Part shown: piece after piece, positions 1 to 64,000 of the stretch
Numbering within the stretch: position 1 is the first letter of the stretch
Layout of the letters: each line of letters starts with the position of its first letter
Origin: Oceanidesulfovibrio indonesiensis
Lineage (GTDB): Bacteria > Desulfobacterota > Desulfovibrionia > Desulfovibrionales > Desulfovibrionaceae
Direction of reading: 5' to 3'
Assembly (NCBI RefSeq): GCF_007625075.1
Contig: NZ_QMIE01000001.1
Coordinates: forward strand, 248,001 to 312,000
DNA length: 64,000 nucleotides
Notes under the pieces: model-generated
Database searches by the model: none
Told to the model about the DNA's origin: nothing
What the model saw: the letters and a program-made list of their open reading frames with translations, nothing else
Made by a program: the position numbers and the translations under genes

Positions 1-171
1 GGCTACGGCGGCCCATGTCCGCCGTCCGACACGCACCGGTACTACTTCACGCTATACGCTGTGGAAGACACGCTGCACTTTGCCGAACCGCCCACCAAAC
101 AGGATGTGCTCGACGCCATCGAGGGCAAGGTGGTGGACAAGGCCCAACTCATGGGCACGTATACACGCTGA
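1..171 (+). CDS. PEBP family (YbhB/YbcL-like) protein, 3' end only
   Basis: The first frame is open from the window edge and stops with TGA at 169-171, leaving the last 56 residues of a protein. The fragment reads GPCPPSDTHRYYFTLYAVED and ends in DKAQLMGTYTR. The GPxPPxxxHRYxFxLYA block and the ALMGTYxR-like tail are the C-terminal signatures of the phosphatidylethanolamine-binding protein / Raf-kinase-inhibitor-like family (bacterial YbhB, YbcL). Members are about 150-190 aa; their biochemical role in bacteria is unsettled. The gene converges on cbiK across a 118-base gap. The start and the N-terminal two thirds lie outside the window. Confidence 0.85.
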   Translation, partial: GYGGPCPPSDTHRYYFTLYAVEDTLHFAEPPTKQDVLDAIEGKVVDKAQLMGTYTR

Positions 172-289
172 CTAATGATGTGAACAGGGCAGTCCCTCTG
201 CTCAACACTGGGGGGCGCTGCGCCCTGTGTCCCGGAAGGGGGGCGAGGATCAATGATCCCCGTTATGCAGAGGCATGAGCGGAAGATTC

Positions 290-1081
290 TCAGGCATCGA
301 GTTCGGTCACGGCCGATTCGAGGTGTTCGATCCAGATGTCGGCGAGGCCTTCGTTCTCCACGGCCCCGCGCATGATCGGGATGCAGGAGAAGCCTGCGGC
401 TTCGATGCGGGATTTCCATGAATCGGGGCCGGCGCCTGCCATGTCTCGCTGCACGTGGGCGCCCACCACGGCCAGCAGGGGGACGAGCCAGATTGTGGCG
501 ACATGTTCCTTGCGCAGGTCCGCCAGCAGCGGTTCCAGGGACTGAATACCCTCCAGGGTGCCGAGTCGCACAAGCGGGTCGCGGGTGGTCAGGGCGGCGG
601 CGAGGCGGTCGTAGGCCGCGTCGCCATGGTGCCAGGTGCCGTGCCCCATGATGAGCACAGCCTCGCCCTCGCTGCGTTCCGTCGGCAGATGCCGGATGAT
701 GGCGTCGGCTGTATTGTCTACATCCGTCTCGCAGGCCAGGAGCGGCGCGCCGAGTGTTGCGCGGCGGATGACGCCGTCCTCCACGGCAGTCATGACGGCG
801 CGCTCCATGTCCTCGAATTCCTTGCCGGGGATCACATGCAAAGACTGCACTGCCACGGTCTCGAACCGCTCAAAGCCGATGCGGGCGATGGCCTTGCTCA
901 CGGAATCGGTTTTTTTGCCTTCGCCGGCAAGTCGTTCGCGGATGAGGCCGGATGTAAAGGCCCAGCGCACGGGGCGTCCCGGGAATGCCTGGCGGACCTT
1001 GGTCTCGAACACGGCGAGGATGCGGTGCGCCTGGGGTTCGCTGGAGCCGAAGGCGGCCAGGAGGATTGCCGAGTTGCTCAT
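290..1081 (-). CDS. cbiK: Sirohydrochlorin cobaltochelatase CbiK (cytoplasmic type)
   Basis: The 263-aa product is a class II chelatase that inserts cobalt into sirohydrochlorin in the anaerobic cobalamin pathway; in sulfate reducers it may also supply the siroheme/heme branch. The ATG at 1081 opens MSNSAILLAAFGS, the usual LxxxFGS beginning of the family, so the upstream extension is not used. Metal-binding histidines are visible as H147 in GHGT and H209 in VVGAHVQRDMAG, close to the H145/H207 pair known from Salmonella CbiK, and an acidic stretch (E88, E90) follows PGK. There is no signal peptide, which distinguishes it from the periplasmic CbiKP form. It is divergent from the CheB-CheR fusion gene. 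Confidence 0.93.
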   Translation of the reverse strand: MSNSAILLAAFGSSEPQAHRILAVFETKVRQAFPGRPVRWAFTSGLIRERLAGEGKKTDSVSKAIARIGFERFETVAVQSLHVIPGKEFEDMERAVMTAVEDGVIRRATLGAPLLACETDVDNTADAIIRHLPTERSEGEAVLIMGHGTWHHGDAAYDRLAAALTTRDPLVRLGTLEGIQSLEPLLADLRKEHVATIWLVPLLAVVGAHVQRDMAGAGPDSWKSRIEAAGFSCIPIMRGAVENEGLADIWIEHLESAVTELDA

Positions 1082-1166
1082 GATGCTCGATCGTAGGCCA
1101 AAGAGGCGATGCCGGCAATACGAATACGGTTGCGGCGGCGGAGTGTGCGAATGGTTCTTGTTTTTC

Positions 1167-1194
1167 TCTACAAAAATTCGTAGATGATTGTAGA
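1167..1194. repeat. Inverted repeat TCTACAA / TTGTAGA in divergent promoter region
   Basis: Seven-base arms at 1167-1173 and 1188-1194 are perfectly complementary around a 14-base AT-rich spacer. The site lies midway between the divergent starts of cbiK (1081) and the CheB-CheR gene (1265), where an operator would be expected. No protein can be assigned to it. Confidence 0.35.
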
Positions 1195-1264
1195 ATGGGA
1201 AATAGCCCGAAAAATACTCGGTCGTTGCCGCGCATGCGCACACAAATCAAGCAAGGAAGCTGAC

Positions 1265-4216
1265 ATGGCCCCACAGGATACGGACAACAAGTCGAACACG
1301 TCGCCGTCCTCAGACAGTCGGCCGGCGGCGGCAAGGCCAGACACGGCAAAGCCGTTCTACATCGTAGGCATCGGCGCGTCGGCCGGCGGGTTGGAGGCGT
1401 TGGAGTCCTTTTTCGACAACATGCCGCTCGGTACGGACTGCGCGTTCGTAATCGTCCAGCACCTCTCGCCGGACTACAAAAGCCTGATGCCCGAGCTCCT
1501 GAACCGGCATACGCAGTTCAAGATACAGCAGGCCGAGGAAGGCATGCGGGTGGAGCCGGGCCACATCTACCTGAATCATCCAAAAAAGAACCTGATCATC
1601 TTCAATGGCACGCTGTTTTTCGCGCCCAAAGAGGACGGACTCAACCTGCCCATCGACATCTTCCTGCGCTCGCTGGCGGATGATCAGGGGGAGAAGGCTA
1701 TCGGCATCATCCTTTCCGGCACAGGCACGGACGGCACCCGCGGCATCCGCGCCATCAAGGAGGCCGGGGGCATGGTGATGGTGCAGGACGAAGAGAGCGC
1801 CCAATTCGACGGCATGCCGCGATCGGCAGTGAGCACGGGCATCGTGGACTACGTGCTTCCGCCGGGGCGCATGCCCGACGAATTGAAGAGCTTCATCGCC
1901 GGCCGGTACTCCCTGGCCAGCAGAGGCGGTCAGCAGGCTCTTGGCTCTGAGGATTCCGTGGCCAAGATACTCGGGATGATCCGGACCAGGACAGGCATCG
2001 ACTTTTCCTTCTACAAGCCCAACACCATCATCCGCCGCATCGAGCGGCGCATGGGCATCAATCAGATCGAGACGGCCGAGGAGTACATCCGGTTCATGGA
2101 GGAGGGGCCCAACGAGGTGCAGACTCTTTTCCGCGAGATACTCATCGGCGTGACCAAGTTTTTCCGCGAACCGGAGGCGTTCGAGGCGCTCAAACAGAAG
2201 GTTTTGCCGGAGATATTCCGGGACCGGCCGGCCAGCGAGCCTGTGCGCATCTGGGTGGCCGGCTGCTCCACGGGCGAGGAAGCCTACAGCCTGGCTGTCA
2301 TCTTCGATGAGTACTGCGAGGAGAACGGGCTGCGCCACGACATCAAGATATTCTCCACGGACATTGACAAGGACGCGCTGGATTTCGCTTCATACGGCGT
2401 CTACCCGGAGTCCATCGTGGCGGACATCTCCATGGAGCGGCTGGCCAGGTACTTCACCAAGAAAGGCGACAGCTACCAGATCAAGTCGCGGATTCGCGAA
2501 CGGGTCATCTTCGCCTACCACAACATCCTCAAGGATCCGCCGTTTGCGCGCACCGACCTCATCAGCTGCCGCAACCTGCTCATCTATCTGCAAACCCCCT
2601 TGCAGAAGCGGGTGTTGAACAACTTCAAGTTCTCGCTCAACCCGAACGGTTTCCTGTTCCTGGGCTCCAGCGAGACGGTCGGCGATTCCTCCTCGTTCTT
2701 CCGTTCCATAGACGTGAAGTGGCGGCTGCTGCAGAACCAGGGCGGCCATGCGCGCATGGACGCGGCCAGAACCATGACCGACGCGCATGAAGCCATGCGC
2801 AGGTTGGACCATCAGCGTCCGGCCGTAGCCGCACCTGTGAGCAAGGAACAAAGGGCCGGGGATTCCGTGCTGGAGGATGTCATCGCCGCATGCCTGGCGC
2901 CGGCCGTGCTCGTGGACGAAAACCGGCGGGTGCAGCATATTTTCGGCGACGTGAGCAAAGTGCTCCATCTGCCCAAGGGCCGCATGAACACGGACATCAC
3001 CCAGATGGCGGTCAAGGATCTCTCCATCCCCCTGGCCACAGGCCTCCAGCGAGCCATGAAGAACATGGAGGAGGTGGTTTACCGGAACATCGGCGTGCAC
3101 GGGAAGAATGGCGAGAGCTCGGTGTTTCATATGGCCATACGCCCCGTTGCTGAGCATGAGCCGGCGCGCTTCATCGTGCTCTTCGAAGAAGGCGGCGCAG
3201 CCGAGTCCGAGGAGAAGGGACAAGCCGTGGAGTACGACCTGGAAGAGCACGCCCAGAAGCGCATCCAGGATCTGGAGCAGGAGCTCCAGTACACCAAGGA
3301 AAACCTTCAGGCCACGGTGGAGGAGGTGGAGACTTCCAATGAGGAGTTGCAGGCGACCAATGAGGAACTCCTGGCCGCCAACGAGGAGTTGCAGTCCACC
3401 AACGAGGAGTTGCAGTCCGTGAATGAGGAGCTCCTCACTGTGAACGCCGAGTATCAGAAGAAGATCGCCGAGCTCACCGAGCTGAACGACGACATGGACA
3501 ACCTCATGGCTTCCACGGGCATCGGCACGCTGTTCATCGATGCGGACCTGTGCGTGCGCAAGTTCACCCAGCCGGCGGCCAGGGTGTTCCATCTCATCAA
3601 GTCGGATATCGGCCGGCCCATCGCGCACATCTCCAACGAGCTGGAGTACGAAGACTTCCACAAGGACGTGGAAACCGTGCTGCGTACGTCGCAGAAGAAG
3701 GAAGCCGAGGTGCGAAGCAAGGACGGCTCCTGGTATCTGGTGCGCATCATGCCCTACCGCACCGGAAGCAAGGAGGTCACAGGAGTGCTGGTCTCGTTCA
3801 TCGACATAACGGACCGCCACCTGGCCCAGCAACAGGCGCAGAACCACCACGAAGAGTTGCTCAAGCTGCTGGAAACCTCGCCGGCTGCGACCATCATGGT
3901 GGGCAAGGACGGGAACATCCGGTTCGTGAACGAAGAAGCCGTCAGGCTCATCGGGCTGGATCGCGAGAAGCTGACTGGCCTGGATATCTTCGATGCCGGA
4001 CTTGGGATGACGGATGCGAACGGCGCCGCCCTTGCACCGGAAAAGAACCCGTTCGAGATGATCAGGCAGAGCAGGGAGCCGCTTTCCGGGCAGACCGTCG
4101 AGTTGCACCCGAACGCCTCGCCCGTCCTGGTCAGCGTTTCGGGCAAACCCGTCATCAGTCAGCGCGGCAGGTTCGAGGGGGCCGTGTTCAAATTCGAGCA
4201 GCTTGCCCGCGACTAG
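1265..4216 (+). CDS. CheB-CheR-PAS fusion protein
   Basis: 983 aa. ATG at 1265 is preceded by AAGGAAG and is preferred to upstream in-frame codons. Domain order: CheB-type methylesterase (about 30-215) with the catalytic triad visible as S39 (GASAGG), H66 (VQHLSPD) and D156 (GTGTDGT); CheR methyltransferase (about 235-495) with FFREPEAF, the SAM loop [13 protein letters not shown] and CRNLLIYL; a long coiled coil built of NEELQxxNEELL heptads (about 675-745); and two PAS domains (about 750-870 and 880-980). There is no receiver domain in front of CheB and no histidine-kinase domain, although relatives of this architecture often carry one at the end. It is probably a cytoplasmic signalling protein working with a separate kinase; the neighbouring hybrid kinase at 4449-6542 converges on it. 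Confidence 0.93.
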
Positions 4217-4426
4217 ATCGCGCTGAGAAACCGCGGGAGTCCATGGACGGGTCTCCGGGCCTCCGCGTTCGTCATCCAGGGGGCGGAGAGCCGACGCGTG
4301 TACGGGGCTCGCTGCGATACCTGCAGCAAAGACGAATCGCTCGTGAACTTCAGCGGTTTTGTGGGGGCGCTTCAAGGCGTGCGGGAACAGGACTTCACCA
4401 AGGATGAGCCGGGCGCCGCGGGATGA
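4217..4426 (+). other. Open frame continuing after the TAG of the CheB-CheR gene
   Basis: After the TAG at 4214-4216 the same frame stays open for 69 codons to TGA at 4424-4426. Its second half, from a GTG at 4298 preceded by GGAGAG, would encode 42 residues beginning VYGARCDTCSKDE. It may be a small protein, a relic of a longer C-terminus, or chance openness of a GC-rich frame. I recognise no domain in it. Confidence 0.2.
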
Positions 4427-4448
4427 AAAGTACGTTGGCGCCCCGCTG

Positions 4449-6542
4449 TCAGGAGCCGCGCTTGTCCAGCAGCTGCTGCACCCGGGCCAGTATGGCGTGG
4501 AGCTCCTTCATGTCCAGGGGCTTGGACAGGTAGAAGTCCATGCCTTTGTCCAGGAAAACTTCCTTGTCGCCTTTCATGGCGTATGCGGTCATGGCCACAA
4601 TGACCGTATCCTGCGGCAGTCCGTCCGAGCCGGCGCGGATGAGCCTCGTGGTTTCCACGCCGTCCAGTTCCGGCATCTGCACGTCCATGAACACGCAGTC
4701 GAAGGGTTGCTTTCGCAGCGCTTCCACCACGGCCTGGCCGTTTTCCACCGCAACCACTTCGTGGCCGATCCTGCTGAGCAACTGTGTGGCGAAGGTGCGG
4801 TTCACGAGGTTGTCTTCGGCGAGCAGAATTTTGAGCGGCCGTGTGCCGCCCGTGGGTTCGATTTCCGTGTCCGTTGATGTGCTGGACCGAGCGGCTTGTC
4901 CAGGCACCTCTTCTACGGGCAGGGAAATGAAGACCGCAGTGCCGCGCTCCATCTCGCTCTCCACGCACAGGGAGCCGCCCATCATCTGCACCAGCCCGCG
5001 AACGATGTTCAGACCCAGACCTGCGCCCTGGTGCTTGCGCGAGTAGGAATCATCCGCCTGAGCAAAGGAATCGAATATGCGGTTGAGGGCCTTGTCCGGA
5101 ATGCCGCAGCCGGTATCCTCCACGGTCAGCAGCAGCCTCGTCCGTTCCGGGGCCGGGCTGATGTTCCAGAGCCCCACCCGCACCTCGCCTCTGGATGTGA
5201 ACTTGATGGAGTTGGCGATAAGGTTGTTGAGAATCTGCCGGAGCCGGCCCTCGTCGCCCCTGATGCGCTTGGGCAGGTCATTGCCCAATGTATAGCTGAG
5301 CCCAACGCGACCGAGAGCGGCCTGGTTTGAAAAGGAATCGGTCACGGATTGCGTCAGTCGCTCCAGATTCACCGGATCGCTGCGCATCTCCATGCGCCCA
5401 GCCTCGATCTTGGAGAAATCCAGGATGTCGTTGATCACGGTGAGCAGGCCTTTGGCCGAATCCATGGCCGTGTGCAGGTAGTTGCGCTGTTCGTCGTCCA
5501 GCCTGGTGGTCAGGGCGAGCTGAAGCATGCCCATGATGCCCGAGATTGGAGTCCGTATCTCGTGGCTCATGTTTGCCAGGAAACGGCTTTTGGCCATGTC
5601 CGCTGCTTCGGCGGCGTTCTTGGCGGCCACGAGTTTCTCGTGAGTTTCCTTGAGTTCGGAAATGTCCTGCACAATACAGATGAAGGCCTTGGGCACGTTG
5701 CCGGACGAGAGGATGGAACTTGCGGTGATGGATACGGGAAACTCGCGCCCCTCTCTGGTCTGGAACGTGGTTTCCAGCTGGGCTTTGCCCCGGGCGATGA
5801 TGCGGCTCAGGTCCCTGCGCAGGGAATCCATCCTCTGCCGGGGCCAGTAGGGGAAAGGCGGGCCGAGGTCGAGCAACTCATCTCGCGGGAAGCCGGTCAG
5901 CCTGCAGAACGCCTCGTTCACGTCCACGTGGAAGCCGCGGTTGTCTACCACCACGATGCCCAGGCCGGCGTTCTGGATGATCGAACGCTGCTGCTTTTCG
6001 GCTTCCTTGAGTTGTTTCTGCGCCTCCGCCACATCGCTGATATCCGTGAGGCTGGCGACGAGCTGGACCGAGTCCTCGCTGCGGTTGAGCAGGCGTACCT
6101 GAAACCGGATGTGCGAGATGTCTCCGGTTTTCGCTTTGAGCCGCAGCTGACGGACCACGCCGGAAGCACCCCGGACGGCGTCGTTCACGGCGGAGAAGAA
6201 CCGGACATGGTCCTGTGCGTCCAGATAGATGACGAGCGGTTTGCGAAGAAGCTTGCCGCAAGGCGCGCCAAGCATGTCCGAAGCGGTGCGGTTGGCCTTG
6301 ATGACGGCGCCTTGGCCGTCGAGCAGCAGATAGCCGCCCGGTGCGGCTTCGAACAGCGTCTCGTATTCGTCCTTGAGCTTGAGGAGCTCTTCCTGCCGTG
6401 AGGACAGCTCTTCGTTCTGGAGCTCCAGTTCGATCTGATGAATGCGCATTTCATGGAGGATCTTGTTCTCCTCGTGCGCGTGGCCGTCCCCGGACTGTCT
6501 GGAAAGGATTTCGAGAGCTTTATTGCGGAGCGTATCGTTCAT
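4449..6542 (-). CDS. PAS-PAS hybrid histidine kinase with C-terminal receiver
   Basis: 697 aa from ATG 6542 (an in-frame TTG lies three codons upstream; no strong ribosome site for either). N-terminal coiled coil (about 20-60), PAS (about 60-170), a second PAS (about 190-310), HisKA with phosphorylatable H327 in MSHEIRTP, HATPase with NSIKF, DTGCGIP and GAGLGLNIVRG, then a receiver with D620 in FMDVQMPELDG and the YLSKPLD lysine. No membrane segment is seen, so it is cytoplasmic. A C-terminal receiver without an HPt domain usually hands phosphate to a separate HPt protein; two orphan HPt genes occur in this window (33977, 40867). Converges on the CheB-CheR gene. Confidence 0.92.
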   Translation of the reverse strand: MNDTLRNKALEILSRQSGDGHAHEENKILHEMRIHQIELELQNEELSSRQEELLKLKDEYETLFEAAPGGYLLLDGQGAVIKANRTASDMLGAPCGKLLRKPLVIYLDAQDHVRFFSAVNDAVRGASGVVRQLRLKAKTGDISHIRFQVRLLNRSEDSVQLVASLTDISDVAEAQKQLKEAEKQQRSIIQNAGLGIVVVDNRGFHVDVNEAFCRLTGFPRDELLDLGPPFPYWPRQRMDSLRRDLSRIIARGKAQLETTFQTREGREFPVSITASSILSSGNVPKAFICIVQDISELKETHEKLVAAKNAAEAADMAKSRFLANMSHEIRTPISGIMGMLQLALTTRLDDEQRNYLHTAMDSAKGLLTVINDILDFSKIEAGRMEMRSDPVNLERLTQSVTDSFSNQAALGRVGLSYTLGNDLPKRIRGDEGRLRQILNNLIANSIKFTSRGEVRVGLWNISPAPERTRLLLTVEDTGCGIPDKALNRIFDSFAQADDSYSRKHQGAGLGLNIVRGLVQMMGGSLCVESEMERGTAVFISLPVEEVPGQAARSSTSTDTEIEPTGGTRPLKILLAEDNLVNRTFATQLLSRIGHEVVAVENGQAVVEALRKQPFDCVFMDVQMPELDGVETTRLIRAGSDGLPQDTVIVAMTAYAMKGDKEVFLDKGMDFYLSKPLDMKELHAILARVQQLLDKRGS

Positions 6543-6624
6543 GAGCAGCAAGGCCGTGGATAGAGAGTAGAAGCTACGATTCTATAGACGACAAGGCGGA
6601 TGAAGACAAGGAGGGATCGAGATT

Positions 6625-7500
6625 TTACTTTCGGGCAGGATCGGGAAAGCAGTTCAGGGTGCTGCGCAGTTGCAGCATGTCTCTCCATCGGGGCACCCAG
6701 TCTCGTCCATGGGCCAGGTCGGGCGAATCCACGATCTCAAGACATGTCGCCCTGCCGAGCGCGTGAAAAAAGGCCTCCGTCGTCTGCGGCGGCACCTGCT
6801 CGTCTCTGCCGCCGCGGAAATGCACCTGCGGCGTGTCGCGCAGCGCGGGCGCCACGTCCACAGGATTGGCCGAAAAGCGCAGCGCCGTGACGTAGTGGTG
6901 CGCGGTCCAGGCGGCGTGGTCCAGGGTGGCGGCTACGGTAATCAGCGAGGCGACGTCCGTACGCAAGGCGGCGAGAAGAGCGGCCATGGCGCCGCCGCCC
7001 GAATGGCCGACCAGGTGCAGCCGTTCTGCCGAGAAACGATTGCGGGCCAGGTCCAGCGCTACGTTCATGGCGTGGATCATGCGCGGGCCGAAGCGGCCCA
7101 GGGTCCAGTCCTCCCGGCTGCATTCACGCCAGGCTTCCGGGTCGGACCGGCCCACGAACTGGCAGGGTCTGGCGAGGTACAGGACGTTGGGTGCCGGATC
7201 CTCCATGGCCAGCATGAGGGCCAGAGGAGATTCGGGTGTGGGGTTTGGCGAGACCCTGTTCCGTGTGAGATACGGCCGGCCGTCTCCCTGGATGTAGACC
7301 ACGAGGTCCCCCCCGCGGCCCTGGTTGTGGAAGCCTGTGAGCAGATACTCCCCGGCGTCGAACGTCACGCGCTGGAAATCGCGGGCTCCCGCAAAAGATC
7401 CTGCCCGTTCCAGGCTTCGCTCCCAGCGCGCGGCGCAGCCGCCGAGCAGCACGAGGAGGCACGCCAGGAGCGCCGTCGTTCGGACTGCTGATGCGGCCAC
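6625..7500 (-). CDS. Putative lipoprotein of the alpha/beta-hydrolase fold
   Basis: 291 aa, GTG start at 7500, three bases after the stop of the preceding gene, so translational coupling is likely. The N-terminus has a lipoprotein signal (LLACLLVLLGGC, lipobox LGGC). The nucleophile elbow is GHSGG in LHLVGHSGGGAMAALLA, and a late DxxHGRDW supplies a possible acid/histidine pair, so a serine hydrolase (esterase or peptidase-like) is likely. The substrate is unknown. It is co-directional with, and downstream of, the Lys/Pro/Glu-rich gene 7504-9258; whether this is functional linkage or mere proximity cannot be told. Confidence 0.72.
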   Translation of the reverse strand: MAASAVRTTALLACLLVLLGGCAARWERSLERAGSFAGARDFQRVTFDAGEYLLTGFHNQGRGGDLVVYIQGDGRPYLTRNRVSPNPTPESPLALMLAMEDPAPNVLYLARPCQFVGRSDPEAWRECSREDWTLGRFGPRMIHAMNVALDLARNRFSAERLHLVGHSGGGAMAALLAALRTDVASLITVAATLDHAAWTAHHYVTALRFSANPVDVAPALRDTPQVHFRGGRDEQVPPQTTEAFFHALGRATCLEIVDSPDLAHGRDWVPRWRDMLQLRSTLNCFPDPARK

Positions 7501-7503
7501 GCG

Positions 7504-9258
7504 TCAGAACGGTTTGTCGAACGCGCCCAGGGTGATTTTCTGGCGCTTGCCGACGCCGCCGCTGCGTTGTTCCAGCTGCTGGACGCGGTGGCTGAGCTCG
7601 CTGCCTTCGAGAATGCGCCAGTGGGCCTCGATGAGTTCGTGCAGCATCCTGGCCTGCTGGGGGTCGAGTTCGCCGAGGGATACGGCGCGGATGACGGCCT
7701 CGCTCGCCTGGAGGATGTGCTCCTGCGTGTCCAGCGGCGGCAGATCGATATGCAGCCGGTACTCCTCGGCCGGCGCGAGGACACGTTCGATGCACAGGGT
7801 CAGCGCCTGAACGTCGCCCTCCAGAGCCTTGGAGATGACGGCGTCGGCCAGCGCGTCGGCTTTGTCCATGAGCTTCTGGCGCATCATGGCGGAGGAGGGG
7901 GCCTCCAGGGATACTGCGCTGGGGTCCTGAATCTCGGGAACGCTCTCCGTCGCGTGACCACCGCTCGTCCTTTCCACGGGAGCCTCCTTGGCAGCCTGGC
8001 GCGGCTTGTTGGCGGAAATGGTAAGCCCGGATTTGATGGGCCCGGAAGAGGTGAAGTATCCAGTGTTGGAGAGCATGTCGCGATACTCGCCGTGTTGTTG
8101 CTCCTTCCCCGTGTCAGTGGTTCGCGCCGGTCCGGGTTTGGGCGCTTCCGGAGACGTATTGGGAGCGAGCTCGCCCTCCCTGGAGGAAACACGCTTGCCG
8201 ATGGCCTGTCTGAGCTTGTCCAGGTCAACGCTTGGTGCGCCGGCAGGGGCTCCGGCGGCAGGTGGCGTTTTTTGGGGCTCCGGTTCTTTGGGGCTTTCAG
8301 CGTCCATGCCGGCCGGCTCCTTGATGCCTGGAGGAACACCTATGGACGGCTGCCGGGAAAGATCCGGAGTGCCGAGCATGTCAGTTTCCGCGCCTGATAT
8401 GGGCGATCTGCTCGAAGAAAAGTCCGGCGAGTCCGTCCTGGTGGTTGATGGGGGCGTCGGTTCGGCGACTTTCCCTGCATCCGGTTTTTTTTCGTCTTCC
8501 AGCTCAAGCTTCGGCTCGGGCTTTTTGGTTTCGGTCTTGGGCTCAGGCTTGGGTTCCGGCTTTTTCTCCTCGTCCTTGGGCTCTGCCTTTTTTTCTTCGG
8601 CCTTGTGCCCGGACTTCGATTCGGCCTTTTGGTCTTCAGGCTTCTCCCCGGCCGTTTTTTCTACGGATTTGGGCTCGGGCCTGGAGTCTGTCCTGCTCTC
8701 TTCGGCCTTGGTTTCAGCTTTCGGCTCAGGCTTCTTCTCCTCGGCTTTGTCTTCGGCCTTCTTTTCCTCAGGCTTTGGCTCGGGCTTCTTGCCCGTATCC
8801 TTTTGCTCCGGCTTTTTCTCGTCGGCCTTGGTTTCGACCTTTGGCTCAACTTTCTTTTCCTCGCCCTCCTGTTCAGCTTTCCTGCCCTGGCTTTTGGGCT
8901 CCGGCTGTTTTTCCTCAGGCTTGGACTCGGCTTTTTTTGCCACAGCTTTGGGCTCGGGCTCAGTCTTGGGCTCGGCCTTGGGTTCCGGCTTTTTCTCTTC
9001 CGCCTTGGCGGGTTCGGGCTTTGGCTCAGGCTTTGTTTCTGGCTTGGGTTCTTCGGGTTTTTTATCCTTTGCCTTGGCTGCGGATTCTTCTTGCTCGGAC
9101 AGACGAGCCATCTCCTCCCAGGAAGCGCGATCTTCGTCAGTGAGTTCGTTTTCCCACACTTCTCGCGCTGCACCTGCGAGGATGCTTTTGTCTACTTTGT
9201 ATTCCTTGCTGAATACTTCGGTAAAGTAATCGAAGCCGTTGCGATACTTGGCGCTCAT
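7504..9258 (-). CDS. Large Lys/Pro/Glu-rich low-complexity protein with conserved ends
   Basis: 584 aa from ATG 9258 (GGAG ten bases upstream; upstream in-frame codons lack a site). Residues 1-62 are an ordinary folded-looking domain (MSAKYRNGFDYFTEVFSKEY). Residues about 66-262 are almost wholly K, P, E and A in repeats such as KKPEPKAE and EEKKPEPK. A Ser/Pro-rich stretch follows. Residues about 458-565 form a helical domain beginning MMRQKLMDKADALADAVI, with KALEGDVQAL and a GELDPQQARML helix. From memory this resembles the tail of small proteins annotated DUF5681; not checked. No signal peptide or membrane segment. Divergent from 9562-13278, which has the same vocabulary. Function unknown; a DNA- or partner-tethering role is only inference. 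Confidence 0.75.
   Translation of the reverse strand: MSAKYRNGFDYFTEVFSKEYKVDKSILAGAAREVWENELTDEDRASWEEMARLSEQEESAAKAKDKKPEEPKPETKPEPKPEPAKAEEKKPEPKAEPKTEPEPKAVAKKAESKPEEKQPEPKSQGRKAEQEGEEKKVEPKVETKADEKKPEQKDTGKKPEPKPEEKKAEDKAEEKKPEPKAETKAEESRTDSRPEPKSVEKTAGEKPEDQKAESKSGHKAEEKKAEPKDEEKKPEPKPEPKTETKKPEPKLELEDEKKPDAGKVAEPTPPSTTRTDSPDFSSSRSPISGAETDMLGTPDLSRQPSIGVPPGIKEPAGMDAESPKEPEPQKTPPAAGAPAGAPSVDLDKLRQAIGKRVSSREGELAPNTSPEAPKPGPARTTDTGKEQQHGEYRDMLSNTGYFTSSGPIKSGLTISANKPRQAAKEAPVERTSGGHATESVPEIQDPSAVSLEAPSSAMMRQKLMDKADALADAVISKALEGDVQALTLCIERVLAPAEEYRLHIDLPPLDTQEHILQASEAVIRAVSLGELDPQQARMLHELIEAHWRILEGSELSHRVQQLEQRSGGVGKRQKITLGAFDKPF
8783..8812. repeat. 30-base exact inverted copy of 10719-10748
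   Basis: This stretch is the exact reverse complement of 10719-10748. In the two divergent low-complexity genes it encodes the shared peptide PEQKDTGKKP. Identity at the nucleotide level, despite freedom at wobble positions, points to duplication or gene conversion between the genes. Confidence 0.85.
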
Positions 9259-9561
9259 AAGTCCGTATCTCCGCTGCGTTCTGCGTGTCTGTTGGTCAGT
9301 CGACCATCCGGGATTCCGCCACGAGGCGACCCTAGCACGTCCCTTTATCATGAGCAATTGCCCGGGATTAACATCGACGGCCTGGATGTGCGCCAGTTCC
9401 GGCCGTCCGGGGGGCAATTCATGCCGAAAATGCCATAACCATTGAAAATAGCATGGTTTAGGGGTTGTTAACTCTTGCGCGGATGTGATACAAGATTTTC
9501 ACATAGGTGTGTCCGTGTATTTATTGCGTGATCAACAGCCTCTTTCGCAGGCGCATACAAC
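9259..9561. other. Divergent intergenic region of the low-complexity gene pair
   Basis: About 300 bases separate the starts of the two divergent genes. The half near 9562 is AT-richer (about 9430-9540) and holds a TTGTTA hexamer near 9467 followed after 16 bases by GATACA, a poor match to a sigma-70 promoter. I see no convincing operator or structured RNA. Confidence 0.4.
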
Positions 9562-12500
9562 GTGACTACGATGGATAAAGAGCTCGTCAGTATTGCAGAC
9601 ATGGCTGCGGCTACCGGGATGAAGGAAAGCGACGTGCATCGCTATGTTTCAGAACATCCCGGTCTTTTTACTCCTGCGACGAGCTCCGGGCGTACGCTTT
9701 ACGATGCCGACGTCGTCGAAGTGTTGTCGCGTGTCCAGGAACTGGCGGGAGCCGGACTTTCCAAACAGGAGATCGAGGACGTGGTGAAACGCTCTGCGGG
9801 CTCTTTATCCGAGAACTCGCTGTCCAGCCAGGAGGCCGGGCTGTCCGAGTCGCTCAAGGAAGCTGTCAAAGCCGGCGTGGCAAGCGGCATCCATGCCCTT
9901 GTACGCGAGCTGCAGGAGACAAACAGGCGGCTTGCCTATCTCGAATCCAGAATCGAAGACACTTTGGGAAAGCCTGCCGGCGGCGAGGGCGATGCGGTGA
10001 CCGCCGAGTGGCCTGGCGCATTCATGACAGGCGGACATGCGCCACATGCGATGCCGGAGGACAAGGAGGCCCTCACCCTGTTCGAGTCGCCTCCGGAAGA
10101 GCATGTGCCCGAGCAGGAATCCCTGTTCAGCCGGGAGGCCGGGATGGCGCGGGAAACAGCCAGGAAGGAAGAACAGGCGCCGCCACCCGAAGCCGCACCC
10201 GCAGACGTCGCAGTCGAAGCTTCCGGGACAACCAAGCCCGCAGAGGATTTGGGACACGGATTTTCTCAAGACATCCCGATGGTTGCCGAGCCTTCCGAAA
10301 AGGATGAATCTCCCAAGACCGCGGCGGAAATGGCCGAGGCCGTGGCCGATCTGCAAAAGACAGTGGCCGATGCGGCCGGCGCCGAGCCGTCCCGGACGCC
10401 TGAACCTGCCGGCACAGCGACGCTCAGGAAGGAAGAAACCACGTCCGGAAAGGTTGCAGACCGACCCGCTGCCGAACCAGGCGAGATCAAGGCAACCGCG
10501 CCGGAAGCCATGCCGGCCGAGCCGTCGACTCAGAAAGTCGGAACCACCCCCGAGCCGGGGGCAAGTAAGCCCGCGGTTGAGACGAAATCAAAGTCCGCGG
10601 ACAAGAAACCGGAGACTGAAGCCAAGAGCGGAAAGGAAAGCCCGGAGCCCAAGGTCGAGGCTGAGAGCGAGAAAAAGAAAGCCGGGGCCAGCGCCGAATC
10701 CAAGACTGACAAAGAGAAGCCGGAGCAAAAGGATACGGGCAAGAAGCCGGAGACCAAGTCAGACGGCAAGAAAGCCGAGGCCGGCAAGCCCACGGTCGAG
10801 ACGGAATCGATACAGCCGCAGACCCCGGCCGCGGCGGCCGGTCTCAAAACCGAAGAAATAATAGCGGAACAGGAGCAGGCGGCATCCGAGCCCGAAGCCG
10901 TCCCGACAGCCGACATCCTGGATCTCGGCGAGGAGTTCGAAGGCATCGAGTTGGCGGACGACTTTTTCGAAGAGGTGCCGACTATCGATCTTGAGGAAGA
11001 TGCGATTGTCAAAGAGGAAGCCGCCAGTCCTGCGACTGAAAAGGCCAGCTTTGATTTCCAAGGGTCCGAATTCGATATCGAAACAGCCACTGCCGATCTG
11101 CTGAGCGGCCTTGAGGAGAAAGAGGCCGGAAAATCCTGGGAATTCGAGGTCAACGAGCTGGAAGACACCGGCAAGACGCTTCCTGATTTTTCCGAGGACA
11201 ATGCCGAGGACACCTGGGAGTTCGATTCGCCTGAGAAGAAGACCGAGAAGGGGGCGTGGGCGAAGGAGTCCGCGACACGAGAAGAGCCCGATACATCGGC
11301 GCACGCCGCCGGGACGGCCGCGGACACCGTCAAGATATCGGAGCTGGACGAACTGGGCCTGGACGAGACCCAGAAGCCTGTATCCTCCGATCTTGGAGTC
11401 GATTTTGGCGAATTGCCGCCTACGAAGGAACCCGACAAAAAGCCTGATGCGACGAAGGCTGGCTCCCTCGGTCCGGGTGAACCCGCGCCGGCCAAAACCG
11501 GTGCCAAGCCGGCCGAGGCGGTCAAGGACGTGGAAACGACTGCGGACATCGCCGTGGACTCGCCGAAACCGGCATCCGAACCCGGAGTGGAGCCCAAAGC
11601 CGCGGAATCCGCAAAGCCCGAAGCAAAGCCCGAAGCCAAACCCGAAGCCAAGCCCGGCGTAGCCGCTGGAGCCAGGGCCAAATCGGAAGTCGAATCTGCT
11701 CCCAAGAAGCCTGAAGAGAAGTTTGGGACGGAGCCTGAAGAGAAAATGACCAAGGCTAAAACCGACGAGAAAAAGCCGGGAGAGGCCGAGGGTAAGAAGC
11801 CAGGAACACCCGAGAAACAGCCCGACTCCAAGGCTGACCGGAAGTTGGTGGAGACGAAGGACAAGCCGACCGAGACGGCGCCAGGCATGTCTGGCGAGAA
11901 AAAGCTCGATGCAGGCGTGCGCGCAGAGAAATCCACGCCCGCAGCCAAAGCCGAAGCGACTGTCGAGCCGAAGTCTGCCGAGAAGGTTGCCGAGAAGCCT
12001 GCAGAGAAGGTGGTCGGGAAATCCGGTGAGAAGGCTTCTGCTAAAGAGCCCGGGGAATCCGAAGCCAAGAAACCCGAACCTGCCAAGTCTGAACCGTTGG
12101 CGGCGAAACCTGCTGCGGCCGGGGCCAAAGCCGAGTCTGCAAGCAAGGCGGAGCCCGGAGCGCCAGGCCGAGATGTCTCCAAGGCGGCGCCTGCTGTCGA
12201 ACCCCAACCCGCTGGCGGTGGGGAGAAAACGGGTGTGAAACCGGTTGGTGCGGATCTGGGCAAGGAAGCCGGGAAGGAATCCGCCAAGGCTGCCGATGTC
12301 ACCGCAGAGAAACCTGTCGAATCAGCCAAGGCTCAGGTTGTACCCGGACTATCCGCCCATGAGGCCGCGCAGGCGCAATCGGAGACCATTCCGGAATCCA
12401 AATCCGCCAAAGGCGAGGCTGAACCGGCGCCGGAACCTGTCGAACCGGCCGCGCAGTCTTTCCCGAAATCTTCTGCGCCTGAGGACAAGAGTGCGGCGGA

Positions 12501-13278
12501 GCCGGCGTCCAAGCCTGCGTCCAAGGCTGCCGTCGACGAAACGCGGTCAGATGAAACCAGGCCAGAAGAATCGCAGAAAGATAAAGCCGACGCCACGGCC
12601 GGAGCCGGGGTGGAAGCCGCAAAGTCCTCGGCCGGACCGCTTGAAAAGCCGGCAAAGTCCGAGACAAAGGCATCCAGGGCCAAGGCGGGCAAACTTGACG
12701 AAAAGGCTGCCGAGCAGGATGCCGAGTCCGGTTCACATGATATGTCTGCGGCACTTGATGAGCTGATGGCCGAGCCCATAATTGAAGCCGAGCCCATCTT
12801 TGATGACGAAGCGGAGGCAGACGAAGCGAAAGGGAAAAAGCCCGAGAAGCCTGAAGAAACCGAAGCAAGGAAGCGGGAGAAGGCCAGGGCCGAAGCCAGG
12901 CGCAAGGAAGAGGAAGAGGAAACGGCCGACATCATCCTAGAAGTGAGCGAAGAGGAGGAGGATGCCGAGGCTTCCACCGAAACTCCGGACCGCACCATCC
13001 AGTTCAACGAGTACAATGAACCGACGCAACCGCCTGTCACGCCTCGCGAAACCAGGCGCGTTATCTGGTATATGTACAAGCGTGGATGCGAGCTCACCCA
13101 GATTGCCGACTACCTCGCTTTGGAACGAGTGCCGACGTTCTCCGGGCGGGGCACCTGGAACGCCGAGCGTGTCTCGCAGGTTGTCAAAACGCTGGAGCGC
13201 CGCGTGATCGAGCGCAAGCAGAAACGCGAGAGCGAATCGAGCAAGGTCCCCAACGCCATGGATGACCTGATCGGTTGA
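9562..13278 (+). CDS. Giant low-complexity protein with MerR-like N-terminus and recombinase-like C-terminus
   Basis: 1238 aa from GTG 9562 (an ATG lies three codons later). Residues about 8-70 read as a MerR-type helix-turn-helix: SIADMAAATGMKESDVHRY, then RTLYDADVVEVL. Residues about 150-1130 are Glu/Lys/Pro/Ala-rich and likely disordered, with an acidic block near 450-620 (DLGEEFEGIELADDFFEE) and runs such as PEAKPEAKPEAKP. Residues about 1160-1228 (RRVIWYMYKRG, then QIADYLALERVPTF and GTWNAERVSQVVKTLE) resemble the helical module after the catalytic domain of large serine recombinases, but no catalytic domain is present. Two DNA-binding-like ends on a long tether suggest a DNA-bridging or scaffolding protein; this is inference. 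A strong terminator follows. Confidence 0.8.
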   Translation: MTTMDKELVSIADMAAATGMKESDVHRYVSEHPGLFTPATSSGRTLYDADVVEVLSRVQELAGAGLSKQEIEDVVKRSAGSLSENSLSSQEAGLSESLKEAVKAGVASGIHALVRELQETNRRLAYLESRIEDTLGKPAGGEGDAVTAEWPGAFMTGGHAPHAMPEDKEALTLFESPPEEHVPEQESLFSREAGMARETARKEEQAPPPEAAPADVAVEASGTTKPAEDLGHGFSQDIPMVAEPSEKDESPKTAAEMAEAVADLQKTVADAAGAEPSRTPEPAGTATLRKEETTSGKVADRPAAEPGEIKATAPEAMPAEPSTQKVGTTPEPGASKPAVETKSKSADKKPETEAKSGKESPEPKVEAESEKKKAGASAESKTDKEKPEQKDTGKKPETKSDGKKAEAGKPTVETESIQPQTPAAAAGLKTEEIIAEQEQAASEPEAVPTADILDLGEEFEGIELADDFFEEVPTIDLEEDAIVKEEAASPATEKASFDFQGSEFDIETATADLLSGLEEKEAGKSWEFEVNELEDTGKTLPDFSEDNAEDTWEFDSPEKKTEKGAWAKESATREEPDTSAHAAGTAADTVKISELDELGLDETQKPVSSDLGVDFGELPPTKEPDKKPDATKAGSLGPGEPAPAKTGAKPAEAVKDVETTADIAVDSPKPASEPGVEPKAAESAKPEAKPEAKPEAKPGVAAGARAKSEVESAPKKPEEKFGTEPEEKMTKAKTDEKKPGEAEGKKPGTPEKQPDSKADRKLVETKDKPTETAPGMSGEKKLDAGVRAEKSTPAAKAEATVEPKSAEKVAEKPAEKVVGKSGEKASAKEPGESEAKKPEPAKSEPLAAKPAAAGAKAESASKAEPGAPGRDVSKAAPAVEPQPAGGGEKTGVKPVGADLGKEAGKESAKAADVTAEKPVESAKAQVVPGLSAHEAAQAQSETIPESKSAKGEAEPAPEPVEPAAQSFPKSSAPEDKSAAEPASKPASKAAVDETRSDETRPEESQKDKADATAGAGVEAAKSSAGPLEKPAKSETKASRAKAGKLDEKAAEQDAESGSHDMSAALDELMAEPIIEAEPIFDDEAEADEAKGKKPEKPEETEARKREKARAEARRKEEEEETADIILEVSEEEEDAEASTETPDRTIQFNEYNEPTQPPVTPRETRRVIWYMYKRGCELTQIADYLALERVPTFSGRGTWNAERVSQVVKTLERRVIERKQKRESESSKVPNAMDDLIG
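10719..10748. repeat. 30-base exact inverted copy of 8783-8812
   Basis: Reverse-complement partner of 8783-8812, lying in the low-complexity part of the 1238-aa protein gene about 1.9 kb away. It encodes PEQKDTGKKP, as its partner does. Confidence 0.85.
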
Positions 13279-13337
13279 TCTTTTCTGATGCAGTCGGGAG
13301 GACGAAGCGAACGGTTTTGTGTTCCCGGGAACATGAA

Positions 13338-13365
13338 AGCCCGACCGATACGGCCGGGCTTTTTT
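13338..13365 (+). terminator. Intrinsic terminator after the 1238-aa protein gene
   Basis: AGCCCG (13338-13343) pairs with CGGGCT (13355-13360), continued inward by CCG/CGG around an ATA loop with one A-C mismatch. Six T residues follow directly (13360-13365). Confidence 0.85.
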
Positions 13366-13486
13366 GTGGGGAAAGAATTTCGCCAGACTGGGCGTCAGAC
13401 TGATACTGCTGGATTTGTTGCGCCCAATCGGGGGGCGGGAACTGCTTTCGTCTTCGGATGACGAGGCATGTTCGCCTCGAAGCGGA

Positions 13487-14881
13487 TCAGCGGATGTGTT
13501 CCCGCGGGGCCCGGAGCGCTTCCGCCAGGGCTTCGTCCAGCGTGGGATGGGCGAAAACGTAGCCCCCAAGCCGCTCGGCCGAGATCTTTTCGCGCACCAG
13601 CACCTCGGCCAGTGTCACCAGATGCGACACGCCATGGCCAAGGGCCGAGACGCCCACGAGAATATCGTCCAGCCAGATGGCCTTGACGAAGCCGTATCCG
13701 GCGGATTGCGCCTGGGCGTATGGATTGGCGGCGAGCTGGAAGCGCGAAACCTCAACCTTCTCGCCCCCGGCGTCCAAAGCCAGCGCCTCGGTGAGGCCGG
13801 CGCGCATCATCTCGTGGCTGCCATACACGCACGCAGGGATCGCCCCGCCGCGGTAGGGCTGCTGCTCGCGTCCGGCCAGACGGCGCACCACGTAATGCGC
13901 CTGGTGGGTGGCGGCATGGGCCAGCAACGAAAGGCCGTTGACGTCGCCCACGGCATAGACATGCTCGGCTGCGCTCAGATTCTCGTCCGTCTTCACGAAA
14001 CCGCGCGGGTCGAGCTCGCAGCCCACGTCCTCCAGGCCCATGCCGGCGGAGTTGGGCTTGCGGCCCACTGCCACCAGGGCCTTGTCCGCTTCCATGGTCT
14101 CGCCGGATTCCATGGTCAGCACGGCGCGGCCGTCCACAGTCTTCAGGGATTCCACGCGTTCGCCAATGCGCAGGGTCCATTTGTCGCGTTTGAGCAGTTT
14201 GGCCAGCCCCTCGCCGATTTCCGGGTCTTCATACGGCAGCAGTCGGTCCATGGCTTCGATCAAGGTGATAGACGCGCCGAGGCGGGCAAAGACCTCGCCC
14301 ATCTCGATGCCGATGGCGCCGCCGCCTACGATGACCAGGCTATTTGGGGGGCTCTCCAGTTCGAGGAGCTGCTGCGGGTCGAGCACGGCCTCGCCGTCCG
14401 GGGCTATGGAGGGGAAGCTTGCCGAGCCTGCGCCCGTGGCCACGACGGCATCATTATAGTGAACGGTGGTGGTGTTGTTTCCTTCGGCGTCCGTGACTTC
14501 CACTGTGCCGGGAGCGGTAAAACGGCCCGTGCCCGTGAGCAGGGTGACGCCTGCCTTCCTGAGCCGCAGGGCCATGGCTTTGTGCGTGCCGGCCAGCATC
14601 TTGCGTTTGCGGTTTTGCATTGCGGGCAAAGAGACCCGCACGGCTTCCGGTTCGTATTCGATGAGCTTGAGCTTGGCGTGCGACGCCAGGGACGACACCG
14701 GCGCACTGGCGCCGAGGAAGAGCTTGGTGGGAATGCAGCCCCAGTTGAGGCACGTACCGCCCAGGTGCTCGCGCTCCACGAGCACGGTATCCATTCCCAG
14801 GGCGGCGGCTTCCAGGGCGGCGTCGTAGCCGCCGGGGCCAGCCCCCAGCACCACGAGCGAACAGTCCATTGTCTCTGGCAT
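13487..14881 (-). CDS. lpdA: Dihydrolipoyl dehydrogenase (glycine cleavage L-protein)
   Basis: 464 aa, ATG at 14881 with AAGGAG upstream and only two bases after the gcvPB stop. The FAD-binding GAGPGG (residues 13-18), the redox pair C44/C49 in GGTCLNWGC, the NAD-binding GGGAIGIEMGEVFARLG, the AVGDVNG FAD loop and the C-terminal HPT (HPTLDEALAEAL) are all present, and the length is normal. It reoxidises the dihydrolipoyl arm of GcvH with NAD+. It is the last gene of the gcvH-gcvPA-gcvPB-lpd operon; the same enzyme could serve 2-oxoacid dehydrogenases, but none is encoded nearby. Confidence 0.95.
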   Translation of the reverse strand: MPETMDCSLVVLGAGPGGYDAALEAAALGMDTVLVEREHLGGTCLNWGCIPTKLFLGASAPVSSLASHAKLKLIEYEPEAVRVSLPAMQNRKRKMLAGTHKAMALRLRKAGVTLLTGTGRFTAPGTVEVTDAEGNNTTTVHYNDAVVATGAGSASFPSIAPDGEAVLDPQQLLELESPPNSLVIVGGGAIGIEMGEVFARLGASITLIEAMDRLLPYEDPEIGEGLAKLLKRDKWTLRIGERVESLKTVDGRAVLTMESGETMEADKALVAVGRKPNSAGMGLEDVGCELDPRGFVKTDENLSAAEHVYAVGDVNGLSLLAHAATHQAHYVVRRLAGREQQPYRGGAIPACVYGSHEMMRAGLTEALALDAGGEKVEVSRFQLAANPYAQAQSAGYGFVKAIWLDDILVGVSALGHGVSHLVTLAEVLVREKISAERLGGYVFAHPTLDEALAEALRAPREHIR

Positions 14882-14883
14882 GC

Positions 14884-16338
14884 CTACTCCTTTTCGGCCA
14901 GATCTTCGGTAAGCACCATGTCGCGGGCGGCCTTGGTCTCGTCCAGCCGCTGCACGGACATGGAGACCGGCGCGCTGGTCACAGAGTCCGGATCGTTCTC
15001 CGCACGGGCGAGAATCTCGATGAGGTCGTCGGCAAAGGCGTCCATGGTCTCCAGGCTCTCGGTCTCGGTGGGCTCCACCATCATGCATTCCTTGACGATG
15101 AGCGGGAAGTAGACCGTGGGCGCGTGGTGGCCCTTGTCCAGCAGCGCCTTGGCGATGTCCAGGGCGTGCACGCCGTTCTTGGCCTGTGTGGCTGCAGAGG
15201 CCACGAATTCGTGCATGCAGATGCGGTCATAAGGAATCTCCAGCACGCCTTCGAGCCGCTTGCGCAGGTAGTTGGCGTTGAGCACGGCGTGTTCGGCCAC
15301 GCGCTCCAGCCCCTCGCGGCCCAGGCGCAGCATGTAGGCGTATGCCTTGAGCACCACGCCGAAGTTGCCGTAGAGCGGCGCGATGTAGCCGATGGAGTCC
15401 GGATAGTCGTACCTGAGGTGGTAGCCGTCGTCCTCCTTGACCACCCGGGAGATGGGCAGGAGGTCCACGAGGCGTTCCGAGACGCCTACTGGGCCGGCTC
15501 CGGGGCCACCGCCGCCGTGGGGTGTGCCGAAGGTCTTGTGCAGGTTGAGGTGGACCACGTCGAAGCCCACATCGCCCACGCGGAGCTTGCCGAGGATGGC
15601 GTTGAGGTTGGCGCCGTCGTAGTAGAGCAGGGCGTCCTTCTCGCGCAGCAGCCTGACGATTTCTTCGAGATGCGGCTCGAACAGGCCCAGGGTGTTCGGG
15701 CAGGTCATCATCAGGGCCGCGACTTCGTCGTCCAGGACTTCGGCCAGGGCGTCCGGGGTGATGACGCCGTCCTGCGACTCCACGTTGACCACCTTGTACC
15801 CGGCCAGGGCGGCGGATGCGGGGTTGGTGCCGTGGGCGGAGTCCGGGCAGATGACTTTGGTTTTCCTGTTGCCCTGTTTCTTGTGGTAGGCGGCGATGAG
15901 CAACGCCCCGCACAGCTCGCCGTGAGCGCCGGCCATGGGGTGCAGGGTGTAGGCGGCCATGCCGGTGATCTCGCAGAGCAGGCCTTCGGTCTCGTGCATC
16001 ACCCTGAGCGCGCCCTGCACCCACTCCCGCGTGCCGGGGAGCTGGCCGAGGATGGGATGGAGTTTGGCAAAGCCCTCCATGGCCGCCACGTCCTCGGTGA
16101 ACTTCGGGTTGTACTTCATGGTGCAGGAGCCCAGAGGGTAGAAGTTGGAGTCCACCCCGAAGTTGCGGCCCGAAAGCTCGGTGAAGTGGCGGACCACGTC
16201 GAGCTCTGAAAGCTCGGGCAGCCTGGGCGGTTCGGAGCGCAGCAGCGACTCCGGCAGGATCTTGTCGGCGGTCTCCACAGGGCGCTTCGGCAGGCAGCCG
16301 GTGCGGCCCGGGACGGATTTTTCAAACGCTGTGTTCAT
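14884..16338 (-). CDS. gcvPB: Glycine dehydrogenase (decarboxylating) subunit 2
   Basis: 484 aa, the PLP-carrying half of the split P-protein. The Schiff-base lysine is K268 in LNLHKTFGTPHGGGGPG; the glycine-rich loop after it and the SCTMKYNP block near residue 90 are family signatures. With GcvPA it decarboxylates glycine and transfers the aminomethyl group to lipoyl-GcvH. ATG at 16338 lies 33 bases after the gcvPA stop, and lpd follows two bases after its own stop. Complete and ordinary. Confidence 0.97.
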   Translation of the reverse strand: MNTAFEKSVPGRTGCLPKRPVETADKILPESLLRSEPPRLPELSELDVVRHFTELSGRNFGVDSNFYPLGSCTMKYNPKFTEDVAAMEGFAKLHPILGQLPGTREWVQGALRVMHETEGLLCEITGMAAYTLHPMAGAHGELCGALLIAAYHKKQGNRKTKVICPDSAHGTNPASAALAGYKVVNVESQDGVITPDALAEVLDDEVAALMMTCPNTLGLFEPHLEEIVRLLREKDALLYYDGANLNAILGKLRVGDVGFDVVHLNLHKTFGTPHGGGGPGAGPVGVSERLVDLLPISRVVKEDDGYHLRYDYPDSIGYIAPLYGNFGVVLKAYAYMLRLGREGLERVAEHAVLNANYLRKRLEGVLEIPYDRICMHEFVASAATQAKNGVHALDIAKALLDKGHHAPTVYFPLIVKECMMVEPTETESLETMDAFADDLIEILARAENDPDSVTSAPVSMSVQRLDETKAARDMVLTEDLAEKE

Positions 16339-16371
16339 ATCGTTTCCTTTGCAGAAATTCCTCGCGGCCAG

Positions 16372-17703
16372 CTAGAGTGCGTCCTTGAGTCCGGCGGCAA
16401 GGCGGTCCACCTGCTCCGGAGTGTTCTTGTCCGTGGTCGCCACAAGCAGGGCGTTGTCCAGCCCTTCGTAGTAGCGGCCCAGAGGGAAGCCGGCGGCGAC
16501 GCCCTGTTCCGCGAGAGCGGCCACAACCTCGTCGGCCGGGCGCGGCAGGGTGATGGCGAACTCGTTGCCGTAGGGGGCGTCGTTCAGAAGATCGACGCCG
16601 CGGACGGCCGTGAGCCGGGCCTGGGCGTAGCGTGCGAGCTCCATGGAGAGCACGGCCTGCCGGCGCAGACCCTCCGGCCCGAGGAGGCACATCTGGATAT
16701 GCGCCATGAGCGCGCAGAGCGCCTGGTTGGAGCATATGTTGGACGTGGCCTTGGCGCGGCGGATGTGCTGTTCGCGCGCTTGCAGAGTGAGCACGTAACC
16801 GGTGCGGCCTTCCTTGTCCTCGGTGCGGCCGGCGATGCGGCCGGGCAGCTGGCGGACCATTTCCTTGGTGCAGGTCATGATGCCGAGGTACGGACCGCCG
16901 AAGGAGAGCGGCAGGCCGAGCGACTGGCCTTCGCCCACCACGATGTCCGCGCCCATGGAGCCCGGCGACTTGAGCACCGAGGCGAGCACCGGGTACGCGG
17001 ACATGATGGTCAGAGCCTTGTGCTCCCTGGCCGTGGCGGCCACATCGGAGAAATCGTCCACCACCCCGAAGAAGTTTGGGTTCTGCACCACCACGGCGGC
17101 GGTGTCCTTGTCTATGGCGGCGGATATGGCGGCCTTGTCCGAGGCGCCGCTGGCGTGCGGCACGATGACGGTCTCGATGTCCAGGCTCAAGGTCATGGTG
17201 CTCAGCATGCGGCGGTAGATGGGGCTGAGCGCCTCGTCCATCACGATCTTTGTCCGCCGGGTCTTGCGGACGGCCATCATGCAGGCTTCGAAAATGGCGG
17301 TGCCGCCGTCGTAGACCGAGGCGTTGGCGCAATCCATGTCAAAGAGGCGGCAGACTGCGGTCTGGAACTCGAAGATGGCCTGGAGCGTGCCTTGCGAGGC
17401 TTCCGCCTGGTACGGCGTGTAGGCGGTGTAGAACTCGCTGCGGGAGATGAGAGCGCGCACGGCGCGTGGCTGGAAGTGGTCGTAGAAACCTGCTCCCAGG
17501 AAGGATGCCTTGCCGGTCTCGTTCATGGCCGCGATTTCCGAGAGCCTGGTGAGCACGGCGTCTTCGGAAAGGCCTTCCGGGAGGTCGAAGCTTTTGGGCC
17601 GCATGGAAGCCGGGATGTCGGCGAAAAGCGCCGACATGGAGTCGACGCCTACGACGTCGAGCATGCGGCGGACCTGATCAGGGGTATGCGGAATGTAGGG
17701 CAT
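16372..17703 (-). CDS. gcvPA: Glycine dehydrogenase (decarboxylating) subunit 1
   Basis: 443 aa. ATG at 17703 opens MPYIPHTPDQVRRML, the usual beginning of bacterial GcvPA (YIPxTxxD), so the long upstream extension is not used. Recognisable blocks are FLGAGFYDHFQP, YTPYQAEASQGTLQ and the ANASVYDGGTA segment. It is the catalytic partner of GcvPB in the split P-protein of anaerobes and many bacilli; it lacks the PLP lysine, which is in GcvPB. It lies 94 bases after gcvH. Confidence 0.96.
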   Translation of the reverse strand: MPYIPHTPDQVRRMLDVVGVDSMSALFADIPASMRPKSFDLPEGLSEDAVLTRLSEIAAMNETGKASFLGAGFYDHFQPRAVRALISRSEFYTAYTPYQAEASQGTLQAIFEFQTAVCRLFDMDCANASVYDGGTAIFEACMMAVRKTRRTKIVMDEALSPIYRRMLSTMTLSLDIETVIVPHASGASDKAAISAAIDKDTAAVVVQNPNFFGVVDDFSDVAATAREHKALTIMSAYPVLASVLKSPGSMGADIVVGEGQSLGLPLSFGGPYLGIMTCTKEMVRQLPGRIAGRTEDKEGRTGYVLTLQAREQHIRRAKATSNICSNQALCALMAHIQMCLLGPEGLRRQAVLSMELARYAQARLTAVRGVDLLNDAPYGNEFAITLPRPADEVVAALAEQGVAAGFPLGRYYEGLDNALLVATTDKNTPEQVDRLAAGLKDAL

Positions 17704-17797
17704 GGCGCACTTGGGTGGGGTTCTCGCCCCGGCGCGCCTGTTCGGCAGGGCCGGGGCGACGTGATTGAGAAGGCAAAATGCCGGGCAGCCGGGGAGG

Positions 17798-18178
17798 CTA
17801 CTCGGTTTCCGACTCGACGAGGTCGGCGTATTCGGCGGGGGAGAGGAGGTCGTCGAGATCGCCCGACGGACGGATGCGAATGAGCCATCCTTCACCGTAG
17901 GGATCTTCGTTGACGAGCTCGGGGGCGCTTTCGAGGTCCTCGTTGATTTCAAGGACGTCTCCGTCGACAGGCGCATATATTTCACTGGCGGCTTTGACGG
18001 ATTCGATGCTGCCCATCTCTTCGCCGGCCTCGATGGTGTCGCCGGGAGCGGGCAGCTCGATGAAGGTGAGGTCGCCCAATTGCTCCTGGGCGAAGTGGGT
18101 GATGCCCACGAGGGCGGTCTCTCCTTCCTGCTTCAGCCATTCGTGCGTTCTGGTATAGAGCAGATCGTCGGGAATCAT
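17798..18178 (-). CDS. gcvH: Glycine cleavage system H protein
   Basis: 126 aa, ATG 18178 with GAGGA upstream ([15 protein letters not shown]). The lipoyl-attachment lysine is K62 in [13 protein letters not shown], and the [17 protein letters not shown] block near residue 90 is typical. It shuttles the aminomethyl group between P- and T-proteins. First gene of the operon. A T-protein gene is absent from the window and must lie elsewhere. No glycine riboswitch consensus was found in the 5' leader, but a sigma-70-like promoter is visible just upstream. Confidence 0.97.
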
Positions 18179-18236
18179 CGTGTCCTCGTCAGTTTCCTTG
18201 TGATGCGTTTTTCGTAACGGCGAAATATTTCCGGGC

Positions 18237-18265
18237 AGTATACGGCAGGAGTCTTCAATGAGCAA
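18237..18265 (-). promoter_or_regulatory. Sigma-70-type promoter of the gcv operon
   Basis: On the minus strand, TTGCTC (18260-18265) is followed after exactly 17 bases by TATACT (18237-18242). The pair lies about 60 bases before the gcvH start codon. Confidence 0.6.
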
Positions 18266-18351
18266 AACCCCGAGTTTCGAACGGCGAACCCAGGGACCCA
18301 AAACGCTCCAGCCGAGCTTCGCGACACAACTGGCGCCGCGTCGTCTGCCGT

Positions 18352-18762
18352 TTACGCTCGCTCCTCAAGCGCGAGGCCCAGCGCCTCTATCTCGTCGAGA
18401 AGGAGCTGCTTGCGCAACGGTTTGACGATGTAGGAAGTGGCGTCGCCCAGGAAGAACGCATCGTGCACTTCCTTGGAGTCGTCGAGGCCGGTGATCATGA
18501 TAACCTTGGCTTCGTCGCCGGGGTTGACGCCGTGTTCCTTTTCGATCTCGCGAATCTCACGCAGGGCCTGCTGACCATCCATGTTGGGCATGAGAATGTC
18601 AAGGCAGACCAGATCGTAGCCTGCGCCCTCCTTCAGCGCGGTCCGGAACGCATCCACGCCTTCCTCGCCGTCCACGGCGATGTCGCAGTAACCATACTTG
18701 TGCAATATCTTTTGAAGCAGCTTGCGGCTGTCGAAGTCGTCATCCACGATGAGAAATTTCAT
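18352..18762 (-). CDS. Stand-alone CheY-like response regulator
   Basis: 136 aa, ATG 18762 preceded by GGAGG. A single receiver domain: acidic pocket D7-D9 (LIVDDDF), phosphorylation site D55 in [10 protein letters not shown], signalling threonine in MITGLDD and lysine in IVKPLRK. No output domain follows, so it acts by protein contact or in a phosphorelay. Its cognate kinase cannot be named. Upstream of the gcv operon in the same direction, but with its own stop and a promoter between. Confidence 0.92.
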
Positions 18763-19005
18763 GATTCCTCCGAATTGGGGTGCTTGCTCCCCTGTTCATG
18801 ACGATGCGGATAGTAACCCCGGAATCGAACAAAGGTCAATTCGGTGATCGTGAAGAAATCCGGAAGTCTTTCACTGGCGGCGCCGGAGAAGGCAGCCGGC
18901 GGGCGTCTCTCTTCTCCTTGCATAGAGCCGTGTCGATCGGCTAAAAAGAAACGCTTGCCTGCGTCGTTTCCCACCCATCGTTCAACACACACCAAAGATG
19001 CCAAC

Positions 19006-19335
19006 ATGTTGAAAAATATCGAGCTGTTTACGGATTATCTGCCGTCTCTGGCCCGGATGGAGTCGCGGACCGGATGGGAGGCGTGGCCGTTCTCCGGCTT
19101 CGGCACCCTCACCTTCTGGGGGCTGTTGGCCAAGGCGGTTTTCGTCGCCATTCTCTTCATGGGCATTGCCTATCTCATGCGCTACCTGTTCCGGCCCGGG
19201 AGCAAACTGCGGGGCGAGGGCTGGGAGACCATCGAGGAGGCGCGGACTCGCCGTGAGGCCGAGCATCAGGAAAAAGGAAAAGCGGCGGGCGAAACGAACG
19301 GCAAGGACGCATCATCGGATCCGAAGAAGTCGTGA
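19006..19335 (+). CDS. Small single-pass membrane protein
   Basis: 109 aa if the ATG at 19006 is used; an in-frame GTG at 18844 would add 54 residues of unconvincing sequence. One hydrophobic segment (about 36-57, TFWGLLAKAVFVAILFMGIAY) is followed by a charged cytoplasmic tail rich in E, R and K. Family not recognised. The TGA overlaps the GTG of the HD-domain gene (GTGA), so the two are translationally coupled. Confidence 0.65.
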   Translation: MLKNIELFTDYLPSLARMESRTGWEAWPFSGFGTLTFWGLLAKAVFVAILFMGIAYLMRYLFRPGSKLRGEGWETIEEARTRREAEHQEKGKAAGETNGKDASSDPKKS

Positions 19336-20213
19336 CTTCCGATACGAACGGGATCCGCGCTATTGCGGGAGCGGGGGAACTGCTGGCGGAGCATATTGCG
19401 CGGTTCCGGGACTATGCGGACCGTTATCTCCAGGACGCCGGCGTTGCGGACCATCGTCCCGTCTCGCTGAAGATCGAGCACTCATTGCGCGTGCTTGAAA
19501 ATGCCTCGGCCATCATCCAGGCGCCCAGTCTGCTGGACGCCGCGGGAACGCCGCCAGGTGGAGGGCGGGCCGGGCTCTCGTTTCCGACGCTGATCCGACT
19601 CGCCGCGCTGTACCATGACGTGGGACGGTTCGAGCAGTACCGCCGCTACGCCACTTTCCACGACAAAAAATCCGAGAACCACGCCAGGCTCGGCGTGAAA
19701 GTGCTGCGGCAGAGCGGCCTTCTGGCCGGTCTGCCGGACGATGTTCGCAGTTTCATACAAGCAGTTGTCATTCTTCATAATCGGAGATTTGTGCCGGACG
19801 GCGTCGCACCGGACGTGCGCTTCGCAACCTGCGTGGTCCGGGATGCGGACAAGGTGGACATCATGCGCGTGATGGTGGAGCATTTCATCGCGCCCGATCC
19901 GGCGGACCCGGTGGTGACGCTGCATGTGGCGGAACACCCCACCAAGTATACGGAGTCGTTGTACGAGGCAATCATGGCCGACAAATCCGGCGACTACATG
20001 GCCATGCGATGGACCAATGATTTCAAGCTGTTGATACTGGGGTGGGTTTTTCAGCTGAACTTCCGGGCCAGCCTGGACATGGTGCGCGAACGGCGTCTGG
20101 CGCAGCAACTGCTTGAGAATCTGCCGGATATATCCCCGATGCGCGCGCTGGGCGAAAAGGTCCGCGCGGCACTGGAGCCCGGGGCGCCGGCTGGTGGGGA
20201 AAAGTCCGCATGA
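19332..20213 (+). CDS. HD-domain metal-dependent phosphohydrolase
   Basis: 293 aa, GTG start overlapping the previous stop by four bases. The HD signature is clear: H in KIEHSLRVL, HD in LAALYHDVGRFEQY, a histidine in VVILHNRR, and a later D in VVRDADKVDIMRVM. The family includes nucleotide phosphohydrolases and other phosphodiesterases; substrate unknown. Length is longer than a minimal HD domain, with a C-terminal helical extension. Cytoplasmic. Confidence 0.8.
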   Translation: MTSDTNGIRAIAGAGELLAEHIARFRDYADRYLQDAGVADHRPVSLKIEHSLRVLENASAIIQAPSLLDAAGTPPGGGRAGLSFPTLIRLAALYHDVGRFEQYRRYATFHDKKSENHARLGVKVLRQSGLLAGLPDDVRSFIQAVVILHNRRFVPDGVAPDVRFATCVVRDADKVDIMRVMVEHFIAPDPADPVVTLHVAEHPTKYTESLYEAIMADKSGDYMAMRWTNDFKLLILGWVFQLNFRASLDMVRERRLAQQLLENLPDISPMRALGEKVRAALEPGAPAGGEKSA

Positions 20214-20232
20214 GGGCAGCGGCCTGCAAATG

Positions 20233-20261
20233 AAAAAGGCCGCTTCTTGTGAGGAGCGGCC
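20233..20261 (-). terminator. Intrinsic terminator between convergent genes
   Basis: GGCCGCT...AGCGGCC arms span 20238-20261. Read on the minus strand the hairpin is followed by TTTTT (20233-20237), so it ends the transcript of the 79-aa gene. Confidence 0.8.
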
Positions 20262-20295
20262 CGAGTTTGGGAAAACAGAGGCTGAGACGCTGGGG

Positions 20296-20535
20296 TCAGG
20301 CGCGTTCACTGATGAGTTTGCCGCTCGTTTTCTCCAGCGCTTCGGCCGCGGTGGTGAAGATGAACGGCTCGATGGGCTTCTGACCGGGGTGCAGGGCGAA
20401 GGGCATGGCAGGGCCCAGATGCTGCGTGGATTTCCAGGACTGGTACTGCAGGCGGATGGTCTTGGATATGTCGGACCGGGAGAACTGCTCCGCGTTGAGG
20501 ATCATGTCCCAGGCCGACTGCATGGAAAATGACAT
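20296..20535 (-). CDS. Small conserved-looking hypothetical protein
   Basis: 79 aa from ATG 20535 with GGAG six bases upstream (an ATG at 20547 would add four residues). The sequence (MSFSMQSAWDMILNAEQFSR) has balanced composition with Trp, Tyr and Phe, unlike a chance frame. No signal peptide, membrane segment or known motif. It has its own terminator and is divergent from the aminotransferase gene. Function unknown. Confidence 0.6.
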   Translation of the reverse strand: MSFSMQSAWDMILNAEQFSRSDISKTIRLQYQSWKSTQHLGPAMPFALHPGQKPIEPFIFTTAAEALEKTSGKLISERA

Positions 20536-20646
20536 GGCTGGCTCCATGCGCCCTTGTGTGAAACAGGGCGTGGTTTGAAAATACGGACGCAACGAAAAGA
20601 TACGTGGCGGGTATTGTTTGGTCAAGCCGCCACCAGGTGAATCGAT

Positions 20647-21789
20647 ATGGAACGCACACTGCTGGACGAGATCAAGCCGTTTTACGTGATGGATGTGTTG
20701 GAACGCGCCAAGGCCATGGAGCGCGACGGCATCGACGTCGTGCATCTGGAAGTGGGCGAGCCGGACTTCGACATGCCGGGGCCGGTCAAGCAGGCGGCAA
20801 TCAGGGCCATGGATCAAGGCCACACCCACTACACGCACTCCCTGGGCATGATCGAACTGCGCGAGGCAATAGCCGCGGACTACGACAAGCGCTACGGCGT
20901 AACCGTCGATCCAGAGCATATTGTGGTGACCAACGGCACATCCCCGGCCATCTTCCTCACGTTCGCCGCGCTCCTGGAGCATGGAGACGAGGTCATCGTC
21001 TCGGACCCGCACTACGCCTGCTATCCCAACTTCATCCGCCTGGCTGGCGGCATGCCCCGGCTGGTGCCCACCCTGGAGGAGGACGGCTTCCAGTTCCGGG
21101 CGTCGGCCATTCGCGGCGCCATGAACGACAGAACGCGCGCCGTGTTCCTCAATTCGCCCTCCAACCCGGTGGGCACGCTCATGCCGCCGGAGCGTATGAA
21201 GAACGTGGCCGAGCTCGGCCTGCCCATCGTTTCGGACGAAATCTACCACGGGCTTGTCTATGGCGGACAGCGCGACCACACCGTGCTCGAATTCACGAAG
21301 AACTGCTTCGTGCTCAACGGGTTCTCCAAACTCTATGCCATGACCGGGCTGCGCCTGGGCTACCTCATCGCGCCGGAGATTCACAAGCGGGACCTCCAGA
21401 AGCTCTGCCAGAACCTTTTCATCTCGCCGAACTCCGTATCCCAGTGGGCGGGCATCGCCGCGCTCACCCAGTGCGAAGAGGACGTGGAGCGCATGAAAGC
21501 AGTGTACGACGAGCGGCGGCGGTACATGGTGGCGCGGCTCCGGGAAATCGGGTTCACCATTGCCGTAGAGCCTTTCGGCGCATTTTACGTTTTTGCCAAT
21601 GCCAGGAAGTTCGGTGCGGACTCCTACTCCCTGGCCTTCGACATTCTGGAGAACGCGCACGTGGGCGTGACCCCGGGCACCGACTTCGGCCAGGGCGGCG
21701 AGGGCTTCATCCGCTTTTCCTACGCCAACTCCCTGGAGAATATAGAGCGCGGCCTGGACCGCGTGGAGCGGTATCTGAAAACGGTATGA
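20647..21789 (+). CDS. PLP-dependent aminotransferase, class I/II
   Basis: 380 aa, ATG 20647 after AGGTGA. Fold-type I signatures: EVGEPDFDMP near the N-terminus, TNGTSPAIF, NSPSNPVGT, SDEIYHGLVY and the Schiff-base lysine K228 in NGFSKLYAMTGLRLGY. It belongs to the aspartate/aromatic aminotransferase group; the amino donor cannot be told from the sequence. The stop overlaps the start of the methyltransferase gene (ATGA), so they form a two-gene unit. Confidence 0.92.
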   Translation: MERTLLDEIKPFYVMDVLERAKAMERDGIDVVHLEVGEPDFDMPGPVKQAAIRAMDQGHTHYTHSLGMIELREAIAADYDKRYGVTVDPEHIVVTNGTSPAIFLTFAALLEHGDEVIVSDPHYACYPNFIRLAGGMPRLVPTLEEDGFQFRASAIRGAMNDRTRAVFLNSPSNPVGTLMPPERMKNVAELGLPIVSDEIYHGLVYGGQRDHTVLEFTKNCFVLNGFSKLYAMTGLRLGYLIAPEIHKRDLQKLCQNLFISPNSVSQWAGIAALTQCEEDVERMKAVYDERRRYMVARLREIGFTIAVEPFGAFYVFANARKFGADSYSLAFDILENAHVGVTPGTDFGQGGEGFIRFSYANSLENIERGLDRVERYLKTV

Positions 21790-22436
21790 ACGCCATGCAG
21801 GACGAGTATGCGGACTTCGCGCGGTTGTACGCGGCGTTTCTCGATCCGTTGCTGCACCGGACAAGGCAATACGCGCGCGGGATGGTTCGCGATCTCGGCG
21901 TGTCCAATATTCTGGACATATGCTGCGGCACCGGAGCGCTGTGCCGCGACCTGGCGGCGGACGGGCTGGACGTGACGGGTGTGGATTTGTCCTCCGCCAT
22001 GCTTGCCGAAGCGAAACGGCGTACCCGCTCATCCGCGTCGGTGCGGTATCTGACGACGGATGCGCGGTCGCTGCCGTTTGAAGACAAAGCCTTCGGGGTC
22101 TGCGTGCTCAGTCTGTGCCTGCACGAGAACGAGCCGGCGGATCGTTCGCGGATTCTCTCGGAAGCGTCGCGGGTGGCGCATGCGCTCGTGCTTGTCGATT
22201 ACGCCGCCGACATGGGCCTGCTTGGGGCGCTCGCGCATGTGCCGGAGCGTCTTGCCGGGAGAAGGCATTACGCCGCGTTTCGGAATTTCACGGCGCATGG
22301 CGGCCTGGAAGGTTTGCTCGCGGCTGAGGGATACGCCGTTCTCGCCAGAAGGCGGGTGCTTTTCGGAGCGGGCGTATGCATACGAAGCGAGCGCGGGGGC
22401 CGGTGGGCCGCGTCTGCTCCGGCTGCCGACATCTGA
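21786..22436 (+). CDS. SAM-dependent methyltransferase, class I
   Basis: 216 aa, coupled by ATGA overlap to the aminotransferase gene. SAM motif I is ILDICCGTGALCRDLA, followed by VTGVDLSSAMLAEAKRR and the motif IV-like DARSLPFEDKAFGVCVLSL, as in methyltransferase type 11 / UbiE-like proteins. The acceptor is unknown. The C-terminal 70 residues are Arg/Ala-rich and variable. Confidence 0.85.
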   Translation: MNAMQDEYADFARLYAAFLDPLLHRTRQYARGMVRDLGVSNILDICCGTGALCRDLAADGLDVTGVDLSSAMLAEAKRRTRSSASVRYLTTDARSLPFEDKAFGVCVLSLCLHENEPADRSRILSEASRVAHALVLVDYAADMGLLGALAHVPERLAGRRHYAAFRNFTAHGGLEGLLAAEGYAVLARRRVLFGAGVCIRSERGGRWAASAPAADI

Positions 22437-22697
22437 CCGGATCATCCGGGGCACCTACAGTGGCGAGAGCGCATCGCTCTCGTTACACAATCCACACGCC
22501 TGCGCCGTTTTCGGTGCGGGCGTTTTTGTTATTGCGGGAGCAGGTGATCGTGCATTTCGCTCTGCGCAGCGGCACCGCCCCGGCAACGCGGGGATGTCCC
22601 GGAAGGGGGCGAAGCAGAACCCGTGACCAGAATGGCGAACTGCAAACGGCGCGGTAAGCAGCTATCGACAAAGCAGTCGGACCCTAGTATGCAGTAT

Positions 22698-22716
22698 GAG
22701 AATGATAATGTTTATC
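22698..22716 (+). promoter_or_regulatory. Fur box
   Basis: GAGAATGATAATGTTTATC matches the classical 19-base Fur consensus at 16 positions. It lies about 240 bases upstream of the ribbon-helix-helix-like gene, so it may act on that gene or on an unannotated transcript starting nearby. Confidence 0.65.
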
Positions 22717-22763
22717 ACTGAGTCGGCCGGAACGGAGATGCGGTTCATGGAGAGCATGGGGGC

Positions 22764-22780
22764 TGTTTCAGAATGAAACA
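22764..22780. promoter_or_regulatory. Perfect palindrome TGTTTCA-gaa-TGAAACA
   Basis: Seven-base perfect arms around a three-base spacer, 48 bases beyond the Fur box. It has the size and symmetry of a dimeric repressor operator, possibly autoregulation by the ribbon-helix-helix-like protein encoded next. Confidence 0.45.
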
Positions 22781-22956
22781 CTTTACGACAATGCGGAAGT
22801 CGAGTATTAAAGTGTTGTGTTGACAATTCTGGGAAATATAAATTTCGGATTTGTGTATTCCGATAAAAGACGGCCACCTGTCGCACGATTGTCACACAAA
22901 ATGCGTATTACGGCATTTATGGCGTGTATGTCTTTGAAAGAAAAGGAGTAGCAGTT

Positions 22957-23160
22957 ATGAGCAAGACGCGGATCACTTTCTATATGTCCATGGATACCAT
23001 CGAGAAAGCCAAGAACGCAGCCTATTGGACCCCGGGCATGACCCTGTCCAGCCTTGCGGAAAGCGCTCTGGCGCAGCACATCGACGATCTGGAGAACAGG
23101 CGTTCCGAGCCGTTTCCCCGTCGTGAGGGGGAGTTGGCTAAGGGACGTCCCGCCAAGTAG
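22957..23160 (+). CDS. Small ribbon-helix-helix-like DNA-binding protein
   Basis: 67 aa, ATG 22957 preceded by AAGGAG. The pattern RITFYMSMDTIEKAKNAAYW, then MTLSSLAESALAQHIDDLEN, is a beta strand plus two helices as in ribbon-helix-helix regulators, and the PFPRREGELAKGRP tail resembles small partition/antitoxin-type RHH proteins. No toxin gene lies beside it. The upstream region carries a Fur box and a palindrome. Role unknown; a transcriptional regulator is likely. Confidence 0.65.
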   Translation: MSKTRITFYMSMDTIEKAKNAAYWTPGMTLSSLAESALAQHIDDLENRRSEPFPRREGELAKGRPAK

Positions 23161-23235
23161 CACCCCGCCTTCCGAGCCGTCGTTCAGCCGTCTGTTGGCT
23201 TCACTTGGCGTCTGGGCGACGGTTCGTCATACTTT

Positions 23236-23943
23236 TCAGAGAGTCCCCAGCAGAGGGCGGAGCAGCGCCGAGCAGTCCGGCGCCGTGATATCGGCTCCAT
23301 GGTCGCGGAGCTGGTCCATGCTCATGCGGCCGCTGGCTACGCCGCCGGACCGGGTGCCGGCCGCCCTGGCTGTGGACATGTCCATGGGGTGGTCGCCCAC
23401 CATGAGGGTCGCGCGCGGGTCCGCGCCGAGTCGGCGCACTGCTTCGCGCAGGTGGTCGGGATGGGGTTTGGCGAACGCGACGTCGTCCCGGGCAAGCAGG
23501 ACGCGCAGATGCGCATCCGCATCCGGAAACACGGTCCGCACCGCCTTGCTGCAGTTGCGGGTGATGACGCCGCAGGCGATGCCGCGTACCTCCAGCCCGG
23601 CGAGCAGGGCGCGGGTGAATGGGAACAGGATGCCCCGGGCCGCGCTTTCCACCTCCATAGTCTCGATGCTTGCCATGGCCCGCGTGCTGAGGACGGGGCC
23701 GGAGCCAGGAGCCAGTGACTCCGCCTCGCCGGCAAGCTCGTCGATCCATTCGAGAACAGGCGTGGCGTTCGGGGCGGGCTCGAAGCCCAAAAACGGCGTC
23801 GCGATTTGCGCAACCAGGCGTTTCATCGCGTCGAAGTCCAGGATCAGTTCGGCCAGGGTGCCGTCGAAATCAAAGACCACTGCGTCCAGGTTGCGCAGGG
23901 CGGCGGGAACCTCGCTGGTCGATGTGGCGGTATCGTAGCGCAT
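23236..23943 (-). CDS. HAD-superfamily hydrolase (phosphoglycolate-phosphatase-like)
   Basis: 235 aa, ATG 23943. HAD motifs in order: DFDGTLAEL (nucleophile and acid Asp), GVITRN (motif II), KPHPDHL (motif III lysine) and MVGDHPMDM (motif IV). A helical cap lies between motifs I and II, as in phosphoglycolate phosphatase and related phosphatases. Substrate unknown. It lies downstream of the DUF3179 gene in the same direction, with a 39-base gap, so co-transcription is plausible. Confidence 0.88.
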   Translation of the reverse strand: MRYDTATSTSEVPAALRNLDAVVFDFDGTLAELILDFDAMKRLVAQIATPFLGFEPAPNATPVLEWIDELAGEAESLAPGSGPVLSTRAMASIETMEVESAARGILFPFTRALLAGLEVRGIACGVITRNCSKAVRTVFPDADAHLRVLLARDDVAFAKPHPDHLREAVRRLGADPRATLMVGDHPMDMSTARAAGTRSGGVASGRMSMDQLRDHGADITAPDCSALLRPLLGTL

Positions 23944-23982
23944 GGCGGATTGATGGGCGAATGGGCGGTGTGGCGGCCGCGT

Positions 23983-25317
23983 CTACAGGCCTTCTTCCGG
24001 GCCGATCTCCATGTCCGGCGTGATGATCGAAGGCGGTATGTCCTTGGGCAGCTGCGGCCTGTTCACGTTGGGCAGGCTCGGGGCCACTTCGGTTTGCGGC
24101 TTTTCGAATGTGGGGTCCGGCGGCTCCACCTGCTCCACCGGCGAGAACTCCGCTTCGGCACGGCGTTTCGCCTCCAGGGCTTCCTGCCAGCTGAAGAGTG
24201 CTGCGTCCGGGTAGAACGCCGTCCAGGCGAACCACATCACATCGAAACTGTCGAGCAGGGCAAGGCGGTTGCCCGCCAGTCGGCCTTCCACGGCTCGTCC
24301 GTCAGGATGCCAGCGTGTGCCGGTCTCCACGTCGCGATAGACGCCGTCCCTGTGCACGAAGTGGAGGAGGTAGTTGCCCACTCGGCGATCGAAAAGTCTC
24401 GGCGCGTCGAGTTCATCGTCCCAGATGGAAACCACCGGCGTCACGCCGGCATCAAAGTTGGCTGCCCGCGGCCGGCGGAGGGAATCGCGCACCACAGCCA
24501 CGTTGAGATTATCCAGTTGCAGGCCCAGGATGCGCGTCTTGGGCGGCAGCTGATCATCGTAGCTGGCCAGAGGGTGCAGGACACGCTCGTCCTGATAATA
24601 GGTGTCCGGCCTGTTGTAGGAACCGTAGGGGTCCTCGCCGTAATTCCGGCGGTGCCCGGTGGCGCGGGAGAGCACTTGCGCGTCCGGATATTTCAGTCTG
24701 GCGCGTCTCCACGTGGTCCAGACCAGAGGGAACGATTCCAGCTTTCTGCCTTGCAGCGGACCGCCTATGGCCAAGCCGGTGAGCTGCGGCCAGACGCTGT
24801 TCGTGGAATAGTCGAAGAGCAGATGGTTGCCGTTGAGCAGCGAGCCGAGCGTACCGAACGGCGTATCAAAGCGGTCGATCCGGCCAGCGTATCCACGCAC
24901 GCAGCCCGTGACCGGGCAATACGTGACGGAACGACGGCGGGCGTTCTTGCCTTCGCCCAGCACCTCGTTGACAACCACGTGCCAGACGAGCACCTGGCGG
25001 GGATAAATGCGCGTCACGCCGTCCGGGTTGCCATAGTCCAGAACGAAGACGTGTTCGGAGTCATCCATGCCCAGGGCTGCATCCGGTACGGAAATGAAGT
25101 TCGGAGCATTGATGGGCGGGATGCTGTTGGGCCCCAGGCCGGTCTCATGGATCAGGTCGCGCAGTTCGGCGAAGTACGCTTCGCTCGGGCCGGCGTCCAT
25201 GGTCTCGGGGTCATTGTCCGGCAGCGCGCCGTCCTGGCAGAAGGCGGTGGCGGCGCCTGCGAGCAAAAAGAGGCAGGCGAGCAGGGCCAGGCAGATCGGA
25301 TTCGGCATCGTTCGCAT
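23983..25317 (-). CDS. Secreted DUF3179 family protein
   Basis: About 444 aa from ATG 25317 (ATG 25308 and several upstream codons are alternatives). The signal peptide is CLALLACLFLLAGAATA, so the protein is exported. The DUF3179 core is plain: YPRQVLVWHVVVNEVLG, then RRSVTYCPVTGCVRGYAGR, NSVWPQLTGLAIGG and the RATGHRRNYGEDPYGSY block. The tail (about 385-444) is Pro/Glu-rich. The function of the family is unknown; conserved Cys and His residues suggest metal binding or a redox role. Confidence 0.85.
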   Translation of the reverse strand: MRTMPNPICLALLACLFLLAGAATAFCQDGALPDNDPETMDAGPSEAYFAELRDLIHETGLGPNSIPPINAPNFISVPDAALGMDDSEHVFVLDYGNPDGVTRIYPRQVLVWHVVVNEVLGEGKNARRRSVTYCPVTGCVRGYAGRIDRFDTPFGTLGSLLNGNHLLFDYSTNSVWPQLTGLAIGGPLQGRKLESFPLVWTTWRRARLKYPDAQVLSRATGHRRNYGEDPYGSYNRPDTYYQDERVLHPLASYDDQLPPKTRILGLQLDNLNVAVVRDSLRRPRAANFDAGVTPVVSIWDDELDAPRLFDRRVGNYLLHFVHRDGVYRDVETGTRWHPDGRAVEGRLAGNRLALLDSFDVMWFAWTAFYPDAALFSWQEALEAKRRAEAEFSPVEQVEPPDPTFEKPQTEVAPSLPNVNRPQLPKDIPPSIITPDMEIGPEEGL

Positions 25318-25490
25318 ACGGTGTCCCATCAGGCGTATTGCATAAAGCGCCAGGATGTGCGCTTCTGTCTTCGCGGCATTCGCCTTGAGCCAGGGGAACC
25401 GGTCTGTGAAGACAGAAGTCATTGCGTCATATCGGCGCAAAACGCGAATACTCTAGCGGCATCCGCCCCGTTCCCGCAACATCTCCGAAA

Positions 25491-26456
25491 TCAGGCGCTC
25501 CGCGGCGCCATGCTCCTGCTCAACAGACGGGTGAGCAGAGCGACCGCCACCAGGGAGAAAAGCAGGCGGGCCCAGAACGTGCCCACCATGTGCGCGCCGA
25601 GCAGCGCCATGAGCAGCGTATCCTCTATGAGCGCGTGGGACAGTCCCATGAGCGACATGGCGCTGAAAAGGTCCTTCTTGTCCACAGCGCCTGTCCGGCT
25701 TTCGTGGATGATGAGGCCGCCGCCGTAGGCGATGCCCAGGGTGAGGCCGATAACCGTGATGGTGGCGGCTTCCCTGCCGATGCCCATGAGCTTGAGGAAC
25801 GGCCGCAGCAGGAAGTTGAACAGATCGGTTATGCGAATGGCCTTGAGTAACCGCACGAGCGCCATGAGGCCGAATATGATGAAGAAAAGGCTGGCGAGCC
25901 CCTTGGCCTGGCCCCATGCCCAGGCGAGCAGTGTGGGCGCTTCGGCCGGAGGATCCCACAGCATGCGGCTCGGCTGCTGGAACATGCCCAACCCGGAAAA
26001 CGAAAGATGGAGTATGAATCCGAGCAGGACGGCGCAGCCGATCCGGATGGCCAGCTGGCTTTTGGCGCTCACTCCGCATTGCTGGGAAATACGCGTCTCA
26101 AGCAATAGATTGTGCGCCACGAGCATCATGGTGGCAAGCACCGTAATCTGCGCCACGCTCAAGGTTGTGCCCAGTGTGGCGTACACGGCCATGGCGCTGT
26201 ACAGGTTCACGACCATGGCCGTGGCCCAGACCAGGCCGGTTTCGGCAGGCAGGCCCACAAGCTCCATGACCGGGCTGAGCGGCCAGGCAAGGTAGCGGAG
26301 CAAGTCAAGCTCCGCGAGTATTTTGACAAGAATGATGATGGGGATCATCACCTTGTAGAGGTCCCAGGCCACGCGCACGGCGTCGCGCAGAAGGCCGATG
26401 GTCCAGTCGTGGAGAACAGTTCTTTGGGGGGTGCTTTCGTCGGGTGTGTCGGTCAT
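25491..26456 (-). CDS. Nucleoside-recognition (Gate) domain membrane protein
   Basis: 321 aa from ATG 26456 (no clear ribosome site; a longer frame exists). Some eight hydrophobic segments, with PIIILVKILAELDLLRYLA at the N-terminus and the paired LTLGIAYGGGLIIHES / SHALIEDTLLMALLGAHM segments typical of the Gate/nucleoside-recognition domain (SpmA/SpmB- and YjiH-like). It is an inner-membrane protein, presumably a transporter or its regulator; substrate unknown. Confidence 0.8.
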   Translation of the reverse strand: MTDTPDESTPQRTVLHDWTIGLLRDAVRVAWDLYKVMIPIIILVKILAELDLLRYLAWPLSPVMELVGLPAETGLVWATAMVVNLYSAMAVYATLGTTLSVAQITVLATMMLVAHNLLLETRISQQCGVSAKSQLAIRIGCAVLLGFILHLSFSGLGMFQQPSRMLWDPPAEAPTLLAWAWGQAKGLASLFFIIFGLMALVRLLKAIRITDLFNFLLRPFLKLMGIGREAATITVIGLTLGIAYGGGLIIHESRTGAVDKKDLFSAMSLMGLSHALIEDTLLMALLGAHMVGTFWARLLFSLVAVALLTRLLSRSMAPRSA

Positions 26457-26787
26457 GGAAGGACTCGCGTGTGTAGAAGCTGCAAAGCCGCGGAGTGTAC
26501 CGGTTGTCGGCGGCGCTGCAAAGCCCTTTCGGCTCAAGGAGGGTCAGGCGCGGAGAAGGCGGGCTGGGGGGCAGCCGGAAACGCAAAAGCGCCGGCCGGC
26601 GGTTCAGAAAATCAAAAAAAGTGGGAAATCAACGCCGCCGTCCTCGAATCCGAACGAGTAATCCCTGAAATGTCTTGAGAAAGACTAGAGTTCTGATTTG
26701 GTTACGATGAGGATAAGGCGCCTCTGAAAACAGGCGCCGGTGCAAGCCAAAGGGACTGCCAAGCAGGCTGCTGAAAACGTCATTTCC
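26457..26787. other. Intergenic region with GGCGCCT/AGGCGCC hairpin
   Basis: No supported gene. A perfect 7-bp stem, GGCGCCT and AGGCGCC around an 8-base loop, lies near 26726-26747 and is followed by GGTGCAAGCC and GGGACTGCC. The arrangement is reminiscent of part of a cobalamin aptamer, but the other conserved boxes are missing. Nothing else can be assigned. Confidence 0.3.
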
Positions 26788-26914
26788 GCAGGTGTTCAAA
26801 AAAGTTCGGATGCTAAGCGCGAAAAAAGATCAAGGCTGAAGCGTACTTTCAGTACGTAACGGTTTGATCCTGTGAAGCAACGCTGCAACCGGCGTTTTTT
26901 TGAACAGCCTGTTA
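26788..26914 (-). repeat. Dispersed structured repeat, copy A
   Basis: One of three copies (others 40613-40746 and 54684-54826). Ends form inverted repeats: AGGTGTTCAAAAAA (26790-26803) and TTTTTTGAACAGCCT (26896-26910). Inside, on the minus strand, GATCAA and TTGATC enclose a GTACT/AGTAC hairpin and are followed by TTTTTT, which looks like a terminator. The element starts at the stop codon (26912-26914) of the Cys-rich protein gene. Confidence 0.8.
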
Positions 26915-27223
26915 GAAACAACCGCAGGCTTTGGCGGCGGCTTCGCTGATGGTTCTGCCGGTACCGCTGCCTTCCATCACCTCGGCAACGCCGCAGGAGT
27001 AGGTGTTGGTCTCGGAGAAGGCGTTGCAGCAGATGCGGTAGCCCGTGTTCCGGCAGTATCCGCATACCTGGGTAGTGTCCTCGGCGGAAAGCCTGGAGTC
27101 CTCTATGTAGCAGCCTTTCCGGAACAGTCCCTGGTTGTCCTGGTACTGGCGCAGGGCGAAGGCCGGCTGGGCGGCGATAACCATAAGCAAGGCAGCCACA
27201 AGGGACGCACGAATGATGCGCAT
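26912..27223 (-). CDS. Small secreted cysteine-rich protein
   Basis: 103 aa, ATG 27223 after AGGAGA. A signal peptide (MRIIRASLVAALLMVIAAQPAFA) leaves a mature part of about 80 residues with eight cysteines, in KGCYIED, QVCGYCRN, YRICCNAF, YSCGVAE and the terminal ACGCF. The even number suggests disulfides in the periplasm or outside, or a metal site. No family recognised. Its stop codon coincides with one end of a dispersed repeat. Confidence 0.7.
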   Translation of the reverse strand: MRIIRASLVAALLMVIAAQPAFALRQYQDNQGLFRKGCYIEDSRLSAEDTTQVCGYCRNTGYRICCNAFSETNTYSCGVAEVMEGSGTGRTISEAAAKACGCF

Positions 27224-27291
27224 GGCGAGTCTCCTGTTGGTACGTGTCGTCTGTTCTGGTGCGAAGCGCATGCGACAAATCTACTAAAGAT

Positions 27292-27320
27292 ACCTTAGCG
27301 TTGGGGGGCTGCGGTGTCAA
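27292..27320 (-). promoter_or_regulatory. Promoter of the Cys-rich protein gene
   Basis: On the minus strand a perfect TTGACA (27315-27320) is followed after 17 bases by TAAGGT (27292-27297), about 70 bases before the start codon at 27223. Confidence 0.5.
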
Positions 27321-27355
27321 CGGGGATTGATGCAAGCCTCCTGCGTCACAGGCGT

Positions 27356-27403
27356 TTTATAAAAAGAAGACGCCCCGGAAACGTTTGGCTTCCGGGGCGT
27401 CTT
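27356..27403 (-). terminator. Strong terminator of the transporter operon
   Basis: AAGACGCCCCGGAA (27367-27380) pairs perfectly over 14 bp with TTCCGGGGCGTCTT (27390-27403). On the minus strand the stem is followed by CTTTTTATAAAA, ending the operon 27429-29518. Confidence 0.92.
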
Positions 27404-27428
27404 GCAACTGCGGGGCTGGCGGCAGCTG

Positions 27429-27725
27429 CTACTGCATGAACTCCAGCGTGCCGATTTCATTACGCACGGAGCGCTTTTCGGGGCCTGTGGGCAGGTAGCG
27501 CATGGTGGCGCGTGCGCCCATCTCCGCCTCGCTCGTGAGCTCGGTGTCGGTCCACCAGATACCGCCGGCGTTGATGTCGTTGTCCTTCACGTACGTCGTG
27601 AAGGTCCGGACCGATTCGTAACGTTCAAAATACGGTCCGACCACGAACATGAGGGTGCATATCACGGCCAGGCCGGTCATCAGACCGGCCCAACCGCGAA
27701 TGGTTTGTTTTTGTTTCTGCGTCAT
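27429..27725 (-). CDS. Small membrane-anchored partner of the YeiH-type transporter
   Basis: 98 aa, ATG 27725 with CGAGGAA upstream, 23 bases after the transporter stop. One N-terminal membrane segment (about 13-33, WAGLMTGLAVICTLMFVVGPYF) and a periplasmic-looking C-terminal part with GGIWWTDTEL and AEMGARATMRYLP. No known family. Operon position and shared terminator suggest it works with the transporter or in its assembly. Confidence 0.75.
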   Translation of the reverse strand: MTQKQKQTIRGWAGLMTGLAVICTLMFVVGPYFERYESVRTFTTYVKDNDINAGGIWWTDTELTSEAEMGARATMRYLPTGPEKRSVRNEIGTLEFMQ

Positions 27726-27748
27726 TTCCTCGTTCCGCCTTCAAGCCG

Positions 27749-29518
27749 CTAGATGTTCGCGGTGATCTCGGGGAACACCTTGTAGAACATGATCCAGGCC
27801 ATGAGCAAGGTCAGGCAGAGGTTGAAGGACTGACCGAACACATACAGGATGAGCGGCTTGCCGCCCTTGAAGTAGTGGGCGAGCTCGCGGAAGTTGGTGG
27901 CCAGGCCGATGGAAACGAAGGCCAGGCAGAAGAACCAGCCGCGGAAGATGCGCGACCAGCCGCGCAGAACGCCGTGGTCGATCATCGCGTAGCCGGCGTC
28001 CGGGCCCATGCCCTGGTAGATGATGGAGAAGATGATGGACGCCACGATGAAGCCGATGACGAACTTCGGGAACCGGTACCAGATCTCCCAGATGGAGACG
28101 CGCTGGCCGGGGACGCAGTCCACCTTGGCGCACCAGTAGACCGCCACGAAGAAGGCGATGACGCCGATGAGCACGTTCTGAATCATCTTGATGGTCGCGG
28201 CGGTGTACAACGCCTGCTCGCCGAGGAACGCGCCCGCAGCGGCCACGGCGCCGGTAGCGTCGATGGTGCCGCCCATCCAGGCGCCGCCGAGAACCTGCGG
28301 CATGCCCACGGCCTTGATGAACGCCGGCATGACGATCATCATGATGGCCGTGAAGACCAGGGACATGCCCACGGCCAGGGTGAGCTCTTCCTTCTTGGCG
28401 CGGCAAGCGGCAGCCGTGGCGATGGCGGCGGACACGCCGCAGACCGACATGTCGGCCGAGACAACCATGTTCAGCGTCTTGGAAGGAACCTTGATGATCT
28501 TCTGTCCCACGATGAACGTGGTGATGAGCACGATGGGGGTGACGATCCAGGCGACAAAGATGCCGGGAAGGCCGATGGCCAGGATCTTGCCGAACAGAAT
28601 CTCGGCGCCCAGCAGCACAAGGCCGGTTTTGATGTAGTACTCGGTCTGCACCGCCGGCATCACCCATTTGGGCGTGCCTACTGTGTTCGAGATGAGCAGG
28701 CCGAGGGCGATGGCCCAGAATGCGTAGCCGAAGCCGTACGCCTTCATGGTGGATTGCGATTCGCCCACGAACGCGATCACCGCGATGAGGAACACGAACA
28801 GGAAGCCGATCAGGAATTTGGCCGGACTCGTGCCCATGAATGCCATGCCGATGGCGAAGAAACCGCCCATGAGCAGGCCGAGGCCGATGAGCTTGAAGAT
28901 CTGGTTGTAGCTCGAGACGCTCGTCTTGCTCTTGGCGCTGGAGGCGTCACGGCTGGCCTCCTGCCACTTGGCGATGGCGGCTCTGGCGGACTCGTTCAGC
29001 TCAGGATTCTGGAAGTTCGCGGCTGCGGCGGCTTCCTGGGCTTCTCGCGCCTGGGAAAGGGCTGCCTCGGACTTGGCTTTGGCTGCCTCATATTTGGGGA
29101 TCGCCTTCTCCGCCTTGGCCTGAGCCTCCTCCTTGGTCATGATGAACGCTTGGATCGGGTTCGTGGACCAGCCGTGCGGCTTGTTGGTGAACGACTTGAT
29201 ATCCTTGGCGAAGTCCTGGCTGTTAGCCTTCATCTTCTTGGAGCTGGCAGCCTGGTGGTACTCGATGGTCTTGAACGGCGCGCGTTGGGACTCGGCCTCC
29301 ATGATGGCGTTGGCCTCGTCGATCTTCTGCTGCATGCCCTCGGGCGGATTGGGCAGGTACAGGATCATGCCCACGATCAGCAGAACGAAGCCGAGCCATA
29401 TGGCCCAGTAGTCTTCCTTTTTCCAGAGGTCGGACAGTTGCGACGACCCCTTGTCGACTACAATGTTTGCGTCTGCGCCGGCCTGATCCACCGATGCTTT
29501 GACTTCTTCTCCAGCCAC
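27749..29518 (-). CDS. YeiH-family putative sulfate/anion exporter with extended N-terminus
   Basis: 589 aa from GTG 29518 with a near-perfect AAGGAGGAGAACC site. The C-terminal two thirds (about 213-589) has ten or so membrane segments and the motifs of the YeiH / Cons_hypoth698 family (VVSADMSVCGVSAAIATAAA, GGTIDATGAV, LATNFRELAHYFKGG). Known members are about 350 aa. Here the first 210 residues add one membrane segment (about 37-54) and a long charged, Ala/Lys/Glu-rich, probably coiled-coil region (about 60-205). The family is annotated as sulfate export on limited evidence. A sigma-54 promoter lies upstream. Confidence 0.85.
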   Translation of the reverse strand: MAGEEVKASVDQAGADANIVVDKGSSQLSDLWKKEDYWAIWLGFVLLIVGMILYLPNPPEGMQQKIDEANAIMEAESQRAPFKTIEYHQAASSKKMKANSQDFAKDIKSFTNKPHGWSTNPIQAFIMTKEEAQAKAEKAIPKYEAAKAKSEAALSQAREAQEAAAAANFQNPELNESARAAIAKWQEASRDASSAKSKTSVSSYNQIFKLIGLGLLMGGFFAIGMAFMGTSPAKFLIGFLFVFLIAVIAFVGESQSTMKAYGFGYAFWAIALGLLISNTVGTPKWVMPAVQTEYYIKTGLVLLGAEILFGKILAIGLPGIFVAWIVTPIVLITTFIVGQKIIKVPSKTLNMVVSADMSVCGVSAAIATAAACRAKKEELTLAVGMSLVFTAIMMIVMPAFIKAVGMPQVLGGAWMGGTIDATGAVAAAGAFLGEQALYTAATIKMIQNVLIGVIAFFVAVYWCAKVDCVPGQRVSIWEIWYRFPKFVIGFIVASIIFSIIYQGMGPDAGYAMIDHGVLRGWSRIFRGWFFCLAFVSIGLATNFRELAHYFKGGKPLILYVFGQSFNLCLTLLMAWIMFYKVFPEITANI

Positions 29519-29622
29519 GGTTCTCCTCCTTGGGAATGGTGAACAAAAAAAAGTAACGTACAAGTGGCGGGGGGCCGCAGGCCTCCGCCATTCCTGAACG
29601 AGAAAATGAACACAAGTTAACA

Positions 29623-29638
29623 GGCAAGAAGCATGCCA
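29623..29638 (-). promoter_or_regulatory. rpoN site: Sigma-54 (RpoN) promoter of the transporter operon
   Basis: On the minus strand TGGCATGCTTCTTGCC matches the -24/-12 consensus TGGCACG-N4-TTGC with one mismatch and correct spacing. It lies about 105 bases before the transporter start. The neighbouring divergent operon encodes a sigma-54-dependent activator, the expected regulator. Confidence 0.75.
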
Positions 29639-29700
29639 CGACCTTGATTCTGTAACATGTTAAAATGTAAGATGAAAAAATCTCTCATTTTGCCGGGTGT

Positions 29701-29712
29701 GATTCGAGAATC
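29701..29712. promoter_or_regulatory. Palindrome GATTCGAGAATC, candidate enhancer for the NtrC-type regulator
   Basis: Perfect GATTC-GA-GAATC symmetry about 95 bases upstream of the transcription start predicted from the sigma-54 promoter, the usual distance for an upstream activating sequence. Confidence 0.45.
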
Positions 29713-29928
29713 TCAACGATTCCGAGCCACGCGGAATGAATAGTGCTGTTTGATCAATTATTATGGTGTTTTTCGGGTAATGTAGCCTGGGGGTTGCAGG
29801 TGTATCCAAAACAACGCACCCCCTTGAGTACTGCGGCTCCTGCAGGTAAGCAGTCCGGAGGACCACGAATCCTCGTACACGGGCCTGCTGTCTGCGGCCG
29901 GTATCGGGAACGGGTCCACGGACACACC

Positions 29929-32433
29929 ATGAAAAGTTTCAATCTGCTCAAGCATCAGAGTCTCCAGGCCAAGTTCCTCTTCGGGCTCGCGGCGATCATC
30001 CTGTTCGGCGGGCTCATTTTTGCCGGCGCCACGTACTACACCCTGCACGACCTGCTCGAAAGCGAGGTGGCGGCCAAGGGCGAGCTTGTCCTGGCGCAGG
30101 CCGAAGCCGTGCAGGACTATGTGCGCCACACTCTGCGGCCCGCAATGTATGAGGCCCTGGGCGACGAGGATTTCATCATCGAGGCCATGTCCAGCTCCTA
30201 CATTTCCCGGCGGGTCATGGAGAACGTTGGCGTCGACCGCGAACCGTTCATCTATCGGCGAGCGGCCATCAACGCGCGCAATCCCAACTTCGAGGCGTCC
30301 GAGCTGGACAGGGAGCTCATCGGCTACTTCCAACAGAACCCCGGCATGGCTACCTGGTCCGGCTACAAGGACATCAACGACGTAGAGCATTACGTCACCG
30401 CACACCCCGTGGAGTTTCAGCAATCGTGCCTGCGCTGCCACGGCGACCCGTCGGATTCCCCGCACGAGCTCATCGAGCGATACGGCGCCGAGCGGGGGTT
30501 CGGCCACACGGCCGGCGAAATCGCCGGAGTCACCGCACTGGCCCTGCCGGTGGCGCGTTCGGTCTCCAGCATCCGCGGCGCAGCCATCACGTTCATCTCG
30601 CTGGCCGTGGGCGGCGCGGTGTTCTACTTCGCCGTGGCAAACCTGCTGTTCAACCGTCTTGTAGTGCACAGCCTGCGTCGCGCTGCGGATGTTTTTCCGC
30701 GATATTTCCCGGACGACAAGGAAGCGCAGAACCTGACACGCTCCAAGCTGCCCTCCTGGAGCGAACCGGGCGACGAGATCGAGGAGGCGCTGAGCGCGAT
30801 GGAGAGCCTGGCCAGCCACCTGGCCGAGGCGCGAAAGGAGCTGACGCTCTACGCTACGGATCTTGAGCGTATGGTGGACGAGCGCACGGAAGCCCTCTCC
30901 CTGGAAGCCGGGGAGAGGCGTTCCGACGTGAGGCTTTTCGTCCGGCTGTTGGAGCTGCTCAACGAAAGCCGCACCCGGCGGGAGCTCATCCGCCACACGC
31001 TTCCCGTTGTGGCCAGGCGGTTCCACGCCGACCGCGCCGTGTTCATGTGCACGGTGGCGACGCGCAACGAGATTCACTGGCCCAATACGGACATCGTCAC
31101 CCAGGATACGCTGTCCGAGGAGTGGCGGCGCATCGTGGAGACGGGCGAAGGCATTTACGAGACGCACCGCGCCATTGTGCCCGTGCAATCCGCCGTGGAC
31201 GCGCTGGAAGGCATTCTGTGCCTGTACTGGGACGATGCGGATTTCTATCCGGAAAAGTCCATGAACGTGCTGGGCGCCATCGGCCGACAGCTCGGCGTGT
31301 CCATGGAGAATCTCAACGCCCTGGACAGCCTGCTGCGCCAGAACGAGTTGCTCCAGGCGATCATCGAGGGCATTACGGACCCGCTTCTTCTGGTGGACGG
31401 GCGCTGCAACGTGGTCCTTGCCAACCAGGCCGCGCGGATGCTGACGCAGGACAGCATTGTGCCGCCTGAAGACGAGCGCGCCTGCCTGTGCAGCATTCTT
31501 GGCGGCGAAATGCGCTATCAGGACGGCTCGGCCATGCCCCGCGGCACGGCTCTGGAGGAGACGCTTCACCGGGGCGTGCCCTCCACCTACGAGTTGACGT
31601 TGCCGGAGGGCCGGACCTTTGCTGTGAGTCTGTATCCGCTGCCGGCGCTGGACGACATGGGCGACCGCCGCGTGGTCGTCTATGCGCGCGAAACCACGGC
31701 CGAGCGCCGCATGCTCGCCAGTCTGCAACAGCACGAAAAGCTCATCACCGTGGGGCGGCTCGCCGCCGGACTTGCCCACGAGATCAACAATCCGCTGGGC
31801 ATCATCCATTGCTACGCCGAACTGCTCATGGCGTCGGCGACCGACGATCAGCAACAGGCCGACGCGCAGGTCATCCTGGAGCATACGCACAAGGCGCAGA
31901 AGGTTCTGCAGGACCTGCTCAACTTCGCCCGCTCGCGCAAGCCGGGCCATGGTCCATGCCATCCCGGGCTCGTGGCCCAGGAGTCCGCCGAGGTCTTCTC
32001 CGTGCAGGCGGAAAAGAATGGCGTGATCATGAAAACCGCCGTGGAGCCTGAACTGCCCTCGTTGCGCGTGGATTCTCAGGCGCTGGAGCAGATCATCTCC
32101 AACCTTGTCCTCAATGCCCTCGATGCCGTATCCAGCGTGGAGCGTCCGGGCGAGATAACAGTGGGCGCCGGCATGGACGAGCAGGGCGTGTATCTGCAGG
32201 TGTCGGACAACGGCCCGGGCGTTTCTGACGATATAATGGATCGCATCTTCGATCCGTTCTTCACCACCAAAGAGGTGGGCAAGGGCACCGGGCTCGGTCT
32301 GGCTGTTGTCTATGGACTGGCGCAGGAACTGGGCGGCGAAGTGCAGGTCGAACCCGTAGCCGAAGGGCCGGGCGCCGTGTTCACCTTGCGGCTGCCCGGA
32401 TCCCTGCTCGTCGAAGCGGAAGAGGTGTTTTAG
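29929..32433 (+). CDS. Membrane sensor histidine kinase with heme-binding DUF3365 domain
   Basis: 834 aa; ATG 29929 is chosen because it opens [20 protein letters not shown] and the first membrane segment follows at once. Order: membrane segment (about 15-37); periplasmic DUF3365 sensor (about 45-210) with one c-type heme motif C167-L-R-C170-H171; second membrane segment (about 215-240); coiled-coil linker; GAF-like (about 350-470); PAS (about 475-580); HisKA with H617 in [13 protein letters not shown]; HATPase with [10 protein letters not shown] and [13 protein letters not shown]. NtrB-like kinase. The heme suggests redox or gas sensing. The stop abuts the ATG of the NtrC-type partner. Confidence 0.92.
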
Positions 32434-33837
32434 ATGGTCAAGCAAAAGGCGTCGCCAACGCTGCTCCTGGTGGACGACCAGGAAGAATACACCCGCGGCC
32501 TTGCTCGGCTGGTGGAGGGCGAGCATCCGGACTACCGGTGCCTGCGCGCCGCGAGCGCCGCGGAAGCGATGGATATCCTGGAGCAGGAGACCGTGTCCCT
32601 GATGCTCACGGACCTGCGCATGCCGGGCATGAACGGGCTTGAGCTGCTCAAGCAGGCCCTTGCAGTGGAGCCGGTGCTCTCGGTGGTGCTGCTCACGGGA
32701 TACGGCACCATCGAGACGGCGGTGGAAGCGCTCAAGGCCGGGGCGTACGATTTTCTGACCAAACCCGTGGACAAAGAGATTCTGCTGCGCACCCTGGACA
32801 AGGGGCTGGAGCGCAGCCGGCTGCTGGAGGAGAACCTGTCCCTGCGCTCCCTGGTCGCCTCCCGTGAGCTCGATGACGAACTCGTGGGCGAGTCCACGGC
32901 CATGCGCCGGCTCAAGGAACAGATACGCGCCGTGGCCCAGAGCGACTACACGGTGCTCATCACGGGCGAATCCGGCACAGGCAAGGAGCGCATCTCCCGC
33001 GCCATCCACAAGCTCTCTTCCCGGCGGGACAAACCGCTGCTTACCGTGAACTGCCCGGCAATCCCGGACCAGCTCCTCGAAAGCGAACTATTCGGTCACG
33101 AGAAAGGCTCCTTCACCGGGGCGGACCGCCACCGCAAGGGCATTTTCGTGGAGGCTTCCGGCGGCACGCTCCTGCTCGACGAGATCGGTGACATCTCCAT
33201 GAACATCCAGACCAAGCTGCTGCGCGTGCTGCAGGAACGGGAGGTGAGGCCCGTGGGCTCCAGCCGCAGCGTGCCCGTGGATGTGCGCATCCTGGCCTCC
33301 ACCAACCGGGACCTGCAGGAAAAGATTCGCGAGGGCCTGTTCCGCGAGGACCTGTTCTACCGGCTCAACGTGCTCACGGTGCAGGCTCCGGCGCTTTCGC
33401 GCCGCTGCGAGGACGTGCCCCTTCTGGCCAACTACTTCCTCGCGGAAAGCTGCCGGGAGATGGGCATACCGGCAAAGCATCTGGCGCCGGAGGTGCCCGG
33501 GTTCCTCGCCGCCCGGCAATGGCCCGGCAACGTGCGCGAGCTCCAGAACTTCATGCGCCGGCTGTGCGTGTTCTGCCGGGGCGAGGAAGTGGATATGCCC
33601 CTCGTATACCTTTCCCTGAGCGCGGAAGGCGACAGCTGCGCACGCGGAGAGGCGACCGAGCTGTACAAGGACGCCAAGACGCGCGTGGTGGATGCGTTCA
33701 CCCGCGCCTATGTGACGGACCTGCTGCAGCGCACCCAGGGCAACGTGTCCGAGGCAGCGCGGCTTTCCGGTCTGGAGCGCGTCTCTCTGCAGAAGATCAT
33801 CAAGCGGCATGAGATCGATGCGGGCCGGTTCCGTTAG
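32434..33837 (+). CDS. Sigma-54-dependent NtrC-family response regulator
   Basis: 467 aa, starting on the base after the kinase stop. Receiver (1-125) with D60 in LTDLRMPGMNG and K in FLTKPVDK; AAA+ domain (about 150-385) with Walker A GESGTGKE (178-185), the sigma-54-contacting GSFTGA loop (225-230), Walker B GGTLLLDEIGD and an arginine-finger region; Fis-type helix-turn-helix at the end (about 425-462, GNVSEAARLSGLERVSLQKI). It should activate RpoN promoters once phosphorylated by the adjacent heme-sensor kinase; the closest candidate target is the divergent transporter operon. Confidence 0.95.
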   Translation: MVKQKASPTLLLVDDQEEYTRGLARLVEGEHPDYRCLRAASAAEAMDILEQETVSLMLTDLRMPGMNGLELLKQALAVEPVLSVVLLTGYGTIETAVEALKAGAYDFLTKPVDKEILLRTLDKGLERSRLLEENLSLRSLVASRELDDELVGESTAMRRLKEQIRAVAQSDYTVLITGESGTGKERISRAIHKLSSRRDKPLLTVNCPAIPDQLLESELFGHEKGSFTGADRHRKGIFVEASGGTLLLDEIGDISMNIQTKLLRVLQEREVRPVGSSRSVPVDVRILASTNRDLQEKIREGLFREDLFYRLNVLTVQAPALSRRCEDVPLLANYFLAESCREMGIPAKHLAPEVPGFLAARQWPGNVRELQNFMRRLCVFCRGEEVDMPLVYLSLSAEGDSCARGEATELYKDAKTRVVDAFTRAYVTDLLQRTQGNVSEAARLSGLERVSLQKIIKRHEIDAGRFR

Positions 33838-33976
33838 CAGGCGTTAAAATTTCCCCGCGGGCTGCATTGCTGGAAAAAGATCAAATCGCACGTACTGGAA
33901 TTATGCTTCTGTTTCTGTTGTTTGTGGGAATGGCTTGTTGCGGCCAATCTAGCCGGACTAGGGCACCGGAGGGAAC

Positions 33977-34396
33977 ATGAACGGATGCACGGAGCCGGGC
34001 GCTCGTTTCGATACGGCACTGTTCGAGGAGCGCTGCAAATGCGGAGGCGACGGATACCTCGAACTGGCCGCGGTCTTTTCCACATACATGGATGACGAAA
34101 TGTCGATTCTGTCCGAGGCTGTCGGGCGCTCCGGCAAGGTGGGCAGTCAGGAACAAGCGACACAGCTGGCAGCCAGGGCCCACAGCCTGGCCGGCGGCGC
34201 CGCCACCTTCGGGCTGCGCGGGGTTCAGGAAGCCTCCCTGCAGATGGAGCGGACGCTTCTGCAGGGACGCGCCGAGGGCATACGGGCGAGTTTTCTGGTG
34301 CTGGACGATGAATGCAGCCACGCCAGGGAGTTTCTGAGGCGCGTGGCGAAACGCCAGGAACCAGTGTCTCCGGAAGCAACATGCCGCAATGATTGA
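33977..34396 (+). CDS. Orphan HPt phosphotransfer protein
   Basis: 139 aa, ATG 33977 after GGAGGG. One HPt domain; H69 in RAHSLAGGAATFGLRGV is the phosphorylation site. The short N-terminal part holds CKCGG. Not in an operon with a hybrid kinase; a donor such as the hybrid kinase at 4449-6542, or one outside the window, is possible. It lies between the NtrC-type regulator and the PAS-LuxR regulator. Confidence 0.82.
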   Translation: MNGCTEPGARFDTALFEERCKCGGDGYLELAAVFSTYMDDEMSILSEAVGRSGKVGSQEQATQLAARAHSLAGGAATFGLRGVQEASLQMERTLLQGRAEGIRASFLVLDDECSHAREFLRRVAKRQEPVSPEATCRND

Positions 34397-34410
34397 ATTG
34401 CGTTAGAAAA

Positions 34411-34427
34411 GTAGGGCCTGGTCCTAC
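34411..34427. promoter_or_regulatory. Inverted repeat GTAGG-n7-CCTAC upstream of the PAS-LuxR gene
   Basis: Perfect 5-bp arms around GCCTGGT. The site is nested in a larger imperfect repeat, AGAAAAG (34405-34411) and CTTTTCT (34430-34436), which could also end the HPt transcript. The same arms and spacing recur at 43818-43834. Position about 180 bases before the regulator start suggests autoregulation. Confidence 0.5.
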
Positions 34428-34601
34428 ACCTTTTCTACTCTCCTTCTGACATGAAAAGTAGCTGTCGGCTGATTTGAGGCCGGTATGCGATGCGGTAATT
34501 AGTGGATGCTGCGTGTCATCCCCTAACGCTGTTACCTGTCGTTCAGGCTGGCGACCTCGCACAAGGCGCGCCGGCCGATCGCATGTCAAGGAGGTGTATG
34601 T

Positions 34602-35567
34602 ATGGAATCTATGAACCGCGACCACAAGCTGCATAACCGCACAGCCGGAATCGGAATGGTCGAGACGCATGCAGGCGAGACCGATGCCGAATCGAAAGAA
34701 TACACGGCGGCGCCCGAGGATACCAAGGCCCTGTTCACAACACTGTTCGCCACGGTGGAGAAGCCTTTGCTGCTCTTCGACAACAGAGGCAAGGTCCTTG
34801 CCGCCAACCCCAGCGCCCGGGATCTGTTCGGCGCCGACGGCGAGATGACCGGCCGCGAGGCCTCCTCCCTGTTCGGCGGTGACGGCGGCCGTCGCTTCTT
34901 GGATGAAATTCTGGACGGCAACGGCAGGCCTGCGAGCCTGGAGGCCGTCTCCTGCAACGATGCCGCGGGCAACAGCGTGCGGGCCAACCTGCGCGTGACC
35001 CCTGCCAGACTGTCGGGCTCTACTTGCTACCAGGTTTTCGTGGACGCCCAGCACGACACCGGCTCCCTGGAGCAGCAGCTTGCGCGCAAGCGCCGGGAAC
35101 TGGACGAGATGACCATCACCCTGAAGAACGTGATGGAGACCGTGACGCGCGACAAGCGCCAGCTCAAGAGCGAGATGGCGCGTCAGATAGAGGTGGAGCT
35201 CTTCCCCATGTTGGAGAAGATGTCTCACGAAGGCGCCAGCGATATTCGCAGGAGCTACTCCGAAGTCATCAAGCGCCAGCTGCGGCGCATCACCGGCGGG
35301 GCGCACGCCGAGCCCGATCCCATGCTCATGAAGCTGACGCCGACCGAGCTGGAGATCTGCCGCTACATCCAGGCGGGGCAGGGCACCAAGGAAATCGCCG
35401 AGATGATGCACTCGGCCTTCGAGACCATCCAGACCCACCGCAAAAACATCCGGCGCAAGCTCAAGCTCAAGGGCCGCAAGGTCTCCTTGTGCATGTACCT
35501 GCAATCCCGGGCGACGCTGCCGCCTCCCGGGGGGGCCTTCGACTCGTTCGAGGCCGAAGACCAGTAG
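34602..35567 (+). CDS. PAS-domain LuxR-family transcriptional regulator
   Basis: 321 aa, ATG 34602 after AAGGAGG. PAS domain (about 45-150, LLLFDNRGKVLAANPSARDLF), a helical coiled-coil linker (about 160-240), and a LuxR-type helix-turn-helix (about 255-310, LTPTELEICRYIQAG, then TIQTHRKNIRRKLKLKG). No receiver, so the PAS domain is the likely input. A GTAGG-n7-CCTAC repeat in its 205-base leader and an identical architecture upstream of 43960 suggest a small regulon. Confidence 0.88.
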   Translation: MESMNRDHKLHNRTAGIGMVETHAGETDAESKEYTAAPEDTKALFTTLFATVEKPLLLFDNRGKVLAANPSARDLFGADGEMTGREASSLFGGDGGRRFLDEILDGNGRPASLEAVSCNDAAGNSVRANLRVTPARLSGSTCYQVFVDAQHDTGSLEQQLARKRRELDEMTITLKNVMETVTRDKRQLKSEMARQIEVELFPMLEKMSHEGASDIRRSYSEVIKRQLRRITGGAHAEPDPMLMKLTPTELEICRYIQAGQGTKEIAEMMHSAFETIQTHRKNIRRKLKLKGRKVSLCMYLQSRATLPPPGGAFDSFEAEDQ

Positions 35568-35612
35568 GATACCGGCAAGACGGATATCGAGCGCGGGAAG
35601 GCTCGGGAGCGA

Positions 35613-35912
35613 TCAGTTCTCGAGCCTGCGCAGGAACGCCTCCAGGGAGGGATATTCGGTCACGGCCGTTGCCGTGAGTTCATCGCCGTAGGTGGCGACG
35701 AGAACCGGAGTGGAATGCCCGCCCGGTGCGTTGCGGCCGGTGGTGTCCGCAACCACCACGAAACGGCCGGGGTCGTCCTCGCCGAGCATCTTGACATAGG
35801 CGCTCGTGCCGCGGGTGGTGTCGTAGCGGTAGAAACCCAGATCCTCAAGACGCTCGTTGACGTCGAGGAACTCGTCCTGCGCGGGGGTAGCCAAAGCTGC
35901 GTGTACAGTCAC
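35613..35912 (-). CDS. Hypothetical protein, 99 aa
   Basis: GTG start at 35912 with AGGAGG nine bases upstream; the longer frame from an upstream ATG lacks a site. Sequence opens MTVHAALATPAQDEFLDVNE and includes LGFYRYDTTRGTSAYVKMLG and PGRFVVVADTTGRNAP. No signal peptide, membrane segment or known motif. A sigma-54-like sequence lies 126 bases upstream. Converges on the PAS-LuxR regulator gene. Confidence 0.7.
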   Translation of the reverse strand: MTVHAALATPAQDEFLDVNERLEDLGFYRYDTTRGTSAYVKMLGEDDPGRFVVVADTTGRNAPGGHSTPVLVATYGDELTATAVTEYPSLEAFLRRLEN

Positions 35913-36037
35913 TGCGTGTTTCCTCCTGAGTGAATACGTTTCGTGGGAAATCATGTAGTACACGCGTCGGTCGGAGGCCAGGGTGAGTTATCAGTCATTA
36001 TCCTACAACGTCTGACGTCCAGGGACTACAGGCGGCA

Positions 36038-36053
36038 GGCAAGCACCGCGCCC
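36038..36053 (-). promoter_or_regulatory. Candidate sigma-54 promoter for the 99-aa gene
   Basis: On the minus strand GGGCGCGGTGCTTGCC keeps the invariant GG and GC with correct spacing and the full TTGC, but misses two consensus bases at -24. A CCTAC half site lies just downstream at 36002-36006. Confidence 0.35.
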
Positions 36054-36094
36054 TGGATGTGCAGGCCGTATCCAAAAAAGTCAGGAGTACCAGT

Positions 36095-36337
36095 ATGATG
36101 CGAGCAATTGCTCTTGCGTGTCTGCTGGCAGCGGCTGTCACGGCCTTTGCCGCCACGGACCGCTACCCTGCGGATTTTTCGGAAATGGACCTGAACAATG
36201 ACGGGGTGCTCACCTGGGATGAGTTCCACGCCTACTACCCGGAGCTCTCCCGCGACGCTTTCGACGGCGCGGACCAGGAGAACGACGGCCGCGTGACCCC
36301 GGAGGAATGGCAGGAGTTCATCAAAAAACCGCGATAG
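36095..36337 (+). CDS. Small secreted EF-hand protein
   Basis: 80 aa from ATG 36095 (36098 possible) with AGGAG upstream. Signal peptide MMRAIALACLLAAAVTAFA, then two EF-hand loops: DLNNDGVLTWDE and DQENDGRVTPEE, each with the DxNxDG-type calcium ligands and a final Glu. It is exported and should bind calcium; role unknown. An intrinsic terminator follows. Confidence 0.85.
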   Translation: MMRAIALACLLAAAVTAFAATDRYPADFSEMDLNNDGVLTWDEFHAYYPELSRDAFDGADQENDGRVTPEEWQEFIKKPR

Positions 36338-36365
36338 AGCGACCCGCCATCCATAATATATGGAA

Positions 36366-36403
36366 AGCCGGCGTCTCCCTGGGTGGGGAGGGGCCGTTTT
36401 TTT
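36366..36403 (+). terminator. Terminator after the EF-hand gene
   Basis: CGGC and CTCCC pair with GGGGAG and GCCG around a short loop, and seven T residues follow (36397-36403). The first 17 bases of the stem, GCCGGCGTCTCCCTGGG (36367-36383), recur exactly at 36773-36789. Confidence 0.75.
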
Positions 36404-36406
36404 ATA

Positions 36407-36435
36407 TTTACAACCGATATGCATAGTGCTATTTA
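36407..36435 (+). promoter_or_regulatory. Promoter of the AT-rich small gene
   Basis: TTTACA (36407-36412) and TATTTA (36430-36435) are separated by 17 bases, about 46 bases before the ATG at 36482. Confidence 0.5.
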
Positions 36436-36481
36436 TAGATAGCAGATTATTTCGAGGACACTAAAACTGATGGAGGAGTTT

Positions 36482-36736
36482 ATGAAAGTTGACGTTTATC
36501 AGGTTAAATTGAGAATGCCGACAGGTCAAGGTGTATCATTACTTGTGCCTGCGGGCACTGATCTCAATACCCTTCCGGCTAAAGTTCGCGACTTGGGGGA
36601 ACTTCATTTTGATAAGACCATAGATTTGGAAACGAGCGACACGAGAATTGCACTGGACTCTGAGAAAGCAATCGCCAATATCGGAAAGGATGGATACCAT
36701 CTGCAGGGATGGAAAATGGATGTACAGAACAAGTAG
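36482..36736 (+). CDS. AT-rich small hypothetical protein, likely acquired
   Basis: 84 aa from ATG 36482, preceded by GGAGGAG; an ATG four codons upstream overlaps that site and is less likely. The product opens MKVDVYQVKLRMPTG and looks soluble, with no known motif. Base composition is near 43-45 % GC and codons such as TTA, GAT and AAT are common, unlike the neighbours. It is bracketed by an exact 17-base direct repeat belonging to terminators (36367-36383, 36773-36789). Horizontal acquisition is inferred. Confidence 0.7.
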   Translation: MKVDVYQVKLRMPTGQGVSLLVPAGTDLNTLPAKVRDLGELHFDKTIDLETSDTRIALDSEKAIANIGKDGYHLQGWKMDVQNK

Positions 36737-36770
36737 CAGGGAATTTTAGTGGTTCATATTCGAAAAAGAA

Positions 36771-36800
36771 ACGCCGGCGTCTCCCTGGGGGGGCCGGCGT
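36771..36800. terminator. Bidirectional terminator between the AT-rich gene and the P-type ATPase gene
   Basis: ACGCCGGC (36771-36778) pairs with GCCGGCGT (36793-36800). On the minus strand it is followed by TTCTTTTTCG, on the plus strand by TTCACATTTG; the minus-strand tail is the better terminator and serves the ATPase gene. Confidence 0.75.
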
Positions 36801-36825
36801 TTCACATTTGCCGTAAATGCGGACC

Positions 36826-39543
36826 CTATCTCCGCACCATCTTCTTCACCACCTTGTATCCCTGCACCACCACGAACGGAATGAAGCTGCATCCGATGAT
36901 AAGCTGCCACTGCGCCGCCGTGGGCGGGACGGTTCTGAGCGCCGTGGACAGGCCCGGCAGGTAGATGGCGGCCGAGAGCATGGCGAACACGATGACGATG
37001 GCTCCCCAGACGTAGGGGTTGGTGGTCACGCCATTGACGAAGAACCCTGATCCTGTGTCCCGCATGTTGAACACGTGCCAGGTGCGGGCGAAGGCCAGGG
37101 TGAGGAAGCCCACGGTGGCCGCGGCATGTTCGTCCAGCCCAAAGCTATGCAGCCCAACGAAGAACGCCGTGAGCACGGCCGCCGCGATGAGAAGCCCGTA
37201 CAGAAACACCGCGGTCCAGTGGTCCCGGCGCAGGATGGGCTCGTGGGCTTCGCGCGGCTTTCTGATCTTGTCCGGGTCGCCGCCTTCGCTCATGCCCAGG
37301 GCCAGGGCCGGAAAAATGTCGTGGATCATGTTCAGATACAGGATCTGCAACGGCAGAAGGGGCAGTGGAGCCTGGGCGAGGATGGCTCCGGACACGATGG
37401 CGATGCCGCCAATGTTGCCCGAGAGCAGATAGACGATGAACTTGCGGATGTTCTCGAAGATGATCCGGCCCTGCTTGACGGCCATGGCCACGGTGGAAAG
37501 GGCGTCGTCCTTGAGCACTACGTCCGCCGCTTCCCTGGCCACCTGGGTGCCGCGTTTGCCCATGGCGACGCCGATGTCCGCCTTGCGCAGGGCCGGGGCG
37601 TCGTTCACGCCGTCGCCGGTCATGGCGGTTATCTTGCCCAGCTTCTGGTACACGCCCACCAGGTCGAGTTTCTGTTCAGGCGAGACGCGGGTGAAGATCT
37701 CGGCCTTGAGCATGCGGTCGTACTCGTCCCGGCTCATGGCGTCGGGCGATTTGAGCTCCTGGCCCGGCACCAGGTATTCTGGGCCGGCGTCCTGGGGGAT
37801 AATGCCCAGCTGCATGGCCACGTTGCGGGCCGTCTCGGGCTGGTCGCCTGTGACCATGATGATGTCGATGCCGTCCTCCTGCAGTTCCTTCACGGCCTCG
37901 CGCACGTCCTCGCGCGGCGGATCCATGAGCCCGGTCAGGCCGATGAGGGTCATGTCCTCGTAGGGTGGGACGTCGGCGCTGTCCACAATGCGGAAGGCCA
38001 CGGCGAGCACTCGAAGGCCCTGGCCGGCAAGCTCGGTGTTCCGACTGCGCCAGGCGTCGCGGTCCCCCTCGGTGAGTTCGCGGGGGCCGTCCGGTCCGAG
38101 GACCGTGGTCGATCGCTCCAATACGGTCTCGGGCGCACCCTTCACGGCCACGAACAGGCCGTCTCCGTCCTCGCGCGAGTGGTAGGTGGCCATCATCTTG
38201 AGTTCGGGATCGAAGGCGACCTCCTTTTGTTCCTCCATGGCCTTGAGCAGCTCGGATTGCTCCATGCCCGCGGCGCGGCCGGCCTTCAGCAGGGCGACTT
38301 CCATGGGGTCTCCGGTGGCGGTGTCCTCGCCGTTGCCCAGGCTGGCGTTGGTGCAGAGCACGCCTACGCGCAGCGCCTGGCGCACGGCGTCGCGCAGGGT
38401 CTCGTCCGCGGGATCGAACACGCCGCCTTCGCCGGCCTGGACGTCCTGGATGGCGTCCGCGCCGAGCACGCTCAGGGTGGTGAGGTGCATCTTGTTTTCG
38501 GTGAGGGTGCCGGTCTTGTCCGAGAACAGCACGGTGACGGTGCCCAGGGTCTCCACAGCCGAGAGTCGGTTGATGAGCGCGTTGCGCCTGGCCATGCGCC
38601 ACATGCCGCGGGCCAGGGCGATGGTCGCCACGATGGGCAGGCCCTCCGGAATGGCGGCGACGGCCAGCGCGATGGCCGTCTCCACGATGAGCAGGGTGTC
38701 CATGCCGGAAATCACGCCCACGCCGGCCACGATGACCGCGATTACGATGACGATCCAGAAGAGGCGGTTGCCGAGCCGGTCCAGGCGTTTTTCCAACGGC
38801 GGCTCTTCGCTTTGCGCCGCCTCCGCGAGCTCGGCGATGCGGCCGATTTCGGTATCCATGCCCGTGCCCACGACAATGGCCTTGCCCGAACCAAGGGTGA
38901 GGGCCGTGCCCTTGTAGAGCATGCACGGCCGCTCGGCCAGGGGGGCGTCCTTGTCCACCGGGTCCGTGGATTTGTGCACGGGCATGGACTCCCCGGTGAG
39001 CGCGGACTCGTTCGCATCCAGACGCGAGGCTTCCACGAGCCGCATATCCGCGGCCACGAGGTCGCCGCTTTCCAGAACGACGAGATCTCCGGGCACCACC
39101 TCGGCAGCGTTTATCTCCATGGTCGAACCGTCGCGCACCACGCGGGCCGTGGTTTCGCTCATCTTCTGGAGCGCCTCCATGGAGCGCACCGCCTTGAGCT
39201 CCGTGACAAAGCCGATGACCACATTGATGGCCAGGGCGATGCAGATGGAGATGCCCTCCAGCCACTGGCCGAAGGCGAAGGACAAGCCGGCGGCTGCCGC
39301 CAGCAGCAGAACAATGAGATTCTTGAACTGCTCATAGAGAACGTGCCAGGTCGAGATGCTGCTTTTGTGTTCGAGCGAGTTGGGACCGTATCGATGAAGG
39401 CGGTGTCTGGCTTCCCTGGATGAAAGGCCGGCCCTGGAATCGGTTTCAAGGGATCGGGCGATTGCCTCGTACGATGTGGACCAGGGAGCTTCGGGCAGCG
39501 TTTTTTTTTGTGTGGAATGGGCAGATTTATTACCGGCGGGCAT
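36826..39543 (-). CDS. P-type cation-transporting ATPase (P2, calcium/PMR1-like)
   Basis: 905 aa from ATG 39543, which has AAGG six bases upstream (ATG 39549 sits on that site). Features: N-terminal cation-ATPase domain; actuator TGES in ESALTGESMP; M4 motif AAIPEGLP; phosphorylated D342 in SDKTGTLTE; ATP-binding KGAPE; hinge MTGDGVNDAPAL; and C-terminal membrane segments ending LIIGCSFIPFVVVQGYK. The PEGLP motif and length place it with the P2-type pumps that export Ca2+ or Mn2+; the ion is not certain. Single-gene unit. Confidence 0.92.
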   Translation of the reverse strand: MPAGNKSAHSTQKKTLPEAPWSTSYEAIARSLETDSRAGLSSREARHRLHRYGPNSLEHKSSISTWHVLYEQFKNLIVLLLAAAAGLSFAFGQWLEGISICIALAINVVIGFVTELKAVRSMEALQKMSETTARVVRDGSTMEINAAEVVPGDLVVLESGDLVAADMRLVEASRLDANESALTGESMPVHKSTDPVDKDAPLAERPCMLYKGTALTLGSGKAIVVGTGMDTEIGRIAELAEAAQSEEPPLEKRLDRLGNRLFWIVIVIAVIVAGVGVISGMDTLLIVETAIALAVAAIPEGLPIVATIALARGMWRMARRNALINRLSAVETLGTVTVLFSDKTGTLTENKMHLTTLSVLGADAIQDVQAGEGGVFDPADETLRDAVRQALRVGVLCTNASLGNGEDTATGDPMEVALLKAGRAAGMEQSELLKAMEEQKEVAFDPELKMMATYHSREDGDGLFVAVKGAPETVLERSTTVLGPDGPRELTEGDRDAWRSRNTELAGQGLRVLAVAFRIVDSADVPPYEDMTLIGLTGLMDPPREDVREAVKELQEDGIDIIMVTGDQPETARNVAMQLGIIPQDAGPEYLVPGQELKSPDAMSRDEYDRMLKAEIFTRVSPEQKLDLVGVYQKLGKITAMTGDGVNDAPALRKADIGVAMGKRGTQVAREAADVVLKDDALSTVAMAVKQGRIIFENIRKFIVYLLSGNIGGIAIVSGAILAQAPLPLLPLQILYLNMIHDIFPALALGMSEGGDPDKIRKPREAHEPILRRDHWTAVFLYGLLIAAAVLTAFFVGLHSFGLDEHAAATVGFLTLAFARTWHVFNMRDTGSGFFVNGVTTNPYVWGAIVIVFAMLSAAIYLPGLSTALRTVPPTAAQWQLIIGCSFIPFVVVQGYKVVKKMVRR

Positions 39544-39925
39544 ATGCATCCTTGGTTCTGTATAGTATTACATGGACCACAAAGCTGAAAACCTTTGCGT
39601 CTGCGGCATTTTCAGCCCGGCATTCCGTGGGCGTGGCCGTCACTATAGCCGGGGAGCGACGGTGCACAGAATTTCTGCTCCCGATGGTACCAAACCACAT
39701 CCGACGATGTGATGAGACGACACGAGTGACTTTCTGCATACACGATTTTTCGACACATACACAACGTGCTCTGCGACGAGAGAAATACCCTCCTAAAAAA
39801 AGGGTGCCAATCAGCTGGAAGAAATGACTTTACGCCTGCTCAATTTTTTATAATAAAGAACCAACTCGTACTCGCCACGAATGCTGGAAGACACAGAGGC
39901 CAGCCGTGGGAAGCGACAACACAGT
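39544..39925. other. Divergent intergenic region of the P-type ATPase and the NarL-type regulator
   Basis: 382 bases, AT-richer than the surroundings, without a supported gene. It contains a promoter for the regulator (39824-39854) and an ACCC/GGGT stem around an A-rich loop near 39787-39805. No operator is recognisable. Confidence 0.4.
39824..39854 (+). promoter_or_regulatory. Promoter of the NarL-type regulator gene
   Basis: A perfect TATAAT (39849-39854) is preceded at 19 bases by ATGACT (39824-39829), a partial match to TTGACA. The start codon is about 70 bases downstream. Confidence 0.45.
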
Positions 39926-40558
39926 ATGATCAAGGTACTCATAGCAGACGACCATCCCATTGTGCGGCAGGGGCTCCGGCAGGTTTTCGAAGGCTCTTCG
40001 TCGTTCGTGCTCGTTGGCGAAGCCTCTGAAGGCGCCGTCGCTCTGGACATACTCGATGAGCGTGGCGCTGATGTCGTTCTGCTCGATCTGAACATGCCCG
40101 GCATGGACGGGCTCGAAGTGCTCAAACGCATTCGCCGCGAGCATCCCCGGACCAGGGTCCTCGTGCTCAGCATCTATCCGGAAGAGCAGTACGCGGTACG
40201 CGTCATCCGGGCCGGAGCATCCGGCTACATGACCAAGAACTCCGGACCGCAGGAGATGCTGGATGCAGTGCAGCGCGTGTACGAGGGCGGCAAGCACATC
40301 AATGCGAAAGTCGCGGAACTGCTGGCTTCCGAGGTTGGCGGCGACCTGGAGAAACCGCCGCATGAATGCCTCTCCGACCGCGAGTTCGAGGTCATGCGTC
40401 TGCTCAGCCTGGGCAAGACCGTGACGCGCATCGCCGAGGAGCTCAACCTGAGCCCGAAGACCATATCCACATACCGCTCGCGCATCCTGTCCAAGATGCA
40501 CATGGAATCCAATTCGGACCTAACTCAGTACGCCATCCAGTATGAGCTCATTCCCTGA
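39926..40558 (+). CDS. NarL/FixJ-family response regulator
   Basis: 210 aa from ATG 39926 (MIKVLIADDHPIVRQGL). Receiver (1-120) with D54 in LLDLNMPGMDG and a threonine-lysine output (GYMTKNSGP); LuxR-type helix-turn-helix (about 145-205, LSDREFEVMRLLSLGK, then SPKTISTYRSRILSKM). No kinase gene is adjacent. A structured dispersed repeat follows the gene. Confidence 0.92.
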   Translation: MIKVLIADDHPIVRQGLRQVFEGSSSFVLVGEASEGAVALDILDERGADVVLLDLNMPGMDGLEVLKRIRREHPRTRVLVLSIYPEEQYAVRVIRAGASGYMTKNSGPQEMLDAVQRVYEGGKHINAKVAELLASEVGGDLEKPPHECLSDREFEVMRLLSLGKTVTRIAEELNLSPKTISTYRSRILSKMHMESNSDLTQYAIQYELIP

Positions 40559-40586
40559 GCGCTAATTTTTGCGTCATCCCATGCAG

Positions 40587-40605
40587 CCTCCTGCCCGGCA
40601 GGAGG
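40587..40605 (+). terminator. GC-rich palindrome after the NarL-type regulator gene
   Basis: CCTCCTGCC and GGCAGGAGG are perfectly complementary around one base. No T-tract follows, so termination may depend on the adjoining repeat element. Confidence 0.4.
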
Positions 40606-40612
40606 AACGCGG

Positions 40613-40746
40613 TTTAGACAGGCCGTTGAAAAAACAGTCGATTTCCGTGTTGTTTCAGAAAGATCAAGCCAAATACGTACTGGGAGTGCGCTTTTGCCCT
40701 GATCTTTTTTCGCGCCTCGCACTCGAACATTATTGAACTGCCTGCG
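40613..40746 (+). repeat. Dispersed structured repeat, copy C
   Basis: Aligns end to end with the minus strand of copy A (26788-26914). Ends are ACAGGCCGTTGAAAAAAC and ATTGAACTGCCTG, again nearly inverted. Inside, GATCAAGCC and GCCCTGATC enclose a GTACT/AGTGC hairpin and are followed by TTTTTT (40705-40710). Base changes keep pairing in several positions. It follows the NarL-type regulator gene in the same sense as copies A and B follow their genes. Confidence 0.8.
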
Positions 40747-40776
40747 AGAATGATTCCCACGGTCGATTGTAGACGC

Positions 40777-40792
40777 AGGCCCTCCTCTTGCG
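40777..40792 (+). promoter_or_regulatory. Candidate sigma-54 promoter of the HPt gene
   Basis: AGGCCCTCCTCTTGCG keeps GG and TTGC with the right spacing and lies 75 bases before the ATG at 40867. An inverted repeat ACATCATC/GATGATGT (40793-40800, 40813-40820) follows at once. Confidence 0.35.
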
Positions 40793-40866
40793 ACATCATC
40801 GTCGCCATCGATGATGATGTGTAGTATGGTATTCATCACAAAGACCTTGATGAGGACAAAGCAACC

Positions 40867-41262
40867 ATGTCCAATGGTGTGGATTCGGAGTATGGGGAGT
40901 CGGTAGAGGCAGAGATAGCTGCACTCCGCGACGGCGATATCCTTCTCGAACGCTTCGGCGGGGACAGGGTTGTCATGCGCGAAGTGGTCGGCGAGATTAT
41001 CAACGCGATCTGTGTGGAGCGGGAAGCGTTCTGCTCGGCGATTGAGCACTGCGCCGACCCGTCAGCCTTCGCTGCTCGGGTGCACGATCTTGCCAGCTCG
41101 CTTTCGCCGATCGGCCTGCCCCTGCTGTCCAGGCGCTGCATCGAGGTGGAGTTGATGTTCAAGCGTGGCGAGCAGGACAAGGCGCGCGACGGACTGGCCG
41201 AGTTGGAGCGCAATCTCGGCGAACTCGAAGAAGCCTTGCGGACGGTGCAGTCCGCACAATGA
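40867..41262 (+). CDS. Orphan HPt phosphotransfer protein
   Basis: 131 aa, ATG 40867 after GAGGA. One helical HPt domain with H73 in RVHDLASSLSPIGLPLLSR; the usual lysine after HxL is replaced by alanine. C-terminal heptads (about 95-128). It lies 54 bases before the universal stress protein gene in the same direction. Partners unknown; a hybrid kinase and several response regulators in the window are candidates. Confidence 0.78.
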   Translation: MSNGVDSEYGESVEAEIAALRDGDILLERFGGDRVVMREVVGEIINAICVEREAFCSAIEHCADPSAFAARVHDLASSLSPIGLPLLSRRCIEVELMFKRGEQDKARDGLAELERNLGELEEALRTVQSAQ

Positions 41263-41316
41263 TGGCTGAGGCCGCATCGCAACCTTGCTGCATTACCAGC
41301 GACAAGGAGAGGCACC

Positions 41317-42210
41317 ATGCATCCATGGCAGAATATCGTAGTGGGCGTAGACCTGGGAGCAGAGAGCCGCGCCGTGGCTGTGGGGGCCATGTGCGCCATG
41401 AAGCATGCGAACCGGATACGCGCCGTCTCCGTAGTGCCGGGGCCGGAAAGCACGGATGCCGCGCCGCAGCACCCCGGGGAAGGTCCGGTCTCCCTAGGCG
41501 AGTCCGACACCGCAAAGTATCTCGGCAATCTGTATAAAGAAGCGCTCGCCAAGTTTCAGGAAAAAGCCGTGCGCAGCTGCCCGAGCGCCAACTTCGAAAC
41601 CCGACTGGCATACGGCACGGTGTATCAGCGCCTTCTCGAAGCGGCGGAGGAGATAGACGCCGACGTTGCCGTGGTGGGACTGCCAAGCAGGGAAGGCCGC
41701 GACACACGCATGCTGGGCCGCACGCCTGCACGCCTCATCGGGTTCTGCGCATGCGATGTCCTGGCCATTCCCTACGAAAGCTCGCTGAATCTGGACCGCG
41801 TGCTCGTGGCCGTGGACGGCTCCGCCCATGCCAAAAAAGCGGCGGAAAAGGCCCGCGCCCTGGTCAGGGAGTCCGGCGGGGTGCTGCATACCCTCTCCGT
41901 GATGTCCACGCGCGACGCGCACATCACGAGCCTGGCCGGCAAAGCTGGGCTGGAGGAGTCCATCGCCGAAGCGGAATCCCAGGCGAACATCGAGGCGAAC
42001 ACGGCCAAGGAAGAAGGCATAGAGGCGTATCCGCACGCGGCAAAGGGCAAGGCGCATCTCAAGATCGTGGAGAAGGCCAAGGAGCTGGACGCGGGGCTCA
42101 TCGTCATGGGGTCCCACGGCCGCACAGGCCTCATGCGGCTGTTGCTGGGCAGCGTGGCGCAACGGGTGCTGGAGACCACGGACCGCCCCGTGCTCGTGGT
42201 GCGCAGCTGA
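41317..42210 (+). CDS. Universal stress protein with two Usp domains
   Basis: 297 aa, ATG 41317 after AAGGAGAGG. Two tandem UspA-like domains (about 5-150 and 160-297). The second has the full ATP-binding signature MGSHGRTGLMRLLLGSVAQRVL; the first has only VVGLPSREGRDTRMLGRTP, with a degenerate glycine loop, so probably only one nucleotide site works. Cytoplasmic stress protein of unknown target. Follows the HPt gene closely. Confidence 0.9.
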   Translation: MHPWQNIVVGVDLGAESRAVAVGAMCAMKHANRIRAVSVVPGPESTDAAPQHPGEGPVSLGESDTAKYLGNLYKEALAKFQEKAVRSCPSANFETRLAYGTVYQRLLEAAEEIDADVAVVGLPSREGRDTRMLGRTPARLIGFCACDVLAIPYESSLNLDRVLVAVDGSAHAKKAAEKARALVRESGGVLHTLSVMSTRDAHITSLAGKAGLEESIAEAESQANIEANTAKEEGIEAYPHAAKGKAHLKIVEKAKELDAGLIVMGSHGRTGLMRLLLGSVAQRVLETTDRPVLVVRS

Positions 42211-42261
42211 CAGGCGCCGGAAACGTCCGTTTGCTGTGTTGCGTCGAAATGATCAGATTAT

Positions 42262-43500
42262 TCAAGATATTGAGTGCGTGTTGCGGGTTGTTCCCGCGGA
42301 CTGGCTCTCCTGCACAAGGCGTCGGTACAGGTCGATCAGCGCATCGAACGTGGCGTTGATGGAATAGTTCCTGACTATTCGCTCGCGCCGCCGGGCAGCT
42401 GCTTCCGGCCCTTCGCGCAACGCCCGGATTCTGCGCACTGCATCGGCCAGGTCTTCCGGCGTTTCCGATTCGGCAAGGATCAGCGGTTCTTCGCCTTCCA
42501 GCGTTTCGTCCATGCCCCCGCCGCGCACGCCGAGCACGCGGGCGCCGCACGCCTGCGCCTCCAGCGAGACCAGGCCGAATGTTTCGTGGATGCCGGCGTT
42601 CACGAGCAGATCGGCCGCGGCGTAGAGTTCCGCGAGCCGCTGCGGGTCGTGGACGTACCGCAGCCATGTCGTGTTGTGGCGCTTGTTCGTTTCTTCCAGG
42701 ACCATGTCCCGTTCCTCACCGTCGCCGACCACGAGCAGGTGGACGCCATGCGCGTCCTCGCCCAGAGCGTCCAGCATGGCGAAAGTCTCGGGCAGGTTCT
42801 TCATCTCCGCCAGCCGCCCCACGAAGAGGATGAGGTAAGTGTCCTCGGGCAAATGCAATTCACTCAGCACCTTCTGCCGGCTGTCCACGGGCCGGAAGAC
42901 GTCCACGTCCGTGCACAGGGGGATGCGCTCCACGCACGAGACCCCCATGTTTTTCAGATACCGCTCGAACTGGCGCGTTGCCGTGACCGTACAGCGCATG
43001 CGGTTGTACAGCCCGGCCAGATAGAATTCGATGGCTTTGGTGAGCATTGAATCCACCGTCTCGGACCGGACTACGCGGCCGAGTTCCATGCCCAGGGCGC
43101 GCGGGTAATCCGAATGGTAGAAGCCCACCAGCGGCACGGAGAACGTCTCCTGCGCCTCCAGGCTTATCCACGCCGGGATGTAGGCGTTGTCCACTTCGAT
43201 CACGTCCGGCTGCTCCGAGGCGACGATCTCCAGGATGCGCGAACGGTTGACCAGCAGCCGATAGCTTCTGGAGAGCACGAGGGAGGGCGAGTCGATCACG
43301 TACACCGCGGTGTTGCGGTCGATGTAGAAGTCGTTCTCGTCACCGGGAATAACCAGGACGTGGCGCAGCCCGTCGTGCGCGGCCATGTAAGTGGCCTTGT
43401 GTTGCAAATAGCGCTTCACCCCGCCGGAAATAGGGCTGTAGGACTGCACAATATCGCAAACGACAAGGGAGGAGGAAGAGCCCGAGGTGTTCCGCGTCAC
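42262..43500 (-). CDS. Glycosyltransferase family 4 protein
   Basis: 412 aa from GTG 43500, which has GGGAGA upstream; the frame further up is improbable. GT-B fold features: IVQSYSPISGGVKRYLQ at the start, PLVGFYHSDYP, RIPLCTDVDVFRP, LFVGRLAEMKN, then LLVNAGIHETFGLVSLEAQACG, the EX7E nucleotide-sugar site of GT4 enzymes. No membrane segment. It transfers a sugar from an activated donor to an unknown acceptor, perhaps a glycolipid. Monocistronic by appearance. Confidence 0.9.
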   Translation of the reverse strand: MTRNTSGSSSSLVVCDIVQSYSPISGGVKRYLQHKATYMAAHDGLRHVLVIPGDENDFYIDRNTAVYVIDSPSLVLSRSYRLLVNRSRILEIVASEQPDVIEVDNAYIPAWISLEAQETFSVPLVGFYHSDYPRALGMELGRVVRSETVDSMLTKAIEFYLAGLYNRMRCTVTATRQFERYLKNMGVSCVERIPLCTDVDVFRPVDSRQKVLSELHLPEDTYLILFVGRLAEMKNLPETFAMLDALGEDAHGVHLLVVGDGEERDMVLEETNKRHNTTWLRYVHDPQRLAELYAAADLLVNAGIHETFGLVSLEAQACGARVLGVRGGGMDETLEGEEPLILAESETPEDLADAVRRIRALREGPEAAARRRERIVRNYSINATFDALIDLYRRLVQESQSAGTTRNTHSIS

Positions 43501-43959
43501 AAAATCTCCCGCATTCCGGCAGTGTGGGGAGGCCTGTGTTGTAGGGCAGACTGCACTTTCGCGAACGAGACACACCGATGCTGAATGTGCAGCGCGGGGC
43601 CCCTTTTTTCCGATGGAGCCCCGCACGCTGAGGAAAAGAGGGAATGAGGAACCTCCACCAGCGATGCGCGCACAGTCGCCGGCATCGGCCGTGCGCGTCA
43701 CTCGGCGGGGGCGAACTCAAGATAACGCCATTCCCGTTGGCGGCTTGTATATCAAAGTGAGTGTGCAGAGGGAAGGGGGAGATGCTGTTATGACGAATCC
43801 GTGTCGGCATTTTTGTTGTAGGGGGTTGTCCTACGAAATCGACGCCCCGAATCCTACGATGGAAAAGCCGTGTGTCTGATATCGGGTCGTTCTCACAGCG
43901 GCTATACGGGATATGGTCGAAAAACTCTCACAATGCTGCCAACACAACCGGAGGTGACC
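43501..43959. other. Divergent intergenic region with GTAGG/CCTAC sites
   Basis: 459 bases between divergent starts at 43500 and 43960. Contains TTGTAGGG at 43539-43546, the inverted repeat 43818-43834 and a further CCTACGA at 43853-43859. Otherwise without a supported gene or clear promoter. Confidence 0.5.
43818..43834. promoter_or_regulatory. Inverted repeat GTAGG-n7-CCTAC upstream of the 149-aa gene
   Basis: Same arms and 7-base spacer (GGGTTGT) as the site at 34411-34427, with the shared form GTAGGGnnTnGTCCTAC. A second CCTACGA lies 23 bases on, two helical turns away, as in tandem operators for LuxR-type activators. Confidence 0.5.
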
Positions 43960-44409
43960 ATGGACCGCATATCCCTTTCCCGAAACGGCAAGCGCCCCTT
44001 TGAATTTTACGGACGCCATCTGGCCGAGTATGCGCCGGTAAAAGGTCTTCCCCTGGGCGTGTTCTCCTGGAAACTCGATCTTTACGCCGCGGAACAGGGC
44101 GGCTACGTGCTGGCTTCGGCGCTGGAAATCGCAGTGCCGGCACGGTTGTCCCTTGCAAGCGCCAAGACCTTCGATTCCGCCCAGGACCTGGTGAAGTACC
44201 TCTGGGAAGGTGATCATCATTGCGTGGAGCCGCCCATGAAGCTCGTGCAGATGGCGGCGCACGATGACCGCGATCTGCGGATGATGCTCTCCCCGGCGTG
44301 CCTGGAGAACGGACTGCCGGCCGTGCGCCCGGAAGCGAGCATGGCGCGTCGCCGCGAAGTCTCCGAGGACGAACTCTTCATTCCGGGACTGGAGCCGGCC
44401 ATGGCTTGA
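43960..44409 (+). CDS. Hypothetical protein, 149 aa
   Basis: ATG 43960 with GGAGGTG upstream. The product (MDRISLSRNGKRPFEFYGRH) contains LGVFSWKLDLYAAEQGGYVLA, FDSAQDLVKYLW and ends DELFIPGLEPAMA. Soluble, no signal peptide, no family recognised. Its upstream region carries the GTAGG-n7-CCTAC operator-like site, and an intrinsic terminator follows, so it is a single regulated gene. Confidence 0.75.
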   Translation: MDRISLSRNGKRPFEFYGRHLAEYAPVKGLPLGVFSWKLDLYAAEQGGYVLASALEIAVPARLSLASAKTFDSAQDLVKYLWEGDHHCVEPPMKLVQMAAHDDRDLRMMLSPACLENGLPAVRPEASMARRREVSEDELFIPGLEPAMA

Positions 44410-44461
44410 TGGCGCCGGGATCGTTGCCACCGCGCCACGTCCCCGTGGCCGGTGTTCACAT

Positions 44462-44499
44462 AAGCGGCTGTGCAGCGATGCGCAGCCGCTTTATTTTTG
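44462..44499 (+). terminator. Terminator after the 149-aa gene
   Basis: AAGCGGCTG (44462-44470) pairs with CAGCCGCTT (44483-44491), followed by the T-rich TTATTTTTG. Confidence 0.85.
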
Positions 44500-44514
44500 T
44501 GACTTGAGGACAAC

Positions 44515-44548
44515 GAAAAAGCCCCTCGCGATTTCTCGTGAGGGGCTT
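44515..44548 (-). terminator. Terminator of tRNA-Pro
   Basis: AAGCCCCTC (44519-44527) pairs with GAGGGGCTT (44540-44548). On the minus strand the stem is followed by TTTTTCG, just after the tRNA gene. Confidence 0.88.
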
Positions 44549-44556
44549 CGAATTTC

Positions 44557-44634
44557 TGGTCGGGATGGCGTGATTCGAACACGCGGTCTCTGCGTCCCGA
44601 ACGCAGCGCTCTAGCCAAACTGAGCCACATCCCG
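44557..44634 (-). tRNA. tRNA-Pro (anticodon CGG)
   Basis: On the minus strand CGGGATG (acceptor) pairs with CATCCCG. The anticodon stem CTGCG/CGCAG encloses TTCGGGA, giving anticodon CGG. The T arm has GTTCGAATC, the D arm has GAGC pairing, and the 3' end ACCA is encoded. It reads CCG codons. Promoter and terminator are both visible, so it is transcribed alone. Confidence 0.95.
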
Positions 44635-44966
44635 TGGTGGTGAGTCGTTTCCCGTAGTCGGGAAACAATTCGTATAGACCTCTGGCCTGGTTTTGGCAAG
44701 GGGTTGGTGCGTGCATTTGTGAAATTTTCCTGGCAGGCTCCTTCCGCTGCGTTGATGATGCGCCATGACGAGCTCCCGAACTGTATCGGTCAGCTGCGTA
44801 AGGACGGGTTGCGGCGCCATCCTATGGCGAGCAGGCAGCCGGAAGCATGGACAAGGCAATGGTTCTGTGTGATATCTCGATGTTATATTCGAGGTGATAT
44901 CTCAAAAATTTCAAACCCCAGTGATTAACGATCAATTCGGACTTGAATAGATATGGAGAGTAGATT
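44635..44966. other. Intergenic region between tRNA-Pro and the chemotaxis operon
   Basis: 332 bases between divergent units. It holds the tRNA promoter, a perfect palindrome GTTTCCCG-tagt-CGGGAAAC (44647-44666) in the tRNA leader, and, nearer cheB, direct repeats of GATATCTC (about 44872 and 44896) around TATATT. I saw no sigma-28 consensus for the che operon. Confidence 0.45.
44671..44699 (-). promoter_or_regulatory. Promoter of tRNA-Pro
   Basis: On the minus strand TTGCCA (44694-44699) and TATACG (44671-44676) are separated by 17 bases, 36 bases before the mature tRNA. Confidence 0.65.
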
Positions 44967-46028
44967 GTGAGCATCAAAGTGGTTGTCGTGGATGACTCCG
45001 CCTTTATGCGCAAGGCCTTGAGCACGATGCTCGAGAAAGATCCCGAAATAAAGGTGGTGGCTACGGGCCGCAACGGGGAAGAGGGCCTCGACCTCATCAG
45101 GAAACTTCAACCCGATGTCGTGACGCTGGACATCGAGATGCCCAGAATGGACGGGCTCACAGCCCTGCGCCATATCATGATGGAAATGCCCCGGCCGGTC
45201 CTCATGGTCAGTTCCCTGACCACGGAAGGCGCCGAAGCCACTCTGAAGGCCATGGAGCTTGGGGCGGTCGATTTCATTCCCAAGCAGCTTTCCAAGGTCA
45301 GCCTCGACATCGTCAGGATCGAGGAGAGCCTGCGCAGCAAAGTGAAGGAAGTGGCGCGCCGCAAGTTCCGCGCGCCCAGGGCGATGCGCCCCGCAGCCAG
45401 GACTGCCGAAACGCGCGCCCCGGCCCAGGTGGTGCGGCCGTCCGGCAGGGTGGTCCGGGACGTGGTAGCCGTGGGGGTCTCCACCGGCGGCCCGCCGGCA
45501 GTGCAGAAGGTGCTGTCCGGGCTGCCCGCGGATTTTCCGGCTGGCATCCTCATCGCGCAGCACATGCCTGCTGCCTTCACCGGCCCCTTTGCCAAGCGTC
45601 TCGATTCCGTGAGCAAGGTCACGGTCAAGGAGGCGGAAGACGTGGAGCCCTTCAAGCCCGGGACTGTCTACATCGCACCCGGCGGCAAGCATCTGGTGCT
45701 TGCGGTGCGCGGCTCGCGCATGGAGGTCAGGGTGGTGGAAGAGCCGGCGAATGCGCTCTACAAGCCGTCCGCGAACGTGCTCATCGAGTCCGCGGCCGAG
45801 AGCACCGGCCGTCGCGCCCTCGGCGTCATCCTCACGGGCATGGGCAACGACGGCCTGGAAGGAATCCGGGCTCTCAAAGCGCGCGGCGGACGTGCGCTGG
45901 CGCAAAACGACGCTTCGTGCGTGGTGTTCGGAATGCCCAAGGCTATTGTGGATGCGAATCTTGCCGATGAAGTCGTGGACATCGACGACATGGCCCAGTC
46001 GATCATGAAGAATCTCTATGCGAACTAG
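44967..46028 (+). CDS. cheB: Chemotaxis protein-glutamate methylesterase CheB
   Basis: 353 aa, GTG 44967 after GGAG. Receiver (1-125) with D55 in TLDIEMPRMDG, a linker rich in Arg/Ala/Pro (about 130-160), then the methylesterase with the triad visible in GVSTGGPPAV, AQHMPAAF and GMGNDGLEG. It demethylates and deamidates chemoreceptors when phosphorylated by CheA. First gene of the eight-gene chemotaxis run; 133 bases separate it from the HEAT-repeat gene. Confidence 0.96.
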   Translation: MSIKVVVVDDSAFMRKALSTMLEKDPEIKVVATGRNGEEGLDLIRKLQPDVVTLDIEMPRMDGLTALRHIMMEMPRPVLMVSSLTTEGAEATLKAMELGAVDFIPKQLSKVSLDIVRIEESLRSKVKEVARRKFRAPRAMRPAARTAETRAPAQVVRPSGRVVRDVVAVGVSTGGPPAVQKVLSGLPADFPAGILIAQHMPAAFTGPFAKRLDSVSKVTVKEAEDVEPFKPGTVYIAPGGKHLVLAVRGSRMEVRVVEEPANALYKPSANVLIESAAESTGRRALGVILTGMGNDGLEGIRALKARGGRALAQNDASCVVFGMPKAIVDANLADEVVDIDDMAQSIMKNLYAN

Positions 46029-46161
46029 GGATTTCTTGCCTTGCTTCGGATAGTTCATGCCGATATGCTGAATCCGCAAAAGGTTTGGCGGATTGTTCCG
46101 GGCGGTGCGGATTCGCCCGTTTTGAACTGACGGCGGGAACGCAGTGGAAGGAGTCGAAAGA

Positions 46162-48081
46162 ATGGCGGCGAAAGAAGCGGTCCTGAAATTGCTGAGCAGC
46201 GACGACCCTCACGACATACGCGAGGGCGCGTTCACCGCGGGCGACGAACGGATGGCCGAGGCGGTGGAACCGCTCGTCCTGCATCTGCAGAGCGGAAGTC
46301 TGGGCGTTCAGGAAGCAGCGGATGCGGCGCTCAGACAGATCGGCGGCGAAAAGGCCGTCGCAGCTCTCATCCCGCTGCTGCGCTCGGACGATGTGCCTGT
46401 GCGCAACCTCGCCATGGACATACTTCGCGAGATCGGCAAGCAGGATGTGGACACGCTGATCGAACTGCTGCGCGACGAAGATCCGGACATGCGCATCTTC
46501 GCCTCGGACATTCTGGGCGAAACGAGAAACCCTCTCGTCGTGGGGCCGCTGTGTCGGGCGCTGCTCAAGGACCCGGAAGTCAATGTCCGCTACCAGGCCG
46601 CTGTCAGCCTGGGCACCGTGGCGTCCGAGGAGGCCGCCGGCTGCCTGAACAAGGCCCTGGAAGACGAGGAATGGGTTCAGTTCGCAGTAATCGAGGCGCT
46701 GACCAAGATCCGCGACGAGTCGTCCATAAACGCCCTGGCAAAAGCCATGTCCAGATCCACGGACCTCGTCTCGTCCATGATTATCGACGCCCTGGGCGAG
46801 ATGGGCAACATCAAGGCCGTGGCGCTGCTGCTCAAGCGGCTCGAAGCTTCGCCCACCGCGTTGCGCAACAAGATCGTCAAGGCCGTGGTGAACATACTGG
46901 GGGGCAAATCGCTGTCGCTGCTTTCCCAGGACGAACGGGAGAACCTTCGCGTCTACGCCCTCATCGCCCTGGAGGACGAGGACGAAGAGATACAGGACGC
47001 CGCCATACAGGGGCTGGCGTACGTGGGCGGAGAGAAAGCCTCGGCCGCGATCCTCAAGCTGGCCGCCAAACTGGACCCGGTCAGCAACCAGGATCGCATA
47101 GAAAGCATGGCCGCCGCCCTGGCCTCCATTGGCAACACGAAAGCCCTGGAGGCGGCGTTGTCCGGAGACGAATGGAAAAAGGGCATGGTAGCGCTGGAAG
47201 CATACCGGCGCATCGGCGATCCGCAGTTCGCCGGCCATCTGCAGGAGGCCTTTCCGCATAAGGACCTGGACATGCAGCGCGCCATCACGACCGTTCTCCG
47301 GGAAATTGCGGATGACGGCGCGACGGACTTTTTTCTCGGTGTTCTGGAGGAGCAGGAGGACGGCGACGTGCTCAAGGACGCCGCGGAGTTTCTGGGCCTG
47401 AAGGTGAAGGCTCCGCAGGCGCTGCCGTTGCTCTTTCGCCTGCTTGACCATCCCTTTGACGACGTGAAGGATATGGCCCTGGAGGCAATAATCGCCATCA
47501 ACGGCCCCGAGGTGCGCCAACGCTTCAAGGAACTCTTCGACAGCGAGGAGCCCCTGGACCGGCTCATGGCGACCTACGCTCTGGGACGGCTCGGCCACGA
47601 GGACGACCTGAACGACCTCCAGCGCGCGCTCGAGGACCCGGTGCCGGAAATCCGCAAGATCGCCCTTGAATCGCTGGACGACATGTGCTTCGAGCTCGAC
47701 CGCCTGCTTCCGCTGACCATCGGCTGCCTGAGCGACGAGGAGCGCGAGGTCCGGCTGGCTGTGGTGGAGATTCTCGGCAAATGCCATGATGATGCGGTGC
47801 TGCCGTATCTGGAGCAGGCCCTGGGGGACGAGGACGACTGGGTGCGCATCCGTGCCCTGGAGGCGTTGGGCGAGCGCCGCGCAACGCAGACCATCCCAAA
47901 AATAGTTCCTCTGTTGGAAAGCGATAATACGCTGATCCTGCTCAAGGTCATCGAAGCGCTCGGCGACATTGGCGGCGAGAATGCGTTCCGGTCACTGTTT
48001 ACCGTGCTGGATAACGAAAACAGCGAGGTCCAGGCAGCTGCCGAAGAGGCGCTGGCAAAGCTCAAGGCCGAGCGGGAGTAG
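46162..48081 (+). CDS. HEAT-repeat protein of the chemotaxis operon
   Basis: 639 aa; ATG 46162 is chosen for its AAGGAG, over GTG 46144. Almost the whole length is made of 30-35-residue helical pairs, for example AVAALIPLLRSDDVPVRNLA, IELLRDEDPDMRIFASDIL and AVVEILGKCHDDAVLPYL: about eighteen HEAT/PBS-lyase-type repeats. No lyase or other catalytic motif. Such solenoids serve as protein-binding scaffolds. It ends five bases before cheR; a role in arranging the signalling array is inference. Confidence 0.9.
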   Translation: MAAKEAVLKLLSSDDPHDIREGAFTAGDERMAEAVEPLVLHLQSGSLGVQEAADAALRQIGGEKAVAALIPLLRSDDVPVRNLAMDILREIGKQDVDTLIELLRDEDPDMRIFASDILGETRNPLVVGPLCRALLKDPEVNVRYQAAVSLGTVASEEAAGCLNKALEDEEWVQFAVIEALTKIRDESSINALAKAMSRSTDLVSSMIIDALGEMGNIKAVALLLKRLEASPTALRNKIVKAVVNILGGKSLSLLSQDERENLRVYALIALEDEDEEIQDAAIQGLAYVGGEKASAAILKLAAKLDPVSNQDRIESMAAALASIGNTKALEAALSGDEWKKGMVALEAYRRIGDPQFAGHLQEAFPHKDLDMQRAITTVLREIADDGATDFFLGVLEEQEDGDVLKDAAEFLGLKVKAPQALPLLFRLLDHPFDDVKDMALEAIIAINGPEVRQRFKELFDSEEPLDRLMATYALGRLGHEDDLNDLQRALEDPVPEIRKIALESLDDMCFELDRLLPLTIGCLSDEEREVRLAVVEILGKCHDDAVLPYLEQALGDEDDWVRIRALEALGERRATQTIPKIVPLLESDNTLILLKVIEALGDIGGENAFRSLFTVLDNENSEVQAAAEEALAKLKAERE

Positions 48082-48085
48082 TAGT

Positions 48086-48961
48086 GTGAGTTCCCTGTTT
48101 GCGAAAACGTCTCTTGGTCGCAAGGACCTCAAGATAACGGACTCGGAGTTTGCCCAGCTTCGGGATTTCATCTATGAAAACAGCGGCATATATATTGCGG
48201 ACAATCGCAAGTACCTTCTTGAGAACAGGCTGAGCGGACGGATCAAGGCGCTCAACCTCAAGGACTACGGCGAGTACTATTACTATCTGCGGTACGATTC
48301 CAAGCGTCGGGACGAGCTGGCGCGCATGTACGAGGTGATCACCACCAACGAGACGAGTTTCTATCGCAACCCGCCGCAGCTGAAGGTTTTTCAGGAGAAG
48401 GTCCTGAGCGAAGTCATCGCCGAGCAGCGCAAGAAAGGGCAGAAACGGCTGCACATCTGGTCGGCCGGGTGCTCCACGGGCGAGGAGCCCTACACCCTGT
48501 CCATGATCATTCACGAGACCCTGGGCAGCGAGCTGAGCCAGTGGTCCGTGCGCATCACGGCCAACGATCTTTCGGAAGCGGTGCTCAAGTCCGCTCGCGA
48601 TGCACTGTATACGGACTACGCCCTGCGGACCACGCCCAAGGACAAGATCGCCAGGTTCTTCGATAAAGAAGGCGACCGCTACCGGGTCAAGCCGGAGGTG
48701 CGCAGGCTCGTCCAGTTCGGGCAGATCAATCTCAACGACCGCGCAGCGGTGAAGCGTGTTGAGCGATCCCAGATCGTGTTCTGCCGCAACGTCATCATTT
48801 ACTTTGACGACGATATGAAGAAGCGCGTTATCTCAGCGTTCTACGACAATCTCAACCCCGGCGGATTCCTGCTCATAGGCCACAGCGAGTCGCTGCACAA
48901 TATCTCGCGCGCATTCAAGCCGGAACACCATCCGGGCGCCATTGTCTACCGCAAGGTCTGA
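48086..48961 (+). CDS. cheR: Chemotaxis protein methyltransferase CheR
   Basis: 291 aa, GTG 48086 with GGGAG upstream. N-terminal helical domain (about 15-75), then the SAM-dependent domain with TTNETSFYRNPPQ, the SAM loop [24 protein letters not shown] and FCRNVIIYF. It methylates receptor glutamates, opposing CheB. Standard length and motifs. Confidence 0.96.
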   Translation: MSSLFAKTSLGRKDLKITDSEFAQLRDFIYENSGIYIADNRKYLLENRLSGRIKALNLKDYGEYYYYLRYDSKRRDELARMYEVITTNETSFYRNPPQLKVFQEKVLSEVIAEQRKKGQKRLHIWSAGCSTGEEPYTLSMIIHETLGSELSQWSVRITANDLSEAVLKSARDALYTDYALRTTPKDKIARFFDKEGDRYRVKPEVRRLVQFGQINLNDRAAVKRVERSQIVFCRNVIIYFDDDMKKRVISAFYDNLNPGGFLLIGHSESLHNISRAFKPEHHPGAIVYRKV

Positions 48962-49015
48962 TCGCCCGTGAGCGATACGGAGATGGGGAGGCATGTTTCT
49001 TGAGAGGTCGAACAC

Positions 49016-49792
49016 GTGAATGTACGAGTGCTCGCCGTGGCCAACCAGAAGGGCGGTGTCGGCAAGACCACCACCGCGCTCACGCTGGCCGCGGCGTTCG
49101 CCAAGGAAGGCCGCAGCGTCCTGGTCCTGGACCTGGACCCGCATGTCAGCGCCTCCATTCACATGCGCTTCTATCCGGAGAAGCTCAGACACACCGCGTA
49201 CGACCTCTTCACCAAGCCCAAGAGCGAACGATGGCACACCGCATGGAACAAGGTCACATACCCGGCCGCCGGCGGCATATTCGACTTCGTTCCCGCGCAC
49301 ACCAAGCTTTCGGACCTGGACGTGGACCTCGCCGGGATCAAGGGCAAGGGAAGCCTGCTGGTGCGGGCGCTCATGAACGTGCCGCAGGACTACGACTACG
49401 TCATCCTGGACTGCCCGCCGTACCTGGGCGTGCTCCTGGCCAATGCGATAATGGCAGCGAACCTGGTGATCATCCCCATCCAGACGGAGTACCTGGCTCT
49501 CAACGGCCTCAAGCTCATCTTCTCCACCATGCGTACCCTCAACCGGGTGCGCCGGGAGCCTGTGGGCTACCGCGCTCTGGCCACCATGTTCGATTCCCGG
49601 GCCGGCGCGTGCAAGCGCGTGCTCTCCCTGCTGCGGGACAAGCTGGGCGACAGGATGTTCGAGACCATTATCCACCACGACACCAAGCTGCGGGAAGCCA
49701 GCGGCAAGGGCGCGGTCATCTACGACCTTTATCCGGAATCGCGCGGAGCCCTGGAGTATTCGCAGCTCGCCGCGGAGATTGAGACATTATGA
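49016..49792 (+). CDS. ParA-family ATPase in a chemotaxis operon (ParC-like)
   Basis: 258 aa, GTG 49016. Deviant Walker A KGGVGKTT (residues 12-19) in AVANQKGGVGKTTTALTLAA, Walker A' VLDLDPH, Walker B YVILDCPP and the DNA/partner-contact segment TEYLALNGL. The stop overlaps the start of the CheW-like gene (ATGA). ParA-like proteins in che operons (ParC in Vibrio, PpfA in Rhodobacter) position chemotaxis clusters at the pole or mid-cell, and this is the likely role here. Confidence 0.9.
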   Translation: MNVRVLAVANQKGGVGKTTTALTLAAAFAKEGRSVLVLDLDPHVSASIHMRFYPEKLRHTAYDLFTKPKSERWHTAWNKVTYPAAGGIFDFVPAHTKLSDLDVDLAGIKGKGSLLVRALMNVPQDYDYVILDCPPYLGVLLANAIMAANLVIIPIQTEYLALNGLKLIFSTMRTLNRVRREPVGYRALATMFDSRAGACKRVLSLLRDKLGDRMFETIIHHDTKLREASGKGAVIYDLYPESRGALEYSQLAAEIETL

Positions 49793-50691
49793 GCAAAAGC
49801 CCTGAAGAATATTTCCTGGACGAGGAACTCTCCCCGGAAGAGCGCAGCGAGGAGGTGGCGTTCTCCGAGACAGAGCGAGCTTTCCTTGAGAAGTACCTTG
49901 GCCTGGAACGGGACATCCTGGACCGCCTCGGCATAGAGGAATCATCCGATCCGCAGCCGGTGGAGCTGGCGGAGGTGGAGCCACCGCCGCCCCTGGAGCA
50001 GACGGCGCCGCCCGAAGAAGAGGCCGGCCCTGTGGAGGACGTATCGGGCGAGGCCCTTCTCGTGCAGGAGCAGGAAGAAGCCGAGTCCGCGCCGGAAGTG
50101 GAGGCCGTGTACGAGAAGGCCGCCGAGGAAGCGGTTGCCGAAACGCCGCGGGTTGAAACTGCCGTCAGCGAAGAAATCGAGGCCGAACCGTCGCTCGATG
50201 ACGAGATACGCGCCCAGACCGAGGTCCAGCTCGTCAGTTTTTTTCTGGCGGACCAGGAGTTCACCATTCCCATCAACGCCGTTCAGGAGGTCGTGCGCTA
50301 CATGGAGCCCACGGCCGTGCCCGAATCGCATGATTTTCTCGCAGGCATCGTGAACATGCGCGGGCGGGTGACGCCTGTTCTTCGCCTGGGCGTCATTCTG
50401 GGCAAGGAAGAACCTCCCGCGAACGATGAAAAGATAAACGAAGACGAGGATAAGCGACGGTTTTTCATCGTGTGCCGCAAGGGGGATGTCCAGGTCGCTC
50501 TGCTGGTGGAGCGGGTGCATACCATGTATCGTGTGCCCCAGTCCGCAATCGAGTGGAACATAGAACAGCGCATGGGAGCGGATGTGGAGGTAGTCCGCGG
50601 CCTTCTGCGCTCGGGAGACGGCCTCGTGGGAATCGTCTCCCTGGAACGCATGCTGGACAAGGTTGGCATGCAAGGAGGCTTGGGTGGCTAA
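49789..50691 (+). CDS. cheW: CheW-like adaptor with long acidic/Pro-rich N-terminus
   Basis: 300 aa, ATGA overlap with parA. Residues about 1-145 are acidic and Pro/Glu-rich (PPPPLEQTAPPEEEAGPVED), probably disordered. The CheW domain follows (about 147-295): QLVSFFLADQEFTIPINAVQ, DFLAGIVNMRGRVTPVLRLG and SAIEWN. Ordinary CheW is about 160 aa. The extension plus the ParA neighbour resembles the Vibrio ParC-ParP arrangement, where ParP has a Pro-rich N-terminus and a CheW-like end. So it may double as localisation factor and adaptor. Confidence 0.88.
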   Translation: MSKSPEEYFLDEELSPEERSEEVAFSETERAFLEKYLGLERDILDRLGIEESSDPQPVELAEVEPPPPLEQTAPPEEEAGPVEDVSGEALLVQEQEEAESAPEVEAVYEKAAEEAVAETPRVETAVSEEIEAEPSLDDEIRAQTEVQLVSFFLADQEFTIPINAVQEVVRYMEPTAVPESHDFLAGIVNMRGRVTPVLRLGVILGKEEPPANDEKINEDEDKRRFFIVCRKGDVQVALLVERVHTMYRVPQSAIEWNIEQRMGADVEVVRGLLRSGDGLVGIVSLERMLDKVGMQGGLGG

Positions 50692-51052
50692 ACATATCCT
50701 CATAGTGGACGATTCCAAGACAGTGAGGAATCTGGTTGCCTTCATCATGAAGAAGGAAGGCTTCCGGGTTTCCACTGGAGAAAACGGCTTGGACGGCCTG
50801 GAAAAGCTCTACACCAATCCGGATGTGGATCTGATCATCACGGACATCAACATGCCCAAGATGGACGGGTTCACTTTCATCAAGTCCGTGCGGGAGCAGG
50901 AAGCCTACCGTGATGTGCCCATCGTGGTGCTCTCCACGGAAGGGCGGGAAGAAGACATCGACGCCGGCATCAGCCTTGGCGCCAATCTGTACCTCGTCAA
51001 GCCCGCGCAGCCGGAGAAGCTCGTCAAGAACGTGAATATGCTCCTTGGGTAG
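50684..51052 (+). CDS. cheY: Chemotaxis response regulator CheY
   Basis: 122 aa, GTG 50684 with AAGGAGG five bases upstream; overlaps the cheW end by eight bases. Receiver only: D9-D10 (LIVDDSKTV), D54 in ITDINMPKMDG, T/S in VVLSTEG and K in YLVKPAQPEKL. Receives phosphate from CheA. A start 21 bases upstream is possible but leaves a worse spacing. Confidence 0.94.
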   Translation: MAKHILIVDDSKTVRNLVAFIMKKEGFRVSTGENGLDGLEKLYTNPDVDLIITDINMPKMDGFTFIKSVREQEAYRDVPIVVLSTEGREEDIDAGISLGANLYLVKPAQPEKLVKNVNMLLG

Positions 51053-51087
51053 TGCCATGGGGCGGCCGGGAAAGGAATGATACGACC

Positions 51088-54000
51088 ATGAGCCAGGATT
51101 TTCTCGATCCGGAAATTATCAACGATTTCATACTCGAAGCCAAAGAACACCTGGAGACGATAGAGCCGAACCTGCTCGAGCTCGAAAAGGCTCCGGAGAA
51201 TCTGGCGCTGCTCAACGAGATTTTCCGGCCCATGCACTCGCTCAAAGGCGCATCGGGCTTTCTCGGGTTCAACACCATGAACCGCCTGGCGCACCGCGCG
51301 GAGAACATCCTGGATGAGCTCAGGAAAGGCGAGATGTCCGTGACCTCCGAAATCATGGACGTCATCCTCTCCGCCACGGACGCACTGCGCCAGATGATCG
51401 ACAACCTCGAGGCCGAAGGCGTGGAAGGCGACGTGGAAGTGGACGAGCTCGTCGCCACAATCGACCGCATCATGGCCGGCGGCGGAGAACCTGCCGCCCC
51501 CGCTGCGCCGCCGGCCGCACCGGAGCCCGAACCCGATTTCGAGCATGGGAATCCGCCTGAGCCGGACAACGCCGTGAACGTTGAGCCGCCGGCGGCCGAG
51601 GAGGCCGAACCGGATTTCGAGCACGGCGTGCCCCCAGCACCGGAGCCGACAGCTGCCGCGCAACCGGAGGGCGAAGGTGAAATCCATCCCGAGTTCGCGG
51701 ATGAAACACTGGAGCCGTATGCGCTCACCGCCTTCGGCGAAAGCCACCTCAATGATTTTCTCGAAGAAGCTCAGGAGATCGTGGAGAATCTGAACGCCGG
51801 CCTGGTTTCCCTGGAAAAGGAGCCCGAGGCCTGGGCCGACACCACGAACGACCTGTTCCGCTACTTCCACAACCTCAAGGGCAATTCCGGCATCATCGGC
51901 TTCAAGGAGCTCAACGGCCTGACCCACGAGGCGGAAACCCTGCTCAATCGCGTGCGCAAAGGCGAGATGGACGCCTCGGCGCAAGGGCTCGTGGACCTCC
52001 TGCTGCTCGTGGTGGACACCATCGAATCGCTCGTGTCCGGCGTTGATACGCAGTCCGGCACGGTGAACCCCGTGACCACCACCGCGGTCAAGAGCAGGCT
52101 GCGCCGGGCCGTGGAGTCCGGCGTCATCGAAGCCCCGGTTGTGGAAGCAGTCCAGGAAGAAGCCGCTCAGGAGATGCCGGCGCCGGCCGAAGAGGCCACG
52201 GCTCCTGCCGGTGAGCCTGCACCTGCAGCGGAAGCTCCGGCCTCCGGCGGGTACGACAGCGAAGACGTGGCAATCTATGAAACCACGGTCAAGCAGCAAC
52301 TCGGAGCCGTGCGTCTTGCCCTGGAAAAGCTCACCGAGGACGCGGACAACACCGAGTATGTGGACGCGCTCTACCGCGCGCTCGTCACCATCCAGAACTC
52401 CAGCGGTTACATGGGACTGGAGGAGGTGCAGACGTACGCGCAACGGACCGCCGCCCTCGTGGATCAGGCGCGTTCCGCAGGCATCGGGTTCGAACCCCTG
52501 CTGGACATCATGAAGCAGGAGACTTCCATCCTCGCCGACATGGTGGAAAAGGAGCTTCTGAACATAACATCCGGCGCGGCGGAGCAGACCGGCCCCACGG
52601 CCGAGCCGCCAGCCCCGGAACCGAATACGGAGAAGTCTGCGCCGGTAAAATCCGCTGCCGCTCCCGAACCGGAGAAAAAGGCGGAACCGGCGCCTCAGCC
52701 CGAGAAAAAGACCGAACCCGCGCCGAAGCAGGAGCACAAGGCCGCGCCCGCACCCAAAGCGGAGCCGAAACCGGCTCTCAAGGACACCCAACCTGCGCCT
52801 GCTGCGAAAAAAGCCCCGGAACCCGAGGCCGCCGCGGACAAGAAGACGCCTCCGCCGCCGTCCGGTCAGGCCCAGGCCCAGGCGCAGAAGCCCAAAGTCT
52901 CCTCCACCATCCGCGTGGACCATGAGAAGCTCGACCACCTCATGAATCTCATCGGCGAGCTGATCATCAACCGCAACCGGTTCACCATGATCGCCCGCAA
53001 CCTGGAGGAGCACGGAGACGAACTCGACATCGCCGACACCGCGCAGAACCTCACCGAGACCACCTTTGCCATGGCGCGCATCTCGGATGATCTGCAGGAC
53101 ACCATCATGAAAGTTCGCATGGTTCCGGTGCAGACCGTGTTCTCGCGCTTTCCACGCCTTGTGCGCGACCTCTCCCGCAAGTCGGGCAAGCAGGTTGAGC
53201 TGATCACCGAAGGCGAAGAGACCGAACTGGACAAGTCCGTGGTCGAGGTCATCGGCGACCCCCTCGTGCACCTCATCCGCAACTCCGTGGACCACGGCAT
53301 CGAGTCCGAAGAACAGCGCGTGAAGGCCGGCAAGCCGGCCAAGGGCACGGTCTGGCTGCGCGCCTACTACCGCGGCAACTCCGTGGCCATCGAGATCGAG
53401 GACAACGGCAAGGGCATCGACCCGGAAAAGATGCGCGAGGTCGCCGTCAGGAAGGGTGTCATCTCGCCGGAAGAGGCCAAAAACCTGGACGACCGCGAGG
53501 CCCGGGAGCTCATCTTCGCCCCCGGCTTTTCCTCGGCAGACACGATCACGGACATCTCAGGACGCGGCGGGGGCATGGACGTGGTGCGCACGAACATCAA
53601 GAATCTCAAGGGCTCGGTCTCCATCACTTCCGAGACCGGCAAGTTCACACGCTTCACGCTCATCCTTCCGCTCACCCTGGCCATCATCGACGCGCTTATG
53701 GTCAAGGTCGGCGGCGATACCTACGCCATTCCGCTGGACGCCGTCTCCGAGACCACCAAGATCGAGACCCGACGGCTCACCGAGGTCAACGGCCGCAAAG
53801 CCGTCACTCTGCGCGGCCAGGTGCTCGGCATCATCTCCCTGTGCGAGATGCTGGAACTGCCGCCGCCGGAGAAGGATCCGGAGATACTTTCGGTGGTGGT
53901 CATCCAGGATGGAGACAGACGGCTCGGCCTCGTGGTGGACAGGCTCCTCGAACGCCAGGAGATCGTCATCAAGCCGCTGGGCGCGTATCTGGGGGATCAG

Positions 54001-54099
54001 AAGGGCATCTCCGGCGCCACCATCATGGGCGACGGCTCCGTGGTGCTCATCCTGGACCCGCACGAGATCTACCTGATGGCCACGTCCAAGGCCATCTAG
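51088..54099 (+). CDS. cheA: Chemotaxis histidine kinase CheA with several HPt domains
   Basis: 1003 aa from ATG 51088. Three HPt-like modules: H50 in FRPMHSLKGASGFLGF, H261 in FRYFHNLKGNSGIIGF, and a third (about 390-490) in LYRALVTIQNSSGYMGL where V433 stands at the histidine position, so it cannot be phosphorylated. A Pro/Ala/Lys-rich linker (about 515-605), then dimerisation, HATPase (LVHLIRNSVDHGIES, DNGKGID, GFSSADTITDISGRGGGMDVV) and a C-terminal CheW-like domain. Typical CheA has about 650 aa and one HPt. Central kinase of the array. Confidence 0.95.
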   Translation: MSQDFLDPEIINDFILEAKEHLETIEPNLLELEKAPENLALLNEIFRPMHSLKGASGFLGFNTMNRLAHRAENILDELRKGEMSVTSEIMDVILSATDALRQMIDNLEAEGVEGDVEVDELVATIDRIMAGGGEPAAPAAPPAAPEPEPDFEHGNPPEPDNAVNVEPPAAEEAEPDFEHGVPPAPEPTAAAQPEGEGEIHPEFADETLEPYALTAFGESHLNDFLEEAQEIVENLNAGLVSLEKEPEAWADTTNDLFRYFHNLKGNSGIIGFKELNGLTHEAETLLNRVRKGEMDASAQGLVDLLLLVVDTIESLVSGVDTQSGTVNPVTTTAVKSRLRRAVESGVIEAPVVEAVQEEAAQEMPAPAEEATAPAGEPAPAAEAPASGGYDSEDVAIYETTVKQQLGAVRLALEKLTEDADNTEYVDALYRALVTIQNSSGYMGLEEVQTYAQRTAALVDQARSAGIGFEPLLDIMKQETSILADMVEKELLNITSGAAEQTGPTAEPPAPEPNTEKSAPVKSAAAPEPEKKAEPAPQPEKKTEPAPKQEHKAAPAPKAEPKPALKDTQPAPAAKKAPEPEAAADKKTPPPPSGQAQAQAQKPKVSSTIRVDHEKLDHLMNLIGELIINRNRFTMIARNLEEHGDELDIADTAQNLTETTFAMARISDDLQDTIMKVRMVPVQTVFSRFPRLVRDLSRKSGKQVELITEGEETELDKSVVEVIGDPLVHLIRNSVDHGIESEEQRVKAGKPAKGTVWLRAYYRGNSVAIEIEDNGKGIDPEKMREVAVRKGVISPEEAKNLDDREARELIFAPGFSSADTITDISGRGGGMDVVRTNIKNLKGSVSITSETGKFTRFTLILPLTLAIIDALMVKVGGDTYAIPLDAVSETTKIETRRLTEVNGRKAVTLRGQVLGIISLCEMLELPPPEKDPEILSVVVIQDGDRRLGLVVDRLLERQEIVIKPLGAYLGDQKGISGATIMGDGSVVLILDPHEIYLMATSKAI

Positions 54100-54117
54100 C
54101 GGTCCGGGAGATACGGT

Positions 54118-54678
54118 ATGCGTTGTGCGTTCGGCGTGGTCGGCAGCGTGCTCGTCGCAGCGTCGTTCGCAGTGCTGCTCGCCGCGTCATCCTCTGCCAT
54201 GGCGCAGGAGCAGGGCAGGGAGGCCATAACCGGCGCGTTCGGCTACGATCTGGGCGCGGCCTACGTGCCTGACGCCGACGCCGAGATGATCCAAGAGCGC
54301 GGTGGGCTGGTGCGCGTGGACGTAAGTCCTCAGATTCCCACAGGCTTCTTCCTGTATCACGCTCTGTGGCTGGAGCCGGAATCCCAGACCATCGTCCAGA
54401 TCACGGCCACCGCGCCGCACCCCACGCGGGATTCAGCAGAGGCCGCGCTCCAGTCGCTATTGGACATCCTCGAAAACAAGTACGGGCAGGGGACGTATGA
54501 GGACCTTGTGCATACGTTCCGGCATGGGCGGCGCTCCATACACGTGGGCGTGAGCCAGCAGGGCAGCGTCTATGTCCTCGCCATCGCCTATCAGGACGAC
54601 GAACTCGTATCCCGCGCCATGGAAGAAGCGGCCAGACGGCGCTTCACCCCGCCGAGAACGGATGACGGCGGGCTCTAG
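54118..54678 (+). CDS. Secreted hypothetical protein at the end of the chemotaxis operon
   Basis: 186 aa, ATG 54118 after GGGAGA, 18 bases after cheA. Signal peptide VGSVLVAASFAVLLAASSSAMA; the mature part contains FGYDLGAAYVPDADAEMI, TGFFLYHALWLEPESQ and a helix DSAEAALQSLLDILENKYG. Periplasmic, no known family. Its place at the end of the che run suggests co-transcription, not necessarily shared function. Confidence 0.75.
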   Translation: MRCAFGVVGSVLVAASFAVLLAASSSAMAQEQGREAITGAFGYDLGAAYVPDADAEMIQERGGLVRVDVSPQIPTGFFLYHALWLEPESQTIVQITATAPHPTRDSAEAALQSLLDILENKYGQGTYEDLVHTFRHGRRSIHVGVSQQGSVYVLAIAYQDDELVSRAMEEAARRRFTPPRTDDGGL

Positions 54679-54683
54679 CTGAA

Positions 54684-54826
54684 CGCAGGCAAGTCAATAC
54701 CACTGGTCAATCAAACAGCTCGATCCCCCGGCCAATAAAATCGAGGCCGAAGCGTACTTCCAGTGAAACTGGTTTGAGCTGTGCAGAGCGACGCAGCAAA
54801 CCGTTCGTTTGAGAAACAGCCAGCTA
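54684..54826 (-). repeat. Dispersed structured repeat, copy B
   Basis: Shares with copy A the blocks GAAGCGTACTT, GGTTTGA and ACAGCC..CTAGA, and has the same general plan, but the left part is more diverged and the inner stem is less perfect. The right end coincides with the stop codon (54824-54826) of the membrane-protein gene, exactly as copy A touches its gene. Confidence 0.65.
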
Positions 54827-55831
54827 GAACAGCGAGAAGAGGCGCCCCAGAACGAACCCTTCGCCGAGCACTGCCGCGAAGAGCAGCAGGGCGGCGAACC
54901 AGGCCGTGGGCTTCTGGCGCAGCGGCGTCTTGCTCGCGGCGATCACGCCCCACAGCAAGCAGGCCAGCAGCAACGCGCCAATGGAAGCGGCCAAGGCGAT
55001 CCATTCGGGCTGCGATGGATCGATGAGCGCCAGGTTCATCTGTGCAAGTTCGATTCCGCTGAATCGCGGAGCCAGCCACACGGCGTGCCACGCCACCGCG
55101 GCGGCGGCCGGAATGCCGAAGAGGAGCGCGAATTTGGCGGCGCGTTTGAAGGCGTACGCGTAGTAGTCCCTGCCGAAGTCCTCCTTGTTCCGGCGCAGCA
55201 GCAGCCACAGCAGCCCCAGACCGCCAGCGGCGGCCGGCGCAGCCAGAACGATGGCGGCGAAAAATGGCCAGAGCGTGGACTCCAGAGGAACGAAGCGCGC
55301 CACAGACAAGAACGATGCCATGGTTGGATCGGCGGCGAATGCCTCCGGGTAATGGATCATGACCCGCTTGAGCGCCAGCAGCAGGTAGACGCCGCCCACG
55401 GTCACGAAAACCGTTAGCCAGCCTATAAGCATGTGGAACAGCTTGGCTTCTTTCAGTCTGACCCATGAATTCTGGTATTGGATCAGGAACAGGAGGGCCA
55501 CGGCCAGAATGCCGAGCACGAAAATGGAGGCCTGCCCAAGCAGTGGGGACAGCACGCCCTCGATCACATAGGCCGGATGGCGGAAGGCGAGCACGGCCCA
55601 GCCTCCCAGGCAGAAGGGCAGGGCGCACAGGGAGAGAGTGACCGACATGGTGGCCATTTGCCTTGCGAACTTGTCGTGGAACACTTTCTTCTGGGCCCGG
55701 GCGGCGTGCTCGCTGATGACGGCGATGAACGGACCGCCCATGGCGGCGAGCAGCACCAGCGCCATGAGGCACAGCAGAAAGCTGCGCAGATAAAAGGCGT
55801 ACTGGATCATATCGATAGGTAGCTCGGGCAT
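54824..55831 (-). CDS. Eight-pass membrane protein of unknown function
   Basis: 335 aa from ATG 55831 with AGGAG eight bases upstream. Eight hydrophobic segments, for example FLLCLMALVLLAAMGGPFIA, LSLCALPFCLGGWAVLAF, FFAAIVLAAPAAAGGLGLLW and AWFAALLLFAAVLGEGFVLG. Single histidines occur in several segments (AFRHPAY, FHMLIG, AWHAVW), so a heme-binding membrane subunit is conceivable, but no cytochrome motif is firm. Transcribed away from the ybgF-xerC row; a dispersed repeat follows it. Confidence 0.75.
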   Translation of the reverse strand: MPELPIDMIQYAFYLRSFLLCLMALVLLAAMGGPFIAVISEHAARAQKKVFHDKFARQMATMSVTLSLCALPFCLGGWAVLAFRHPAYVIEGVLSPLLGQASIFVLGILAVALLFLIQYQNSWVRLKEAKLFHMLIGWLTVFVTVGGVYLLLALKRVMIHYPEAFAADPTMASFLSVARFVPLESTLWPFFAAIVLAAPAAAGGLGLLWLLLRRNKEDFGRDYYAYAFKRAAKFALLFGIPAAAAVAWHAVWLAPRFSGIELAQMNLALIDPSQPEWIALAASIGALLLACLLWGVIAASKTPLRQKPTAWFAALLLFAAVLGEGFVLGRLFSLF

Positions 55832-56100
55832 GTCGAATGCTCCTGGTAGGTGAATCGCTTTGCGCGGACCATGTGAGGTCCGTCGGATCCGGCAGGCGGT
55901 CGGTACAGTCAGTGCCTTATTTTTCGAGGACTGGCAACCTCGGGCAGCCCCAAAGGTCCGGCGCGCCTTGATAAATGCGCTTGCCTCCCGTATGATACCC
56001 GAAAAAGAACCTATGCTATCCCCAGCCGCGGACTGAGTGCGATTCGGAGGGGACACTCGTACGCGGGCAACAGCCGGTCTGTATCGGAAAAGGAGTTCAA

Positions 56101-57105
56101 GTGGGACATTCCCTTGCTCAAGGCATCGCCTTCCGCCGGCTTGGCCGCGACGCTCGCCTGCTCCGCCTGGCCGCGTTGTTTTTCGCCTGCCTGGCGCTGG
56201 CCGGATGCGCTCCTCGCGGCAGCATGGATTTTCGTCTGGCCAATCTCGAAACCCGGGTCATGGAGCTGGAGGAGCAGAACCGCAGCCAGGCTTCGCAGCT
56301 CGATGCACGACTCGAACGACTGGAGCGCTATGTCGTGGCCGAGGGCGTGGAGAAAGACCGCATCCGCGCCGCCATCGCCGCCTCGCGCAGCGATCTGAAC
56401 ATCACCACCCCACGCAACGAACCGAACATCGCGTCCGCGAAGATCTCGGCGCCGCCGGCAACATCGCAGCGGCAGTCAGTAACAGCGCAACGGCAGTCGA
56501 AGGCCGCCGGGGAACTGGCCGTACAGGTTGCTCCCACCGGCCAATCAGGGGACGAGGAATACGTGCACCCTGTTTCCCGTCCCACGGCCAGGAGCGCCGC
56601 TCCCGTGGCGGACAATGCACCCGACCCGAACACGCCGTACGACGAGCCGGCCACGCCGGCTACGGTCAACGTGGCCGCCGCTTCAAACCCTCCTGCGACG
56701 CAACCCGCCGTCGCGCGCAAGTACGGCAGCGACGATCTGCCCTACGCATACACCGAAGCTGTGCGGCTTACCCGCTCCGGCAATACGGAAAAGGGACGCC
56801 AGATGCTCCGGGCGTTCATCATGGAGTATCCGGACAGTCCGCTCGTGCCCAACGCCTACTACTGGCTGGGTGAAACGTACTATCACGACAAGCGCTACGC
56901 CCAGGCGATCCTGACGTTCAGGGAAGTCACCTCGCGGTTCCCGAAGGATCCGAAGGCAGCCGCCTCCATGCTCAAGATAGGCTACTCCTATGAGATGCTC
57001 GGGGACAAGGACAACGCGCGCTTCTACCTGAACGCCCTCGTGGAGGATTATCCGAAATCCGAGCCCGCCAAGCTCGCCCGCACCGCGCTCGATGAACGAC
57101 TCTAG
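56101..57105 (+). CDS. ybgF: CpoB/YbgF-like lipoprotein with TPR domain
   Basis: 334 aa, GTG 56101 with AAGGAG upstream. Lipoprotein signal LAALFFACLALAGC; coiled coil (about 45-85, NLETRVMELEEQNRSQASQL); Ala/Pro/Thr-rich linker; C-terminal TPR units (about 215-334: AYTEAVRLTRSGNTEKGRQM, PNAYYWLGETYYHDKRYAQA, KIGYSYEMLGDKDNARFYL). This is the layout of CpoB/YbgF, the Tol-Pal partner that coordinates outer-membrane constriction and peptidoglycan synthesis. No tol or pal gene is in the window. Overlaps dprA by 14 bases. Confidence 0.85.
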   Translation: MGHSLAQGIAFRRLGRDARLLRLAALFFACLALAGCAPRGSMDFRLANLETRVMELEEQNRSQASQLDARLERLERYVVAEGVEKDRIRAAIAASRSDLNITTPRNEPNIASAKISAPPATSQRQSVTAQRQSKAAGELAVQVAPTGQSGDEEYVHPVSRPTARSAAPVADNAPDPNTPYDEPATPATVNVAAASNPPATQPAVARKYGSDDLPYAYTEAVRLTRSGNTEKGRQMLRAFIMEYPDSPLVPNAYYWLGETYYHDKRYAQAILTFREVTSRFPKDPKAAASMLKIGYSYEMLGDKDNARFYLNALVEDYPKSEPAKLARTALDERL

Positions 57106-58489
57106 CGATATCCCTGCATACGCCGTCTATCCGGACAACACCGGGGACGACGCCGTGTTCCCGTGGGCGCTTGCAGAAGAAGCCGCCGCCTGGCCGCCGC
57201 GCTCGCGCGAGCAACTGCGGGAACTCTGGGCCAGCTTCGCCCTCCGGCACACCAATGGTCTGGGGCCGCGCACCTGGCGCCGGCTCGCGGATCGCTACAA
57301 GGACCCCATGGGCGCGGTTCTGGCCGCGAGGCGCTGGGTCGCGGACGGCGTTGCATCCGAGAAGGTCGCCAGAGAGTTCCTCAGCGAATCGTGGCGGACT
57401 CCGGCCCGTGAGGAGTGGGACGCCGTGCGGGATCGGGGCCTGGCCGTGGTGCTTTGGAGCGATCCTGATTACCCGCAGAGCCTTAAGGAGATACCGGGCC
57501 CTCCGTTCTATCTCTACCGCATCGGCAACCCGCGTCTGCTGGCCGGGCCGTGCGTGGGCGTCGTCGGTTCCCGCCAGGTCTCGGACTGGGGGCGAGACAT
57601 GGCCCACACTCTGGGCCGGGACCTTTCCTGCGCAGGGCTCACCGTGGTTTCCGGCATGGCCCGCGGGGTGGACCGGTACGCGCACATCGGCGCCATGGAG
57701 GGCATCGGCGCGTCCGTCGCCGTGCTCGGCACCGGGCCGGACCGCATCTATCCGGCGTCCAACCGGGACATCTTCCACACCCTGGCGCGGGGAGGTCTGG
57801 TGGTTACGGAGTATTCTCCGGGCGTGGAGCCCGTGGCCGGCCATTTTCCCGTGCGCAATCGCATCATCAGCGGACTCAGTCTCGGAGTCGTGGTGGTGGA
57901 GGCCCGCGAGAGGAGCGGCGCGCTCATCACCGCCAGGCAGGCGCTGGAGCAGGGCCGCGAGGTCTTCGCAGTCTCGCCGCCGGAGTACGCCGCCGGTTTC
58001 GAGGGCTGCATGCAGCTTATCGAGGAGGGCGCCATCCCGGTCCGCAGCGCTTCGGACGTCCTTGTCGAGCTCGAGCCGCTTCTTCAGAACGGGCTGCACA
58101 AGTTGCCAAAAACCCGTGCCGGGAGTCGCGCGAACAAAGACCGGGGAGCGACGAGGCAGGACAAGGGTGGACGAACCAAACCTAATGATTTACGCAAACC
58201 TGTCGATAACAACCATCACAGCGGTATGGATTCTGCCGGTCGGGACGCTTCGAACGAATCGCCGTCGCACTCCAAACAATCAGACTTGACGATACCTGCC
58301 TCGGTGGGCGATGAGGAGCGTTCCCTGCTTGCAGCCATGGACGATGTGGCAACCGTGCATGTGGACGAGCTCGCCGAGCGGCTTGACTGGGATGTCAGCC
58401 GCGTGAGCCGCGTTCTGCTCATGCTCGAAATTGAAGGCTTGGTGCACCAGTGGCCTGGCATGCGCTATAGCAAAGGAACACGCTCGTAA
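57092..58489 (+). CDS. dprA: DNA-processing protein DprA
   Basis: 465 aa, ATG 57092 inside the ybgF end. Helical N-terminal domain, Rossmann DprA core with PFYLYRIGNPRLLAG, GVVGSRQVSDWG, SGMARGVDRYAHIGAM, GTGPDRIYPASNRD and RNRIISGLSLGVVVVEA. A charged linker (about 345-395) leads to a C-terminal winged helix (about 400-460, ERSLLAAMDDVATVHVDELA). It loads RecA on incoming single-stranded DNA during transformation. The linker is longer than usual. Confidence 0.95.
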   Translation: MNDSSDIPAYAVYPDNTGDDAVFPWALAEEAAAWPPRSREQLRELWASFALRHTNGLGPRTWRRLADRYKDPMGAVLAARRWVADGVASEKVAREFLSESWRTPAREEWDAVRDRGLAVVLWSDPDYPQSLKEIPGPPFYLYRIGNPRLLAGPCVGVVGSRQVSDWGRDMAHTLGRDLSCAGLTVVSGMARGVDRYAHIGAMEGIGASVAVLGTGPDRIYPASNRDIFHTLARGGLVVTEYSPGVEPVAGHFPVRNRIISGLSLGVVVVEARERSGALITARQALEQGREVFAVSPPEYAAGFEGCMQLIEEGAIPVRSASDVLVELEPLLQNGLHKLPKTRAGSRANKDRGATRQDKGGRTKPNDLRKPVDNNHHSGMDSAGRDASNESPSHSKQSDLTIPASVGDEERSLLAAMDDVATVHVDELAERLDWDVSRVSRVLLMLEIEGLVHQWPGMRYSKGTRS

Positions 58490-58509
58490 CCACGTTCCGG
58501 GTGACGTAC

Positions 58510-58875
58510 ATGCAAAGAATTCCCCTCAGCCTCGCCGCTCCCGAAATGGTGCTGGCCAAGCCCGTGCAGCGCGAAGACGGCATGGTGCTGCTCGCCCAAG
58601 GCACGGAGCTGTCCACCACGCTCATCACCAGGCTCGATTCCATGGGCGTGGAGCACATCGTGGTGGAGGGCAATCCTGTGGACATGGACGGGCTTCTCGC
58701 CTTGTCTACCCGCACCCGGGACGATCTGGACCGGTTGTTCCGGAAGCACACCGACAACGAGTTCATGATGAAGCTCAAGGCGCACCTTGTGGAGTATTTC
58801 CAGCTCAAGGCTGCGGCCCAGGCTGCGAATGCGGCCCAGGCCGGGAATGAACAGGACGATGAGGGCGCATCGTGA
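58510..58875 (+). CDS. Small protein resembling the N-terminal domain of HD-GYP proteins
   Basis: 121 aa from ATG 58510 with GGGTGA five bases upstream (GTG 58501 is an alternative). Contains MVLAKPVQREDGMVLLAQGT, then LITRLDSMGVEHIVVEG, as in the DUF3391-like leader that precedes HD-GYP domains. The C-terminus is Ala/Gln-rich. The stop overlaps the HDOD gene start (GTGA). Probably a partner of the HDOD and GGDEF-like proteins that follow. Confidence 0.75.
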   Translation: MQRIPLSLAAPEMVLAKPVQREDGMVLLAQGTELSTTLITRLDSMGVEHIVVEGNPVDMDGLLALSTRTRDDLDRLFRKHTDNEFMMKLKAHLVEYFQLKAAAQAANAAQAGNEQDDEGAS

Positions 58876-59711
58876 CGGACGATCTGCACATCGAACGCAA
58901 GGACCGCATACTGCAGGTGAGCGACCTGCCGACCCTGCCCACGGCGTTGGAGGAGGTAAGCCGTCTCGTGGAGGACCCGAGCTCGTCCACGGACCAGATC
59001 GCCAAGGTCATCGCGTACGACCAGGTGCTGTCCGCCAAGATCCTCAAGATGGTGAACTCGCCAATATACGGCTTCCCCGGCCGCATCGGCTCCATTTCCC
59101 ACGCCCTGGTTCTGTTGGGTTTCAACGTGATCAAGGGCGTCATCGTCTCCACGTCCGTTTTCGACACCATGAACAAATCCATGGCCGGGCTGTGGGAGCA
59201 TTCCGTGGGCTGCGCTCTGGCCTGCGCCGAGGTGGCCAAGACGGCCAGGCTCAAGGACCCGGAAGAATACTCCGTGTGCGGCCTGTTGCACGATCTGGGC
59301 AAGGTCGTGGCGGCGGTGCAGCTGCCGGACCTCAAGACGGAGATCGACAGGCGCGTAGCCGAGGACGACCTGACCTACCGCGAGGCAGAGCAGCTCGTGC
59401 TGGGGTTCGACCACGAACGCATCAACGCCTGGCTGGCCGACCACTGGCACTTGCCCCTGATGATCCGCGAAGGCATGAGCCGACACCACACGCCTTTGCG
59501 CGCTCAGCATTTTCCCGCTGCCGCGTGCGTGGTGCACGTGGGCGACTTCCTCGTACGGCTCTTCGAGTACGGTTCCGGCGGCGACGACAATGTGCCGGAA
59601 CTGGAGCCGAAGGCACTCAGGCTACTCAAAATAGGGGGGGCGGAGCTCGAACGCACCATGGACGCCCTCAGCGAAAAGTTGATCGATGTTGCATCAGTCT
59701 CATTTGCTTGA
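58872..59711 (+). CDS. HDOD-domain signalling protein
   Basis: 279 aa, GTG 58872. HDOD core: LPTLPTALEEVSRLVEDP, ILKMVNSPIYGFPGRIGSIS, ALVLLGFNVIKGVIVSTSVF, and VCGLLHDLGKVVAAVQLP with an HD pair; a second histidine lies in GFDHERINAWLADHW. HDOD proteins are non-cyclic-nucleotide relatives of HD phosphodiesterases and often act as signalling scaffolds. Overlaps the next gene by 26 bases. Confidence 0.92.
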   Translation: MTDDLHIERKDRILQVSDLPTLPTALEEVSRLVEDPSSSTDQIAKVIAYDQVLSAKILKMVNSPIYGFPGRIGSISHALVLLGFNVIKGVIVSTSVFDTMNKSMAGLWEHSVGCALACAEVAKTARLKDPEEYSVCGLLHDLGKVVAAVQLPDLKTEIDRRVAEDDLTYREAEQLVLGFDHERINAWLADHWHLPLMIREGMSRHHTPLRAQHFPAAACVVHVGDFLVRLFEYGSGGDDNVPELEPKALRLLKIGGAELERTMDALSEKLIDVASVSFA

Positions 59712-60678
59712 AGAATCGCCGGCGCGGAGTGACCGCTGCCTTTTCAATCCGTTCGTGCGCGGCATGCTCATCACGCAGGATGATGCGTTGGCCGAGCTGT
59801 TCCACTCCCTGGCCCCAACGGAGCGCATGCAATGGGAACGGTTCGTCTCCACTGTGGGCGCCATGGAGCGTCTGTTCACCGACCCCCCGGATATTCTCGT
59901 GGTGGACGACACGCTGGAAGACGGTACAGGCGCCAGATTCGTCAACATCATCAAGAGCGAGAACGTCTACCGCAAGTTGCCTGTGGTGCTGTGCCTGAAC
60001 CGCGACGAGTTGCAGGGCGGATTGCTCTGGAACCAGGTCGAAGCGGACGATTTTCTGCTCAAACCCCTGGACCCTGCCGAAACAGCCTCGCGCATCTCCA
60101 TTGCCCTGAACCGTTCCGTTCGCTCTCTGGACGCCAACCCCCTGAGCAACCTTCCAGGCAACACCTCCATCATCCAGCGCATCCAGGAACTTGTGGACAT
60201 GGGCAGGGAGTTCGCCCTGCTGTATTGCGACCTCGATCATTTCAAGTCCTACAACGACAAGTACGGCTTCATCCGCGGGGACGAGGTTCTCATGATGACG
60301 TCGCGTGTCATCGTGAACACCGTGCGCTCCATGGGCCTGGAGTATTCTTTCGTGGGCCACGTGGGCGGCGACGACTATGTGTGCATCGTGCCCATGGCCA
60401 GGGCCGAGGAGGCATGCCGCAGGATCATCGCCAACTTCGACCCCATCCTGCCCAGCTTCTATGATCCCGAGGACCGCGACAGGGGGACGATCCTGGCTGA
60501 GGACAGGCGCGGCGAAAAGCAGAACGTTCCGCTCATGAGCATATCCATCGCCGTGGTCATGAACCACGGCGGCAAGATCCGCCATTACGGCGCCGCCGCG
60601 TATGCAGCCAGCCAGTTGAAGAAGCTGGCCAAGGAGAAGGAAGGCAGCGTCTATGTCATCGACCAGCGACTTTCCTGA
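59686..60678 (+). CDS. Receiver-like protein with degenerate GGDEF domain
   Basis: 330 aa, ATG 59686. The N-terminal half (about 20-150) is receiver-like (DILVVDDTLEDGTGARF, DDFLLKPLDP) with its own acidic residues but no typical MP after the Asp. The C-terminal half is a GGDEF domain: NPLSNLPGNTSI, YCDLDHFKSYNDKYGF and GGDDY at the signature site in place of GGDEF. The change leaves cyclase activity doubtful; it may bind c-di-GMP or GTP. Follows the HDOD gene with overlap and overlaps xerC by 26 bases. Confidence 0.85.
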   Translation: MLHQSHLLEESPARSDRCLFNPFVRGMLITQDDALAELFHSLAPTERMQWERFVSTVGAMERLFTDPPDILVVDDTLEDGTGARFVNIIKSENVYRKLPVVLCLNRDELQGGLLWNQVEADDFLLKPLDPAETASRISIALNRSVRSLDANPLSNLPGNTSIIQRIQELVDMGREFALLYCDLDHFKSYNDKYGFIRGDEVLMMTSRVIVNTVRSMGLEYSFVGHVGGDDYVCIVPMARAEEACRRIIANFDPILPSFYDPEDRDRGTILAEDRRGEKQNVPLMSISIAVVMNHGGKIRHYGAAAYAASQLKKLAKEKEGSVYVIDQRLS

Positions 60679-61612
60679 GGCCAACGGCCCGGAACTTGTC
60701 GAGCGGTTTCTTACCCACCTGGAGGCGGAGAAGGGCGTTTCCCCGCACACGCTTGCCGCCTACCGCCGCGACCTCATGCAATTCCAGGATTTCCTCGTGG
60801 CTGGAGAACGCGGCTCGCTGGATGATCCCGCAGCCGTGACCAAGGCGCACGTGCGTGCGTATCTGACGGAGCTGCATCGACTGCGCACCGCCAAATCCAC
60901 CATGGCGCGCAAGCTCTCGGCTCTGCGCTCGCTGTTCAGGTACCTGGTGGCCAGGAAGCTGGCTCCGGCCAACCCGGCCGCGCAGGTGGCCAATCCCAAG
61001 CAGGAATCCCGCCACCCCAGAAGCCTGAACGTGGACCAGGCCTTCGCCTTGCTCAAGGACTCAGGACCGGCCAAAGGGCAAGGCAGGGCAGAGCACCTTC
61101 GCGACCTCGCCCTGGCCGAGCTGCTCTATGGCTCCGGGCTGCGCATCAGCGAGGCCCTGGCCCTGAACGTGCGCGACTGCGATCCGGCATCCGGCGTGGT
61201 GCGCGTGCTGGGCAAGGGGGGCAAGGAACGTCTCGCGCCGCTTTCCGACATGTCCGTTCGGGTGCTTGAGGCTTACATGGCCGTACGCGGAGAGCTGAAC
61301 GCAACCGGCGCCGAGACAGCGCTTTTTCTGGGGGCGCGCGGAGGCAGGCTCCAGCGCCGGCAGGCGAACCGCATTCTGGAAAAGCTTGCCGCCTCAGCCG
61401 GTCTGCCGCAATCCATTTCTCCCCACGGGCTCCGGCACAGCTTCGCCACCCACCTGCTGGAGAACGGCGCCGATCTGCGCGGCGTGCAGGAGCTTCTGGG
61501 CCACTCCCGCCTCGCCACCACGCAGCGCTACACGCACCTCACCCTGGCCAGGGTGGTGGAGGCGTACGACAAGAGCCACCCCAAGGCAAAAGCCAATATC
61601 AAGAAAAAGTAA
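60653..61612 (+). CDS. xerC: Tyrosine recombinase XerC/XerD
   Basis: 319 aa. SAM-like N-terminal domain (about 12-105), then the catalytic domain with R164 (GSGLRISEAL), K188 (GKGGKERLAPL), H258 and R261 (HGLRHSFATHLL), H284 (LGHSRLATTQRY) and nucleophile Y293. It resolves chromosome dimers at dif with its partner; which of the two paralogues it is cannot be decided, though the context is that often seen for xerC. Last gene of the overlapping row; hairpins follow. Confidence 0.93.
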   Translation: MSSTSDFPEANGPELVERFLTHLEAEKGVSPHTLAAYRRDLMQFQDFLVAGERGSLDDPAAVTKAHVRAYLTELHRLRTAKSTMARKLSALRSLFRYLVARKLAPANPAAQVANPKQESRHPRSLNVDQAFALLKDSGPAKGQGRAEHLRDLALAELLYGSGLRISEALALNVRDCDPASGVVRVLGKGGKERLAPLSDMSVRVLEAYMAVRGELNATGAETALFLGARGGRLQRRQANRILEKLAASAGLPQSISPHGLRHSFATHLLENGADLRGVQELLGHSRLATTQRYTHLTLARVVEAYDKSHPKAKANIKKK

Positions 61613-61653
61613 GGGCGCATTTCCGGAGGCCGGGGGAACGCCATTGCCTTAGC

Positions 61654-61680
61654 GCCTCCAGAAGGTGGAATTCTGGAGGC
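61654..61680. terminator. Hairpin between convergent xerC and the LarA-like gene
   Basis: GCCTCCAGAA (61654-61663) and TTCTGGAGGC (61671-61680) form a perfect 10-bp stem with a 7-base loop. A second stem CTTTGG/CCAAAG (61686-61691, 61701-61706) follows. T-tracts are poor, so the mode of termination is unclear. Confidence 0.55.
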
Positions 61681-61716
61681 ACACTCTTTGGCGGACGTCC
61701 CCAAAGAAAGGTAAGT

Positions 61717-63024
61717 CTAAGGCTCAAGCGGCCCGAGGTTGCCGGCGTCGTCGAACGCCATGGCCTGAGCTTTCTCCAGCACCTCGCAATGGGAAGGCAA
61801 CTCGCCGAGCAGGGCCGGGGAAACAGCCACGACATCCAGGTGTTTCGTGTTTCGGATGCGGACTACGCGCACCGTTTCCGGCGTCCAGTGTCCCAGGGAG
61901 CCCAGAGCCGCCTCCAGGCATTCGCGATCCGTGGGGAAGTGGATGGGGACCGCGGCTTTTTCCGGGCTGATGCCGGTGAGCGCGTTGGTCACGGTTTTGC
62001 CGTAGTCCATGGTGCGCACCAGGCGGTCCGTGGTGAAGTCCGCAAAGCCGATGCCGAGGGCGTTGCCCTGGGAGTCCGGATGCAGGTCGCGGACAACGAT
62101 GCGCCTGACCTGCGGCAAGGTCGGGTCCGGCGCGTCGAATACGCTGATGATGTCCCGGTTGCGGCCCGTGACTTTGGTATCCATGCCCGTGCCGCTGATG
62201 TTCTTGCCGATCTCGTCCACCACGAGCAGATCGATGTCCCGCACGGGCAGCCGCGGCATGAGCGATTTGGACAAGGCCAGCAGCCCGGCTTCTTCCTGCT
62301 CCATGGCCTCGGGATCGCATGCGCGGAGCGTGTGGAGCCTGCCGGCGGCGTTCTCCACCAGGCCGATGCCGGCGATGACGGAGGCGCATTCCAGCGCCAC
62401 ACGGCCGACGCTCGTTATGACCTCGGCGAGCCCCAGGCGCACGGCCTCGCGGTGCACTGTCGCTGCGCCCAGGTGTTTGCCCGCGCCCACGGCGAGCATC
62501 TTGAACATGCCGCTTTCCAGACGGCCGGTGAACTTTGTGTGTGTCTTCACCCGGTTCACCACCACGATATGATCCGCATCCAGGGCGGTTGCATCCAGGA
62601 AGACCGGCACGCCCTGATCCGTCGCGCCGATGCGGCGCACCTCCATGGAGGAGCGGACAGGCGCGCCGAGACGCTCTTCCGAGAGTCCGAGGTGCTCCAG
62701 ATACTCGCGCTGGCCCTCGGCCGTGGCGCCGCCGTGGCTGCCCATGGCCGGAAAGACGAAAGGGTGCGCGCCGCGCGTTTTGAAGAACTCCACCGTGGCC
62801 GCCAGCACCTTGCCGAGCGAGGCGATGCCCCGGCTGCCGGCGGTGATGGCGATGTGCTTGCCCTCCAGGGGCGTTGCTTCGGGAATGATTCGGCCGAGTT
62901 CGGCATGCACGGCCGTTGCCGGATCGGCCAGTTCGGACACATCAAAGGACTGGCGCACCAGCGCCAATGCGGGAAACAGCGGCGGCTCGGCTTCCAGCGT
63001 CCTGGGCGGCGTGCAGACGCTCAT
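61717..63024 (-). CDS. LarA-like (DUF2088) family protein
   Basis: 435 aa from ATG 63024, which overlaps the PPC gene stop (ATGA). Signatures: HIAITAGSRGIASLGKVLAA, FVFPAMGSHGGATAEGQREY, VNRVKTHTKFTGRLESGMFK and VVDEIGKNISGTGMDT. The core is that of the nickel-pincer lactate racemase family LarA (N-terminal DUF2088), but many members are not lactate racemases. The LarA cofactor-attaching lysine region (VKTH) is present. The LarB/C/E maturation genes are not here. Substrate unknown. Confidence 0.8.
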   Translation of the reverse strand: MSVCTPPRTLEAEPPLFPALALVRQSFDVSELADPATAVHAELGRIIPEATPLEGKHIAITAGSRGIASLGKVLAATVEFFKTRGAHPFVFPAMGSHGGATAEGQREYLEHLGLSEERLGAPVRSSMEVRRIGATDQGVPVFLDATALDADHIVVVNRVKTHTKFTGRLESGMFKMLAVGAGKHLGAATVHREAVRLGLAEVITSVGRVALECASVIAGIGLVENAAGRLHTLRACDPEAMEQEEAGLLALSKSLMPRLPVRDIDLLVVDEIGKNISGTGMDTKVTGRNRDIISVFDAPDPTLPQVRRIVVRDLHPDSQGNALGIGFADFTTDRLVRTMDYGKTVTNALTGISPEKAAVPIHFPTDRECLEAALGSLGHWTPETVRVVRIRNTKHLDVVAVSPALLGELPSHCEVLEKAQAMAFDDAGNLGPLEP

Positions 63025-63482
63025 GTCGCGTTTCCTGAATCCCTGGTGGTCAGCACCTCGAATCCGAACGCCGGGTCCACGGCGCGCAGCATGTCCGTAC
63101 CGTTGATTTCCAGGACCACCACCTCGGCGAGCTTCCAGATGTCCACGCCCTGGCGCACGCAGCCGGTCGTGGCGGATTCGCCGCGGCCCAGCGCCGCGTG
63201 CATGTGCAGGCGGGGCGCGCCGGATTCGTCCGGAAATATTGTGCCTACAGCCGCAGCCTCGTGCACGGCCTGTATGGGGTTGACCATGGGAATGATGCGT
63301 TCGGCAGCGCCGTCTTGCGGCCCCACCACGAGCCTGCCGGAGCCCACGCCGCCGAGCAGCAGGCACACCGCGCGGGTGACGTTGTTCGTGGCGGCGAATT
63401 CCTCGATGCTGCCGGGGAGGGAGTCGCCGTCTTCCAGCCGCAGAACGAAAACGCGTCCGATGGAACCTTGTGATTGAAGCAT
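63021..63482 (-). CDS. PPC (DUF296) domain protein
   Basis: 153 aa, ATG 63482. The PPC fold is recognisable: RVFVLRLEDGDSLPGSIEEF, LLLGGVGSGRLVVGPQDG, LHMHAALGRGESATTGCVRQ and VVVLEINGTD. Bacterial PPC proteins form trimers and bind metal through histidines such as those in LHMHAALG; in plants the domain occurs in AT-hook proteins. Overlaps the LarA-like gene by four bases, so both are translated together. Confidence 0.87.
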   Translation of the reverse strand: MLQSQGSIGRVFVLRLEDGDSLPGSIEEFAATNNVTRAVCLLLGGVGSGRLVVGPQDGAAERIIPMVNPIQAVHEAAAVGTIFPDESGAPRLHMHAALGRGESATTGCVRQGVDIWKLAEVVVLEINGTDMLRAVDPAFGFEVLTTRDSGNAT

Positions 63483-63675
63483 GGGCCATGCCTACCTGAA
63501 AGCCGAGAGCAAGAAAAGTCGGCGTCTCAGCCGATTCGGCAAGAAACGCCGGAGGAAATCCGGCTGCTCGGGAAAGGATCTGCAAAGGTTGCAGCGCCGC
63601 GCAAGAAGACCGAATGTCTCATCGATACTTACGCCGTGGCGCACGATGCCGCCTGTTGCCCTTGGGGCTCGGGCG

Positions 63676-63921
63676 TCAGCGTTTCCCGGAAATGATTCCG
63701 ATGAGAAACAAGAGAACGACGGCGCCCACAGTGGCCGTGGCGAGAGAGCCGAGCAGACTCGTTTCCTGCAGGCCGATGATGCGGAAGAGAAAACCGCCCA
63801 ACACCGCGCCGATGATGCCGACGATGATGTTGCCGAGCAGTCCGAACCCCCGGCCTTTCATGATCTTGCCGGCGAGGAATCCTGCCAGAAGCCCGATGAG
63901 CAGAAACCAGATGAGTCCCAT
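63676..63921 (-). CDS. GlsB/YeaQ/YmgE family membrane protein
   Basis: 81 aa, ATG 63921 with AGGAGG upstream. Three hydrophobic segments: MGLIWFLLIGLLAGFLAG, LLGNIIVGIIGAVLGGFLF and LATATVGAVVLLFLIGIISG, with the GRGFGLLGNIIVGIIGA signature of the transglycosylase-associated (Tash-like) family. Inner-membrane stress-associated protein; precise function unknown. No neighbour in an operon. Confidence 0.92.
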   Translation of the reverse strand: MGLIWFLLIGLLAGFLAGKIMKGRGFGLLGNIIVGIIGAVLGGFLFRIIGLQETSLLGSLATATVGAVVLLFLIGIISGKR

Positions 63922-64000
63922 GGTTCGCCTCCTGATTGTTTGGGTGTCGGCATGGAACAAATAGCCGTCTGTCGTGGTTAGAAACCGATATTCCTATTAT

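Follow-up and report, generated by a model that had tools for sequence, protein, structure and literature searches.

TubY, an accessory protein of type III plasmid partition in Bacillus plasmids, is a coiled-coil tetramer with a lysine cluster that works with TubR and TubZ; the part of its description drawn on here gives it a MerR-like N-terminal helix-turn-helix, a helix after it, and a second DNA-contacting region at the C-terminus (PMC7762940). RacA of Bacillus subtilis joins a DNA-binding helix-turn-helix to a coiled coil and acts as a DNA tether whose binding sites are dense near the origin, and the portion of its account used here mentions neither an integrase-type module nor a giant linker (PMC6593407). 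KfrA and KfrC of broad-host-range plasmids comprise a DNA-binding alpha-helical protein and a partner that serve plasmid stability, and what we drew from this source portrays KfrA as an alpha-helical coiled coil and not as a protein with a disordered linker (PMC7783346). Among 64,000 nucleotides of DNA (hereafter the window), we examined a divergent gene pair whose longer product resembles TubY in layout, with a MerR-like helix-turn-helix and a helix at its start and a DNA-binding-like region at its C-terminus. It differs from TubY in being chromosomally encoded, in carrying an integrase-type module beyond a long disordered linker, and in having another partner protein.

The short gene (7504..9258, minus strand) encodes 584 amino acids from an ATG at 9258, with GGAG upstream, to a stop at 7504, and it is kept in the genomes G001, G015 and G054. 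The long gene (9571..13278, plus strand) encodes 1235 amino acids, or 1238 if translation begins at the GTG at 9562. Because this GTG is replaced by GTT in the same-genus relative G001, where the next ATG is retained, the ATG at 9571 is the more likely start judging from this comparison. Thus, the two divergent frames of 584 and 1238 codons that had been proposed are both present, the longer with a probable small correction. The intergenic region (9259..9570) contains blocks that appear by eye to be conserved within the genus; a scan of it for sigma-70-type promoters gave 0 matches, and no prominent palindrome is common to the corresponding regions of the four pair-bearing genomes.

Of 288 family genomes, 4 carry the two genes side by side and divergent: two from the genus of the window (g1: G000 and G001) and two from a second genus (g15: G015 and G054). 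The prediction that divergent pairing would be conserved in relatives is therefore borne out. Given its rarity, the pair is not a general segregation factor. The best dnaA match lies 63 kb from the pair in G000 and 74 kb in G001, but proximity to the origin has been established in a single genus, since in G015 the distance to dnaA amounts to 323 kb even with contig C2 taken as circular.

The start of the long protein contains a MerR-like helix-turn-helix (9589..9789, plus strand) that matches PF13411 with an E-value of 5.1e-8 and 33.3 bits, above the cut-off of 21.6. This end is absent from the G015 protein and has diverged in G054, where it matches the window sequence with E 2.9e-5 (among weak matches to the MerR end, only those on the plus strand are read in the right strand). 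It is acidic, with a net charge of -5 in G000 and G001; in G054 the MerR-like stretch has -3. Immediately after it lies a helical segment conserved in all four genomes (9841..9972, plus strand), which we consider a putative oligomerisation helix. A MerR domain above the Pfam cut-off, a divergent arrangement, and intergenic blocks conserved within the genus are what would be expected of an ordinary divergent regulator pair, in which the long protein acts as a transcription factor of the MerR type with the short protein as its partner, and the linkers are mere spacers. However, the pair persists where the MerR domain is lost (one of the four genomes) or diverged (another), the linkers run to about 390-1000 residues, a Pfam scan of the long protein recognised no effector domain, and the genes neighbouring the pair are not the same in the two genera. 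We therefore regard a simple regulatory role as unlikely.

The opposite end of the long protein is a basic helix module of the serine-integrase recombinase type (13000..13275, plus strand; pI 9.2-9.9), assigned from profiles, a structure model and its charge. As a single sequence it matches PF07508 only below the cut-off (E 0.099), but a profile built from the module and three plasmid-type proteins retrieves serine recombinases in the family, including the Pfam-confirmed L129; for the weaker places, 7 of 10 were recognised by eye. Structure prediction gives helices for it, at block pLDDT values of 89-95 over residues 71-130 of the 150 modelled. VIA structure comparisons of the model returned a small terminase (Z 7.0), PAX6 (5.4), sigma region 4 (5.2) and a serine integrase (5.0), and thus the modelled module resembles DNA-binding domains, although Z values of about 7 or lower, for this model and for that of the short-protein N-terminus described below, may reflect no more than a shared arrangement of helices. 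Large serine recombinases have this helix module in common with the long protein, which differs from them in that the Pfam scan finds neither a resolvase catalytic domain nor a zinc ribbon. Between G000 and G001 the module shows a dN of 0.126 and a dS of 0.85. The initial annotation had foreseen a recombinase-like module lacking its catalytic domain at this end and a MerR-like helix-turn-helix at the start of the long protein, and the PF13411 match and modelled C-terminal helices agree with both expectations.

In genus g25, plasmid-like contigs encode three proteins of 214-247 amino acids (L066, L098 and L099) that match the long protein at both its ends. In hhalign comparisons, the C-terminus gave P 7.6e-7 and the N-terminus 1e-10, with 0 of 200 shuffles reaching either; G015 was omitted from the N-terminal profile because it carries no MerR domain. 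These proteins differ from the long protein in having no long linker and no short partner beside them on their short contigs. L099 adjoins a Pfam-confirmed Rep3 initiator gene, and the neighbours of L066 and L098, which are cut by contig ends, yielded no Pfam replication-initiator match. The plasmid kinship of the long N-terminus is not specific: a search with the G305 protein retrieves MerR ends from 157 of 288 family genomes, and the one match listed for G000 is a gene other than the long gene. In a plasmid collection, the long C-terminus retrieved four records at E 0.7 and the plasmid relative 24, of which 23 are from Bacillus, Priestia or Heyndrickxia and the 20 examined match the MerR end only.

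The short protein begins with a predicted three-helix domain (residues 8-64; 9067..9237, minus strand; helices 8-20, 24-38 and 41-64) that is similar to an HMG box. VIA aligns the model with the A box of HMGB1 (Z 6.9 and 6.6, rmsd 4.8 and 4.4), and hhalign gives a score of 20.6 (P 0.0013 over 23 columns) that 0 of 300 column shuffles reach. The likeness consists of the three-helix arrangement and a W...E-x-M-A stretch. PF00505 (HMG_box), by contrast, has no match at the short-gene locus up to E 10, nor with hmmscan, and the domain is acidic instead of basic, with a net charge of -5 in all four genomes; two HMG boxes carry net charges of +2 and +8. Between G000 and G001, dN for this end is 0.022 and synonymous sites are saturated. 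Among the papers that searches for bacterial HMG-box proteins returned, none describes such a protein, judged from titles and abstract openings, and the portion of PMC6936261 drawn on mentions HMG-box proteins for eukaryotes only.

A disordered linker (residues 65-455; 7894..9066, minus strand), rich in K, P and E in its first part, separates this domain from a helical C-terminal domain similar to DUF5681 (residues 456-565; 7564..7893, minus strand). The latter matches PF18932 with E 5.6e-5 and 24.1 bits, below the cut-off of 27.5. It has solo relatives in other genomes (best E 1.6e-18), including some in settings like those of mobile elements; the 10 examined are 137-212 amino acids long. The protein then ends with a 14-residue tail, KRQKITLGAFDKPF (7507..7548, minus strand), that is identical in all four genomes, with no amino-acid change between G000 and G001. 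Block pLDDT values are 79-88 at residues 11-60, 33-49 at 71-450 and 48-75 at 461-560. Of the two folded-looking ends attributed to this protein, the N-terminal one is therefore upheld, and the C-terminal one is modelled as folded with moderate confidence only, given its values.

Three of the four folded ends, namely the MerR, HMG-like and DUF5681-like ends (the last with a net charge of -5 to -8), are acidic; the long C-terminal module and the 14-residue tail of the short protein (+3) are the only basic parts. DNA binding by any other end is therefore doubtful from these charges, and the description of the proteins as having DNA-binding-like ends in general does not stand, particularly as the MerR end is missing in G015.

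The linker of the long protein (9973..12996, plus strand) spans about 1000 residues and was delimited by composition, with its last part modelled at low confidence. This composition, together with low pLDDT in the short linker and in the last part of the long one, corroborates the proposal of disordered linkers. The two linkers have in common a segment of 116 nucleotides with 78% identity, detected by DNA matching at 8753..8868 (minus strand) in the short gene and 10663..10778 (plus strand) in the long gene. Linker-to-linker DNA scores exceed the maximum of a codon-shuffle null (60 shuffles per genome) in G000 (51 versus 16.5) and G001 (99 versus 20.0), but not in G015 (16 versus 16) or G054 (16 versus 18), and searches of G000 and G001 found the repeat in no further gene at an E-value better than 0.2. 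The K/P/E wording common to both proteins is, as these alignments indicate, DNA copied between the linkers in one genus. The peculiar shared vocabulary is thus real and above the null, but its source is DNA copying and it is missing from the second genus; for this reason we rejected it as a functional signature.

Lysine makes up 12.0-20.5% of the g1 linkers (16.8-20.5% of the short ones) and 0.4-1.7% of the four g15 linkers (1.7% for the short ones). Because the second genus lacks this richness, a basic DNA-coating tail is not a conserved feature, and a lysine-rich, H1-like coating of DNA was rejected as the conserved function. AlgP and histone H1-like proteins resemble the pair through a Lys/Pro-rich disordered tract in one genus only, and here lysine is balanced by glutamate. 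The same figures bear on whether the pair keeps a granule or an organelle, be it of polyphosphate, iron or some other inclusion type, attached to the nucleoid, as AlgP or PhaF do. A DNA-attached disordered protein is common to both ideas, and the K/P-rich linkers of g1 recall the KPAA tail of AlgP as presented in the portion of PMC9239181 used here. However, lysine is scarce in g15 and a Pfam scan of 20 ORFs of the window recognised no granule gene, and this role seems distinctly improbable.

Within the long linker, an acidic island (10882..11361, plus strand) with two W-x-F motifs (W526 and W552) reaches a windowed identity to G001 of 0.62 at its highest; over the rest of residues 139-1081 the values are 0.0-0.47. 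The long proteins of the four genomes contain 2, 2, 3 and 3 copies of the motif, and their low-complexity stretch between the ends measures about 540-1000 residues. These data weigh against the proposal that the linkers are neutral repeat expansions of meaningless length joined to small functional units derived from mobile elements, as does the retention of long linkers (388-1001 residues) in both proteins and both genera. That proposal draws on the repeat copying in both g1 genomes, the change of composition between genera, and the fast divergence of most of the long linker (dN 0.55-0.62 between G000 and G001), and we judge it rather unlikely.

The reading we prefer, albeit tentatively and at somewhat less than even confidence, is that the pair encodes two proteins which together form a flexible, DNA-tethered scaffold on the chromosome. 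The long protein would oligomerise through the conserved helix after the MerR domain and hold DNA with its C-terminal integrase-type module, and the short protein may dock on it by means of its acidic domains, the W-x-F motifs, the invariant tail or a combination of these. The two proteins would form a loose nucleoprotein cluster or tether, with a working principle that resembles, by analogy, that of the segregation accessories TubY, KfrA and RacA. The folded ends have the look of plasmid-type and phage-type parts that the chromosome has adopted. The layout of the pair survives the change in linker composition, which between the genera is almost complete; apart from the MerR domain the folded ends were retained, as were the W-x-F motifs and the invariant tail. 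It is possible, but doubtful, that the pair constitutes an undescribed kind of bacterial two-protein chromosome scaffold, in which a DNA-held protein with a disordered arm of 500-1000 residues, bearing W-x-F docking motifs, meets a partner whose HMG-like fold has been repurposed as an acidic protein-binding module, both put together from plasmid and phage parts, with linkers that can be rewritten from Lys-rich to Lys-poor without loss of the system. Literature searches on disordered DNA-binding proteins and on plasmid proteins with MerR or recombinase domains yielded nothing comparable, and DUF5681 figures in a single listed paper. If the scaffold reading is correct, the pair would offer a compact natural case for asking what a disordered linker of great length contributes to a DNA-tethering protein in bacteria, and would show how plasmid- and phage-type modules become a chromosomal system.

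Both C-terminal domains have relatives in settings like those of mobile elements, and the MerR end alone matches the PADLOC model mad1 (E 5.3e-7), as might be expected if the pair were a domesticated remnant of plasmid or phage maintenance, or of defence, whose role concerns mobile DNA instead of the host chromosome. We consider this very unlikely: the genes around the pair in the window are housekeeping and signalling genes, mad1 is the only PADLOC model that either of the two proteins matches, and a tblastn search of viral contigs found no relatives. A phage gene pair was likewise rejected on that search; among 50,697 phage records a single one has a match (E 4e-7), and this is to the DUF5681-like end only.

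Other database searches returned little. The window proteins have no more than weak matches in NCBIfam and PHROGs, Foldseek found nothing with either model at an E-value of 0.001 or below (the structure matches quoted above are from VIA), and the best results of a PDB sequence search with the three small domains were mago nashi (E 0.21), a replicative helicase (E 0.096) and the uncharacterised 2jrt (E 0.0072). The long C-terminal domain occurs in 5 of 288 family genomes, strongly in the four with the pair and weakly in G305 (E 8.4e-4, the level that the single-genome match reached before profile comparison). The short C-terminal domain, sought in 99 genomes, occurs in 15, including those four, where the frames that carry it are 617-936 amino acids long. 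The short N-terminal domain occurs in 6 of 288, again including the four. In G278 its match (E 6.7e-4) lies in an ORF resembling an aminopeptidase and is probably due to chance. In G014, where neither the long C-terminal domain nor a Pfam match was found, a short-type N-terminus begins a low-complexity protein of 926 amino acids.

The window covers positions 248001-312000 of contig C1 in the genome called G000 here. Two of its genes diverge from an intergenic region of 312 bp: the short gene occupies 7504-9258 on the minus strand and encodes 584 aa, and the long gene, at 9571-13278 on the plus strand, encodes 1235 aa. Two divergent ORFs and the 584 codons of the first are as initially annotated, but the 1238 codons proposed for the second are reached only from a GTG at 9562, which is GTT in the congeneric genome G001, where the ATG is kept. 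Profile searches of 288 family genomes located the C-terminal domain of the long protein in five, with E values of 1.1e-56 to 1.7e-58 in the window's genome (G000), G001 and two members of genus g15 (G015 and G054), and of only 8.4e-4 in G305. The N-terminal domain of the short protein was found in six of the 288, namely the same four relatives, G014 (E 1.0e-30) and G278, where the match (6.7e-4) falls inside an aminopeptidase-looking ORF; across 345 genomes sampled phylum-wide, it was found in G000 alone. Its C-terminal domain occurs in 15 of 99 genomes searched, in frames of 617-936 aa in the four relatives and, among the other matches listed, of 153-228 aa. The two genes are side by side and divergent in all four relatives, and the anticipated conservation of this pairing in other family members is thus borne out. 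When genome_contigs (described as covering 84,980 species, possibly without records of the window's own genome) was scanned by heptapeptides, one record was confirmed, the MAG Desulfovibrio sp. W18, which is G054; neither G001 nor G015 came up. In the genomes examined, the system is rare and paired.

The vocabulary rich in lysine, proline and glutamate that is common to both proteins is accounted for by DNA copying between the two linkers in the genus of the window (g1). The copied repeat is confined to this pair within G000 and G001, and the best shared linker segments differ in location between the two genomes (residues 131 and 368 in G000, 150 and 522 in G001). The wording is absent from the g15 pair, whose linkers contain 0.4-1.7% lysine. 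It is a real property of the g1 linkers but not a trait of the pair as a whole.

The long protein starts, as had been proposed, with a MerR-like domain in G000, although this part is absent in G015 and diverged in G054; the helix-like stretch that follows it is conserved in all four relatives. Their linkers span 537-1001 residues and carry two, two, three and three W-x-F motifs, with further linker tryptophans outside these motifs in G000 (two) and G054 (one). Between G000 and G001 the linker is for the most part poorly conserved, but residues 441-600 form a better conserved island (local identity up to 0.62; dN 0.29, versus 0.55-0.62 in the flanking linker).

At the other end is a basic module whose helices are predicted at block pLDDT 89-95, and the top structural matches of the predicted module are DNA-binding domains: 6ejq (Z 7.0, rmsd 2.2, 57 aligned), PAX6 (Z 5.4), sigma region 4 (Z 5.2) and a serine integrase (Z 5.0). 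Z values of this size may possibly reflect a shared arrangement alone. A profile built from the module and three plasmid-type proteins had matches in 15 of 288 genomes. Beyond the pair and those proteins, it reached ten weaker places, seven of them serine-recombinase-looking by eye and three encoding helical proteins with a terminal module; the one of the seven checked against Pfam (L129) has resolvase, recombinase and zinc ribbon domains. Given that this profile finds serine recombinases and that Pfam detects no resolvase domain in the long protein, the description of a recombinase-like helical end lacking a catalytic domain stands. The three helical proteins ending in the recombinase helix module, at L127 (820-1635), L128 (1486-2253) and L130 (1030-1689), have no obvious N-terminal DNA-binding domain; the L127 protein has no Pfam match.

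The module recurs in three small ORFs (214, 234 and 247 aa) that lie on short, plasmid-like contigs of a third genus, g25 (L066 7624-8328, L098 10330-10974 and L099 3155-3898; two from G305, one from G310), where a helix-turn-helix N-terminus and a helical middle precede it. MerR_1 is above cut-off in one N-terminus, and the other two give weaker or other helix-turn-helix matches. Profile comparison with the long protein gave P 7.6e-7 for the C-terminus and P 1e-10 for the N-terminus, and none of 200 column shuffles equalled either score. The N-terminal kinship is non-specific: MerR ends in 157 of 288 genomes are matched by the G305 protein, and the single G000 match among those listed is a gene other than the long one. 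A Rep3 initiator gene adjoins one of the three ORFs, the neighbours of the other two, cut by contig ends, have no Pfam identification, and small serine-resolvase-like ORFs lie on all three contigs (by eye). Together, these observations suggest that the long protein has parts in common with a plasmid-maintenance protein type.

The short protein was modelled with AlphaFold2 on two sequences. Three helices are predicted at residues 8-64 (block pLDDT 79-88 at 11-60), followed by a disordered stretch up to about residue 455 and then by moderately confident helices at 456-565 (block pLDDT 48-75). The N-terminal domain appears HMG-like by eye, and in the VIA structure comparison two HMGB1 A-box entries, one with Z 6.9 and rmsd 4.8 and the other with Z 6.6 and rmsd 4.4, were the sole ones among the 50 listed to cover it. 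An hhalign comparison with six HMG boxes gave P 0.0013 over 23 columns, a score attained by none of 300 shuffles; the Pfam HMG_box profile has no match at this locus. With a net charge of -5 in each of the four relatives, the domain is acidic. DNA-binding-like ends had been assigned to both proteins, which suits the basic module of the long one but not this acidic domain. We call it HMG-like in fold only, as judged from the model, and consider protein binding likelier than DNA binding. HMG-clan domains are reported in Myxococcus. A low-complexity protein of 926 aa in G014 (L042, 2636-5413, contig C245) starts with the same domain, carries four SRWV motifs (W98, W151, W190 and W236) and matches no Pfam family at E 0.1. 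The C-terminal domain of the short protein is related to DUF5681, under the Pfam cut-off, and to solo proteins of other genomes; the extreme end of the protein, KRQKITLGAFDKPF, is identical in all four relatives. Solo DUF5681-type proteins (L043-L052) have 137-212 aa, and several of the ten viewed adjoin ORFs that by eye resemble primases or ERCC4-type nucleases.

The results above concern fold, charge and conservation; beyond them, we infer that the pair may best be read as a DNA-tethered scaffold, in which the long protein would attach to DNA through its C-terminal module and oligomerise near its own N-terminus, and the short protein would dock on it. The closest working analogues are TubY (PMC7762940), RacA (PMC6593407) and KfrA (PMC7783346), and we do not claim membership in any of these groups. 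Taken singly, the parts are of known domain kinds. No description of the combination, the pairing and exchangeable long linkers was found in searches of open-licence literature, judged mostly by titles and abstract openings, and we regard a new kind of scaffold as somewhat unlikely.

The distance between the pair and the best dnaA match is 63 kb in G000 and 74 kb in G001, which are not independent genomes; it is 323 kb in G015, assuming a circular contig C2, and in G054 pair and match are on separate contigs. A second DnaA-like match is present in each genome, and the profile cut-off is passed by a single match, that in G014. The proximity is a weak hint of an origin-linked role.

Elsewhere in the window are a CheB-CheR-PAS fusion (1184-4213, plus strand, 1010 aa) near a hybrid histidine kinase (4452-6551, minus strand), a DUF3179 protein (23986-25440, minus strand; PF11376, E 5.2e-82), and a Tll0287-like sensor histidine kinase followed by a sigma-54 response regulator (29743-33834, plus strand). 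CheW and CheA-like genes (49789-50688 and 51052-54096) accompany the gene for a HEAT-repeat protein (46144-48078, plus strand, 645 aa; PF13646, E 6e-75).
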